From: Odontesthes bonariensis | Lineage: Eukaryota > Chordata > Actinopteri > Atheriniformes > Atherinopsidae | Reading direction: 5' to 3' | DNA: 64,000 nt | NCBI RefSeq assembly: GCF_027942865.1 | Contig: NC_134507.1 | Span: forward strand, 39,280,797 to 39,344,796 | Notes under the pieces: model-generated | Databases searched by the model: none | What the model saw: only the letters and a program-made list of their open reading frames with translations | What the model was told of the DNA's origin: nothing | Shown here: positions 1 through 64,000 of the stretch, in pieces | Layout of the letters: every line of letters starts with the position of its first letter | Position numbering within the stretch: the stretch's first letter is position 1 | Made by a program: the position numbers and the translations under genes

Positions 1-614
1 TTCAGCAAAGCTCTGTACAGTCTTTGTCTCAATTTTTTTTCCTGAAACTGGCACTCCTCTGGCCTTACTCCCTCACATAACACTGACGCAAAAGCCAATG
101 CAAAAAGTCCACAACTGCTAGTTGACTGCTGCATCTGCACAGCAGGCCTTCTGATAAGGAATTGAGGTGCTTGTGGACGAATTAACCAGGAAAGTTTTTG
201 CTTTGTCTTCTTGTTGGTGTTCGTATTCAGACTGTCATAAATGCAAAGCTCATTGGGTCCACAGAAAATATTACTAGCTGTGACCCAGTGGTTGTCATTT
301 ACATTTAATATTTGCACAAATGACTTCTCTGGTGTCCCAACCACCCCTCCCTGGTGAAGAGCCTGATAGCAAAGGCAGGACTGAAACCCATCTACATCAG
401 GGAACTTCTGCGCAAGATGAAAACAGGCTGAATCCACTTCGTCACTACTGAGCCACGTTTTGTGGTCCAGGATGCTTAGCATTTGGTCTTGGTGAATGAA
501 TGGCTGTTTTTTTAATTTGATGGTTTGGATGACTTCCTCTGGTGAGTGCTTTGTCCAAAGTGGTCCATGGCTCCTTTGCTTTTTTCCTGTAGGCCTATGC
601 ATTTTCTTCCTTTT
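1..614 (-). CDS. Ulp1/SENP (C48) peptidase domain exon of the gene above
   Basis: The acceptor (tctcatag, AG at 616-615) opens in phase 0 and the frame stays open to the window edge, 204 codons. The catalytic set is in the right order: His in NDNHWVTAS, Asp in IYDSL, an oxyanion Gln in VQMQQS, then Cys in STSSCGLFALAFA. Family members cut SUMO, NEDD8 or similar modifiers after a Gly-Gly; substrate cannot be read from sequence. The N-terminal part of the exon is basic (KRKKMHRPTGKKQR). The C-terminus lies outside the window. Some plant and invertebrate mobile elements also carry such a protease, so its presence does not prove a host function. Confidence 0.85.
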
Positions 615-3600
615 CTATGAGACAAACAGCATACAAACACACACTTAGTTTCCTGTAAAATTTTGGCCTACAATTGACTGTCCAGCTACCCTCCTTCTTA
701 AACATTTCTTTCATCAGTCTGTTTGTGTAACCTGTTCATGCCATGTGGATTACATAAATCAAGTTAGTTTTTGGATAAAAATGTGTTTATGCATACAGAT
801 CTGAGACATCATCAAGTCTGTAAATGTATCCAGCATTTTTGGCAAATCAAAATCAATCATTTAATTTGCTCTTCAACCGCAAATCCCATTTTTTGCAATG
901 AAAATGTTCTATGAACATTACAAAAGGCAATTAAATAAAGTGCACCTTCAAACCATGTGTGTCCTGGCTAACTGGTTTTTGGTCCCCATGGTTCTTGGAT
1001 GCCACTGATGCTGATTGGTTATGAGCTGGAGCTTGGCTTGTCGTCACCGGAGCTGCCACTGATGCTGATTGGTCATCAGCTGGAGCTTTGCTTTTTGTCA
1101 CTTGAGATGCAGTCACCTGATTTGTTTCATGAAAAGCATTAGAAACTTTTAAAAGAAGTGTTATTGATTCTAAATGTATCAAAAATGTTTGGTTAATCAA
1201 AATATTTCATGTAGTCTTCAACTGCATGTCATATTTTTGCAATGAAAATATAAATGAACATTACAAAAGGCAATTAAATAAAGTGCACCTTCAAACCATG
1301 TGTGTCCTGGCTAACTGGTTTTTGGTCCCCATGGTTCTTGGATGCCACTGATGCTGATTGGTTATGAGCTGGAGCTTGGCTTGTCGTCACCGGAGCTGCC
1401 ACTGATGCTGATTGGTCATCAGCTGGAGCTTTGCTTTTTGTCACTTGAGATGCAGTCACCTGATTTGTTTCATGAAAAGCATTAGAAACTTTTAAAATAA
1501 GTGTTATTGATTCTAAATGTATCCAAAATGTTTGGTTAATCAAAATATTTCATGTAGTCTTCAACTGCATGTCATATTTTTGCAATGAAAATATATATGA
1601 ACATTACAAAAGGCAATTAAATAAAGTGCACCTTCAAACCATGTGTGTCCTGGCTAACTGGTTTTTGGTCCCCATGGTTCTTGGATGCCACTGATGCTGA
1701 TTGGTTATGAGCTGGAGCTTGGCTTGTCGTCACCGGAGCTGCCACTGATGCTGATTGGTCATCAGCTGGAGCTTGGCTTGTTGTCACCGGAGCTGCAGCC
1801 ACCTGATTCATTTAAGGAGAAGCATTAGAAACTTGCATTTAGTTTTCAAACTTTTTTATATGCTAAGTACCATTTACAAAGGTGCTTCATATTACCTTTT
1901 TTTTTTTCTGTTTGAACTGGAATGGCTGTTTGATGGAGGTAACATAAACTCCTCTCCTACTTTGCTTTCGCTGCCTCCACTTCTCCTTCACAATACGGTG
2001 CTCCTTTAAGAAGAAACATATGAATTCACATATAAGTAATATAACTCATTTTGTGTTCAAAGTGACTCTTTTAACCTATGGTATGTAACAGATACATTAG
2101 AAAAAAGATAATCTCCATCTTTAAATCTGTATTCATTACTTGAGTTACAACTAATCACAAATTTTGTATGTCTTTGAGTGTTACTCTCCATGTTAATTTC
2201 CCAACTGTCTTGGAACGTGCCACTCACTGACTTAAATTAATTATTGTTAGAAGTTATTCATTTTGACTGTAACATATATACCGCTTAGCTGGCCAGCTGT
2301 TGATGCTACTTTTGATTAAGGCATTAACTACTGGATTACAACAAGCCTCTGCCTTCTGGAACTGTTCCCTGCTGCCTTTGACCAGGTCAGGAGAGTGGAA
2401 GCAGTAAGGGAAATAAAGTTTGTTCGTGATGGTTAAAGGGTGGTGAAAGGGAAAAGATCACAAGGTAACCTAAACTGAAAAATGTCATCATATGGTAAAT
2501 CATATGAATGTTATTATATGAATGTGCTTTCCACATTTCATTGACTGTCTGCTGATTACATTTTGAAGGCATGCCGTAGGCCTTGGACTTGAGCCCCCCT
2601 CCCCTTTTTATTTAAAAGGATGGACTGTTTTATTGGCATTCTAAAGCAACACGTTACAAGTGTCTGTGTCACACACAAGTGACACAGACACAAGCTATCA
2701 ATACATAATGATAAAAAACACTTTCCAAGATTTATTTTGTGCATTGCGAAGCACAAAACAAACTTGAATTGCACTCAATGACATATTGTGCTTGAAGCAT
2801 GGATAATGTTTTAGTCTCTGTAGTAATATGGTGGTAAATTAACATCTTTGTCAATTATAACCTCTTTTTTAAAGCTACAGATATATAAAATATACTATTA
2901 GGTGTCTCACCTTTCTTTTAGTGATTCGTTGCGAGTCATGGAATTCCCTTAAAAGGGCTTTGTGAGTGTCTTTGTAAGTATTAATGAAGTCATCTAGTCT
3001 GGTCAGTCGTCTTCCTTTAAAGCGGATTTTTTTCAAGTCCCACTGACTCTTTTCCATCACTCCCTGTGTCTTGTTGTCTTGCGTGAAATTCTGATCAAAA
3101 CAAAAGAACAATTATTGTGTTACCAAATTATTGTGTAAAATGCATTCCACTCCGTTACACCATAACGTTAAAATCAAAAGTTTAAAATGTCAGGAACCTT
3201 AAGAGAAAGCAATTATTGTGAAAAAGGCATCTTCTACTTTACTATACTTTATGACTAAAGTAATAGGTTTAAACTCTCAATGAAATTTCTAATATTCATC
3301 CAATTTATACTTCACCTGGCTTTTTTTCACTGATATCTTGGCAAATTTCTTTGAGAAGTTCTGATAGGGGAGCCCTTCACCATGCCTGCCGATGTCACCT
3401 GAAGATGTAAAACATTAATTTTAGATCATTTTTGGACACAGTTAAAGGACATATCTCTGCATACATTGTACTCAATCAGAATTGACTGGGTTAATCCTCA
3501 GGGGACTGTGAATGTGCTTACCACAGGTCTCAACAATACACCCAATATACATTGACATGTAGATTTTTATCAAATGTTGGTGGGAGAGGTAAGGTGATTT

Positions 3601-4125
3601 CATGTTTAGGATGGAGGAATAAGAACAGAGTCACCACAGCAATCCACTAATTGTATTTCCTGATAGCTGACATTTTGACTTGATGTTTACAGGAAACTGG
3701 CAAGGTTCATGACCCTTGAATTTATTAACTTGATTTCATGTCAATCAAACAAATAGATGGCAAGATATGTTGCCTTTTGAGCAAAGCCAGTGTTAGTTAC
3801 TGCAGTGGCAGTGGCAGTTAGGGACAGCTGACAAACAATTTTGGGTCACAGGAAGTGATGTCTTTTTAACCATAAATATTTTTAGGTTATTAATTGGTCT
3901 CATCAAAAATGAAAACATTTAAAAGTGTAACTGACCCAGCATCATACTTGTCCAAAGAGCTGCCTGAGGCAAGAAGTAAGCTGCCAATGACGAGATGAAT
4001 GTCTCAGAGTAATAGACATTAGGATCCCCTTCTTTGTCTAGGGGTGCGTTGTTTATGACATCCATGAAGTGTTCTTGAAATGGTGTTGGCCCGAAGGTGT
4101 CCTAAAAGAAGAAAAAGAAAAAGAA

Positions 4126-4182
<57 letters not shown>

Positions 4183-6390
4183 TTTCAAAGTTGATTAACG
4201 AAAGACATTATTTCAAAACATTAATTAGAGATTTAGTGGGTACCTCAAGGTCCTCAGGAACAATGCTGCTGTCATCAACAGTTGAGTCCCCAATGGTTGT
4301 CAGCTTTGTTTGAATGTTGTTGAAGTGCTTCTCAACATTTTCTGAGCTGCACGGGCTGGAGAAGATGACAGTGCAGCTGAGGAGCCTTTCATCTAACTCA
4401 CCAATGGAACTAGCTGATGTCAACAGTCCAAACACATGCATGGCCAGCTTGTAGTTCTTGGGTGCACTACGAGAGAAATACAAATTATTGCATTGTCTTA
4501 ATAAACACTTTGTTGCTAGTAGTGTAGAGATCTGCATTCTTTAAAAAAAGTGTTTCACTTACTGCTTTTTGCACAAAGTTTTTGCATTTTTCATGATGTG
4601 ACTGAGACAGCGGTGGAGGATAGGATGGCTGAAGTCTTGAGCAGTGCCTTTCCCTGTTAATATGTTAAAATAACTGTGGAGCAAGGCATTGAGGTTTGTT
4701 TTGCAGAAAGCCATCGTTAAGGCCTGCATGAGGACCATGGAGCCATCACATATAACCATGAGTGGAATTATGTTTTTTTGTCCATATTGTTTGGCATGAT
4801 CTGTCTGAAAGGAAGTAAGAAAATAAAGGACAGAGGCCGTTGTGTGGTCACAGGTCACAAACGTAGCAACAGGAAAAGGAGAGGAACCCTTCTTTGTGTT
4901 TCTGACCACCAACTCATACACATAAAAAGGACCCTCGCAGTGTTTGGATTTCTTAATAATGCTTCCAGTTGCATCTAGGTAGACTATGTCCTCTTTGGAT
5001 CGGTTGTGGAATATGCTAATGCTTCTCTTGGACCAAAGCATCACACCCTTTGGATGAAGTATCACTTTCTGAAGCACTTCATCAGGTTCATCTTTTTTTT
5101 CTTCCACCATCTTCAGGAGACTAAGAGTTTCATTTTTATGTTTCCTTTCCTTCATTCTTAGTCGATGTGAAATGGATTTAAGAACACCTGATGATGGTGC
5201 TTCATCTCTACAACCTGACTCAACCACTGATTCCTCCAGTTTTTCCAAGCTTTCAAGGTAAAGTGCCCTTGGGAGAGTGCTTAGAAGTTGCTGGTGTATT
5301 ATTTTTTGATTGTCTGCTCTGACAGGTCGCCTTTGCAGCTCTGTTTTACAATGCACTACTGTTTCGCCTCTGAAGTACACATCTGCTTTAAGTGTGGTCT
5401 CACTGTGCACAATGACATCAACTTCCACTGGGCAGTCACTGAACAAGCAATGTGCAGCGCATTTAAAAATAGGTGCATTCCTGGTTGATCCACGAACTTT
5501 GACCCGGTGTCCTGAAAATGCAAAACTGCAATGTGGATTGATTTTTCGAATACCGGCTGAAATTATGTTAGTCCATTGCAGTCCCTTGAAGTGGTCCTTC
5601 TTTTGAGTTTTCCGTAGTTTTGTCCAAGCATTGCGAGGAACAAAAAAAAATGAAGGTGGTGCTGGAAGACTCTGTATAAAGAATTCCTCTTCTTTGTCAG
5701 TGTCATCATCTTCATTGTCACTCCAACTGTCACTGTCTTCTTTTTGGACCTGCAAGACCAAAAATATTAATTTATGAAACTATATTTTGTTTGTAAAGTA
5801 GTTTTACACATTTTATTGTGTAATGATTTGAGATTAAACATTTGAGATGGATTTGTAAAGCCGGCTACGAGTAGTATACATAGTAATAAATGTGTACCAT
5901 ATGTATTAAATGTAATTCCTTACATATTCCTCTGGCTGTGCATATTTCGTCTCCTGTGCAAAATCCTCTTTTAAGTCCATATCTTCTTCCTTTTGAAAAA
6001 CATCCATCTCTTGTGTGTCTTCGTCCTCTTGTGCAGCTTCCATCTGTGGTGCATCTTCTTCTTTTTGAACCATTTGTATCACCTTTGATTCCTTTTTATT
6101 TCCATCCTCTTCAAATTCTTTGTCTTTTAAAGCTCTGTCCTTTTCATTATCCTCTTTTTTTTTGTCCTCATTGGGAACAACTCTCAACTCAAGTGCATCT
6201 TCACACTCTTGTGTTAGGTCTTTTTCCTGTGCGTCCTCTCCTGTTATGTCCTTGTTACTTTGGACATTGCACCTCTCCTGTTCATCTTCCTTCTCTGGTA
6301 CGAGTTCTGGTACATCATTGTTGTCCTCAACAGTGTCAGGCTGAGCCTGATATTTAAAACATGAAAAACAGTTTAAAAATATACTATTAC

Positions 6391-6448
<58 letters not shown>

Positions 6449-7385
6449 TGATTTGACAGACCTTAATACTTCTAATGTGTGCCCTCTTCAGTCGATATCT
6501 ATTTGTCGATGTGTTCGGTACACCCAAAGCAGTGCACAGTTCTGGCCAGAAGTTATCCTCGCTTGATGGACATTCCCCTGTTTTCTGCTCAGATAAGGAA
6601 TCCTTAAGTTTCCGGATGTGCTTTGAAATATCCTCATGAGCTATATATTTTCTTTTGGACTGTTAAGGCAAAAGCACATTTTTGTACCAGTGAAAAACAG
6701 GTATGTTTTACACATAAATATAATATAAAAATATATTATAAAACACAACTAATTTACCAGCTTAAAATGTTTTGTTATTGTCAAAAATTATTTGCCTCTC
6801 TTAGTGCATATTAAAATTTGGAAATGCATTAGAGTCTGATTCTTACCTTTCCAAATGTTTTGAAGACAATTCTAGATGGAAAATATTCAAGAAAAAAGCA
6901 CAATTAATTAAGAACAGTTAGTATTAATAGTAGGGAACTTAGGCAATTCTTTAGTCTATTTCATGATAATATTTTCCTAGACACTAACGATATAAATGTT
7001 GTCCAATTCCCATAAAACAACAACACTGTTATTAAAAAAACAATATTGTTTATAACACTGTTATTAAAAAACAAAGAGCGGGCGCGGTCGGTGGCGCAGT
7101 GGGTTAAGCAGCCGCCCCATGTATAGAGGCTTAGTCCTCGATGCAGCGGGCCCCGGTTCGACTCCCGCACCGAGCGGCCCTTTGCTGCGTGTCTTCCCCA
7201 TCTCTCTGACTCCTGCTACCTGTCTCTCTCACACTGTCCTTTCATTAAAGGCATAAGACGCCCCAAAAAATACTTTGAAAAAGACAAAACAAAGAGCACC
7301 TAAACAAGAATCAAAAGCAAGCACAAAAAGTTCATATCAGTATGAAAAAACAAACTCACCCATGTTTTCCCTTCTTCTCCGTCAT
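1..7385 (-). CDS. MULE-like transposase fused to Ulp1/SENP-type cysteine protease, at least 14 exons, open, runs off left edge
   Basis: I spliced this gene by eye. Exons: 7385-7360, 6871-6847, 6659-6462, 6346-5924, 5749-4563, 4466-4244, 4101-3936, 3398-3316, 3090-2911, 2003-1896, 1802-1632, 1459-1289, 1116-946, 614 to beyond 1. Every junction is GT-AG, all phases agree, and no stop occurs in about 1248 codons. The start (MTEKKGKHGIVFKTFGK) is the only ATG that joins exons 1 to 3 cleanly. Exon 4 is very acidic. Exon 5 has a Cys/His cluster (FKCAAHCLFSDC ... VVHCK) like a FLYWCH/WRKY-GCM1 finger, then YLDATG, VICDGS and HRCLSH. The last has the CxxH spacing of MULE transposases between the second acid and the Glu. 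Exon 10 is basic (possible NLS). Exon 14 is a C48 protease. Intron 1 carries a SINE. Family assignment rests on motifs only; a KDZ-type or unnamed superfamily is possible. A host role is unknown. Confidence 0.8.
946..1802 (-). repeat. Three tandem copies of a 171-bp phase-0 exon with its intron (unit about 343 bp)
   Basis: Exon copies lie at 1802-1632, 1459-1289 and 1116-946. Each is 171 bp (57 codons), starts after an ATCAG acceptor and ends LK before a GTGCACTT donor. Each exon itself holds about two copies of a 21-residue motif (core TSQAPAHNQSASVA). Flanking intron is copied too, so the block is a genomic tandem triplication. Being phase 0 at both ends, any number of copies keeps frame, so the linker between transposase and protease can vary in length. 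The first copy (1802-1632) has the motif start AAAPVTTSQ; the others have VTASQVTKSK. Confidence 0.85.
4126..4178. repeat. (TA)n microsatellite
   Basis: Uninterrupted TA dinucleotide run of about 26 copies inside an intron of the transposase-protease gene, between exons 6 and 7. Confidence 0.95.
6393..6448. repeat. (AGAT)n microsatellite
   Basis: About 14 AGAT tetranucleotides lie in the intron between exons 3 and 4 of the minus-strand gene, ending about 13 bases from the exon 3 donor. Confidence 0.95.
7080..7285 (+). mobile_element. tRNA-derived SINE in intron 1 of the transposase-protease gene
   Basis: An A-box-like stretch (GGTGGCGCAGTGGGTTAAGC) and a B box (GGTTCGACTCC) sit in a tRNA-like head, followed by a CT-rich body and a tail ending CATTAAAGGCATAA. 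The element is flanked by a 12-base direct repeat, AAAACAAAGAGC, at 7068-7079 and 7286-7297. The duplication is perfect, which suggests a fairly young insertion. Confidence 0.85.
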
Positions 7386-7800
7386 TCTTTCAGATCAATA
7401 GAAATTTCCAATGAGAAGAAACGAGGAGTTGCGATTCAATATTAGGAGGGTTTGTCAATTAAGCTCGGCCAATAGGATAGCGTAATGCATGCATGCATTA
7501 AAGGCATGCGTTAATCATGTAGGCTAATTACAACTCTCGTGAACATGTGTCATACAGTCATGCAGGATATTTACCTATGGGTGATCACTGCGTGTTTATC
7601 CAGGTGGCCTCTTAGTCTTCCTTGTTTAATTTCACATTAATTGTCTATATTTCACATTTTATGCTTTTTCTCTTTATACTTCTTTTAATATTTTCTTATA
7701 TTAAGACTTTTTGTTGTTCAGTGTTTACTGTTTATTTTACCGTGGTGAAGTTGGTTTGATATTGGATATTCGACAGATATTCGACAGATATTCACAATAA
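7386..7800 (-). promoter_or_regulatory. Upstream region of the transposase-protease gene
   Basis: No open frame or known repeat stands out here. About 75 to 90 bases upstream of the start codon lies GGCCAATAGG, a CCAAT-type box, followed by an alternating ATGCATGCATGCATT run. No TATA box is obvious. Promoter role is inferred only from position. Confidence 0.4.
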
Positions 7801-7807
7801 GGAAATA

Positions 7808-8107
7808 AGGTGTCTTTTTTCCCCAATACCTCCCAAGCCTTGTGACTCCAAACCAATGCAGAATAGTTCTCCTAGTACCAACCACACACACCTTTTTTAA
7901 AGCTAATTGTATGAACACGCTATTTTATAGAGACCATTCCCTATAGGAAATAATGGCCTTTCCTTTAAAAAATCATATAAAATAGAATGTGAATACAATT
8001 GATGTAAAAAAAAAAGGTGTGTGTGGTTGGTACTACATAGGAGAACTATTCTGCATTGGTTTGGAGTCACTAGGTCACAAGGCTTGGGAGGTATTGGGGA
8101 AAAAATA
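7808..8107. repeat. Long imperfect palindrome (foldback, about 300 bp)
   Basis: Arm 1 (about 7808-7898) and arm 2 (about 8010-8107) are reverse complements, sharing CAATACCTCCCAAGCCTTGT and CCAATGCAGAATAGTTCTCC. Symmetry continues inward: CTATTTTATA near 7920 pairs with TATAAAATAG near 7977. Arm 2 has two short insertions relative to arm 1. No transposase is present. It resembles a foldback or MITE-type element; it sits about 420 bp upstream of the gene start. Confidence 0.8.
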
Positions 8108-8157
8108 TGTTTATTTAACAGTGTATTTTTTAATTCCAACATGTCTTTATAGGAAAT

Positions 8158-8384
8158 TCCTGCAGTAAAGCAAAATTAAAAGCTATGTCAGAAGTAGCCG
8201 TCAACCTTGTGTTTGAAATCTCAATATTTAGTAATATGCAGCAGTAAAGCAACATGAAAGCCAGGAGCCATAGGAGTATCTGGAGATGTGTTGTAGATTA
8301 CATGCTGCATATATATTTGTCACATCCACTGTTGCTCTGAGCTTTGGAATTGCCAGTCCATGGTGCTAAGGCTCCACAACAATA
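8158..8384. repeat. Diverged edge monomers of the 170-bp satellite
   Basis: Two decayed stretches (near 8158 and 8227) still show the GCAGTAAAGCAA...GAAAG...AGCC pattern that matches GCAGTGAAACAACTTGAAAATC of the array. Divergence falls towards the array, as expected at a satellite border. Confidence 0.5.
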
Positions 8385-11300
8385 TTTTAATATGCCCATA
8401 TACGTCATGCATTTCAACATCAAATTATTAAAAGATGATGCAGTGAAACAACTTGAAAATCACCACAGAGGTAGCTGTGGACATATAGAACAAGAATCTG
8501 GTGGAGTTTGCAGAAAACAATCCTTTTTTTATTTTTTATGAATATTTTAATATGGCCATATACATCATGCATTGGGTAAGATTTCAGAATCAAATTATTA
8601 AACAATGATGCAGTGAAACGACTTGAAAATCACCACAGAGGTAGCTGTGGACATATAGAACAAGAATCTGGTGGAGTTTGCAGAAAACAATCTTTTTTTT
8701 ATTTTTTATGAATATTTTAATATAGCCATATACATCATGCATTGGGTAAGATTTCAACATCAAATTATTAAAAGATGATGCAGTGAAATGACTTGAAAAT
8801 CACCACAGAGGTAGCTGTGGACATATAGAACAAGAATCTGGTGGAGTTTGCGGAAAACAATCCTTTTTTTATTTTTTATGAATATTTTAATATGGCCATA
8901 TACATCATGCATTGGGTAAGATTTCAGAATCAAATTATTAAACAATGATGCAGTGAAACAACTTGAAAATCACCACAGAGGTAGCTGTGGACATATAGAA
9001 CAAGAATCTGGTGGAGTTTGCGGAAAACAATCCTTTTTTTATTTTTTATGAATATTTTAATATGGCCATATACATCATGCATTGGGTAAGATTTCAACAT
9101 CAAATTATTAAACAATGATGCAGTGAAACGACTTGAAAATCACCACAGAGGTAGCTGTGGACATATAGAACAAGAATCTGGTGGAGTTTGCGGAAAACAA
9201 TCCTTTTTTTATTTTTTATGAATATTTTAATATGGCCATATACATCATGCATTGGGTAAGATTTCAACATCATATTATTAAACAATGATGCAGTGAAACG
9301 ACTTGAACATCACCGAAGAGGTAGCTGTGGACATATAGAACAAGAATCTGGTGGAGTTTGCGGAAAACAATCCTTTTTTTTATTTTTTATGAATATTTTA
9401 ATATGGCCATATACATCATGCATTGGGTAAGATTTCAGAATCAAATTATTAAACAATGATGCAGTGAAACGACTTGAAAATCACCACAGAGGTAGCTGTG
9501 GACATATAGAACAAGAATCTGGTGGAGTTTGCGGAAAACAATCCTTTTTTTATTTTTTATGAATATTTTAATATGGCCATATACATCATGCATTGGGTAA
9601 GATTTCAACATCAAATTATTAAACAATGATGCAGTGAAACAACTTGAAAATCACCACAGAGGTAGCTGTGGACATATAGAACAAGAATCTGGTGGAGTTT
9701 GCGGAAAACAATCCTTTTTTTATTTTTTATGAATATTTTAATATGGCCATATACATCATGCATTGGGTAAGATTTCAGAATCAAATTATTAAACAATGAT
9801 GCAGTGAAACGACTTGAAAATCACCACAGAGGTAGCTGTGGACATATAGAACAAGAATCTGGTGGAGTTTGCGGAAAACAATCCTTTTTTTATTTTTTAT
9901 GAATATTTTAATATGGCCATATACATCATGCATTGGGTAAGATTTCAACATCAAATTATTAAACAATGATGCAGTGAAACGACTTGAAAATCACCACAGA
10001 GGTAGCTGTGGACATATAGAACAAGAATCTGGTGGAGTTTGCGGAAAACAATCCTTTTTTTATTTTTTATGAATATTTTAATATGGCCATATACATCATG
10101 CATTGGGTAAGATTTCAACATCATATTATTAAACAATGATGCAGTGAAACGACTTGAACATCACCGAAGAGGTAGCTGTGGACATATAGAACAAGAATCT
10201 GGTGGAGTTTGCGGAAAACAATCCTTTTTTTATTTTTTATGAATATTTTAATATGGCCATATACATCATGCATTGGGTAAGATTTCAGAATCAAATTATT
10301 AAACAATGATGCAGTGAAACGACTTGAAAATCACCACAGAGGTAGCTGTGGACATATAGAACAAGAATCTGGTGGAGTTTGCGGAAAACAATCCTTTTTT
10401 TATTTTTTATGAATATTTTAATATGGCCATATACATCATGCATTGGGTAAGATTTCAGAATCAAATTATTAAACAATGATGCAGTGAAACGACTTGAAAA
10501 TCACCACAGAGGTAGCTGTGGACATATAGAACAAGAATCTGGTGGAGTTTGCGGAAAACAATCCTTTTTTTATTTTTTATGAATATTTTAATATGGCCAT
10601 ATACATCATGCATTGGGTAAGATTTCAACATCAAATTATTAAACAATGATGCAGTGAAACGACTTGAAAATCACCACAGAGGTAGCTGTGGACATATAGA
10701 ACAAGAATCTGGTGGAGTTTGCGGAAAACAATCCTTTTTTTATTTTTTATGAATATTTTAATATGGCCATATACATCATGCATTGGGTAAGATTTCAACA
10801 TCAAATTATTAAACAATGATGCAGTGAAACGACTTGAAAATCACCACAGAGGTAGCTGTGGACATATAGAACAAGAATCTGGTGGAGTTTGCGGAAAACA
10901 ATCCTTTTTTTATTTTTTATGAATATTTTAATATGGCCATATACATCACGCATTGGGTAAGATTTCAACATCATATTATTAAACAATGATGCAGTGAAAT
11001 GACTTGAAAATCACCACAGAGGTAGCTGTGGACATATAGAACAAGAATCTGGTGGAGTTTGCGGAAAACAATCCTTTTTTTATTTTTTATGAATATTTTA
11101 ATATGGCCATATACATCATGCATTGGGTAAGATTTCAGAATCAAATTATTAAACAATGATGCAGTGAAACGACTTGAAAATCACCACAGAGGTAGCTGTG
11201 GACATATAGAACAAGAATCTGGTGGAGTTTGCGGAAAACAATCCTTTTTTTATTTTTTATGAATATTTTAATATGGCCATATACATCATGCATTGGGTAA

Positions 11301-13165
11301 GATTTCAACATCAAATTATTAAACAATGATGCAGTGAAACGACTTGAAAATCACCACAGAGGTAGCTGTGGACATATAGAACAAGAATCTGGTGGAGTTT
11401 GCGGAAAACAATCCTTTTTTTTTATTTTTTATGAATATTTTAATATGGCCATATACATCATGCATTGGGTAAGATTTCAACATCAAATTATTAAACAATG
11501 ATGCAGTGAAACAACTTGAAAATCACCACAGAGGTAGCTGTGGACATATAGAACAAGAATCTGGTGGAGTTTGCGGAAAACAATCCTTTTTTTTATTTTT
11601 TATGAATATTTTAATATAGCCATATACATCATGCATTGGGTAAGATTTCAGAATCAAATTATTAAACAATGATGCAGTGAAACGACTTGAAAATCACCAC
11701 AGAGGTAGCTGTGGACATATAGAACAAGAATCTGGTGGAGTTTGCGGAAAACAATCCTTTTTTTATTTTTTATGAATATTTTAATATGGCCATATACATC
11801 ATGCATTGGGTAAGATTTCAACATCAAATTATTAAACAATGATGCAGTGAAACGACTTGAAAATCACCACAGAGGTAGCTGTGGACATATAGAACAAGAA
11901 TCTGGTGGAGTTTGCGGAAAACAATCCTTTTTTTATTTTTTATGAATATTTTAATATGGCCATATACATCATGCATTGGGTAAGATTTCAACATCAAATT
12001 ATTAAACAATGATGCAGTGAAACGACTTGAAAATCACCACAGAGGTAGCTGTGGACATATAGAACAAGAATCTGGTGGAGTTTGCGGAAAACAATCCTTT
12101 TTTTATTTTTTATGAATATTTTAATATGGCCATATACATCACGCATTGGGTAAGATTTCAACATCATATTATTAAACAATGATGCAGTGAAATGACTTGA
12201 AAATCACCACAGAGGTAGCTGTGGACATATAGAACAAGAATCTGGTGGAGTTTGCGGAAAACAATCCTTTTTTTATTTTTTATGAATATTTTAATATGGC
12301 CATATACATCATGCATTGGGTAAGATTTCAGAATCAAATTATTAAACAATGATGCAGTGAAACGACTTGAAAATCACCACAGAGGTAGCTGTGGACATAT
12401 AGAACAAGAATCTGGTGGAGTTTGCGGAAAACAATCCTTTTTTTATTTTTTATGAATATTTTAATATGGCCATATACATCATGCATTGGGTAAGATTTCA
12501 ACATCAAATTATTAAACAATGATGCAGTGAAACGACTTGAAAATCACCACAGAGGTAGCTGTGGACATATAGAACAAGAATCTGGTGGAGTTTGCGGAAA
12601 ACAATCCTTTTTTTTTATTTTTTATGAATATTTTAATATGGCCATATACATCATGCATTGGGTAAGATTTCAACATCAAATTATTAAACAATGATGCAGT
12701 GAAACAACTTGAAAATCACCACAGAGGTAGCTGTGGACATATAGAACAAGAATCTGGTGGAGTTTGCGGAAAACAATCCTTTTTTTTATTTTTTATGAAT
12801 ATTTTAATATAGCCATATACATCATGCATTGGGTAAGATTTCAGAATCAAATTATTAAACAATGATGCAGTGAAACAACTTGAAAATCACCACAGAGGTA
12901 GCTGTGGACATATAGAACAAGAATCTGGTGGAGTTTGCGGAAAACAATCCTTTTTTTTATTTTTTATGAATATTTTAATATGGCCATATACATCATGCAT
13001 TGGGTAAGATTTCAGAATCAAATTATTAAACAATGATGCAGTGAAACGACTTGAAAATCACCACAGAGGTAGCTGTGGACATATAGAACAAGAATCTGGT
13101 GGAGTTTGCGGAAAACAATCCTTTTTTAATTTTTTATGAATATTTTAATATGGCCATATACATCA
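8385..13165. repeat. 170-bp satellite array, about 28 monomers
   Basis: The monomer is about 170 bp and AT-rich. It contains ATGGCCATATACATCATGCA, ATGCAGTGAAACGACTTG, GTAGCTGTGGACATATAG and a T-rich tract of variable length. Neighbouring copies differ at only a few positions. Marker variants recur at fixed distances: ATCACCGAAGAGG near 9311 and 10161 (about 850 bp, five monomers), and an ATCACGCATTGGG variant near 10945 and 12138 (1193 bp, seven monomers). Repeated 61-codon frames on the minus strand are by-products of the repeat and not genes. Confidence 0.95.
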
Positions 13166-13278
13166 TGCATTGGGCTCAAACTTCTTTACCGTAAGACGCA
13201 ATGTAGACTCGCACTCGATTTTCAAGTGTAGATCGCGCGACCGTGCCTCTCTGAAGCGCAGATGGCGTGACTGCAGTC
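13166..13278. other. Single-copy stretch between satellite and inverted repeat
   Basis: About 110 bases with no match elsewhere in the window. It separates the last satellite monomer from the start of the left arm of the large inverted repeat. Nothing recognisable is encoded. Confidence 0.5.
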
Positions 13279-14671
13279 ACATTCATGCTGCCTTAACTGA
13301 AAACTGTCATTTCCACGTTGCAAATTTGAAAGTCAGGCCAAAATGCCATCGCTGTCAATTTGGGGAAAACGGAAAACTCATGCTACAACATTTCAAATGT
13401 GAGACTTTCAAAGTAATTAGGCTTTGGAACTTTTCGAAGGTTTTAAGATAATCACAGGACTGGGAAACCTCCCAAACTCGCCTTAACCATGGCCTGAACA
13501 GGCTAACGTTATGCCTGTTTGGTTCGTTAGCTAGCTAACTAATGCTAACGTTAGCTAGTGAACGCTAACTGTCAGAGCAGTAATTAAAACATATTAACAA
13601 ACATACTTGCTTGATAACTTACCTTATTTATTCTTCTTCAAAAGAATTTAAAAAACTGGCCTCAGCAGGCTGCCCTCAGTGCCCCGGCCTGTGTGCTGGA
13701 CTGCTGCGTTGCTGACATAGACCTAATATACTTTGCTGAGGGGGAGAGACTGAATGTCGCATGCATGCACACTTCTTCTTCTTTGAATGCGCAGTGGGAG
13801 TGAGACTGTGTTGCTACTTATTGTTGAATGAGCTTCACTCTAAATAAAGTCATCTTCCCTCTAAACACTAAGTTTTTTGCATTTTTCACCATGCAACTAA
13901 CTTTTACTTCATAAAAATCAGTCATAAGTGCATATGGTAATTAACCTAGTAAAGTTAAGGAATGTATGTATGTCAGGGCAGCTATTGGACTTTACAGTGA
14001 AGATGTATTGTATATAGATAATCCATGAGCCTAGTCAAGCGGTGAAGTTGTAAAGCAATGAGATTGCTGAGATTTTCTCATGAGAATGAGAAAAAAGTGA
14101 TCAGAGCTTCATCCTCTGTGGCTGGTTGACTGTTAGAGCTTCCAGCTGCCTCTAACTCCCACACCTCAAAAAACAAATGTCCCTCACAGGGTAGACATCT
14201 CAGGTGATGTTCTGACTGGGTTGGTTTATATAATCTATGTGTATAACTGTTTGTGTTCTACCACCCAGGTATAGACAATAGTGATCCATCGGCTACTATT
14301 TATAACACTCTCATGCACTCTCCATCACAGTGACAGTGCTGCTGTCAACACAAATAATTATTAACTTCCGTCACAGAAATGGATGTTAATGACATGATTT
14401 TTATCCACAAGGACAATTCTTTCCAATTCTTCAAAAAAATACAGTTATATTTACTTCTGCGTCCTGCATGTCTTGTGTTGAAAAATTTGTCGATCACCCT
14501 GTGACACACACACACAGACACGAGGAAGTTAACCAGCTTCGGCTGCTGCTGATTGGTTGGCAGACACCTCTGTTTCTATTGGCCCTCAGTCTCTATGTTT
14601 CTGATCCTGGACCTGCTGAGATGTCCCATGCCATTGTTGGCTTTGATCCTCATACATTTAACTTTGTCCTG

Positions 14672-14834
14672 AGCGGGCGGGAGTGCAAAGTTGTACCATC
14701 TGAAACGGCTGAAGAGTGCTCACTGCAGCGGGTGGGCGGAGGTGCAAAGTGACGCTTTGTAGGCAAAAAAAGAGCACCGCCACAAGTGCGCATTGTGCCA
14801 GGAAGGGCTCTCGGACGTGAAACAGTGGAGGGTT
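14672..14834 (+). promoter_or_regulatory. U2 promoter: GC boxes, octamer-like sites and PSE
   Basis: Two GC-rich boxes (GCGGGCGGGAG and GGGTGGGCGG) each stand beside a GTGCAAAGT octamer-like motif; together they fit a distal sequence element. The PSE candidate GCACCGCCACAAGTGCGCA starts at 14774, with CACCG exactly 60 bases upstream of the transcript. The same promoter precedes the U2 copies at 16529 and 18224 and those on the right arm. Confidence 0.7.
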
Positions 14835-15021
14835 ATCGCTTCTCGGCCTTTTGGCTAAGATCAAGTGTAGTATCTGTTCTTATCAGTTTAATATCTGATA
14901 CGTCCTCTATATGAGGACTACATGTTAAATGGATTTTTAGGCACAGGGGTTGAAAAAGGGGCTTGCTCCGTTCACTCCACGCATCGACCCGGTACTGCGG
15001 TGCCGCCGGGAACGGTGCACT
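14835..15021 (+). ncRNA. U2 snRNA, copy 1
   Basis: The gene matches vertebrate U2 from ATCGCTTCTCGGCCTTTTGG onward. It keeps the branch-point pairing segment GTAGTA (nucleotides 33-38), stem II, the Sm-region stretch near TAAATGGATTTTTAGG, and the 3' stem-loops ending GAACGGTGCACT. Length is about 187 nt, as in other vertebrates. U2 base-pairs with the intron branch point in the spliceosome. A PSE lies 60 bases upstream. Differences from mammalian U2 lie mostly in the 3' half. It looks intact. Confidence 0.93.
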
Positions 15022-15389
15022 CTTCCCAACTCTTGTGAAATAACAAAACCAGCGGTACATGGTGGTAGTTTCAGGGAGCCATTGTATTCTGACTTCTAAA
15101 ATGGAACTATAATCTTTAGAAAAGACGCAGTTTATGAGCACGTCGTGGGATTGAGCTTCCCTGGTTTCTCTGTATGACCATGAACACCAAACTACACACA
15201 GAGAACAGAGGAGCTTGACAGACACACACTAAGTTATCTGAGAGTCCCATTTTCAGCTGCAGAGAACAATCACATCAGGGAAGTCGACGTGCAGGCTCAA
15301 CATCAGCCTCTCAAGCCAACTCTCTGGTAAAATAGGGGCAACGTATGGTTCCAGCACCTATGTAACACATATTTGTCACGGGGACTGTG

Positions 15390-15508
15390 GCTTACGGCCA
15401 CACCGCCCTGAACATGCCCGATCTCGTCCGAACTCGGAAGCCAAGCAGGGTCGGGCCTGGTTAGTACTTGGATGGGAGACCGCTTGGGAATACCAGGTGC
15501 TGTAAGCA
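15390..15508 (+). rRNA. 5S rRNA, copy 1
   Basis: The gene begins GCTTACGGCCACACCGCCC and ends GGTGCTGTAAGC, 119 nt, followed by a T run that would stop RNA polymerase III. Internal control boxes (AAGCAGGGTCGGGCCTGG and TTGGATGGGAGACC) are intact. It lies about 370 bases downstream of U2 copy 1 and belongs to the same 1694-bp repeat unit. Confidence 0.95.
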
Positions 15509-15566
15509 TTTTTCTCTCTTCTCTCTGCATGTCTTTTGTTGAAACATCTGTTGATCACCCTGTGAT

Positions 15567-15705
15567 CCATCTTGCTGATCCTGGATCTGCTAAGGTGTCC
15601 CATGTCATGGTTGCCTTTGATCCTCATACATTTAACTTTGTCCTGACAAAGGAGCAGTTCCAAAAAGTCAAACAGGGACTGCCTTTGCATTTGACGCAGT
15701 CAAAC
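15567..15705 (+). repeat. About 135-bp dispersed repeat in the 5S-U5 spacer
   Basis: This stretch (GATCCTGGATCTGC ... CATACATTTAACTTTGTCCTGA) recurs at 14596-14672 (part), 17261-17399, in reverse at 45700-45860 and 52365-52440, and alone at 63705-63833 outside the cluster. Identity and function are unknown. Confidence 0.6.
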
Positions 15706-15729
15706 TGCATGCGCCTGGAGAAGCCAAAA

Positions 15730-15806
15730 GGCTTACAGCACCTGGTATTCCCAGGCGGTCTCCCATCCAAGTACTAACCAGGCCCGACTCTGCTTAGCTT
15801 CTGAGA
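15730..15806 (-). pseudogene. 5S rRNA 3'-half fragment, inverted, copy 1
   Basis: In reverse complement this is the 3' two-thirds of 5S rRNA (AGCTAAGCAG through GGTGCTGTAAGCC). The 5' third is absent, so it should not make a working rRNA, though it keeps most of the internal promoter. It faces the intact 5S gene and is present in every unit, so it arose before the array was amplified. Confidence 0.9.
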
Positions 15807-16111
15807 TAAAACTCTGGCTTTTAGTCTGCGAAAAGAGAGTGAAAGTGAACTCCACTTTGAGATGGCTCTGGGATTGGGCCGACTGGGAGAATTGCTTGAA
15901 AAAAACCTCTACACCCAATGAGCGGTCAGAACAAAGCCTCAAGACCCCTAGTCTTTTGCACAGAGTAAAAGACAAAGCAGCCATTGAATAGGGCCCGATT
16001 GTTCCTACCTGGTCGGCCGAGGAGCGAGCGTCTCAACCAAGCAAAGCTCACCGTGGGGAAGGTGGCTATGCCAACTAGCCTGATGCACTGCTCCCGCAGT
16101 GTCAAATACTC

Positions 16112-16231
16112 GTACTCTGGTTTCTCTTCATAACGTACAAGTCTTTCGCCTTTTACTAAAGACTTCCGTGGAGAGCAGCATTAATGAGTTGTTTCTATTT
16201 TTGGAAGGCTTTACCTTTGCGGGTGAAGCCC
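16112..16231 (+). ncRNA. U5 snRNA, copy 1
   Basis: The gene matches U5: TACTCTGGTTTCTCTTCA, then the invariant loop TTTCGCCTTTTACTAAAG (CGCCUUUUAC contacts exon ends), an Sm site in CTATTTTTGG, and a 3' stem-loop GGCTTTACC...GGGTGAAGCC. Length is about 120 nt. A PSE-like CACCGTGGGG lies about 60 bases upstream. The exact 5' end could shift by about 3 bases. Linked to U2 and 5S in one unit. Confidence 0.9.
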
Positions 16232-16528
16232 ATTCTGTCTGTGCAAAGGAAATCTTCTTGCTGTGCCAAGTGACTTCTCGGAGTAGAGTCACCTTATTTC
16301 TTGAGACCGTGCCCATGTTCAAAGCTGGAGCGCTAAATTGTTGTTGTTTGAATGGTGCTCAGTGGAGCGGGCGGGAGTGCAAAGTTGTACCATCTGAAAC
16401 GGCTGAAGAGTGCTCACTGCAGCGGGTGGGCGGAGGTGCAAAGTGACGCTTTGTAGGCAAAAAAAGAGCACCGCCACAAGTGCGCATTGTGCCAGGAAGG
16501 GCTCTCGGACGTGAAACAGTGGAGGGTT

Positions 16529-16715
16529 ATCGCTTCTCGGCCTTTTGGCTAAGATCAAGTGTAGTATCTGTTCTTATCAGTTTAATATCTGATACGTCCT
16601 CTATATGAGGACTACATATTAAATGGATTTTTAGGCACAGGGGTTGAAAAAGGGGCTTGCTCCGTTCACTCCACGCATCGACCCGGTACTGCGGTGCCAC
16701 CGGGAACGGTGCACT
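16529..16715 (+). ncRNA. U2 snRNA, copy 2
   Basis: Second full-length U2, 1694 bases after copy 1 and nearly identical; it differs at a couple of bases in the 3' half (ATATTAAATGG for ATGTTAAATGG; GCCACCGGG for GCCGCCGGG). PSE and GC-box/octamer-like promoter are present. It appears intact. Confidence 0.93.
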
Positions 16716-17083
16716 CTTCCCAACTCTTGTGAAATAACAAAACCAGCGGTACATGGTGGTAGTTTCAGGGAGCCATTGTATTCTGACTTCTAAAATGGAA
16801 CTATAATCTTTAGAAAAGACGCAGTTTATGAGCACGTCGTGGGATTGAGCTTCCCTGGTTTCTCTGTATGACCATGAACACCAAACTACACACAGAGAAC
16901 AGAGGAGCTTGACAGACACACACTAAGTTATCTGAGAGTCCCATTTTCAGCTGCAGAGAACAATCACATCAGGGAAGTCGACGTGCAGGCTCAACATCAG
17001 CCTCTCAAGCCAACTCTCTGGTAAAATAGGGGCAACGTATGGTTCCAGCACCTATGTAACACATATTTGTCACGGGGACTGTG

Positions 17084-17202
17084 GCTTACGGCCACACCGC
17101 CCTGAACACGCCCGATCTCGTCCGAACTCGGAAGCCAAGCAGGGTCGGGCCTGGTTAGTACTTGGATGGGAGACCGCTTGGGAATACCAGGTGCTGTAAG
17201 CA
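17084..17202 (+). rRNA. 5S rRNA, copy 2
   Basis: Full-length 119-nt 5S gene, differing from copy 1 by about one base (GAACACGCCC for GAACATGCCC). Internal promoter and T-run terminator are kept. Confidence 0.95.
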
Positions 17203-17423
17203 TTTTTCTCTCTTCTCTCTGCATGTCTTTTGTTGAAACATCTGTTGATCACCCTGTGATCCATCTTGCTGATCCTGGATCTGCTAAGGTGTCCCAGGTC
17301 ATGGTTGCCTTTGATCCTCATACATTTAACTTTGTCCTGACAAAGGAGCAGTTCCAAAAAGTCAAACAGGGACTGCCTTTGCATTTGACGCAGTCAAACT
17401 GCACACGCCTGGAGAAGCCAAAA

Positions 17424-17502
17424 GGCTTACAGCACCTGGTATTCCCAGGCGGTCTCCCCATCCAAGTACTAACCAGGCCCGACTCTGCTTAGCTTCTGAG
17501 AT
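17424..17502 (-). pseudogene. 5S rRNA 3'-half fragment, inverted, copy 2
   Basis: Same truncated inverted 5S as at 15730, in the second repeat unit, with one extra C in TCTCCCC. Confidence 0.9.
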
Positions 17503-17806
17503 AAAACTCTGGCTTTTAGTCTGCGAAAAGAGAGTGAAAGTGAACTCCACTTTGAGATGGCTCTGGGATTGGGCCGACTGGGAGAATTGCTTGAAAAAAA
17601 CCTCTACACCCAATGAGCGGTCAGAACAAAGCCTCAACACCCCTAGTCTTTTGCACAGAGTAAAAGACAAAGCAGCCATTGAATAGGGCCCGATTGTTCC
17701 TACCTGGTCGGCCGAGGAGCCAGCGTCTCAACCAAGCAAAGCTCACCGTGGGGAAGGTGGCTATGCCAACTAGCCTGATGCACTGCTCCCGCAGTGTCAA
17801 ATACTC

Positions 17807-17926
17807 GTACTCTGGTTTCTCTTCATAACGTACAAGTCTTTCGCCTTTTACTAAAGACTTCCGTGGAGAGCAGCATTAATGAGTTGTTTCTATTTTTGGA
17901 AGGCTTTACCTTTGCGGGTGAAGCCC
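17807..17926 (+). ncRNA. U5 snRNA, copy 2
   Basis: Identical by eye to U5 copy 1 in loop, Sm site and 3' stem; same spacing to its PSE. It precedes the third U2 promoter. Confidence 0.9.
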
Positions 17927-18223
17927 ATTCTGTCTGTGCAAAGGAAATCTTCTTGCTGTGCCAAGTGACTTCTCGGAGTAGAGTCACCTTATTTCTTGAG
18001 ACCGTGCCCATGTTCAAAGCTGGAGCGCTAAATTGTTGTTGTTTGAATGGTGCTCAGTGGAGCGGGCGGGAGTGCAAAGTTGTACCATCTGAAACGGCTG
18101 AAGAGTGCTCACTGCAGCGGGTGGGCGGAGGTGCAAAGTGACGCTTTGTAGGCAAAAAAAGAGCACCGCCACAAGTGCACATTGTGCCAGGAAGGGCGCT
18201 CGGACGTGAAACAGTGGAGGGTC

Positions 18224-18249
18224 ATCGCTTCTCGGCCTTTTGGCTAAGA
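18224..18249 (+). pseudogene. U2 snRNA 5' fragment (nt 1-26), copy 3, cut by LINE
   Basis: The U2 sequence stops after GGCTAAGA (nucleotide 26) and a Tx1-type LINE begins. Its U2 promoter is intact and would drive transcription directly into the LINE 5' end. The 3' remainder of this U2 copy is not found next to the LINE. Confidence 0.92.
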
Positions 18250-18599
18250 CTGCGATCGCCTCCTTTGGGTGGACTATTTTATGCCTTTTCGGCATTAAAT
18301 TTTTCTCGCTTTGGAGGTTCTTTTTTGCGTTCGATCAAAGTATTCCAAGTCGTTTGTAGTTGGAGTTCTTTGTCTTTAAATTTTCTTGTATTACCCTTTT
18401 TTTTTCCAGGTTTTTGCTTTTTGAACGAGTTTCAGCTGAAACAGGGTCGGTGTCGGTGTTCCATTTTTTTAGAGGAAGGTAAGTATCCATTTTTAATACC
18501 TTTTCATCCACTTTTTACTCTTTTATTGGGCTTTTAGTGTGATATTTATTTTTGTTCTTTTAAGCATTTTATTTAAAAACTGTTTGTGGTGCCTCCATC

Positions 18600-19913
18600 A
18601 TGTCGGCAAACTATGCTGGCATGAGGAGGCACCACAGCGCTAGATTTTTATTTAAAGAAAAAGAAGGAAAGCTTATAGAGATGTCCAGATTGGACTTCTC
18701 TCGGAAGCAAATTCAAAACATATTGAACTTCAAGCCAGACGATTTGAATTGCATCCTGTCATTGCCTTTTAACAAAGGTTTCGATGTAAGTTTTCGCACT
18801 GCAGCTTTGCTGCAGGAGTTTTGGATGAGATTTGGTAATGTGCAAGCCCAGTTTTCTGCGTTTACTGTTGAGAAACTTACTGACAATACTCTGAAGACAG
18901 TAATTGTCAGAATGTTCAATGAAATGGTGAACGCAGAAGATATCTGTATATGGTTGGGAAGATTCTGCACTGTTAAAGGCCAGGCAATGAAGGTGAGGGA
19001 TGTCGATGGCATCTGGAACTGCGCCTGGAGGGTCCCCATCCAACAATGGCAAGACCCCCAGGGCTTCCAGGGCCTGAAACATCTCCCATCAATGATTGTC
19101 TTGGGAGAAAACAGAGGCTACATCCACTACCAGGGACAGCCCAAACTCTGCCGCAAATGTGGGGAGCACGGGCACCTGGTGGAGGCCTGCACGAAGGTGT
19201 TTTGTGGCAAATGTAGAGGAATCGGTCACACCTTCGAAGAGTGTACGAATGGCAGAAAGTGCAATCTCTGTGGAGAATCAAACCACCTCTTCAGAGATTG
19301 CCCAAAATCCTTTGCCAACAAATTGAAATCCAAAAAAACGCGGGAAGGAAATGGAGGGCAGACCGAGGCAGTTAACGAGCTACTTGAAACAGCTGGGCTG
19401 GAAAATTCAAACTTCCCGCCAAAATCCCTGAATGGTGGACAGCAGTCAGGTGAGGCCGAGGAGGGGGAGGGGCCTGCTACACCCCCACCAATGGAGAGTT
19501 CTGGAGAGGAGGAGGAGGAGGTGGTGCAGGCAGAAGGCGGAGCTAGTTCAGAATGTGAAGAAGTCCAATCACAGGATGATAGCGAGGATGCCTCCCTCCC
19601 AGATGCCCAGCAAACAAAGAGGCTTGCATCAGAATTGTCCTCTGATTCTCCTATAGTCTCAGAGAAGAGGGGAAGAGCTGGGACTACCTCAGACAGTTCA
19701 TCTGTGGAGGAGCCCAGAGTCTTCCCCTCCAATTCACCAAATGAGGTCTCTTTTTTAAATGTAGTTCTGCAATCAACCCCTAGAGACTCAAAGTTTAACA
19801 AAACCTTGCAACAGAGGCCAACCCCCAGAGTCCGACCGGGGAATAGAGCTCAACACCCTCGCCTCTCACCTGTAGAAGTGAAGGAAGAGCTCCGTTCACA
19901 AGAAATTACATAA
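18600..19913 (+). CDS. LINE ORF1: gag-like nucleic-acid-binding protein (437 aa), left copy
   Basis: Open throughout. Three CCHC zinc knuckles lie around residues 190-245, e.g. [14 protein letters not shown] and [14 protein letters not shown]. The N-terminal part (residues 1-150) is globular and basic, the C-terminus Ser/Glu-rich and disordered. ORF1 proteins of this type coat the LINE RNA in the RNP. ORF2 starts 50 bases downstream. Nearly identical to the right-copy ORF1. Confidence 0.9.
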
Positions 19914-19962
19914 CTGCTTTTAAGACATTTTAAATGTTTTAACCCTCATTTAGTCTTTTAAG

Positions 19963-22188
19963 ATGTCATACCTGTTGTTTTTAACCATACTCATGACACT
20001 CACTCTCTCAACTATTAATGTGAGAAGTGTAAAGTCGAAACTTAGAGCCCAGAGTGTTTTATCCTTTCTTAGTTCTTTTAAGTCAGATGTTCTTTTAATA
20101 CAGGAATGCAGCCTACCGTTTTTAAAGCACTACAGACAGTGGGAGGAGATGTGGCCACAGACATCATTGTGGAGTGGATCCAACCAAAACAAAAATGATG
20201 GAGTGGCCATTTTAATCAAAAACCCTCAGGTTCTGGTGAAGGGCAGCACTGTGGTGAGAGACGGACGGGCACTTTTAGCACATTTGACTTTTATGGGACA
20301 AGATTTTAACCTCTTAAATATTTATGGCTTTAACGAAAAAAATGACCGGTATGACCTTTTAGAAGACCTGCAGTCCCACATGCTAGGTAGGGCACCACTA
20401 GTTTTAGGGGGTGATTTTAACTGTATTTTAAGCAGGAGTGACAGAAAAAGAGCAGGGGAATTCTTTAAAGTTGACAAAACATCGGTTTTATTACAGGGCA
20501 TATGCAAGGATTTTAAACTTCAGGACTGTTTTAAAACCATGCATCCCAGAGAGGAGGGCTTCACCTGGTTCAGTGGTGATGGCACCAGAGCCTCTCGTAT
20601 AGACTACCTTTTTACACGGGACTGCCCACCAACCGATGCTAGATTGACCCCCGTTTTCTTTTCTGATCACCTGATGCTTTCCTGCACCCTATCACTCTCT
20701 TCGGGTGTGACTTCCGGAAGTGGTCTGTGGAAACTAAACTGCTCCCTTTTAAAAGAAGATGAAATAGTTAGTCAGTACCGGGAGCAGTACCACGAGTGGC
20801 AGACCCTTCAAGACTTTTACGATACACGTGCACACTGGTGGGAAATGGTGAAGGAAAAGACCCAGACTTTCTTTAGACAGGCAGGTAGGAGAAAAAAGAA
20901 TAGGGAAAACAGACGCATGATGGGACTGCAGAAGCGACTACAGCGCTATTTTAAATTAAACCAACAAGGGATGGATTTTAATGATGAAATTAAACAAGTG
21001 AAAACAGAGATGTCGATTTTAGCAGATATTAAAAGTAAGGGTGTCATTTTAAGAAGCAGGGAACGAGAAATAGAGGAAGGAGAGAAGTGCACAAGGTATT
21101 TTTTTAAGAAAATTGTGAATAAAGGGGGGGCCATTTTAAAGCTAACAAAAGAGAACGGGTGCACAGTTGATTCAATGGAAGAAATTAAACAAGCTGTTGA
21201 ACAATTTTATCGTGAATTGTACGAACAAAAACCTGTTGAAATGGACACCATGACAGAAGTTTTAAATGTCATAGAAAAAACAGTAAAAGACAGTGTGCTT
21301 TTAACCCAAGATTTTACAATTTCAGAGTTAAATAAATGTTTTACAAATTTTAAGAAAGGGAAGTCCCCAGGACAAGATGGACTTCCCGTAGAATTTTATT
21401 TGACCTTTTGGGATATTTTAGCACCTGACTTGTTTACTGTTTTTATGGAATTTGAGCAACTTGACCGACTTCCTGACAGTTTTAGAGCAGGGATAGTGAC
21501 TCTTCTTCACAAAAAAAAAGACAAGACTGACTTGAAGAATTGGAGACCGATTACACTTTTAAACTTTGACTGTAAACTTTTTAGTAAACTTTTAGCCTCA
21601 CGTATGTCCTTGTTTTTAGAAGACCTGATTCACCCGGATCAAGCCTGTGCCATCCCGGGGAGGAAGATAACCGACAGCCTCGTACTGATCCGAGACACCA
21701 TCTGTTATGCGAGAGACAGAAACATTCGACTAGCAGTCCTAAATTTAGACTTTGAGAAAGCCTTTGATCGGGTCTCGCACCAGTACCTTTTCCAGGTACT
21801 GCAAAAAATGGGGTTCCCAGAAAGGTTTATAGCTTGGGTGGGTCTGCTGTACCGGGGCATTACCAGCAAATTCCTTGTTAACGGGCATCTGACAAAAGCA
21901 GTAAACATCCACTGCGGTGTCCGTCAGGGTTGTCCGTTATCTGCCCTCCTCTACATCATCTGTGTCGAACCACTGGCACAGAGCTTGAGAAGGGACCACC
22001 GAATCAATGGGGTGAGAGTCCCGGGGTACTGGGGATTAAATTTGACAGGGAAGGAGGAGGGTCATCAAATTGGCCAGACGTGGTAGGGAAAGTCAAGCAA
22101 AGACTAGGATACTGGGGACTTAGAGGACTGACCATTGAAGGAAAGGTTTTAATCATCAAAGCTGTGATTTTACCTTTGCTTTTACTAA
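19963..22188 (+). pseudogene. LINE ORF2: APE endonuclease and reverse transcriptase, left copy, broken
   Basis: The endonuclease runs through about residue 240 with STINVRS, LIQEC, GGDFNCIL, RIDYLF and FFSDHLML. The RT has LNLDFEKAFDRV and GVRQGCPLSALLY, but the YMDD block is lost in an internal deletion after RINGVRVPG (about 22026), which also shifts the frame. The frame resumes as [19 protein letters not shown] and ends at the Gmr1 junction. It cannot make a complete RT. Confidence 0.88.
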
Positions 22189-25100
22189 TGACACGACCTG
22201 GCTCAAAAGCCATATCAAAAAGGAGGAAGCACACGGTTTGTAAGTTATAAGGAAATCAAATTTATTTAAAACAATTCGAACTTAAGCTACGAATTCAACA
22301 AAAGTAAAACAATGGGATGTGGCAATCAGTCATCAGTAGTGTAGTGGTGTTATGGAGCATAAATGTGCGGCAAAGGTGTTGTATGGTGCGAAACATAACA
22401 AAAGGATAAAGCAAACAATCCCAAAACACAATGCTGTTCTCACAAACCCAGCCAGGAACCAAAAGGGAAGAATTAACAAAATAAGGCGGCTTAAAACCAC
22501 TCCCACAGACGGCCAGGTGTACGAGCTGCCGCAATCACTGCTGCACACTCCAATCAGCTTCCTGGTCTGAGGGAGGAGACAAAGGCTGTGTTCGAAACCG
22601 CCTACTTCTCCTACTATTCCTACTAGTCATATTTTTTAAGTTCCCGGATGTACACTAGATACATACTAGATTCGCCGAAATGTTGAGTATTCATCATGAG
22701 GTTACTTGTCACACTCAAAATACCCAAGATGCAACGTAATGTGACCCATCGCCATTTGAACAGTCAAAATCCGTTAACGGGACGAGAGCAGTCAAAACGG
22801 CGAAACCGGAAGTGCGTTGCTCACTGCGGCTAGCTTTTGTAGCGCCGAATTCCTGGGAACAAAATTGTAAATAGCCGGTATTTTGTCAGATTTTTAACAC
22901 CTTGGGGGTCTAAATGACTACTTTCTCACCTGAAAATGTTTCAAATGTTGCTAAAGTTATATATTTACAGAGTTTATAGCTTAAGCGAAATCAGCTTTTC
23001 AGGCCGGCTGATTTCGGCTCGGGCAGGAGTGAAGTGCACTGTGTGTAAACGCTCTGCATACTGTCAGATCGATGAGTATGCCATTTTCAAGTATGTAGTA
23101 GGCGGTTTCGAACACAGCCAAAGAAAGAGGGAGGAGAGAGACATGCCCAGCACAAGCCCCAGGGGCTGTGACACCCTCCCCCTAAAAAGAGGTTCAATAT
23201 AGGGAACCGAAATATGTAAAAAACCTAGTAGGTACAACACACAACCAGCACTATTAAATGCTCAATGAAAAGTTATCAAAAAAAACAAATCAGAGAAAAA
23301 ACACTTGCCCCATTAGCAGTTTAAAGTCCAACCACTGCCATCTGCCCCCAGCACACCAAACTCTTGCTCCTCAGCAACAGAGATTTGCCTAGGATTTCTG
23401 TGAGCATTTAAGAGGAGAAAGACAGGAGGCAGGAACAGACACCGCAAGCGGAACTGGAAGGGGACATCAACCGATCAAAGTTGTCCTAACACACCAGGTC
23501 CCTCGCCAACCCATACTTCTAATGGGCCCGAGAGAGGGCATCCGCCACCACATTCTCTGATCCTTTTATGAATCGGATGTCCAACCCATAAGACTGCAAC
23601 ATCAGAGACCATCGTATCAGTCTCTGGTTTGGACACTGCAAGGAGTTCAAAAAGGTTAGTGGATTGTGATCCGTGTAGACCACCACGGGTGTAGTGCCTG
23701 AAACTACATACACGTCAAAATGTTTCAAAGCCCATATCAAAGCTAGTGCCTCCTTTTCGATGATTGAATAATTTAGTTGGTAGGAGTTAAACTTTTTGGG
23801 GAAAAAAAACTCACTGGCTTATCAACACCCAGATCATCAGCTTGCAATAGAACAGCACCTGCACCCACGTGACTCGCATCTACCTGCAGTGAAAAAGGGC
23901 GGTCAAACCGTGGTGCCTCAAGAACAGGAGCTGTACATAACAAGGCTTTAATGTTCTCAAAAGCCTGTTGACATTCAGGGGTCCATATATACACTGCCTT
24001 TGCCTTCAAAAGGTTAGTGAGTGGCGATGTAACAGTGGAAAAATTGCGACAAAAACACCTGTAGTAACCCACTAATCCAAGAAACCGCAACAGTTCCTTT
24101 TTCGTGGTTGGTACCGGATAATTTTCAACCGCGCTCACTTTAGCAGCCACAGGACGGACGCACCCCTGACCCACAACTCGGCCAAGATAAGTCACTGTCG
24201 CCTTGGCAAACTCACATTTTGAGAGGTTCACGGTGAGACAGGCCTCAGCCAAGCGACCGAACAGCGCCCTGATGCGCTCGACATGCTGACGCCAAGAGTC
24301 AGAAAACACCACCACGTCATCCAAATAGACAGCACAACCCTCCAGGTCCCCCAGAACACGAGTCATAAGGCGTTGAAATGTCGCTGGCGCATTTCTCAAG
24401 CCAAAAGGCATAACCTTGTAAGAAAACAAACTGTGCGGTGTCACAAATGCAGAAATTTCATGGGCCCGCTGAGTTAAAGGGACCTGTCAGTACCCTTTCA
24501 ATATATCAAACTTACTTACAAACTTAGCATGACCAACCTCATCTACACAATCTTCCATACGAGGAAGTGGGAACGAGTCAGGTCTGGTGACAGCATTAAC
24601 TTTCCTGAAGTCAGTGCAAAACCTTGGTGTGCCGTCTGCTTTGGGTACCGTGATGCAAGGCGATGCCCAGCTTGAGGAGGATGGCTCAGCTATTCCATTC
24701 TCCAACATATACTTAATTTCGGCATCCAGATACCTGCGTTTTTCAGCATTGACACGAAAAAAACGTTGACGAATAGGCTGAACATCTCCCACCTCAATAT
24801 CGTGTTCAATAAGGAGGGTCTGAGTAGGCGTATCACCAAACAAACATGGAAAAGACCTAATCAACTCTGCCAACTCTGCCCTTTCTAACTCTGGCAGATG
24901 TTGCAACAATGCCTCAAGGTTACAGAGAGCCTCAGAGTTTTTCAGCCGCCCATGTGTTAATGCTTGATCAACAGCTGGTAACCCATCCGCCTCCACCTCA
25001 CTCACCAACAAAGGTGTAGTGACTTCTGATGCTCTAGTTGCTAAACATGCTGGATGAGAATTCGCCGCGATAACCTGTGCACCATACCCAGGTGATTTTG

Positions 25101-26012
25101 ACGCACGCTCATAATATGGTTTTAACAGGTTCACATGACACAATTGGGTGGTTTTCCTGCGCTCTGGAGTCGAAATCAAATAATTTAAATCAGAAAGCTT
25201 CCTTAAAACTGTGTGTGGGCCATTAAATTTGGCTTGAAATGGCGAGCCTATGATGGGCAACAGCGCCAGTACTCGATCACCAGGACTGAAAACCCACCGT
25301 TCCGTACGTCTATCATAGAGCTTTTTCATTTTTCCCTGCACATGCTCCATTTTCTCCCTGGCCAGTTCGCCAGCTGCATAAAGTCTACGCCGAAAACCAT
25401 TCACATAGTCTAACAGGTTCCGGGGAGGGTCCTCCCCCATCCACTGGTCCCTCAAAATGGCTAACGGACCTCGTACAGTATGGCCGAACACCAAGTCATT
25501 TGGGCTAAACCCTGTACTCTCTTGAACTACTTCCCTAGCCGCAAGCATTAACCAGGGCAAACCCTCCTCCCAGTCACCTTCCATTTGAATGCAATTTGAA
25601 CGTAGCAACGACTTCAACGTTTGATGGAAACGTTCTAATGCTCCGTGACTTTGTGCATGATACGCAGATGCTTTGTTATGCTTGATGTTAAGCTGCTTCA
25701 ACACTTGAGAGAAAAGGTGTGAGGAGAAATTCGAACCCTGGTCACTTTGAATGATTTTTGGAATGCCAAATATAGAGATGAATTGTGACAACACTCTCAC
25801 CACCGACCTAGCAGTGATGGTACGCAACGGGTATGCTGCTGGATAGCGAGTGGCTTGGCACATTACAGTGAGAAGAGAGATAGTACCGGATTTCAAGCGA
25901 GGGAGGGGGCCCAAACAGTCCACGATCACATGCTCAAAAGGTTGATTGACTGCTGGAATTGGTAATAGAGGAGCAGGTTTTAGAGTCTGATTGGGCTTAC
26001 TTGTTAGTTGGC
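22189..26012 (-). mobile_element. Gmr1-like Ty3/Gypsy LTR element, incomplete fossil
   Basis: One LTR (22189-23173, TGTCA...TGACA-type ends, next to a G-rich polypurine tract on the minus strand) is followed on the minus strand by RNase H, RT and integrase-like regions. The integrase lies upstream of the RT, which is the Gmr1 gene order and opposite to ordinary Gypsy. No gag or second LTR is present; the element ends abruptly in a U1 promoter. It is broken, with a few internal disruptions. A MITE sits inside the LTR. It lies in a LINE that is itself in a U2 gene, so it is the later arrival. Confidence 0.85.
22584..23120. mobile_element. MITE with 23-bp terminal inverted repeats, inside the Gmr1 LTR
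   Basis: GGCTGTGTTCGAAACCGCC at 22584 is matched by its exact reverse complement ending at 23120. The 537-bp body has no coding capacity. Flanks share AAA, a possible 3-base duplication. This terminal type is common in teleosts; a PIF/Harbinger or hAT relative is possible. Confidence 0.85.
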
Positions 26013-26509
26013 ATGTGTCCGGCCGAGTGAGGCACCTGGAAAAGAGGTGTCAGCCTCTGACAGTTCCAACTCATACTTACCTGGCAGGGGAGATACAATG
26101 ATCAAGAAGGTGGTTCACCCAGGACTCAGCCATTGCATACCGGCTGTACTGACCCTTACGAATTCCCCAAATGTGGGAATCTCGACTGCATAATTTCTGG
26201 TAGTGGGGGACTGCGTTCGCGCTCTCCCCTGATTTGACTGTTTAAAGTGAATATCCCAGGGCAACTCTACCTTGGTTTTTGTCCTGGCGTTGCTGCTTTA
26301 ATAACGCCTTTCTATCTTTAAAACCCATGTTTTGCAAGGTTTGCTGAATGCTGCGGCAGGTCTGCACAGCTGATATGCAGCTGCGCAGTTGTCAGGTGAT
26401 GTCATACAGTGCAGTCACCCCAGGCAGGTGGGCGTTGCCTTAGTGATGGCAACAACGGCAGCATTTCTACATTGGAGATATTAAGCCGTGAGGGTTTGCT
26501 TCAACTAAG
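26013..26509 (+). repeat. U1 repeat unit, first copy (part)
   Basis: The unit starts within the PSE (GTCCGGCCGAGTGAGGC), where the Gmr1 element ends, and includes a U1 gene plus the spacer that recurs at 35304-35590. It is cut at 26509 by the Ty3/Gypsy insertion. Confidence 0.85.
26073..26231 (+). pseudogene. U1 snRNA variant with 5-nt deletion
   Basis: The sequence matches U1 from ATACTTACCTGGCAGGGG (5'-splice-site pairing segment intact) to CCCCTG. It lacks GAGGC in stem-loop II (CCAGGACTCAGCC instead of CCAGGACGAGGCTCAGCC), and its PSE is interrupted upstream. Probably inactive. Confidence 0.85.
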
Positions 26510-29500
26510 TGTAGCCCTTCCTATTACCGTTCAGATAAATAAGTGGACAAAAGTGGGTTCGTGCTGAGCTATAGTAAGTATGTGTACCTGGTAATGCAGT
26601 TACCCTAAAGTGAGTGGAGTCTGACAAGTTATACAATGAATTTCCAAAAGAAAATATTTATTTAAGCACCATTTATATGTTCAATAGAAAAAATAAAACT
26701 ATGTAATAGTTCAAACAAAAAATGCACAAATGGGTAATCTCCCACTCTCAACTACTATGTTGCCCCCGTATAAGCTCACAAAATGAAAAAACAATAAATC
26801 AAAGGTACTCAATAGTACACTTCAAACTATATGTCACTATATTCACTGCTTTTACCGACCAAACCTCTAAACCGTGGCCACACTCTGCATAATTATAAGC
26901 CCTTCAGTACCTAAATTTAAGTACCAGCCCCTTCAACTTCAAAAGAGCATGGAAGAGTAGGCTCCTCCTCCTTTAACCCAGCACAACGTTGTCCCTGTAA
27001 CTCAACATAAACATTGACAAAAAACCTCTCCCCCTTAATCAAAGACAAAACAAAAACAGTTGGCCAATACTTCCCTTAGACTAGGCTACTATTGCAGACA
27101 GTAGCCCCACAGTATAAAACCAAATGTTACCCACACTCCCGAAAGTAGAGCGTGAGGCTTACGTCACCCTTCTAGTCACAACACTCATACAAAAATGCAC
27201 CGGTGCACCAAATAAAATAAACAAAAAGCCGGCTATGAAAACAACAAACGTTGCAGGCCTGTTAATTCTCTCAAGTTTGTTCCCGTCAAAGTCTGTCTTT
27301 ACTCACGACCCCAGAGAGCTGCAGTGGGTTGTCTGTGGTGTCACACGTCTCCCATGCAAACGTGGAGACACGAAGCGTGAGCCTCCCTCGGTGCCCAGAG
27401 GAACCACTGACTTTATCCTGGTCGCCAGTGGTGCTATCCGGGGCGCGTTGATCCCTCGGTGCCCGGAGGAACCACTGACTTTATCCTGGTCGCCAGTGGC
27501 GCTCTCCGGGGCGCGTTGATCCCTCGATGGTTAACCTGGTGGAACCTCAGACGTCCCTGGTAGTCTGAGGCGCTAACCAAGCAACATTCACTACTTTGTC
27601 CTGCTATCAAAATAACCAGCAACAATCGGCGCGCTGGTGTACACTTCTTTTACTTTAGCTAGCTATCATGCACCACTCGGTCATGTGCGTTGCCTTATCG
27701 CGGTGTCTACACTCGTAGTACTTCACCAATAGTAAAAACAATGTAATAAATCAAATTCAAAAACCCGGATTGAGCTTGCGCCATAAAAAACAAAGTGTCA
27801 CAATAAATGATAAGTGACGACTTAACAGAGGAAACTAATCGTGTAACTCTCAAACACTTCTCCTAGCAAACCTGCCTGGAGTTTCTTCCTCCCGTTCTCT
27901 CCCTCTCTTTTTCCCCAATTCCCGTGATACCCACCTGAACTCGCATACAGTTATGTTCAAATTCAATATTTCACTTTATATCCCATATAGTGTGTTTTTG
28001 CCATGTTTTTACAAGTACAAATAAACAAAAAAAAACGTAAAAATAAACTATTTATCATAAGTGTAACTATTTATTTATTACTGAGAATAAATTGACATAC
28101 TGAACTGAAATCACGTGACTCGGAGATACCTCCGGGTTACACCCTCCCCCTTCAAATGGTCTGTATGTCCCCATCAGACCATGGGAACGATACGAATCAT
28201 CAAACATGCAGTATTGGGGCTGACCCTGTCTTTGCTGACTGATACCCGTATGCCCTTGTGTTGAATAACTACCGGGCAATCTGAAGGTTTCCCCAATTCA
28301 TCATAGGTGAACCGCAGCACTAGCTTTGGCTGTCGCCTCCCTCTAGGGGCATACTGTCCTATACCTTCACAGTCAATAGACACAATGACACTGGCCGTGT
28401 CATTTGCAGAACCTTCTGACGGTTCTACGTGAGCTGGTTGCATATCCACATCACCATTATCTAATGCCAACCCTGCATCTGTCTCTATGATAGGAGGATT
28501 CTCTTCGCCGCTATTATCAGCCCCACTACTCTCTGCAGTAAGCTGTGCTGACAGTGGGGAAATTGCTTCCAACACATCTTGACCTCTATTCTCCATACTT
28601 GCAGCCACTTCCATGGATGGTGGGATATCAGGATCTAAACTTACAGTGACTCTAGGAGAATAATAGTCCCTATCCTCATCAGAGGAACTGGATTCATGAT
28701 CAGTATGTTGGGTATGGTGACTGTTTCGTGTTCCCCAGTGTTTGCGCCGTGTAGCCACCCCCTTTGTGTGTGGCTCTGGCTCCTCTTTGTCATTATTCTT
28801 GGAATAGGGCAATCTTACCACCTCGCCAATGGGTAATAAATGATCCCTATGTAAGGTTTTCACTACCCCTGCTCCCATTTCAGGTTGTACCCGATAAACA
28901 GGTAAGTTTTCAAGAACTACATAGGGCAGTGAACTCCATTTGTCTTTCAGCTTCTGTTAACCAGTTCCCCCTAATGCCCGCACAAGTACTCTGTCCCCCT
29001 TTTCAAGAGCCTGTTGGCGTACAGTTCGGTCATAAGCCCGTTTTTTCTTTTGATGGTTTTTAGTAGAGGCTTCCATGGCCAACTGGTATGCGTTCTTGAG
29101 GTCACCTCTCAAGTTGTCAACATACTTCTGGTGAGTGACTGCCTCCTCACTGTCAAACACTGCCCGAAAACACACATCTATGGGAAGGCGGGCCTCCCTC
29201 CCAAACATTAAGAAATAGGGGGAGTAACCAGTGGCATCATTTTGTGTGCAATTGTACGCATTAACAAGAGTGGATATTTGCTGACTCCCCCTTTGTTTCT
29301 TTCCAGAATCTAGAGTACCCAACATGGAGAGCAAAGTACGGTTAAACCTCTCAGGCTGAGGGTCTCCCTGAGGATGGTAAGGGGTCGTTCTAGACTTCCG
29401 TATACCCAACACTTTGAGCATCTCTTTGATTAGTCGGCTTTCAAAATCCCTCCCCTGATCGGAATGGAGCCGAGCAGGCAACCCACAGTTGACAAAAAAC

Positions 29501-32500
29501 TTCTCAACCAGTACTTTTGCAACCGTAGGGGCCTTCTGATCCCGAGTGGGATAGGCTTGGGCGTATCTTGTGAAGTGGTCTGTCACTACTAAAACATTCG
29601 TGACTCCGCGGGAATCTGGCTCTATTGATAAAAAGTCAATGCAAACCAGCTCGAGTGGTCCACTACTGGTAAGCTGGTTTAATGGAGCGGCACGTCCAGG
29701 GAGAGTCTTCCTAACTACACATCTGCCACAGTTCTTTATGTAGTTGGCTATGTCTTTTGCCATCTTGGGCCAGAAGAATCTCTCCCTCATCAGTTCAATG
29801 ACACGTTCAATGCCCAAGTGCCCTCCCTCATCATGTAGTGACTGTAGGGCAGGGACTCTCAACTGCTTGGGTAGCACGAACTGGTAAAACTGTTTCCCTA
29901 ATTTCCTGACAGTGTTTCGATATAGCATTTCCCTTCTTGATAATAAGACGTGGCCACTCCCTTTGTAGGGCAATGAGTTCTGGGGAATCTCGTGGGGAGG
30001 CAATTGGTCTACCAGCTAGTAGGGCTTGTTTCATTTTACTAATGGTGTCATCGGCATCCTGTGCCACACGCAGCTCACCTTAACTAAAAGGCTCCAAATT
30101 CCCTTCGCTGACTTGTATGGAGTGAAAGTACGCCTGCGGGACGCACTGGGGTGGGGCACCCAACTGATCAACGCATCTGGTTGCAGGGTCACTGAGCACA
30201 GGGGTGTGAATGGGCTTACAGATGGCTTTGACCCCAGCAGGGGTAATACACCCGACCTGCTCAACTACATTTCGGGACAAAAGGTCAGCGTCTACATTTT
30301 TGCGCCCTGGTCTGTATTTTATGCAGAAATCATACACAGACAAGGCCGCCAACCACCTATGGCCACAGGAATTCTGCTTAGCACTAGTCAGGACGTAGGT
30401 TAATGGATTATTGTCTGTGCGTACAGTAAAGCGAAGGCCATAAAGGTAGTCCTCCTAAAGGTTATCCACTACGGCCCATTTTAGGGCTAGAAATTCAAGT
30501 TGATGAACTGGGTAGTTGCGTTCTGAAACACTGACCTTTCTGCTTGCAAATGCTACCGGTCGCAGGCCGTCTGGGTATTCTTGGTTGAGCACAGCTCCCA
30601 GGCCATCGAAACTGGCATCCACATGCAGTATGTAAGGGCGGGTTGGATCAGCGAATGCTAACACTGGGGCCTGAATCAAGCAAGTCTTAATTTTTTGGAA
30701 TGACTCGGTACAGGCGGGAGTCCATCGTTCCCCAAATGGCTCAGCCTTGCTCAAGTAGTGTTTTCCCTGTTCATTTTGTTTTGGTCATCCCCGTCTGGGG
30801 GGCTCATAACCTCTTGTTAGGTCAGTCAGGGGGCGCACAATTGCAGAGTAGTTGGCGATAAATCGTCTGTAATAACCACAAAACCCTAAAAATGACTGCA
30901 ATGACTTCAGGTTTGTGGGTTGTGGCCACTGGGCCACCGCCTTAATCTTGTCTGCATCTGTGGAGACCCCATCTTCAGATACAATGTGCCCTACATACTT
31001 AACACAAGTTCGAAAGAACTGACACTTGTCAATGGATACTTTCAGCCCAAATTCCTCCAGGCGGTCCAAGACTTTAAGCAACCGCTCTTCGTGCTCTTCG
31101 ATTGTGTGGCTGAACACAATTATGTCATCCAGGTACACTAAGCACCGCAACAAGTGCATATCTCCCACTGCTTTCTCCATCAAACGTTGGAACGTCGCAG
31201 GAGCGCCCATGATGCCCTGCGGCATTCGTTCGAATTGATCGAAACCCAGTGGACAGATAAAAGCGGTCTTCTCCATGTCCTCGTCACACATAGGAATTTG
31301 GTAATAACCGCTTCTTAAATCCAAAACAGAAAACCACTTGCTCCCAGATAGACAGTCAAGGGCATCATCTATCCTAGGTACTGTGTACTGATCTGGGATA
31401 GTGTGTGTGTTTAGGGTTCTGTAATCGATACACATGCGAATTTTGCCACTCTTTTTCCTTGCTACGACAATGGGCGATGCGTACGGGCTGCGTGATTCCT
31501 TGATTATTCCGGCGGCCAACAACTCCTGTAGATGTCGCCGTACATCATCGATATCTCCAGGAGCAATGCGTCTGGATCGTTCTCTAAAAGGTCGGGAGTC
31601 TGAAAGCCTAATGCGGTGCTCCACATCTTTAGCCAATCCTACATCCCATTCCTCCACAGAGAACACTTTAGTCCTTTCTGCTAACTTCTGAGCTAGTCTG
31701 TCCCCCCACTTCTGAGGTAACAGGGAGTCTCCGAAATCAAACAAAGCTGGATCAATGGCATCCTGGACGGATGGGGCCTGTGCAAGACCAGTCACCACGT
31801 CGGCTCTATGGATCTGCGCTATGACCGTCCCTTTGGGGATGGATTTTGTTTTCAGGGAGACGTTCTGTAGGAGAACTTTACAACGGTCTTTATTCAGGTC
31901 AGCTGGTAACAACACACAGGGAGGCAAGGCCACCCCTTGTGGTAAGGCACTTGAGCTATCCACAACCAGTATCCCAGGATTCCCTGCCCCGTCAAGGGTA
32001 GCTTTGCCGACAGCTACACAGGATTCCCCTGGCGTCAAAGTAAGTGGCCCTGGGCCCACCCACTTAACCTGCCCCACATGATCTGAAGTAAGACTCTTCA
32101 GTGTTTCAGGGTTTGGTGTCGGGAGACCAGCAGTCACTCTCCAGGCCATCGCAGAGTGGTGTCCCGCTGCTCTGCTATTTGTCACCAGTTCATGGTGAAA
32201 TGCCCTTGCATTAGTACCTATAATCACTGAAACTTGGTCTGGTCCTTGGGGGTCAGGGCATACCAACGCCAGGACTGTCTGGGTAAGGAAACGGCCTTCA
32301 CCATCTTGGATCTGCATGGAGACTGCCACGTAACCCAGGTAAGGGTAGCTACTGTCACTTAGGCCCCAGATGCATAACCTTGAAATAGGCTGGATGGTGA
32401 GATGAGACAAATGCTCACGGTACCTCTTCTCGAAAATAATGGTAACAGTAGACCCGCTATCCATCAAGGCAGTACATGCATGTCCCTCGATCTTCACAGG

Positions 32501-34878
32501 GCTCAGAGACGGTTTTCCCACTAACCCGTCAGGAAGGAGGGAGGCTACTGGGGTTTCCACTTGGCTTTTCTTCACCGGGCAATTTGTATCAGCTGAGTCA
32601 GGGTTGTTCTGAGAGGAGTCTTCCCCTTTTTGTTTACGCAAGCTACGAATTAGTCGAGTGATGACTTTACCCAAATCTTCTTCAGCAGTGCACCGAGTGG
32701 CTATATGTCCATCCTGCCCACAACGATAGCAGAAATACTCCCCTAATCCACTAGAAGGCTGAGCCATCCTGCTGTTAGCAGACACTGGTTTGGGATAAGT
32801 GTCACCCCCACCCTGAGGCTTCCATGCTGGGAAGGCACACTGCGGTGGTTCACAGTCATAATCTGCAGTTGTTGCTGAAAGTCAGCTACCTGTCTCTGTA
32901 GGGCCCTGACCTCACTGTCGTTGTCCATAGGATGACTGTGTGGGGCTACGGTAGTCTCAGTCTCCCTGCTAGGTGCTGTGTGTCGTGCTTCATTGGCTGT
33001 CAATTTAGCAACTACCACTCTGAGCTTGTCCAATTCTGCCCGTAGCTTAGCTGCATCAGTGGAACTCAGCGGCTCATCCTCAGTTGTTTTAACTTGCCGT
33101 ACGGTAGCTTTAGCATTCAGTGTTGTTGACTTCTGTCTCACTGACTGCTGGTCTTCCTCTTCACGTATCTCAGTTAGAAGTTGTAAGAATGAAGGGGGGT
33201 TGACTTTGCGTTCACGGAGACGTAGTTGTACTAACACAAGGTCTGACTCAATCGCGCCCCGTAGAAGTTGTTCAATACGCACCTGTCTCTTTGGGTAGCT
33301 GTCACCCCACCCCTAAGAACGACCTTAGTTAATGCATGTTCAATGCGACGCAAGAAATCCGACAACCTCTCTCCTTGATTTTGGCGCAGCGATCTGAATG
33401 CATAATACAAGTCTTCTCCTGATACAGAAGACCCAAAGGCACACTCTAAGGCCTCGAGATAATCCTTGGGTGTGGCGTTGGGGTCACTAGACCTAACTGC
33501 TTGTGCGATCTCTAATGCAGGGCCTTTTAAGCTCTCAATGATGCGCTTGCGTTTTTCCCCAGTAGAGCACTCACATTCGTCCACCATCAAGTGGACCTCT
33601 AAACCGTGGCCACACTCTGCATAATTAGAAGCCTTTCAGTACCTAAATGTAAGTACCAGCCCCTTCAACTTCAAAAGAGCATGGAAGAGTAGGCTCCTCC
33701 TCCTCTAACCCAGCACAACGTTGTCCCTGTAACTCAACATAAACATTGACAAAAAACCTCTCCCCCTTAATCAAAGACGAAACAAAAACAGTTGGCCAAT
33801 ACTTCCCTTAGACTAGGCTACTATTGCAGACAATAGCCCCACAGTATAAAACTAAATGTTACCCACACTCCCGAAAGTAGAGCGTGAGGCTTACGTCACC
33901 CTTTTAGTCACAACACTCATACAAAAATGCACCGGTGCACCAAATAAAAGAAACAAAAAGCCGGCTATGAAAACAACAAACGTTGCAGGCCTGTTAATTC
34001 TCTCAAGTTTATTCCCGTCAAAGTCTGTCTTTACTCACGACCCCAGCGAGCTGCAGTGGGTTGTCTGTGGTGTCACACGTCTCCCATGCAAACGTGGAGA
34101 CACGAAGCTCGAGCCTCCCTCGGTGCCCAGAGGAACCACTGACTTTATCCTGGTCGCCAGTGGTGCTATCCGGGGCGCGTTGATCCCTCGGTGCCCGGAG
34201 GAACCACTGACTTTATCCTGGTCGCCAGTGGCGCTATCCAGGGCGCGTTGATCCCTCGAAGGTTAACCTGGTGGAACCTCAGACGTCCCTGGTAGTCTGA
34301 GGCGCTAACCAAGCAATATTCACTACTTTGTCCTGCTATCAAAATAATCAGCAACAATCGGCGCGCTGGTGTACACTTCTTTTACTTTAGCTAGCTATCA
34401 TGCAACACTCGGTCATGTGCGTTGCCTTATCGCGGTGTCTACACTCGTAGTACTTCACCAATAGTAAAAACAATGTTATAAATCAAATTCAAAAACCCGG
34501 ATTGAGCTTGCGCCATAAAAAACAAAGTGTCACAATAAATGATAAATGACGACTTAACAGAGGAAACTAATCGTGTAACTCTCAAACACTTCTCCTAGCA
34601 AACCTGCCTGGAGCTTCTTCCTCCCGTTCTCTCCCTCTCTTTTTCCCCAATTCCCGCGATACCCTCCTGAACTCGCATATATTTCACAGTTATGTTCAAA
34701 TTCAATATTTCACATTATATCCTATATAGTGTGTTTTTACCATGTTTTTACAAGTACAAATAAACAAAAAAAAGTAAAAATAAACTATTTATCATAAGTG
34801 TAACTATTTATTTATTACTGAGAATAAATTGACATACTGAACTGAAATCACGTGACTCGGGGATACCTCCGGGTTACA
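26510..34878 (-). mobile_element. Ty3/Gypsy LTR retrotransposon, broken fossil
   Basis: Both ends are TGTARCCC/GGGTTACA-type LTR termini, with a 4-base target duplication TAAG at 26506-26509 and 34879-34882. LTRs lie at 26510-28141 and 33594-34878. On the minus strand, in the usual order: gag-like region with a CCHC knuckle (CYRCGQDGHIATRC), aspartic protease (MDSGSTVTI), RT, RNase H, integrase (zinc-binding region, then core). Coding parts carry roughly half a dozen breaks. The LTRs differ by about 2-3 percent over 300 bases compared by eye, so the insertion is fairly recent. It sits inside the U1 array. Confidence 0.92.
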
Positions 34879-35078
34879 TAAGAATTTTCCCACTGTGTGT
34901 GTGTGTGGCTCTAGAGATGGGGAGAGTGGAAAAACTAAATCAATTTGTGCTCCAAGTTCCTTGGTTGTTGAAACAAGAACTGATCAGAAAGATGAAGAAA
35001 AGCCGGACTGTTTTAATCTGCAAGCTTTTCAGATTCAGGTTAGCTGCTGGCATGGCACTGCAGACAGTTGAATTTGCT

Positions 35079-35099
35079 GCACCGTCCGGCCGAGTGAGG
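35079..35099 (+). promoter_or_regulatory. U1 proximal sequence element
   Basis: GCACCGTCCGGCCGAGTGAG lies with its CACCG exactly 60 bases upstream of U1. The same core is at -60 in U2 and about -60 in U5. Equivalent copies precede 35852 and 36564. Confidence 0.75.
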
Positions 35100-35139
35100 C
35101 ACCTGGAAAAGAGGTGTCAGCCTCTGACAGTTCCAACTC

Positions 35140-35303
35140 ATACTTACCTGGCAGGGGAGATACCATGATCAAGAAGGTGGTTCACCCAGGACGAGGCTCA
35201 GCCATTGCACACCGGCTGTACTGACCCTTGCGAATTCCCCAAATGTGGGAATCTCGACTGCATAATTTCTGGTAGTGGGGGACTGCGTTCGCGCTCTCCC
35301 CTG
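35140..35303 (+). ncRNA. U1 snRNA, intact copy A
   Basis: 164 nt, starting ATACTTACCTGGCAGGGGAG (ACTTACCT pairs with the 5' splice site) and ending CTCTCCCCTG. It keeps the U1-70K loop (GATCAAGAAGG), the U1A loop (CCATTGCACACCGG) and the Sm site (AATTTCTGG). The family's usual length is 164. Promoter with PSE is intact. Confidence 0.95.
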
Positions 35304-35851
35304 ATTTGACTGTATAACGTGAATATCCCTGGGCAACTCTACCTTGGGTTTTGTCCTGGTGTTGCTGCTTTAACCACACCTTTCCATCTTTAAAACCCAT
35401 GTTTTGCAAGGTTTGCTGAATGCTGCGGCAGGTCTGCACAGCTGATATGCAGCTGCGCAGTTGTCAGGTGAGGTCATACAGTGCAGTCACCCCAGGCTGG
35501 TTGGCGTTGCCTTAGTGATGGCAACAACGAGATGAGAATACGGCAGCATTTCTGCACTGGAGATATTAAGCCGTGAGGGTTTGCCTCAACTAAGAATTTT
35601 CCCAGTGTGGGTGGGTGTGGCTCTAGAGATGGGGAGAGTGGAAAAACTAAATCAATTTGTGCTCCAAGTTCCTTGGTTGTTGAAACAAGAACTGATCAGA
35701 AAGATGAAGAAAAGCCGGACTGTTTTAATCTGCAAGCTTTTCAGATTCAGGTTAGCTGCTGGCATGGCACTGCAGACAGTTGAATTTGCTGCACCGTCCG
35801 GCCGAGTGAGGCACCTGGAAAAGAGGTGTCAGCCTCTGACAGTTCCAGCTC

Positions 35852-36015
35852 ATACTTACCTGGCAGGGGAGATACCATGATCAAGAAGGTGGTTCACCCA
35901 GGACGAGGCTCAGCCATTGCACACCGGCTGTACTGACCCTTGCGAATTCCCCAAATGTGGGAATCTCGACTGCATAATTTCTGGTAGTGGGGGACTGCGT
36001 TCGCGCTCTCCCCTG
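35852..36015 (+). ncRNA. U1 snRNA, intact copy B
   Basis: 164 nt and essentially identical to copy A, 712 bases downstream. Upstream spacer differs by one base next to the start (CCAGCTC for CCAACTC). Confidence 0.95.
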
Positions 36016-36563
36016 ATTTGACTGTATAACGTGAATATCCCTGAGTAACTCTACCTTGGTTTTTGTCCTGGCGTTGCTGCTTTAACGACACCTTTCCATC
36101 TTTAAAACCCATGTTTTGCAAGGTTTGCTGAATGCTGCGGCAGGTCTGCACAGCTGATATGCAGCTGCGCAGTTGTCAGGTGAGGTCATACAGTGCAGTC
36201 ACCCCAGGCAGGTGGGCGTTGCCTTAGTGATGGCAACAACGAGATGAGAATACGGCAGCATTTCTGCACTGGAGATATTAAGCCGTGAGGTTTTGCCTCA
36301 ACTAAGAATTTTCCCAGTGTGGGTGGGTGTGGCTCTAGAGATGGGGAGAGTGGAAAAACTAAATCAATTTGTGCTCCAAGTTCCTTGGTTGTTGAAACAA
36401 GAACTGATCAGAAAGATGAAGAAAAGCCGGAGTGTTTTAATCTGCAAGCTTTTCAGATTCAGGTTAGCTGCTGGCATGGCACAGCAGACAGTAGAATTTG
36501 CTGCACCGTCCGGCCGAGTGAGGCACCTGGAAAAGAGGAGTCAGCCTCTGACAGTTCCAACTC

Positions 36564-36658
36564 ATACTTACCTGGCAGGGGAGATACCATGATCAAGAAG
36601 GTGGTTCACCCAGGACGAGGCTCAGCCATTGCACACCGGCTGTACTCACCCTTGCGAA
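36564..36658 (+). pseudogene. U1 snRNA, truncated copy C
   Basis: Matches U1 nucleotides 1 to about 95 (with ACTCACC for ACTGACC) and then switches to unrelated sequence at CTTGCGAAT. The Sm site and stem-loop IV are lost, so it cannot form a stable snRNP, although its PSE is intact. Confidence 0.9.
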
Positions 36659-37420
36659 TGGCGATCTGCTGAATAGGAGTGCAATTGACCCTGTGAGCCA
36701 TTGGCTTAGAGTTCATGTAGGTGCAATTAAGAATTGTGATGTCACTGACCTCAAGAGTAATTTGCATATGCCTTCCCCCAGGTCTTGTGGACCAGGAAGG
36801 ACCAGGAAGGACCAGGATATTACAGCACAAATGGCACACAATTTTATAGTTGCACCAAGCATAAGCCCCCTGCATCCATTTGCGCACAAAAGTCCCCTCC
36901 TGGCATGCTTTTGCATGGTTTTGTCATGTCAATCAACAGAATAAAGTGTTAAATGCATTTATTGTCATACTTTTGCTATATCTCAAGTGTGTGTATGAAC
37001 AAAAAGCTATTCAAAATTCATGCCATGTATTTTTTTTTGCTCCCTTTCTTTCAATAAAGTATTGTTGATTATCACTTACTCCTATGCCTCTTATGCTACT
37101 TCCCTAGAAGCCATTTATTTATATGGCCCTTATTTCTGATAACTAGGCTCTGTTATTGTTGAATCAATTGACAGACACTCCACGACTCATTGTGACTGTA
37201 GCACTGACCATTTTTATTCAGTACCACAGCAAACAGCATCCAAGGGCAATGTTGACACCAGAGGGTGCAGTGCCGAGGAACAACAAAAGGTGCTGCGTTA
37301 AAGGGCACTCAGAGAGGGCACAGAGGACCATGAATTGCATGGCATTGTGGAGCAATACAAAATGTAATGGCACAGTTTACAGAGCATAACAGAAGTGCAA
37401 CTTTAAAGGGCACAGTGCAG
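36659..37420. other. Non-coding stretch, no recognised gene
   Basis: No supported reading frame. A perfect octamer in reverse (ATTTGCAT) lies near 36770, and GGACCAGGAA is repeated three times at about 36790-36820. The part from about 37150 may belong to the 3' end of the mobile unit that contains the gene at 39165-42845. Confidence 0.4.
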
Positions 37421-38990
37421 AGAACAACCCCACATGAGGTAAATGAAACAGGGCAACAGTGCAGAGAACAACCCCACATGAAGTAAATGAAACAGGGCAA
37501 CAGTGCAGAGAACAACCCCACATAAAGTGAATGAAACAGGGCAACAGTGCAGAGAACAACAGTGGCGGCTCCTCCATAGGGGCGATTTGTGCGACGCACT
37601 ACCAAACACAGAGTTTTTTTTTTTTTTTTTTAATCTGGTTGCTAAGGTGGGACTGATCTGCTGCAGGCAAACTGGTTGTATATGTCATTGTCCAATCAGA
37701 TTAAGGTCGCGCCTGGTGTTGCTACGCCCATTTTGTGCGATTTCTGTCAGGGTCGAATTTGCACCAGGAAGCTCCCATTGACATGAATGGGACCTCGGTT
37801 TTTTTCAAAAATCCTGCTCCCAATGCATTTTCTATGAGGGTTTATGTGCTCGCACAAACGACGCACAACGTGCTTTCGTCATGTGTCTGTTGCGCGGGAC
37901 CATGAACATTCTACTTGTTGTTGTAACATTGTGGTTTTCAATAAAGAAAAAAAAAATAATAATTCTATGAAGAAGATGGCGAGTGTCGAGTGCAACAGTA
38001 CGGTAGTGTTTCTGACAGAAGTACCCTTTAGTCGTCGTACTAATGCGGAGAAGGAAGTTTGGAAGAATTTTGCAGGATTTTCGGGCTCGCCTTGCGAGGC
38101 AAAGATGAAACCCAGGGCTCCACCAACCCTGGTATTTTTCCAGGTAGTATTTGATGTAGCTAAATAACTTACCCTTTTGTGCTCAGTCATTGACTTGTAA
38201 TGATTTAAATCTTTTATATAATGTTGACAATGATAGCAGAATGTATAATGACACATTCATTGCTAATGGTGCAGTATTATATTTAAAAAAGAGAGAAATC
38301 TCACATAAGTAAGCTGCACTTATCCATGTTTGACAACTGGTTTTGCTTTTCTAAGTCATATTTTCCAAAACTTCAATAAACACTTGACTTGGATTTATAT
38401 GTTGTCATTTTAATTACATTCTTTAGAATGAAAATTGAATGAATCTTATCATTAAGAGCTTATTTACTTATTTACTTATTTCATAGAATCCTGGAACAAT
38501 ATGAGGAAAATAAATAAATAATGGTTAAGGTGTAATATTAACTGATTGGCAAATTATGCAAAAAATAACAAAACATTATTTAAAATTATTACAATAAATT
38601 ATGCTACCTAGACAAATATACCTCAGTCCTATGGACTTTTATGGTACTTATGGACATAACGGGGGAAATTGCAGTCATTTTGGTTATTTGGCAGACCAAA
38701 TAACCCCTCGACTCTGCGTTGTGTTTATTTAAGGAAGACAAGGAGTTTCTGGACGATTGGACATTTTATTTCCTGTGTGGGAACATAACAGGTTTGCATC
38801 AGTGCAATCGGTTCAGCTTCGCACAGCACACTCTGATGCAGCTTTCACAGACTGGAAATTGCACTACCTAAAAAAAATGTCAGGAGCCGCCACTGGAGAA
38901 CAACCCCACATTAAGTGAATGAAATAGGGCAACAGTGCAGAGAACAACCCCACATAAAGTGAATGAAATAGGGCAACATTGCAGAGAACA
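37421..38990. repeat. 44-bp minisatellite, split by a hAT element
   Basis: Repeats of GCAGAGAACAACCCCACAT plus GAAGTAAATGAAACAGGGCA-like sequence occur about three times at 37405-37559 and twice more at 38896-38990. The array resumes on the far side of the insertion in phase. Confidence 0.85.
37560..38895. mobile_element. Non-autonomous hAT element, 1336 bp
   Basis: Ends are CAGTGGCGGCTCCT and AGGAGCCGCCACTG, perfect inverted repeats, flanked by the 8-base duplication GAGAACAA (37552-37559 and 38896-38903), the hAT hallmark. A short open stretch near 37978-38167 may be a relic of coding sequence; no transposase domain is recognisable. Confidence 0.92.
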
Positions 38991-39393
38991 ACACACAGAA
39001 TGCAGAGCATGAATACAGCAACTATATACACTATTTACAAGGGGCCGACCGTTCACTCCTCCAGTCCGTCCACAACGGACATGAAGTGTTCAAAGTTTTT
39101 GAAAACTATGTCTTCCAGTCCTTTGGAGGGTGAACGGTGGATCTCAGGGCAATATGTCTTTTTTTTAATATTTTTTGTGTCCCTGGATTTTGTGCCCGCA
39201 AACTTTGCAGGCCGGGAGACGCTGCACCTTCACGCCCAGCTCAGTGGGGTGGTCTGCCAGCTTTCTCTTGTACAGAGTCGATCGGGACCACGACAACCCT
39301 GCCACAGCACTTTGTCCAGAGGGCGGCTTTACACCTGGCCTGATGGGCACAGACGCCGTGACCTGCGGGATGGAGGCCTGACCAGCAGGCTGT

Positions 39394-39715
39394 GTGGAGG
39401 AGGAGACGAGGGGCAGCAGAGGCGTGGTGATGGTGGACGGGGCAGAGCAGGAGACGAGGGGCAGCAGAGGCCTGGTGATGGTGGACGGGGCAGAGCAGGA
39501 GACGAGGGGCAGCAGAGGCGTGGTGATGGTGGACGGGGCAGAGCAGGAGACGAGGGGCAGCAGAGGCCTGGTGATGGTGGACGGGGCAGAGCAGGAGACG
39601 AGGGGCAGCAGAGGCCTGGTGATGGTGGACGGGGCAGAGCAGGAGACGAGGGGCAGCAGAGGCGTGGTGATGGTGGACGGGGCAGAGCAGGAGACGAGGG
39701 GCAGCACTGCAGGAG
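39394..39715 (-). repeat. Coding minisatellite (about 54 bp, 6 copies)
   Basis: Within the last exon of the DUF6729-type gene, tandem units encode LPLVSCSAPSTITRPL-like repeats. Units are nearly identical, alternating R and T at one codon. Length is a multiple of three, so copy number changes keep the frame. Confidence 0.9.
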
Positions 39716-41525
39716 GCCTGGTGATGGTGGAGGTGGTGGGGATTCTCCTCACCGGCAGACGGAGCAGCTGTGGAGGAGGCTGCGGCGTCTCCAGCAGCAG
39801 GTTGGTCCGACCCTTCAACACCTTGGTGCCGGCTGTGCTGGGCGTGGGGACGTACTCCATCACGGGGTAGTCGGGTGGAGGGAGGACGTCAGGCTGGCGC
39901 GGTGCAGGAGGCAGCTGCTCACAAGACACAGACGCGGCCTTTGAGGTCACAGCTGGCTGCCTGGTGGCGTGGAGGTTGACCAGCCTCTCCTGCTGGCGGA
40001 TGAAGTCTCTCACCGTCTTGGTGTTAATTTTGGGGAGAGGGATGCCCGCCTTGCACAGGACGGGGTCCTCTACCAAGACCCGGTGCTGGATCCTCTCATA
40101 GGCCTTGAGAATGTTGGCCTTCTCAGGGCTGGAGCGAGAGGCCTGTGGGCTGCGCAGCCACAGCAGCTTGACCAGCACGTACATCAGCCTGTTGTGCTGC
40201 GGGCTGATGTCCTGCTGAGCTGGCGCGTACCTCCTAGCCATCTTTACCCGCTGGACCACGGCGGCGTCAGCCAGGTCGTCCCTCTTGGTCCGACAATACA
40301 GCGTGTTGCCCCAGTGGGTGCGGTAGAGCTGGTGGTACCGCTGTGGCTGTTTGTCATGCTCCTCCACCGCATTCCAGGCATGAAGGACCCTGTTCCGCTC
40401 TGCTGTGCTGAGGAGCAGCTTCTGCTCTGTCAAGCCGACCTCCAGCAGCGCAGCACAGAAAGCCTCCAGGTTCTGGAACCCGGGCAGAGGACTGACACTG
40501 CAGACATCGTCCTGTAAAACACACACGCACGGACACACACAGAGAAAAGTAGGTAAGTTTCAATGTATACGATGTCTTGTTTTTTTTAGCGGGTCACATG
40601 TATCGCTGTATTCTCTTCTATCAGTATGTATTGGACTCACAAAGGCAGGAGGGTTGACCGAAGCAGTCTCGCTGCTGGTCAGTCTGATGTGGGGCTCCAC
40701 ATCAGTACGGTCCTCCTCGCTCTGGTACGCCTCGTCGGCGTCTGGGTCGACCTCCCCAGGCTGAACGACCTCCTCCTCCGGCCCAGGACCGTCGCTGACG
40801 ATGCCCTCCAGCGAGAACGCCTCCCCCGTGCTTTGGCTGAAGAGGTACTCCAGCCCGAGCAGCTCATCGGACCGGACATCAGCCGGGGCCCGGAAGTTCC
40901 GCTCCACTGGCTCGCCCAACAGCTGCTGGCAGCGGGAGTTCAGGCGGTCAATGAGCGGCGCAGAGTACACCCGGTGGTGCCGCCCTCCGCCCCCAAACAC
41001 CGCGTCTGAGCTGCGGTCAGCGTTCCACCTGGCGATGCCGCTTATCAGGTAAACCTGATAAGGCCGCGCCGCACAGTGGGGACCTGAACATCACAACAAA
41101 CAGGTATTATCAGTACCTCAGTTATCATGTGATAAACGTGGTTTTTTTTTTTGGTATTTTTCCCCCTTAGATTACCTGGAATCATGTGGGGCAAAGATTT
41201 ATGGAACCCCTCCAGGCTGTTGCTCCCACGCAGGCCCTTATAATATGGGACGTCCACACCGTTGATGGTGGTGGTGCGGGCGACACGATACATGACCATG
41301 CCTGGGGGGTCCTGGATGCACTCCAGGTGTCGCTGCTGGGCTGCCCACATCTCATCAATGGCCGCTGTAAACACACACACACACATGTTGAGCTGTAGTC
41401 ATTTTGCATTTGCATTTTGTAGTTATACAGATTTATAACTACAGTAATGCAATCGTGTCAGCCTCTGTGCTTTTTTCCCCTCTATAACTTGTAAACTAAA
41501 CAACTGGTTATACTATACAGGCAGG

Positions 41526-41527
<2 letters not shown>

Positions 41528-41577
<50 letters not shown>
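41528..41577. repeat. (GT)n microsatellite
   Basis: About 24 GT units in the intron between exons 2 and 3 of the minus-strand gene. Confidence 0.95.
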
Positions 41578-41578
<1 letters not shown>

Positions 41579-42850
41579 GTGTTTTTTTTCTTACCAGGGG
41601 ACTTGAAGAGGCTGACGCCGCTCTCATCCAGCCCTGCTGGACCCTTCAGGTCCTCGATGAGGAGGTGGACCAGGCGAAACGTCTCCTGGGCCCCGAGGGT
41701 GACGCGCCGGACATGGTGCTTCAGCTGGTCCCGGGAGACGTACCGCCGGACCACGTCCTCGTCACTCACCACCTCCATGGTGGCCGGGTCTCTGGCCCTG
41801 ATGGCAGCGATGAGGAGCTGGAGGTCCTCACGGTTGTAGGCCAGCACCGCCCCAACCAGCGCGGATTTAAAGGGGCCGTATTTGGAGTGAGCCTCCGTTC
41901 TTAGAGCGGCGTCAAAGCGGTGGAGCCAGTGGAAAATGTCCAGCCTCACCACCATCCCCTCGTCCACCCAGGACTGGAACATGATCTCCACCGCGGTCGG
42001 ACCCTGTGCTTTGCAGCAGCCGCGGTCGATGTAGAGGATCTGGGGGACGGGCTGGTTTGCGAGGCGGAACCTCTCCATCACCCCACGACACATGGGCCCC
42101 AGCTTCTCCACCGACTCCTCGCAGGTGAGCACAAAGCTGACGATCTGGGAGAGCTCGTTGCCGATGCTGGTGAACCACTCAGCCGAGCCCTTGCCCTCCC
42201 CAGACAGCTTCTTCACCACCTACAACAAAACAAACAAACAAATACAGTTTAGCTTTGCATAATGTGGTGTTTCCCTGTGAGTACTTGTATGCAACACACT
42301 TTTGGCTAACTTGCCTTCTTCGTGGAGTCCATTTTCAGCACTTTGCCGAACGTGGACAGGATCTAGCTCCGGTAATCCTGCACGTTGTCCGCCTCGGCCA
42401 GGAGGAAGGCGTGGCGCAGGAGCCGGGCGCAGGGAACCGCTCTCGGAGGGGGCGGTGCCTGGAACTCCCTGTGGCCCAGCGCAGAGACGATGCCTCTGGG
42501 TTCCACCAGGGCCATGAGGAGTGTGGTGTAGAGGTCCTTCCTCTCGTGGTAGTCCTCCAGGTGGTTCTCCTGCACCTGCCGCCACACCTTGACCATCGTG
42601 TTACCCTCCGTTCTGTCACGCAGGAGGCGAATGATGGTCTTGTCCACCCCTCGCCTGGCAGTCAGTATGGCGGGAAACCTGGCCCGATGTGCCTCGCTCA
42701 GCTGCCGGAGGATGGCGTCATCCCACGCCAGCCACCGACCCATGGGTCCGCTCTCTCCACCTCTGGCAGCCTTGAGACACGGCCCGCACGACAACACCTC
42801 TGTCGCCAGGGTGTACCAGCCCAACACATCACAGATGTGACGTACCTAAA

Positions 42851-42852
42851 AC

Positions 42853-42883
<31 letters not shown>
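42851..42883. repeat. (AG)n microsatellite
   Basis: AG-rich run with two AAAG interruptions just upstream of the first visible exon of the minus-strand gene; on that strand it is a CT tract and serves as the polypyrimidine tract. Confidence 0.9.
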
Positions 42884-43067
42884 ATCACAGGTCAATCACA
42901 GGTTGCAGATATGCAACAAGCTTTTTATTTATTTACATTATTTATTTACATTACATTTTTTGCATTTTATGTGTGCTTCCCTTTTTCACAACAAAGATCT
43001 GTGAAATCTTTTTGATTTGTTGTTGAATGGAAAGTTTATGATGGTTGCGTTCCGCACTTTGTATTAA

Positions 43068-43121
43068 AGGGGAACTCCGGGGCATTTGAAGCGTGTTTCC
43101 ATTGCTAGGGGTTGTCAAATA
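43068..43121. mobile_element. Fragment of a TTAA-type MITE
   Basis: TTAAAGGGGAACTCCGGGGC and the next 35 bases recur at 44387-44440. The terminal sequence resembles piggyBac-like MITEs of fish; the other end is missing. Confidence 0.6.
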
Positions 43122-43686
43122 CTGGCCTTTAACAGTGCAGAATCTTCCCAACCATATACATATATCTTCTGCGTTCACCATTTCATTGAACATTCTGACA
43201 ATTACTGTCTTCAGAGTATTGTCAGTAAGTTTCTCAACAGTAAACGCAGAAAACTGGGCTTGCACATTACCAAATCTCATCCAAAACTCCTGCAGCAAAG
43301 CTGCAGTGCGAAAACTTACATCGAAGCCTTTGTTAAAAGGCAATGACAGGATGCAATTCAAATCGTCTGGCTTGAAGTTCAATATGTTTTGAATTAGCTT
43401 CCGAGAGAAGTCCAATCTGGACATCTCTATAAGCTTTCGTTCTTTTTCTTTAAATAAAAATCTAGCGCTGTGGTGCCTCCTCATGCCAGCATAGTTTGCC
43501 GACATGATGGAGGCACCACAAACAGTTTTTAAATAAAATGCTTAAAAGAACAATAATAAATATCACACTAAAACCCAATAAGAGAGTAAAAAGTGGATAA
43601 AAAGGTACTAAAAATGGATACTTACCTTCCTCTAAAAAAACGGAACACCGACACCGACCCTGTTTCAGCTGAAACTCGTTCAAAAA
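43122..43686 (-). mobile_element. Tx1 LINE fragment (5' UTR and start of ORF1)
   Basis: Matches the U2-targeting LINE from part of the 5' UTR through ORF1 residue about 127 (FCTVKGQ). Both ends are truncated. It lies upstream of the DUF6729-type gene, where that gene's earlier exons would be expected. Confidence 0.88.
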
Positions 43687-44270
43687 TAGTGATGTTACCT
43701 CCAACACCGAAGCTCCGAAGCACGCTTCAAACTCGACAGGGTAGTTATAGTGAAGCAGTGGGCCGGAGCTTGCTTCATGTGACGTCACTGATGACGTTTG
43801 AACCACTTCACTGCTTCATTCAGACCGAGTCAGCTGACTGCTTCGAGTTGATGTGCGGAGCTTTGAACATTTGCCGCGATTCAGTGTATTCAAGATGGCT
43901 GAAGCCCCGGTTCATGTCCCCGTTCTACACGTATTATACGTTACGAACAGCTCACGTTTTTTGATATTCGGAGTTTTGGATTATTCTCTCATGGAGCAAG
44001 GAAACGTTCTAAAGTGTGGGAATATTTCCACCTAAACAGTTCCTTCAGCACACCATCCTCCTCTGTTCCCTGTGACAGAGTATTTTCCAAAGCTGGAGAA
44101 ATTGACTAAAAAAAAAGAAGAAACCGTTTGAGTCCTTCTACGGTGCAAAAACTACTTTTCTTTAATTAAAACACCTGAAGTAACACAAGCACCCTCTTTA
44201 TTACACCAAGCACACTCCCAAAGAAAATATGAATGACAAACCAAAAATGTTCACATTGTTTTTAAATTAT
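43687..44270. other. Unassigned repeat-like sequence
   Basis: No gene seen. The part at 43700-43850 is rich in GAAGC/GCTTC motifs and palindromes (CACTGATGACGTTTGAACC) like a non-autonomous DNA element, but I could not find matching termini. Confidence 0.3.
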
Positions 44271-44272
44271 TA

Positions 44273-44343
44273 TTCCATCCATCCATCCATCCATCCATCC
44301 ATCCATCCATCCATCCATCCATCCATCCATCCATCCATCCATC
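44273..44343. repeat. (ATCC)n microsatellite with a LINE 3' tail
   Basis: About 17 CCAT repeats, followed by CATCTTCCGCTTCTCCGGGG and GGGTCGCGGGGGCAGCAG. That sequence is the usual 3' end of a common teleost L2-type LINE, whose tail is this tetranucleotide. Confidence 0.75.
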
Positions 44344-44867
44344 ATCTTCCGCTTCTCCGGGGATCGGGTCGCGGGGGCAGCAGCTTAAAGGGGAACTCCG
44401 GGGCATTTGAAGCGTGTTTCCATTGCTAGGGGTTGACAAATAGTGATAGTAGGACACAGAGAGGTGCGTATCTGCGCTCCCTGTGTGAAGATCGCTCTGT
44501 CCGCACAGCGTGTCATGCGAGGCTAATACGTGGTGGCTAAGGGGCAAGCGCTAACCCTTCCACGTAAAACAACAACTTGCACACTGCAGAAACGTCACAC
44601 CACTTTATAACCCATCCGACAATAAAGTCACAAGCCTTACCATCAAAACCATTTGCATGGTTCTCACATTACTGGCATGGGGACGTTACAAAACAACTTT
44701 ATAAACAGCATGTAACTCACCGGCTGGTTGTAGGCTCGCGCATGTGAAAGCCCAAAAGAGTCGATGGAGAATAATCCCATATACAAAACAATTATATTCT
44801 CTAGAAAAACTGCGTTCAAGTATTTAAAACATTAGAAGAATATTACTGGGTATGTATTGTTGTAATG

Positions 44868-44893
44868 TCTTAGCCAAAAGGCCGAGAAGCGAT
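44868..44893 (-). pseudogene. U2 snRNA 5' fragment (nt 1-26) with unknown sequence attached
   Basis: Once again U2 stops exactly after GGCTAAGA. The following minus-strand sequence (CATTACAACAATACATACCC) is not the 5' end of the LINE at 18250 or 52172. See the findings. Confidence 0.85.
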
Positions 44894-45188
44894 AACCATC
44901 CACTGTTTCACGTCCGAGCGCCCTTCCTGGCACAATGCGCACTTGTGGCGGTGCTCTTTTTTTGCCTACAAAGCGTCACTTTGCACCTCCGCCCACCCGC
45001 TGCAGTGAGCACTCTTCAGCCGTTTCAGATGGTACAACTTTGCACTCCCGCCCGCTCCACTGAGCACCATTAAAACAACAATTTAGCGCTCCAGCTTTGA
45101 ACATGGGCACGGTCTCAACAAATAAGGTGACTCTACTCCAAGAAATCACTTGGCACAGCAAGAAGATTTCCTTTGCACAGACAGAATG

Positions 45189-45307
45189 GGCTTCACCCGC
45201 AAAGGTAAAGCCTTCCAAAAATAGAAACAACTCATTAATGCTGCTCTCCACGGAAGTCTTTAGTAAAAGGCGAAAGACTTGTACGTCATGAAGAGAAATC
45301 AGAGTAC
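45189..45307 (-). ncRNA. U5 snRNA, right-arm copy
   Basis: Reverse complement carries the U5 loop TTTCGCCTTTTACTAAAG, the Sm site and the 3' stem. It has small changes near the 5' end (CTGATTTCTC for CTGGTTTCTC; CATGACG for CATAACG). Stem I may be slightly weakened; function uncertain. Confidence 0.85.
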
Positions 45308-45614
45308 GAGTATTTGACACTGCGGGAGCAGTGCATCAGGCTAGTTGGCATAGCCACCTTCCCCACGGTGAGCTTTGCTTGGTTGAGACGCTCGCTCCTC
45401 GGCCGACCAGGTAGGAACAATCGGGCCCTATTCAATGGCTGCTTTGTCTTTTACTCTGTGCAAAAGACTAGGGGTCTTGAGGCTTTGTTCTGACCGCTCA
45501 TTGGGTGTAGAGGTTTTTTTCAAGCAATTCTCCCAGTCGGCCCAATCCCAGAGCCATCTCAAAGTGGAGTTCACTTTCACTCTCTTTTCGCAGACTAAAA
45601 GCCAGAGTTTTATC

Positions 45615-45692
45615 TCAGAAGCTAAGCAGAGTTGGGCCTGGTTAGTACTTGGATGGGGAGACCGCCTGGGAATACCAGGTGCTGTAAGCCTT
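45615..45692 (+). pseudogene. 5S rRNA 3'-half fragment, right arm
   Basis: Same truncated 5S as at 15730, with one T for C (GAGTTGGGCC) and one extra G (GGATGGGGAG). Confidence 0.9.
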
Positions 45693-45910
45693 TTGGCTTC
45701 TCCAGGCGCATGCAGTTTGACTGCGTCAAATGCAAAGGCAGTCCCTGTTTGACGTTTTGGAACTGCTGCTTTGTCAGGACAAAGTTAAATGTATGAGGAT
45801 CAAAGGCAACCATGACCTGGGACACCTTAGCAGATCCAGGATCAGCAAGATGGATCACAGGGTGATCAACAGATGTTTCAACAAAAGACATGCAGAGAGA
45901 AGAGAGAAAA

Positions 45911-46030
45911 ATGCTTACAGCACCTGGTATTCCCAAGCGGTCTCCCATCCAAGTACTAACCAGGCCCGACCCTGCTTGGCTTCCGAGTTCGGACGAGATC
46001 GGGCGTGTTCAGGGCGGTGTGGCCGTAAGC
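45911..46030 (-). rRNA. 5S rRNA, right-arm copy
   Basis: Full-length 5S gene in reverse, GCTTACGGCCACACCGCCC to GGTGCTGTAAGC, with the T run beyond. Matches left-arm copy 2 by eye. Confidence 0.95.
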
Positions 46031-46398
46031 CACAGTCCTCGTGACAAATATGTGTGACATAGGTGCTGGAACCATACGTTTCCCCTATTTTACCAGAGAG
46101 TTGGCTTGAGAGGCTGATGTTGAGCCTGCACGTCGACTTCCCTGATGTGATTGTTCTCTGCAGCTGAAAATGGGACTCTCAGATAACTTAGTGTGTGTCT
46201 GTCAAGCTCCTCTGTTCTCTGTGTGTAGTTTGGTGTTCATGGTCATACAGAGAAACCAGGGAAGCTCAATCCCACGACGTGCTCATAAACTGCGTCTTTT
46301 CTAAAGATTATAGTTCCATTTTAGAAGTCAGAATACAACGGCTCCCTGAAACTACCACCATGTACCGCTGGTTTTGTTATTTCACAAGAGTTGGGAAG

Positions 46399-46548
46399 AG
46401 TGCACCGTTCCCGGCGGCACTGCAGTACCGGGACGATGCGTGGAGTGAACGGAGCAAGCCCCTTTTTCAACCCCTGTGCCTAAAAATCCATTTAATATGT
46501 AGTCCTCATATAGAGGACGTATCAGATATTAAACTGATAAGAACAGAT
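46399..46548 (-). pseudogene. U2 snRNA 3' part (from about nt 38), downstream of LINE
   Basis: Begins at ATCTGTTCTTATCAG on the minus strand and continues to GAACGGTGCACT. With 52198-52173 (nucleotides 1-26) it makes one U2 gene missing about nucleotides 27-37, which include most of the branch-point pairing GUAGUA. A few other bases differ from the left copies. Confidence 0.92.
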
Positions 46549-46929
46549 TTTTTTTCTTTTGAAAAAATTTATTGACACTAATACATCACATTTTCATAAA
46601 AACTTCATATTTAAGACATATGTTTTACCTATGAATAAAAACATCAATAAATAAGTGTAATCTGTATAACCACATTTAAAACAACAACAATAAAACAAGT
46701 TTTCCATGGGATATTACAGATAAGGTCAATGTTGTCTAAGGTAAAAGTTACATGTGAAGTAGTTCTCATGCGAGTAGCAGTTTGTATTGAGTGTCTTTAA
46801 AAAGGAGTGCATTAGTTAAAATGCTCTCTTCCAAGTCCATTTTTTGTGCAGGAGCGCAGTGAGTCCCTACCCAGGGAAACTCATTTCGCTCCCCCAAACA
46901 GTAGGTCTCTCGGGATCCTGTCGTGGTGC

Positions 46930-49900
46930 TCAGAGGAGATCCCCACCCTGTTGCTCCTTCCCACCTGCCTCACCCAGAGAGCCAGGCCGTCGCTGCTTTG
47001 ACCTTTTTGTGTGTAGCTCCGGCTCCTTCATCCGAATGGGCACAGAGGCGATTCTTCTTTGTGGATGTGTCCTAGGCCCGCCGCCTGCAGCTCCGGCCGC
47101 TTGAGCCGCCGCTGCGGCCATCCGGATCACAGCCACGGGGGGGATCTGCATGCGCTTCCTCACCAGCAAGTTCCTGGAGGTCCACATGGCATCTTTCATA
47201 GCGGCTAGGGTGAGCCACTGCTTGGCAAAGTCATTCTTTTTTATTTTTGTTTGGCTCACCCCATAGAGCACGAGTTGTGCTGTGAGGACCTCCCTTGCTG
47301 GCAAGTACGGGAATTGCAAGGAGCCGGCTGTTGCCCACTGGTCTGCAGCAGCGCTGCACTCCCAGAGCAGGTGCCTCCCCGACTCGGGCGCGCCACAACC
47401 AGGTCGCGGGCAGGTTGAGATTGCTGACATGCCCCGGGAGTGCATAACGGACCTGACTGGGAGGATCTCATGAGCCACCATCCACGACAGGTCCCGGAGT
47501 CTGTTTGGGAGAGCGGAATGGTTGACGTTGCACCAAACTGTTGAGGGCTCGCCGAACGCGAGCCCACGCACTGGACTCACTGGTTCCCGCTCCTGCACAA
47601 CAGAAATCAAAGAGCGGTGGTTTGTTAAAACATGCAACTCCTCTGCCTCCAAGTTAAAATGCTTTAAGAACGTCTGGATAAAAGCATAGGATGGTGGCAG
47701 GCTAAAAGACACAGGCACTTTTAGGTCGGTGGGTAAAATCTTCAGTCTTCTGAGGTAAGAACCCATCCAGAATCGTGTCATTGCTTTAGTTTTGGGGTTT
47801 CCGGATGGGTCTGTGGCCTGTAGGATGTGCAGTGTAGTGTATCTGCTTCCTAAAAACAAATAAAAATCAGGCACTCCTTTTCCTCCTTTCTCTTTTTGTT
47901 TCTTCATTACATCTCTCCTCAGTCTTTCCCACTTGGAGCCCCACAGAAAATAAAAAATGGCTCGGTCCAGGTCTAAAAGCACTTTTCTAGGTGGGATAAA
48001 AACAGAACTGATTAGTAAAAGCAAAGGTAAAATCACGGCTTTGATGATTAAAACCTTTCCTTCAATGGTCAGTCCTCTAAGTCCCCAGTATCCTAGTCTT
48101 TGCTTTACTTTCCCTACCACGTCTGGCCAGTTTGATGTCCCTCCCCCTTCCTTGTCAAAATTTATCCCCAGTATTTTCTGTTTTGTCTGGGTTATAGTCA
48201 CAGGGAGTCCTGCAGTCTCAGTCGCTGTCCATGGCCCGTAAAATTGGGCTTGGGTCTTGTTTCTGTTTAGTTTTGCCCCAGAGGCCCGTCCATACCAGTC
48301 AGTCAAGTCCAGAGTCCTATTGATGGATATTAGGTCTGTACATAAAATGTTTACGTCGTCCATATATAAAACACACTTTGTCGATAGTCCCCCGCTCCCC
48401 GGGACTCTCACCCCATTGATTCGGTGGTCCCTTCTCAAGCTCTGTGCCAGTGGTTCGACACAGATGATTTAGAGGAGGGCAGATAACGGACAACCCTGAC
48501 GGACACCGCAGTGGATGTTTACTGCTTTTGTCAGATGCCCGTTAAGGAATTTGCTGGTAATGCCCCGGTACAGCAGACCCACCCAAGCTATAAACCTTTC
48601 TGGGAACCCCATTTTTTGCAGTACCTGGAAAAGGTACTGGTGCGAGACCCGATCAAAGGCTTTCTCAAAGTCTAAATTTAGGACTGCTAGCCGAATGTTT
48701 CTGTCTCTCGCATAACAGATGGTGTCTCGGATCAGTACGAGGCTGTCGGTTATCTTCCTCCCCGGGATGGCACAGGCTTGATCCGGGTGAATCAGGTCTT
48801 CTAAAAACAAGGACATACGTGAAGCTAAAAGTTTACTAAAAAGTTTACAGTCAAAATTTAAAAGTGTAATCGGTCTCCAATTCTTCAAGTCAGTCTTGTC
48901 TTTTTTTTTGTGAAGAAGAGTCACTATCCCTGCTCTAAAATGTCAGGAAGTCGGTCAAGTTGCTCAAATTCCATAAAAACAGTAAACAAGTCAGGTGCTA
49001 AAATATCCCAAAAGGTCAAATAAAATTCCAAGGGAAGTCCATCTTGTCCTGGGGACTTCCCTTTCTTAAAATTTGTAAAACATTTATTTAACTCTGAAAT
49101 TGTAAAATCTTGGGTTAAAGGCACACTGTCTTTTACTGTTTTTTCTATGAAATTTAAAACTTCTGTCATGGTGTCCATTTCAACAGGTTTTTGTTCGTAC
49201 AATTCACGATAAAAATTGTTCAACAGCTTGTTTAATTTCTTCCATTGAATCAACTGTGCACCCGTTCTCTTTTGTTAGCTTTAAAATGGCCCCCCCTTTA
49301 TTCACAATTTTCTTAAAAAAATACCTTGTGCACTTCTCTCCTTCCTCTATTTCTCGTTCCCTGCTTCTTAAAATGACACCCTTACTTTTAATATCTGCTA
49401 AAATCGACATCTCTGTTTTCACTTGTTTAATTTCATCATTAAAATCCATCCCTTGTTGGTTTAATTTAAAATAGCGCTTTAGTCGCTTCTGCAGTCCCAT
49501 CATGCGTCTGTTTTCCCTATTCTTTTTTCTCATACCTGCCTGTCTAAAGAAAGTCTGGGTCTTTTCCTTCACCATTTCCCACCAGTGTGCACGTGTATCG
49601 TAAAAGTCTTGAAGGGTCTGCCACTCGTGGTACTGCTCCCGGTACTGACTAACTATTTCATTTTCTTTTAAAAGGGAGCAGTTTAGTTTCCACAGACCAC
49701 TTCCGGAAGTCACACCCGAAGAGAGTGATAGGGTGCAGGAAAGCATCAGGTGATCAGAAAAGAAAACGGGGGTCAATCTAGCATCGGTTGGTGGGCAGTC
49801 CCGTGTAAAAAGGTAGTCTATACGAGAGGCTCTGGTGCCATCACCACTGAACCAGGTGAAGCCCTCCTCTCTGGGATGCATGGTTTTAAAACAGTCCTGA

Positions 49901-50457
49901 AGTTTAAAATCCTTGCATATGCCCTGTAATAAAACCGATGTTTTGTCAACTTTAAAAAATTCCCCTGCTCTTTTTCTGTCACTCCTGCTTAAAATACAGT
50001 TAAAATCACCCCCTAAAACTAGTGGTGCCCTACCTAGCATGTGGGACTGCAGGTCTTCTAAAAGGTCATACCGGTCATTTTTTTCGTTAAAGCCATAAAT
50101 ATTTAAGAGGTTAAAATCTTGTCCCATAAAAGTCAAATGTGCTAAAAGTGCCCGTCCGTCTCTCACCACAGTGCTGCCCTTCACCAGAACCTGAGGGTTT
50201 TTGATCAAAATGGCCACTCCATCATTTTTGTTTTGGTTGGATCCACTCCACAATGATGTCTGTGGCCACATCTCCTCCCACTGTCTGTAGTGCTTTAAAA
50301 ACGGTAGGCCGCATTCCTGTATTAAAAGAACATCTGACTTAAAAGAACTAAGAAAGGATAAAACACTCTGGGCTCTAACTTTCGACTTTACACTTCTCAC
50401 ATTAATAGTTGAGAGAGTGAGTGTCATGAGTATGGTTAAAAACAACAGGTATGACAT
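46930..50457 (-). pseudogene. LINE ORF2: endonuclease-RT, right copy, three defects
   Basis: APE endonuclease motifs (STINVRS, LIQEC, GGDFNCIL, FFSDHLML) lie in the first 240 residues. RT motifs LNLDFEKAFDRV, GVRQGCPLSALL and LYMDDVNIL follow, and a C-terminal Cys/His knuckle ([19 protein letters not shown]). A frameshift lies near 49217, another near 48940, and a stop (TAA for TAC after LSALL) at about 48469-48471. One codon (V of SKFLVNGH) is missing relative to the left copy. Copies this similar with so few defects suggest recent activity. Confidence 0.9.
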
Positions 50458-50506
50458 CTTAAATGACTAAATGAGGGTTAAAACATTTAAAATGTCTTAA
50501 AAGCAG

Positions 50507-51820
50507 TTATGTAATTTCTTGTGAATGGAGCTCTTCCTTCACTTCTACAGGTGAGAGGCGAGGGTGTTGAGCTCTATTCCCCGGTCGGACTCTGGGGGTT
50601 GGCCTCTGTTGCAAGGTTTTGTTAAATTTTGAGTCTCTAGGGGTTGATTGCAGAACTACATTTAAAAAAGAAACCTCATTTGGTGAATTGGAGGGGAAGA
50701 CTCTGGGCTCCTCCACAGATGAACTGTCTGAGGTAGTCCCAGCTCTTCCCCTCTTCTCTGAGACTATAGGAGAATCAGAGGACAATTCTGATGCAAGCCT
50801 CTTTGTTTGCTGGGCATCTGGGAGGGAGGCATCCTCGCTATCATCCTGTGATTGGACTTCTTCACATTCTGAACTAGCTCCGCCTTCTGCCTGCACCACC
50901 TCCTCCTCCTCCTCTCCAGAACTCTCCATTGGTGGGGGTGTAGCAGGCCCCTCCCCCTCCTCGGCCTCACCTGACTGCTGTCCACCATTCAGGGATTTTG
51001 GCGGGAAGTTTGAATTTTCCAGCCCAGCTGTTTCAAGTAGCTCGTTAACTGCCTCGGTCTGCCCTCCATTTCCTTCCCGCGTTTTTTTGGATTTCAATTT
51101 GTTGGCAAAAGATTTTGGGCAATCTCTGAAGAGGTGGTTTGATTCTCCACAGAGATTGCACTTTCTGCCATGAGTACACTCTTCGAAGGTGTGACCGATT
51201 CCTCTACATTTGCCACAAAACACCTTCGTGCAGGCCTCCACCAGGTGCCCGTGCTCCACACATTTGCGGCAGAGTTTGGGCTGTCCCTGGTAGTGGATGT
51301 AGCCTCTGTTTTCTCCCAAGACAATCATTGATGGGAGATGTTTCAGGCCCTGGAAGCCCTGGGGGTCTTGCCATTGTTGGATGGGGACCCTCCAGGCGCA
51401 GTTCCAGATGCCGTCAACATCCCTCACCTTCATTGCCTGGCCTTTAACAGTGCAGAATCTTCCCAACCATATACAGATATCTTCTGCGTTCACCATTTCA
51501 TTGAACATTCTGACAATTACTGTCTTCAGAGTATTGTCAGTAAGTTTCTCAACAGTAAACGCAGAAAACTGGGCTTGCACATTACCAAATCTCATCCAAA
51601 ACTCCTGCAGCAAAGCTGCAGTGCGAAAACTTACATCGAAACCTTTGTTAAAAGGCAATGACAGGATGCAATTCAAATCGTCTGGCTTGAAGTTCAATAT
51701 GTTTTGAATTAGCTTCCGAGAGAAGTCCAATCTGGACATCTCTATAAGCTTTCCTTCTTTTTCTTTAAATAAAAATCTAGCGCTGTGGTGCCTCCTCATG
51801 CCAGCATAGTTTGCCGACAT
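50507..51820 (-). CDS. LINE ORF1: gag-like protein (437 aa), right copy
   Basis: Open from [16 protein letters not shown] to the stop. Three CCHC knuckles as in the left copy, but the first reads [14 protein letters not shown] (V for G). Only a handful of other substitutions. ORF2 begins 49 bases downstream. Confidence 0.9.
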
Positions 51821-52172
51821 GATGGAGGCACCACAAACAGTTTTTAAATAAAATGCTTAAAAGAACAAAAATAAATATCACACTAAAAGCCCAATAAAAG
51901 AGTAAAAAGTGGATTAAAAGGTACTAAAAATGGATACTTACCTTCCTCTAAAAAAAATGGAAACACCAACACCGACCCTGTTTCAGCTGAAACTCGTTCA
52001 AAAAGCAAAAACCTGGAAAAAAAAAGGGTAATACAAGAAAATTTAAAGACAAAGAACTCCAACTACAAACGACTTGGAATACTTTGATTGGACGCAAAAA
52101 AGAACCTCCAAAGCGAGAAAAATTTAATGCCGAAAAGGCATAAAATAGTCCACCCAAAGGAGGCGATCGCAG

Positions 52173-52198
52173 TCTTAGCCAAAAGGCCGAGAAGCGAT
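52173..52198 (-). pseudogene. U2 snRNA 5' part (nt 1-26), upstream of LINE
   Basis: ATCGCTTCTCGGCCTTTTGG through GGCTAAGA, then the LINE. Promoter with GC boxes, octamer-like motif and PSE is present at 52199-52370. Confidence 0.92.
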
Positions 52199-52370
52199 AA
52201 CCCTCCACTGTTTCACGTCCGAGAGCCCTTCCTGGCACAATGCGCACTTGTGGCGGTGCTCTTTTTTTGCCTACAAAGCGTCACTTTGCACCTACGCCCA
52301 CCCGCTGCAGTGAGCACTCTTCAGCCGTTTCAGATGGTACAACTTTGCACTCCCGCCCGCTCAGGACAAA

Positions 52371-53767
52371 GTTAAATGTATGAGGATCAAAACCAACAAT
52401 GGCCTGGGACATCTCAGCAGGTCCAGGATCAGAAACATGGAGACTGAGGGCCAATAGAAACAGAGGTGTCTGCCAACCAATCAGCAGCAGCCGAAGCTGG
52501 TTAACTTCCTCGTGTCTGTGTGTCTGTGTGTGTGTGTGTGTCACAGTGTGATCGGCAAATTTTTCAACACAAGACATGCAGGACGCAGAAGTAAATATAA
52601 CTGTATTTTTTTGAAGAATTGGAAAGAATTGTCCTTGTGGATAAAAATCATGTCATTAACATCCATTTCTGTGACGGAAGTTAATAATTATTTGTGTTGA
52701 CAGCAGCACCGTCACTGTGAAGGAGAGGGCATTAGAGTGTTATAAATAGTAGCCGATGGATCACTATTGTCTATACCTGGGTGGTAGAACACAAACAGTT
52801 ATACACATAGATTATATAAACCACCCCAGTCAGAACATCACCTGAGATGTCTACCCTGTAAGGGACATTTGTTTTTTGAGGTGTGGGAGTTAGAGGCAGC
52901 TGGAAGCTCTAACAGTCAACCAGCCACAGAGGATGAAGCTCTGATCACTTTTTTCTCATTCTCATGAGAAAATCTCAGCAATCTCATTGCTTTACAACTT
53001 CACCGCTTGACTAGGCTCATGGATTATCTATATACAATACATCTTCACTGTAAAGTCCAATAGCTGCCCTGACATACATACATTCCTTAACTTTACTAGG
53101 TTAATTACCATATGCACTTATGACTGATTTTTATGAAGTAAAAGTTAGTTGCATGGTGAAAAATGCAAAAAACTTAGTGTTTAGAGGGAAGATGACTTTA
53201 TTTAGAGTGAAGCTCATTCAACAATAAGTAGCAACACAGTCTCACTCCCACTGCGCATTCAAAGAAGAAGAAGTGTGCATGCATGCGACATTCAGTCTCT
53301 CCCGCTCAGCAAAGTATATTAGGTCTATGTCAGCAACGCAGCAGTCCAGCACACAGGCCGGGGCACTGAGGGCAGCCTGCTGAGTCCACTTTTTTTAATT
53401 CTTTTGAAGAAGAATAAATAAGGTAAGTTATCAAGCAAGTATGTTTGTTAATATGTTTTAATTACTGCTCTGACAGTTAGCGTTCACTAGCTAACGTTAG
53501 CATTAGTTAGCTAGCTAACGAACCAAACAGGCATAACGTTAGCCTGTTCAGGCCATGGTTAAGGCGAGTTTGGGAGGTTTCCCAGTCCTGTGATTATCTT
53601 AAAACCTTCGAAAAGTTCCAAAGCCTAATTACTTTGAAAGTCTCACATTTGAAATGTTGTAGCATGAGTTTTCCGTTTTCCCCAAATTGACAGCGATGGC
53701 ATTTTGGCCTGACTTTCAAATTTGCAAGGTGGAAATGACGGTTTTCAGTTAAGGCAGCATGAATGTG
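52371..53767. repeat. Flank portion of the right arm
   Basis: Reverse complement of 13279-14670. Nothing coding is supported. It includes a (GT)n run at about 52516-52539 that is shorter on the left arm, and the same GCTAGCTAACG-type palindromic patch near 53500. Confidence 0.85.
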
Positions 53768-54085
53768 TTTGATGCAGAGAGGAGGATAAATGAGGTTCAT
53801 AATGCACTGGCGCTGTCTTTCCTTGGGGAAATGGTGAAGGCTGGTGTAGTAGCATAGATGCTTTCGCATCCTATGATCATGACGGCCCTAATTGCACACC
53901 GCAATAAGGGTAAATAGCCATTGACTGCTGGTGGGATGGACTATATAGCCCAGTTACCTCCTCATCTCGCTCTTTTTGCGCTCCGTGCCCATATTATTTC
54001 CCAGCAGAGTGGCTGAGCTCAGGTGTCTTGCTCCGTGTGCGACACATAACCCAGTTGGTTTGAGGTGGTATTAATATTTTCTAAA
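53768..54085. other. No recognised feature
   Basis: A 32-codon open stretch from ATG at about 53759 (MNVFDAERRINEVHNALAL) crosses the repeat border but has no known match. The rest shows nothing I can name. Confidence 0.3.
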
Positions 54086-54090
54086 TAAAT

Positions 54091-54372
54091 TGGCAATTGG
54101 CAACAATTTATCAAGAACCCATTTTAAATTTGGAACTTCATACCAATATTGCTCCATATGTAGTATCTATGTGGGGGAAAATTATGTTTGCAGATCAATG
54201 ACCAAGAAAGAAGCATCTGTTTATGAAAGTAGGATAGTTTTGAGGGGATTTTTTCAACATTATAATTACAAAGTAAAAAGAAATTTAGGCCTCCTAATTT
54301 AGAGAAAATTAAATTCGGTATGAAGTTCCAAATTGAAGATGTGTTCTTGATAAATTGTTTAAGCCAATTTAT
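54091..54372. repeat. Foldback element, about 55-bp arms
   Basis: ACAATTTATCAAGAAC...TTGGAACTTCATACC at 54103-54148 is matched in reverse complement at 54318-54361. Arms are imperfect; spacer about 165 bp. No coding sequence. Confidence 0.75.
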
Positions 54373-54379
54373 CCGTAAG

Positions 54380-54620
54380 GTCACTGTGAGTGTTCATAAT
54401 GGCCAAATGTGTTAGTCTCTCCTGCGTCATGGTGCTGCGCAGCCAGGTTTTCAGGCTGAGAAAGAGCGCTCAGATGCTGTGACAGATATGGGCAGGGCCA
54501 GGGAAAGCCTAATGATCTTCTCCACCTCTGACAGCATGGAGCGGGGTTGGTGCTGCAAGGTTTGCAGGATGGACCCCTTTGCAGGAAAGCCCTCCTCTGT
54601 CCCCCGTCCCTACACACAAC
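54380..54620 (-). pseudogene. hAT transposase C-terminal (dimerisation) remnant
   Basis: On the minus strand: LALPISVTASERSFS, then after a 1-base frameshift LKTWLRSTMTQERLTHLAIM. This is the conserved hAT C-terminal dimerisation motif. The rest of the gene is absent. Confidence 0.8.
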
Positions 54621-55383
54621 TATAAAGAATGTGAAGGGGACAAAGGGCCTCCTCACACTGGAGGGCAAAGTTGTTCAGGTATGTTGATTTGTCTTCATCA
54701 GAAGAACACACTAATACACTCAGATAAATGACCGTGCTTAATTGTAATTCAGAGATACAAACATTTTAGGTAGACAAAGTAATGCCTACCAGTATTTGAA
54801 ATGTTTTATTACAGAAAAGCTTTTGCAATGACATGTTTAGGTCTAATTAGATCACTAAGTGATTGAACTTGTTCTTATTTAGCTCTCAGCTGTGAAAAAG
54901 GTCCGCAGTGGGAGAGAGGAGGTCCCGCTGCGTGAGGTGAAGCTGCAGCAGGTAAGACCAGAGAACGGGAGGATTGGAGAGGAGGGACAACCTCTGTAGT
55001 TTCTAGATAAGGGAAGATAAAATAAGATAACTTTCATATTCTGTGATTACCTTAGTAGTCTATGGGAGTGTGCTAACTGTCTCTTTCTGCGGCGCTGGTT
55101 GTTTATATGTTCACTGTGGTCACTTGTAGGCTGCACATTACAGAGTAATCTCTGGTGCCTTTATAGTTCTGACATCTCATACTGTGTTCTGTACAGGATA
55201 AAGCTTCTGCCTCCCTCACGCTGTGGCGGGAAGCTGCAGTCCAGGAGCTGGACCTCGGCAGCCAGTGCAGGATTACCCACTTAAAGTCCAACATGGATGC
55301 AGGAGGGGACTTCCTGCACACAACACCCTACAGCAATGTAGAAGTAAAAAGCATTCTAATTCATCTAATCTAAAAACACATTC

Positions 55384-55441
55384 TAATCAGAATCAGAATG
55401 AGCTTTATTTGCCAAGTCGGTAGGCACATACAAGGAGTTGT
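55384..55441. repeat. Common teleost dispersed repeat end
   Basis: AATCAGAATGAGCTTTATTT and CACATACAAGGAGTTGTTTT are typical of a very abundant short repeat in percomorph genomes. Confidence 0.6.
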
Positions 55442-55449
55442 TTTCTCTG

Positions 55450-55892
55450 GTTTAAACATGTAAAAGGCCACATGAAGTTTGGAGGTCTGCAGCAATTGAC
55501 TGCAGAAAGGTCGCCAACCTTCTGCAGAGTCCATTGCTACAGACCTCCAAACCCCGCTCTGTCATTTTACGTGGCCGACCACTTGGTGGCTGAGCTGCTG
55601 GCGTTCCCAGTCGCTTCCACTTTGTTCTAACACCACTGACAGCTGACTGTGGGACATTTAGGAGCGAGGAAATGTCTCCACTGGACTTGTTGCACAGGTG
55701 GCATCCTATCATGGCACCACGCTGGAATCCACTGAGCTCCTGAGAGCGAGCCATTCTTTCACAGATGTTTGTAGAAGCAGTCTGCATGCCGAGGGGCTTG
55801 CATTTCTACACCTGTGGCCATGGAAGTGATGGGAACACCTGAATTTAATTATCTGGATGAGTGAGTGAATACTTTTGGCAATCTAGTGTATA
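55450..55892 (-). mobile_element. Tc1-mariner fragment (terminal repeat and N-terminal HTH)
   Basis: Terminal sequence (TACACTAGATTGCCAAAAGT on the minus strand) and the paired HTH start of a Tc1 transposase: MARSQELSGFQRGAMIGCHL, then AVSGVRTKWKRLGT and GRPRKMTERG. The catalytic half is missing. Confidence 0.9.
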
Positions 55893-56166
55893 TTATACAG
55901 ACATAAAATGGCAAATGATCTGACACAATTGAGAAAGAGATTAAAGAAATAAACAAGGAGTAAGAAAGGGGTTTAATATCTAGCTGCAAGGTATTATGGG
56001 ACATAAGTGCTGTTTGTTTTGGCCGGTGCTGATTGTGACTGATGAGGCAGCTGGAGTGGAGGTGATGGGCGTGATGGAGAGCAGCACAAGGGGGGTGCTG
56101 GAGCTCCTCATGTCCAGCACCGAAGTCTTTTATATTTCCCAGGACTTGTGGGAGCCCTGGAAAAGG

Positions 56167-56600
56167 GTAAAGTCTTTCTAAATATAAAATATATTGGGAA
56201 CAAAATCATTAACATTGAGGCAGTGGAAAGACCCTGCCCTCTGGCAGAATAAATTTCATATATATGTATATAGTTTACACATAGTTAATATTGTTTTATG
56301 TTCTATTTTTATTAATGAAGTTTCTTTGAAAATATAATGAAAATGAATTTAAATCCAGCATTTGGCTCAGTTGTATTGCTGTGGTAATATAGTCTGTGAA
56401 GATGAAGTGAAGATAAAAACTCTCCCAACCAAGGCTCAGCTCTGAAATACTACTGAGAGGAATTTCAGATGTGAGATGGTAACAGAGGGAGGACACCTTG
56501 AAGGAACCCTGGACAGAATCAGACTTCAGATTTATTCATCTATTCAATAAAGATATATTTCAGTACTCTGTTTTAACGTAACATATAACAGTACAGATGC
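56167..56600. other. No recognised feature
   Basis: AT-rich sequence without coding signal or clear repeat ends. Confidence 0.4.
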
Positions 56601-56619
56601 ACATGTTCATTTATTTGTC

Positions 56620-57225
56620 ATTTCAGTTCAGTTTTATTAACACAGACACAATTAAAAGATGTAGCTTAGCTAAGGAATCCTACAAAATGCACCGTAACTT
56701 CTGTTCAATCCCGAGCACGCACAGAAGTGTGGGAAGAAAAAACTGAGTTTTAACAGGAAGAAAGCTCCATCAGAACCAGAACCAGGAAGGGCGGCCATCT
56801 GCCTGGAGCAGCTGGGGCTGAGAGGACAGAAAAGAGGGGACAACAAGCAGCGGAACACCAGGCCAGGGACACCTGCTGAGAGAGAGGAACAAGTTAATGA
56901 CAACAATGATGTCACATGTACATGGAGAGGAGAGGTGCATCATGGGAGCTCCCCCAGCAGGCTGGGCCAATAGCAGCAGAACTATGGGATGTTTTCAGGC
57001 TCACCTGAGCCATCCCTAACTATAAGCTTCATCAGAAAGGAAAGTTTTAAGCCTGATCTTAAAAGTAGAGAGGGTGTCTGCTTCCTGAAGCCAAACTGGC
57101 AGCTGGTTCCACAGAGAGGGGCCTGATAACGGAAGGCTCTGCTCTGCCATTTACACAAAAGGGGGAGATTAACATTATGCAGGACAGGTCCGATCCCTCG
57201 GTCAGTATATAGCTCATGCAAATTT
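56620..57225 (-). repeat. Abundant teleost dispersed repeat, family not named
   Basis: The stretch from TTCAGTTTTATTAACACAG through AGGAAAGTTTTAAGCCTGAT to GGGGCCTGATAACGGAAGG is a high-copy fish repeat I recognise by sight. I do not assign a class. Confidence 0.55.
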
Positions 57226-57789
57226 GACTGTATCCATTGAACTTATGATAGAATCATGCACCGTATTAGTCATTTTGGGGAACTCTGATTAAAGTTTTAA
57301 TAATGTCTCTTGCTGACATTACATTTTATAACATTTAAGTCTAACACACCATGTTATTGTGATAAAATGAAAGGTTTTAAATAACAGTACAACAGCTACA
57401 AGAGGTCCAGGTTACACATATAACAGGGCTAAAATTGACAGGATTTCAGGTGAAAAACACTTTGAAAGATGGAAGTTGTAATAATCCTAAACCTGTCACT
57501 TGATTTCATTGTAAGACACAATTTTTTTTTGTACTATTAACAAAATTTCAACAAACTTCTATAACTGCTTAACTTGACGGATAAACATACATTTATATTT
57601 ATATCTAAATATCTGTTGTTGTAATATAATGTAAATGTAATATAAATATCTCAAGTGTTTCCAGTTAAAGCGAGTCTGCCATGTCAGCAGAAAGTATTAC
57701 CTTATTGCTGAATATACTGTCCTGTTGCTGTGGGCAGTGTCAGTGATTGACAGATAAAGCAGCCAATCAGCACATGATGTTCACTGCAG

Positions 57790-58900
57790 GGCAGCTGCTT
57801 ACTCGTGTGTACAGTATCTGACTAAATACATCCCAAAGAAGGAAAGTGGTCTGTCAGAGTACCTGCAAACTGTCATGGAGAATTCCAACATGGACAGAGT
57901 TAATGAGTGTGATGAGATGAGAGCTGTCATGCAGGCTTACTCCAGAAAGAGAGAGATCAGTGCTCAGGAGTGTGTGACTCGTGCATGTGGAATAAAGATG
58001 AAGAAGTGCTCACGCAGTGTTGTGTTCATTCCCACTGATGACAGTCCAGTGAAAATGAGTCGCCCCATGTCATTCTTGGAGGACACCCCGTCAGAGTCTC
58101 GTAATGTCTGGATGACGAGTTTGAGTGACAAATACAAAGCCAGACCCGAGACCCCAGAGTATGAGGAGATGTGCTCGGCTGATTTTGCTGCTAGCTGCAG
58201 GTTTGTCAGTGCAGACCACTCAAAGCGTGATGGTGTTTCACCACTTCTGAATGAGCTGGGATTTGTCCAAAGGCGGAAAAATGATAAGCCCTCTGTCATC
58301 AGATATTACCAATGTTCCAAGGAGAAACAGCCCGAGCAGTTTTATGCCAGATTACTGAGACTGTACCTTCCTCACCGATCCGAGTATGAAATACCAAGTG
58401 CCCATCTTCCAACCTACGAGTCTTTGTACAACTCTGGCTGGGTGCAGCTCCCAGGCTCAAACCGTCCTGAGAGCGTGAAAAACATTATACAAACACACAG
58501 AGACTAATATGAGAAACACACTGAGGAGATTGAGAATGCACTTGTAGAGTTTGAGGAGAGCAAAGAGCATGTGATGGATGAATGGTGTAATCTGGCTCCT
58601 GAATCTGAAGTTGTGATGATGAGCTGCAGCAAAGAGAGCCAGACGATGAACAGGAAAACGTGCCCGACTATTGTCCTCAGTCTGCTGCTGTGACAGAAAT
58701 GAGAGCCATCAGAGAACCCCCAGCTGTGGATCCAGCTGTGCTGCGGCAGATGTATCAGAACCTGAAGCAGAAGCAGGCCTGTGTGTTCCATGCTATCAGA
58801 GACTGCTGCATTAAACTTGTGTGTGGCCTAAATCCAGAGCAGTTTTTCTTTTATGTCAACGGTGGTGCGGGAACAGGAAAGTCCCACTCCTTCCAAAGTG
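57790..58900 (+). pseudogene. Helitron replicase-helicase (Pif1-like) remnant
   Basis: The frame starts around YLTKYIPKKESGLSEYL and continues through NECDEMRAVMQAYSRKREIS, CGIKMKKCSRSVVFIPTDD and DKYKARPETPEYEEMCSADF, the conserved stretch before the helicase core of fish Helitrons. It has a stop at 58505-58507 and a frameshift near 58610. It ends at the Walker A motif [11 protein letters not shown], where an L2 fragment begins. The Rep domain is not present. Confidence 0.88.
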
Positions 58901-59935
58901 GGATGGATGTCGTCTCTCCTCATCAGACCAGGTTTTCTCCAGAAAGATTGCCAATTATCTCTGTAGCCCACGTTGTTTGCTGGACACCATCTAGACAACC
59001 AGCGATTGAAGGAGGACATGCGACTAAACATGTCATCACTGGTCAGATTTGGCAGGGGTCCAGAGAAAACTACGGAGTCCCACATTGTTTTGGCAAAATC
59101 ACACACCGATGCAACATTAATTTTAGTGACCTCCGATTGGCGTAACCGAGTGTCATTAACGCCGACGTGAATAACAGTTTCACCGTATTTACGTTTATCT
59201 TTAGCCAGCAGTTTTAAATAGGATTCTATGTCGCCCGCTCTGGCCCCTGGAATGCATTTGACTATGGCCGCTGGTGCCTCTAATGCCACGTTTCTGACTA
59301 TAGAGCTGCTAGTTACCAGGGTTTTGTCCTCAGCGGGTGTGTCGCTGAGTGGGGAAAATCTATTTGAAGCGTGGACAGGTCGATGGTGAACAACGGGCTT
59401 GACTTTAGAGCTATGCCTCTTCCTGACAGTCACCCAGCCACCCTGTAATCCTGGCTGCTCGGGTTCTGCTAGGGGGAGGCTAATTGAGCTAGCTACGCTA
59501 GGTGGCTCCGCATTGACTAAAGGGACCTGGCTCGCTATCGGTTGATGTTCAACAGTGCAGAGCCGAGCTTCCAATTCAGATAACCTCGCCTCCAAAACTA
59601 CAAAAAGACTACATTTGTTACATGTACCATTATCACTAAAGGAGGCAGAGGAGTACCTAAACATCTGACACACGGAGAGGGTGAAAGCAGGAGATGGAGG
59701 GAGAGAACTGGTAGCCATGCTAAGCTAGAGAACCAGACACACCGCTAAAAAGTGAGAATAAAGATTAAAGATCTGTAGGAGTGTGATAGAAACAAATGGT
59801 AAGCTATAGAGTTAACTATGCAAAATTGTGTAAGTTATAGGTAGAAATAAAGTGATTATCAGTAGTCCAAGAGGAGAAATAAATTCCACAGTGCACAAGC
59901 AAGGTAACAGGAAGTGATGCAACACGTCTTACCGC
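58896..59935 (-). mobile_element. L2/CR1-type LINE fragment: 5' UTR and ORF1 with SGNH esterase
   Basis: The open frame 59718-58828 (minus) has a short coiled coil ([12 protein letters not shown]), then an SGNH hydrolase: SSIVRNV in place of GDSxxRN, then [13 protein letters not shown] and [11 protein letters not shown] (Asp/His pair). Esterase ORF1 is typical of the CR1/L2 group. The catalytic block I GDS is altered (TSSSIVRNV), so catalysis is doubtful. 5' UTR lies at 59719-59935. The RT half is missing; the piece ends inside the Helitron helicase. Confidence 0.85.
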
Positions 59936-59939
59936 AAAG

Positions 59940-60117
59940 CAAAGCGTCACAGCGTCAATCAACCACCACTTCACCACAGGGCCAAGACTCCTTTAATGTT
60001 GGGGTTGTTCACTCTATGTCCTCAATAACTTCACTCATGTTGAGTGAAGGGAGAGCCAGCTGCAACAGCTCCAAACAATATAGTAAGACAGGACATTTTT
60101 GCAATTGTTATCAGCAC
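59940..60117. repeat. tRNA-Pro locus flank, copy 1
   Basis: TTTAATGTTGGGGTTGTTCA through CAATTGTTATCAGCACTC matches 61470-61600, the flank of the intact tRNA. A piece of it is also present inverted at 60733-60798. Confidence 0.85.
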
Positions 60118-60495
60118 TCTTAAAGCTGCCGTCGGCAGGTTTTCAAAATTCCGAGTCTAAAGTCGGAAAATTCGAACTGATACAACTTTCAGGTCCCTCC
60201 CCCTCTGTGGACGAGGTTGTGCACGTGAGTTCACACCAGTGTGCGCGCACACAAGCTGGGGGCAGACTCAGCATGGAAGACGTGGTTGGTGACTGTTCTG
60301 CTCAGATAATAGATAAATAATAAACCTAACGTGTTTGGTTAAAAACAGCCGGGAGCGCTCGATTTTTGCAAGCATGATTACAGGCTTCAGAGGGAGCTAC
60401 AGAATTCGGGATTTTTCCTAAACAGCCTATTTAATATTCTACTTCCAGAATCAGAATATGACTAAAAAAAAGTTGCAGACGGCAGCTTTAATTAA
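60114..60495. mobile_element. TTAA-inserting MITE (piggyBac-like)
   Basis: Terminal repeats AGCTGCCGTC and GACGGCAGCT are each flanked by TTAA. The related locus at 61597-61605 (CACTCTTAATGAACAATTTG) is the empty site with one TTAA. Body about 370 bp, no coding sequence. Confidence 0.88.
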
Positions 60496-60547
60496 CAATT
60501 TGGGTGAGCAAAGAGAGACGCATTTAAGATCAAGGAAGGTACCCAAA

Positions 60548-60589
60548 GTTAACCATCAAGCTTTCCGTATAGAAAGCTTGATGGTTAAC
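60548..60589. repeat. Perfect hairpin palindrome replacing a tRNA gene
   Basis: GTTAACCATCAAGCTTTC, six-base loop, then its exact reverse complement. Left arm is the ordinary tRNA flank (as at 61640); the right arm is an inverted copy that joins directly to the last bases of the tRNA. Confidence 0.92.
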
Positions 60590-60603
60590 TAGACCAACGA
60601 GCC
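60589..60603 (-). pseudogene. tRNA-Pro remnant (5' 15 nt)
   Basis: GGCTCGTTGGTCTA on the minus strand, identical to the 5' end of the intact tRNA-Pro at 61750; the rest is gone. Confidence 0.8.
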
Positions 60604-60849
60604 AAACGGTGGTCTTCCTGCGTTTCGTGAGAGCGTTCGGACAGCTGCGTTTCGTGAGAGCGTTCGGACAGCTGACGTAGCCATGGAATCCTGGGAATTT
60701 GTGATTGCTTTCTTTCTTCTTTGACTTTTCCAGAGCAATGAGCCTATATTGTTTGGAGTTGGCTCTCCCTTCCCTCAGCATGAGTGAAGTTATTAGGCAC
60801 ATACACTGAACAGCCCACAAAAACTCCTGAGACCAATGAGTCAATACTC

Positions 60850-61465
60850 ACCGCCAGGTTCCACCAATTCACATCACATTTTATGAAGAAGCCCAACTTT
60901 AAGACAGAACAGGCCTATATCTCCATTTCTCTACCATTGACTTGAAGCGTTTCAATCTGGATTTATAGAACAAATACCAAAACTGCTTTAGATAATACTG
61001 CAGAGGGTGTGCTTACATGATACAGGTATTTATGCGTGGATCTGTCTTTCAAATTCCAGATAAGAAATTCATTTAAGAAGGACTCCAAGCAACTTCAGAA
61101 TGAGTGGTGGAGGTTTGAGCTGTATTTCCTTATTTGGGGCTTTGATTCCAAATGCATTCAATGTTATAGTCAAAATGATACCCTCGGAAGGTACGTTCGA
61201 TCATCGAATAGAAACATCCTACAACTTTCAGTTCAGCTCACTCAATGTCAGTGTTGCTTCCATCTTTTTTATTTCAAAGTTCTCTTATTCTAAAGTGGAG
61301 ATTAGTTGCCAAAAGTATGTGTAAATTAATCTGTAACACTACAAATCCCTGTGAGTGTAAACTTGTGGAGGGTCAACGTAAACTCCAAGTAAAAGTCGGG
61401 ATAACGGTTTGTCTAGCTAAAAATTGCATTGTAAAAAAAAGATGAGTTGTTCACTTAACTGTCAG
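60850..61465. other. No recognised feature
   Basis: Short frames only; an 85-codon plus-strand frame at 61036 has no recognisable motif. Nothing supported. Confidence 0.4.
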
Positions 61466-61678
61466 TGGCTTCAATGTTGGGGTTGTTCAGTCTATGTCCT
61501 CAATAACTTCACTCATGTTGAGTGAAGGGAGAGCCAGCTGCTACAGCTCCAAACAATGTAGTAAGACAGGACATTTTTGCAATTGTTATCAGCACTCTTA
61601 ATGAACAATTTGGGTGAGATCAAGGAAGGTACCCAAAGTTAACCATCAAGCTTTCTGTAAGCTTTTCTTAGAGTAGGA

Positions 61679-61750
61679 GGGCTCGTCCGGGATTTGAACC
61701 CGGGACCTCTCGCACCCGAAGCGAGAATCATACCCCTAGACCAACGAGCC
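61679..61750 (-). tRNA. tRNA-Pro (anticodon CGG)
   Basis: 72 nt on the minus strand, starting GGCTCGTTGGTCTAGGGG (A box) with the B box GGTTCAAATCC and closing acceptor stem. The anticodon stem-loop is CTCGC-TTCGGGT-GCGAG, giving CGG. No intron; CCA is not encoded. All stems pair. It looks functional. Confidence 0.95.
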
Positions 61751-61808
61751 AGAAGGTAGACATTTTACGTTTCATGAGAGCGCGCGGTCAGCTGACGTAG
61801 CCATGGAA

Positions 61809-62711
61809 TCAGTGGCGTGCATACATAGACATCAGGGGCCTCATGTACAAAGCGTGCGTACGCACAAAATAGTGGCGCACGTTTTCACGTCAACGATCAG
61901 ATCAAGAACGAAAAGACCGTGGAAATGTGCGGTGCCTCACGGCAGCTTCAGGGCTGGCGTACGCACTTTTCTACAGCTGTTGATTCTTTGGCGACACCTA
62001 AGGTGATGTTGGGAAACTGTTATAATAAATAAATGTGAAAACAATTAGTGCTCAGACAGTGATGTGCACACCTGAGACACATGAACAATTAATACTGATA
62101 AACTATTAACACACCCATGTGTCTGCAATTACACGAGCGGACATAAAAACAGCGCAAAGTGGTGCAATGCAAACCATTAAAAACAATGGCTGCTTAAATT
62201 AGAAGACTTTGCAAATGGTGCAATTCGAAGAGAGCGTGTGTTCACTACAACAGAGAGGATTAGCTGGCACATGATGGCGACTGACTCATCAGCCGTTTTG
62301 AGGGAAATCCTCCTGGAACTGTGCGCAGAGCTGCGGCCGGCGTTGGAGCACAACACATGCGCTGCCTGTGCCCACAGGTGATGTGCACACTGGGGTTCCA
62401 ACCGGAGCATTCCAGAGGTGATGTGCACACTGGGGTTCCAACCGGGGCATTCCAGGGGCAGGTCGCCAACCGATTGGGACTGTGCCAGTCTACCGTGACC
62501 CGAGCCATGCCAGCCACGTGGAGCAGAATTAATCGCATCTCAGCCACGTATATCAAATTCCCAACAGGCCAACATTAAAGACCTCATGACACCTGGAGAC
62601 GACTTTTTTTTTGTTTAGTCTGAAATAACTATTATTTTCGAGTTGAAATACATTTTTGTGATAAATATGCCCGGTTTTCTGTTATTTTCGAAATTTGAAC
62701 GCACGCCACTG
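61809..62711. mobile_element. DNA-transposon composite: Harbinger sequence within CAGTGGCG-type ends
   Basis: Outer ends CAGTGGCGTGC and GCACGCCACTG are inverted repeats in hAT style, although I see no convincing 8-base duplication. Inside, GGGGCCTCATGTACAAAG at 61834 is a typical PIF/Harbinger terminus. Confidence 0.55.
62130..62576 (+). pseudogene. PIF/Harbinger transposase N-terminal remnant (HARBI1-like)
   Basis: Pieces such as CAELRPALEHN and GLCQSTVTRAMPATWSRINR match the helix-turn-helix region of HARBI1-type nucleases. Stops and frameshifts interrupt it. A 36-bp segment (GTGATGTGCACACTGGGGTT...) is tandemly duplicated at 62379-62452. No catalytic DDE region. Confidence 0.8.
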
Positions 62712-62880
62712 AAATCCACAGGCCAGTGTCCCGCCAACGTTCCAACATAAAAATGACGTATGCTCCGGAACATCTGCTCCCTCCTCCTCTCTCCTCTCGC
62801 ACACTTTAGACTGTTCGCGGCAGCACACCGACTCATCTACTACTGGCATTGGCTCACACCTCCCACAAGAACACCTAAAG

Positions 62881-63180
62881 CAGGGGTGGCCAACCGGTCA
62901 TAGACTAAGAGCCGCATTTTTTACTGTGTTACCACAAAGAGCCACATTATTTGGAAAAATGACCGAATTCTCTCCGTTCCATCCGTCTGTTCTTGACTCG
63001 CTCTCTCGTCTCGGTCACATCAACGCTGATATTAAACCCACGAACCGAGCAAAATGAGTCAAAAACAGGCGTGTTTGGAAAGCTTCTTCCCACTGAGGAG
63101 ACAGAAGAAGAGGCTAAGAAAAAGAAAGCTGCATTTTGAAGACATGTTTCAGCGTTACCATAGCGACCAGAGAGCGTTAG
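62881..63180 (+). mobile_element. hAT element 5' end fragment
   Basis: CAGGGGTGGCCAACC with AAGAGCCGCATTTTT is a hAT terminus. Downstream, MSQKQACLESFFPLRRQKK and REDVTSGG resemble a hAT transposase N-terminus. The rest is missing. Confidence 0.65.
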
Positions 63181-63189
63181 GAGGCAGAG

Positions 63190-63700
63190 AGGATGTTACG
63201 TCAGGAGGACGCTGCTAATAAAGTTACATACAAGTACACAGTGGATTCAAGTTTATTATTATATTTACTAAATACCACAGAGTCTGTGATTGTATCATTT
63301 AATTTGTAGTATTTATCCTGAAAAGGCGTGAAAATATTGTCTGACATTAAAAGAAAAATAATAAAATTATATCCAAGACTTGTGGAAAGAAGTAAATGAT
63401 TTAAAAGCAAATAAAGCAATAAGCAGCAGGAGGAAGCAGAGACACGTCTGCACTCTTCAGAAGCAGGAAGCAAAGTCTGGCAGCTTTAGAGGTCAAGTTA
63501 GCGACTGAAAAACTTATCTGTCCTGTGCAGGTCGTCCACTTTTGTGTAACACCCCATCTGTGAATGTATAAGCAGTCATAAAGTTGAGACTTCTTCAGAG
63601 CTGCAGCCAGCGCCGTTTCCCTCCTTCAGGAAGTCAAATTAAACTGAAACGTTGACGCGGTCTCACTGAGCTTTGTTAACAGAAGTTTCCTCCACAGAGG
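63190..63700. other. No recognised feature
   Basis: A 90-codon minus-strand frame (63473-63201) has no family features. Nothing else is supported. Confidence 0.4.
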
Positions 63701-63704
63701 ACAA

Positions 63705-63833
63705 GCTGCTGATCCTGGATCTGCTGAGATGTCCCAGGTATTTGTTGGCTTTGGTCCTCATACATTTAACTTTGTCCTGAGAAAGGAGAAGTTCCAAAAA
63801 GGGAAACAGGGACTGTTTCTGCATTTGACATAG
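63705..63833 (+). repeat. Isolated copy of the 135-bp snRNA-cluster spacer repeat
   Basis: GATCCTGGATCTGCTGAGAT through TACATTTAACTTTGTCCTGA to GCATTTGACATAG matches 15575-15705 at roughly 85-90 percent, 45 kb away and without any 5S or U gene beside it. Confidence 0.7.
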
Positions 63834-64000
63834 ACTATATCATGCTGACGTTGATCTGGGGCTGCAGTTTTTCATTTAGTTTCAGACTTGTTGGATTGAA
63901 ATGTTGATGAGTTTCTGTGGCAGATAGGCTCCAGTCCCCCTGAAACCATGTAAAGCAAATGGAAGGATGGGGAGTTTGCTCCATTGAATGTAAAGTTATC

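What the first reader, a model, noticed from the sequence alone, without database searches (positions are those of the whole stretch)
1..7385. Intact transposase-Ulp1 fusion gene in a fish
A 14-exon minus-strand gene joins a DDE-type, MULE-like core (YLDATG, ICDGS, CLSH) to a C48 protease with a complete His-Asp-Gln-Cys set (NDNHW, IYDSL, VQMQQ, SSCG). All junctions I could read are GT-AG and phase-consistent, with no stop in about 1248 codons, in a window where almost every other mobile gene is broken. Transposase-Ulp1 pairings are known mainly from plant and some invertebrate elements; in a vertebrate it could be an active DNA transposon or a domesticated SUMO-pathway gene.
Basis: partly seen in the sequence, partly recalled or inferred. 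Interest (0 to 1): 0.92.

Follow-up and report, generated by a model that had tools for sequence, protein, structure and literature searches.

The report
Fish jumping gene carrying SUMO protease
The gene is the cargo of a large DNA transposon that recently jumped around a fish genome; its single protein joins a cut-and-paste type enzyme to a SUMO-type protease and a chromatin-reading finger, and its ends are inverted blocks of satellite DNA.

Summary
The 14-exon minus-strand gene is real and as drawn: 1,248 open codons. The window cuts it; it runs 229 bases further to a PHD finger and stop, 1,324 aa in all. It is no lone host gene: its transposase exon has seven copies at 99-100% identity on six contigs of the same genome. 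Their flanks show a transposon of 8.7-16.6 kb with 103-bp inverted termini, then inverted arrays of a ~170-bp satellite (1-28 units per end), and exact 8-bp target duplications in 4 of 7 copies. The array at 8411-13174 belongs to it. Four of seven copies keep an unbroken frame. Relatives are 17 proteins with fish names. Pfam's MULE and KDZ/Zisupton models ring elsewhere in this genome but at none of the seven copies; the nearest solved fold is IS256, prokaryotic kin of MULEs. Its Ulp1-PHD end differs from that of most fish relatives despite 51-59% identical transposases; a more distant lineage carries the other type, so it was probably replaced. Transposase-Ulp1 pairing in fish is not new (Zisupton, recalled).

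The parts
1..13277 (-). the transposon as far as it lies in the window (16,596 bp in all; the 3' end lies 3,319 bases beyond window base 1, at C2:39277478)
   Evidence: comparison of seven copies with flanks
13175..13277 (-). terminal inverted repeat, unique part, 103 bp; 101 of 103 identical to the other end
8411..13174 (-). array of 28 satellite units of ~170 bp; an inverted array of 16 units stands at the other end
   Evidence: TRF
7815..8105 (.). internal 291-bp palindrome between array and gene, role unknown
   Evidence: within the aligned part of copy C6
7360..7385 (-). exon 1 (ATG at 7385-7383)
6847..6871 (-). exon 2
6462..6659 (-). exon 3
5924..6346 (-). exon 4, acidic linker
4563..5749 (-). 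exon 5, zinc-binding-like region and most of the DDE core
5351..5461 (-). C-x3-C-x4-C ... H; possible WRKY-like zinc finger
   Evidence: residues; WRKY domain in the Foldseek list (prob 1.00 but E 0.026, query range not shown)
4973..4975 (-). first acidic residue D483
4745..4747 (-). second acidic residue D559
4598..4609 (-). C605-x2-H608
   Evidence: identical in 21 of 21 rows
4244..4466 (-). exon 6
3936..4101 (-). exon 7
3316..3398 (-). exon 8
2911..3090 (-). exon 9, with the last acidic residue E790 at 3052-3054
1896..2003 (-). exon 10
1632..1802 (-). exon 11, first copy of the repeated linker exon
1289..1459 (-). exon 12, second copy
946..1116 (-). exon 13, third copy (identical to exon 12)
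1..614 (-). exon 14, part in the window: Ulp1 (C48) protease with H1153 (288-290), D1171 (234-236), Q1206 (129-131), C1212 (111-113); continues 229 nt outside to a PHD finger and stop
   Evidence: Pfam 28.8 bits for the exon, 25.1 for the protein, cut-off 20.7; residues; PHD

Best explanation
The gene is the one protein gene found in a large, recently mobile DNA transposon of a teleost. Shown: seven near-identical copies, 103-bp inverted termini followed by inverted satellite arrays, 8-bp target duplications, an unbroken frame in four of seven copies. Inferred: the N-terminal part binds the element's ends, the RNase H-fold DDE core cuts it out and joins it to a new site with an 8-bp stagger, the PHD finger ties the complex to chromatin, and the Ulp1 domain removes SUMO or a like tag from host silencing or repair proteins at the site. 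The transposase is a lineage of its own on the IS256/MULE side; in the branch that holds this element the protease end replaced an older, dissimilar one.
Against: The window copy and C7a have no exact target duplication and C6 only an interrupted one. Foldseek TM-scores of the fold match are low (TMq 0.19) and the model is middling (pLDDT 70). The Ulp1 domain alone gave no usable model (pLDDT 40). One type-B row (P0008) shows that this protease can fall to 38-42% identity at 49-58% transposase identity, so fast divergence is not wholly excluded. No transcript, no movement and no protease activity was observed.
Confidence: 0.85

Rival explanations
1. A domesticated host gene: a transposase-Ulp1 fusion kept as a SUMO-pathway gene.
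For: Conserved frame, Ulp1 and transposase equally conserved towards Triplophysa; exons diverge less than introns.
Against: Seven copies on six contigs with own termini and different flanks; three of seven broken; the family tree contradicts the fish tree.
Confidence: 0.04
2. It is a member of the Zisupton/KDZ superfamily, already described from fish.
For: C-terminal Ulp1, single multi-exon gene, size about 11 kb (recalled of Zisupton) and 8-bp target duplications (PMC12730594, passages).
Against: The KDZ profile rings at 10 loci of this genome, at none of the seven copies, and is absent from the window protein's list at E up to 10.
Confidence: 0.05
3. It is a true, very divergent MULE or Rehavkus element, so that the label is simply MULE.
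For: IS256-like fold; C-x2-H between the acidic residues; 8-bp duplication within the 8-11 bp of MULEs; Rehavkus has a PHD finger and a minisatellite (PMC6446971); Mutator/Foldback Tm1 has composite tandem-repeat termini (PMC3169594).
Against: Pfam MULE finds 8 other loci here but none of the seven copies. Rehavkus is listed with 9-bp duplications and a PHD in the transposase domain; here 8 bp and a C-terminal PHD. No MULE or Rehavkus sequence was aligned.
Confidence: 0.35
4. The two Ulp1 types are one domain that diverged fast; nothing was replaced.
For: Same place after the transposase, shared Q...SSCG stretch (profile match over 20 columns, E 4e-4); the two PHD types still score weakly with each other; P0008 shows faster protease divergence.
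Against: Types A and B reach at most score 63 where B with B reach 388-938; the lineage with a 25-28% identical transposase still matches type B.
Confidence: 0.25

Closest known systems
Zisupton (KDZ superfamily)
   Same: fish, one multi-exon gene ending in an Ulp1 domain (recalled), 8-bp target duplications
   Different: KDZ transposase profile not met, with positives elsewhere in the genome; satellite-array ends and C-terminal PHD not recalled for Zisupton
Mutator-like elements with Ulp1 (hydra, lancelet, plants)
   Same: DDE transposase joined to Ulp1, partly with PHD (PMC2836005, passages)
   Different: Pfam MULE not met
Ginger1
   Same: C-terminal Ulp1, in one family Ulp1 plus PHD
   Different: integrase-type core; no rve match for the window protein at E up to 10, while rve is found in a retroelement of the same window
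Rehavkus
   Same: PHD finger, minisatellite near an end
   Different: 9-bp duplications, PHD within the transposase domain, arthropods and annelids; no sequence compared
Foldback-type elements such as Tm1
   Same: composite inverted termini with variable numbers of tandem repeats (PMC3169594, passages)
   Different: ~14-bp motif and mostly 9-bp duplications in Tm1; ~170-bp units and 8 bp here
IS256 family (ISCth4)
   Different: 9-13% identity in those matches; bacterial element

Membership tests
DNA transposon with inverted termini | terminal inverted repeats | tested here: met
   103 bp, 94-103 of 102-103 identical in six copies; C16 has a deletion near one end
DNA transposon with inverted termini | target site duplication of fixed length | tested here: met
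   8 bp exact in 4 of 7 copies; C6 interrupted, window copy and C7a none
DNA transposon with inverted termini | dispersed copies | tested here: met
   7 full-length matches at 99-100% of 49 matches
DNA transposon with inverted termini | movement by its own enzyme | not testable with these tools
   needs an assay
DDE transposases | three acidic residues in an RNase H fold | tested here: met
   D in 18, D in 20 and E in 18 of 21 rows, the rest gaps but for one V; predicted fold; geometry of the site not inspected
MULE (Mutator) superfamily | match to the Pfam MULE model | tested here: not met
   absent for the window protein at E up to 10 and from the 25 of 28 families shown for 18 relatives; 8 other loci match in this genome, none of the seven copies
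MULE (Mutator) superfamily | duplications of 8-11 bp and often long inverted termini | tested here: met
   8 bp; 103 bp plus arrays; range from PMC6446971
MULE (Mutator) superfamily | fold kinship with IS256 | tested here: inconclusive
   ISCth4 best, but TM low and no MULE structure compared
Zisupton/KDZ | KDZ transposase profile | tested here: not met
   10 other loci, none of the seven copies
Zisupton/KDZ | 8-bp duplications | tested here: met
Ginger1 | Gypsy-type integrase core (rve) | tested here: not met
   no rve for the window protein at E up to 10
Rehavkus | 9-bp duplications | tested here: not met
   8 bp in the four exact cases
Rehavkus | sequence kinship of the transposase | not tested
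   no Rehavkus sequence at hand
Peptidase C48 (Ulp1) | Pfam profile over cut-off with His-Asp-Gln-Cys | tested here: met
   25.1 and 28.8 bits, cut-off 20.7; residues in order, not checked residue by residue against a solved structure
Peptidase C48 (Ulp1) | SUMO-cleaving activity | not testable with these tools
   needs an assay

The most novel reading that the evidence does not exclude
A separate superfamily (or deep MULE-side lineage) of DNA transposons, spread through teleosts with distant kin elsewhere in eukaryotes, whose transposase is fused to a replaceable ubiquitin/SUMO-protease plus PHD (sometimes Macro) end, and whose inverted termini are satellite arrays that grow and shrink, so that the element is at once a mobile gene and a source of satellite DNA.
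Probability: 0.4. Interest if true: 0.8.

Novelty: new variant of a known kind. Interest (0 to 1): 0.68.

Why it matters
A survey of Mutator elements lists as open whether MULEs are really absent from vertebrates and takes the vertebrate reports, those of zebrafish included, to be misidentified (PMC6446971). Here is a recently mobile fish element with an IS256-like transposase and four unbroken copies, and elsewhere in the same genome stand open frames that do match the MULE model. The fused and apparently exchanged protease lets one ask directly why transposases keep capturing SUMO and ubiquitin proteases; the satellite ends allow a test of how transposons seed satellite DNA.

Tried and rejected
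Single domesticated gene: contradicted by the seven copies. Zisupton and canonical MULE: not met, with positive loci in the same genome (only 22 and 43 candidates were scored). Ginger: no rve for the window protein. The array at 8411-13174 as an unrelated satellite: rejected, such arrays stand inverted at both ends of 7 of 7 copies and nowhere else in the stretches read. The 291-bp palindrome as terminus or separate insertion: it lies inside the aligned element; I saw no duplication beside it by eye. The Ulp1 model was dropped (pLDDT 40); the exon's sequence found one PDB chain, an Ulp1-like SUMO protease, at E 0.32. The profile of alignment A2 found SENP2 (E 5e-6) and PHD structures, but A2 holds the window's exon 5 only, so that speaks for the relatives. 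Viral contigs: 27 pattern stretches, none confirmed. Ulp1-PHD end of P0001 as query: found only itself. Rest of the window: no further piece of the family by tblastn at E 1e-3. Rows left out of trees: P0017 and P0018. In one search and the cut-outs of P0010, P0014 and others were absent or under 180 aa in the pair table, so seven rows were compared. In one search only the first 40 lines were printed, so type-A scores against L048 were not seen. The fold list shows 50 entries only; families not listed are not excluded. In one search the C16 copy showed no duplication because its 3' end had been set 8 bases short; one search uses the corrected end. Note 5 in the notebook wrongly counts among the terminus searches; it was the exon-5 DNA.
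Full report
OBSERVATION. The gene model holds to the base: fourteen exons on the minus strand, 13 of 13 introns GT-AG, phases consistent, 1,248 codons without a stop. The window edge cuts the last exon; with the neighbouring 10 kb (L028) it runs 229 nt further to a stop, giving 1,324 aa that end in a PHD finger (Pfam PHD 41.3 bits, cut-off 24). Exon 14 scores 28.8 bits with Peptidase_C48, cut-off 20.7; no Pfam model matches the transposase part.

RELATIVES. A search with residues 240-900 found 18 proteins, 17 with fish names and one distant one without. The nearest, of Triplophysa rosa, is 73% identical over 99% of the searched part and has the order transposase - Ulp1 - PHD; identity is 74-85% in exons 5-10, 71% in exon 14 and 21-39% in exons 4 and 11-13. 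By profiles built here, a protease lies in the same predicted protein in 16 of 18 fish rows (17 named plus the window): type A in 3 (window, Triplophysa, Cirrhinus), type B in 13; P0002 and P0013 show neither. Pfam PHD matches 9 and Macro 4 of the 18 proteins. A profile search added two distant proteins; one, from EukProt, matches UCH over its cut-off and PHD and Macro just under theirs.

IT IS A TRANSPOSON. Once the genome could be searched (945 Mb, 187 contigs, window at C2:39280797-39344796), the exon-5 protein gave 49 matches, seven of them full length at 99-100% identity, on six contigs. Thirty kilobases around each of the six other copies were compared with the window copy. Six copies begin ACTGC(A/G)GTCACGCC, C24 begins ACAGCGG; the other ends are the reverse complement. 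The terminal 103 bp of the two ends agree at 101/103 (window), 101/103, 103/103, 102/103, 101/103 and 94/102 positions; C16 has a deletion near its 3' end. The flanking 8-mers are identical in C7b, C24, C16 and C17; C6 has GGACAGAC on one side and an interrupted form of it on the other; the window copy and C7a have none. Of 2,000 randomly placed end pairs 0.7% showed a match of 8 or more although 169 offsets were tried for each.

SATELLITE ENDS. Directly inside the 103 bp stand arrays of a ~170-bp unit, inverted between the ends: 28/16 (window), 9/9, 14/1, 21/15, 5/4, 1/1 and 12/26 units, none outside an element in the 30-40 kb stretches read. Lengths are 16,596, 11,751, 11,158, 14,788, 10,594, 15,340 and, for C16 with its corrected end, 8,706 bp. 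Among 161 units, those at opposite ends of one copy are on average more alike (96.8%) than units of different copies (95.9%), which hints at exchange between the ends; the pairs are not independent. Such composite termini recall Foldback-type elements (PMC3169594, passages).

AGE AND INTEGRITY. Against the window copy, exons 1-10 differ by 0.04-0.47% and introns 1-9 by 0.18-0.99%. Four of seven copies, the window's included, read through to the final stop and three are broken; in three or more copies the lifted edges of the variable exons 11-13 fell off splice sites because unit numbers differ, so for C6, C7b and C17 'unbroken' rests on the frame of the lifted exons. A 38-base terminus pattern occurs 73 times forward and 63 times reverse with up to two mismatches, the reversed control 0. 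Among the places listed, not all 136, six coding copies appear as facing pairs, and three further facing pairs span 1.1, 1.1 and 3.3 kb, as non-autonomous derivatives would; 17 of the 29 exact matches lie outside the seven copies.

EXCHANGED PROTEASE END. Seven rows had a nearly complete protease cut-out. The ten pairs within type B score 388-938; without P0008 and the near-identical cichlid pair they are 57-61% identical at transposase identities of 54-57%, with P0008 38-42% at 49-58%. The ten pairs of type A with type B score 31-63 over short stretches at transposase identities of 51-59%. Type A to type A: window and Triplophysa 74% at 80%. A second transposase lineage of the same genome, 25-28% identical to the window's exon 5, is followed by co-linear type-B protease pieces in both places read (best E 2e-9 and 6e-24), and in one of them by a PHD finger 36-47% identical to type B and 27% to type A. 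So type B is probably older and the window's branch exchanged this end; for the PHD the contrast is weaker, and the two PHD types still score with each other.

HISTORY. The transposase tree is at odds with the fish tree: Garra sits with Oryzias latipes, Astyanax with Perca and Epinephelus, the two Mugilogobius rows and the two Oryzias rows in different clades; holding the otophysan rows together is rejected (p-AU 8e-69 with the window row, assumed otophysan, 2e-58 without). Horizontal transfer and old duplication with loss both fit. The host species was not identified; 'teleost' rests on the nearest relatives.

IN PRINT. Transposases with Ulp1 are known from Ginger1 and from Mutator elements of hydra, lancelet and plants (PMC2836005, passages) and, in fish, from Zisupton (recalled; reference entries). 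The listings of searches showed no description of this family; they cover openly licensed papers only, and Repbase and Dfam were not searched, so it may be catalogued there. PMC6446971 (section 6 part 1 and passages) asks whether MULEs are really absent from vertebrates.

MECHANISM. Shown: recent spread, ends, duplications, frame, conserved residues. Inferred: cutting and joining by the DDE core of the fused protein, end recognition by its N-terminal part, chromatin contact by PHD, and deSUMOylation by Ulp1 against silencing or for repair; an active role of Ulp1 in transposition has been suggested before (PMC2836005, passages). The last step is the least certain.

Noticed in passing
window 14835-17919, 45195-46572 and 26073-36680: Two tandem units in the order U2 - 5S - U5, a third in reverse, and four U1 genes, three of them about 712 bp apart: a linked cluster of small-RNA genes next to the transposon.
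   Followed up: no
G000 C18:7791854, C29:30591243, C15:38993079 and five more places: Eight matches over the cut-off to the Pfam MULE model, in open frames up to 579 aa, in a fish genome, where MULEs are held to be absent or doubtful.
   Followed up: no
G000 C1:4052722, C18:1664624, C1:12653168, C17:10829213 and others (L026, L027, L047, L048): A second family of the same transposase (25-28% identity) with open frames up to 1,432 aa and a repeated linker, followed by type-B Ulp1 pieces.
   Followed up: partly
P0020 and P0018 (proteins): Distant relatives: P0020 joins the transposase to UCH, PHD and a Macro-like stretch; the end of P0018 looks by eye like the start of a ubiquitin-specific protease (motif recalled, no Pfam match).
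   Followed up: partly
BFVD O92526 (Bracoviriform inaniti): Uncharacterised 544-aa protein of a wasp bracovirus matches the transposase model over most of its length (E 2e-12): perhaps a captured relative.
   Followed up: no
window 946-1802: Linker exon repeated as a 343-bp exon-intron unit in three copies; the number differs between genomic copies, and the Triplophysa protein shows a repeated linker too (read).
   Followed up: partly
window about 7080-7260: A stretch in intron 1 that looks by eye like a tRNA-derived SINE; neither ARAGORN nor Rfam calls it.
   Followed up: no
window 18564-22086 and 49204-51856: Two LINE-type copies, each with a 449-aa frame with ZCCHC3-like RNA-binding domains beside an endonuclease(-RT) frame of 710 and 420 aa, so not every other mobile gene in the window is short.
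   Followed up: no
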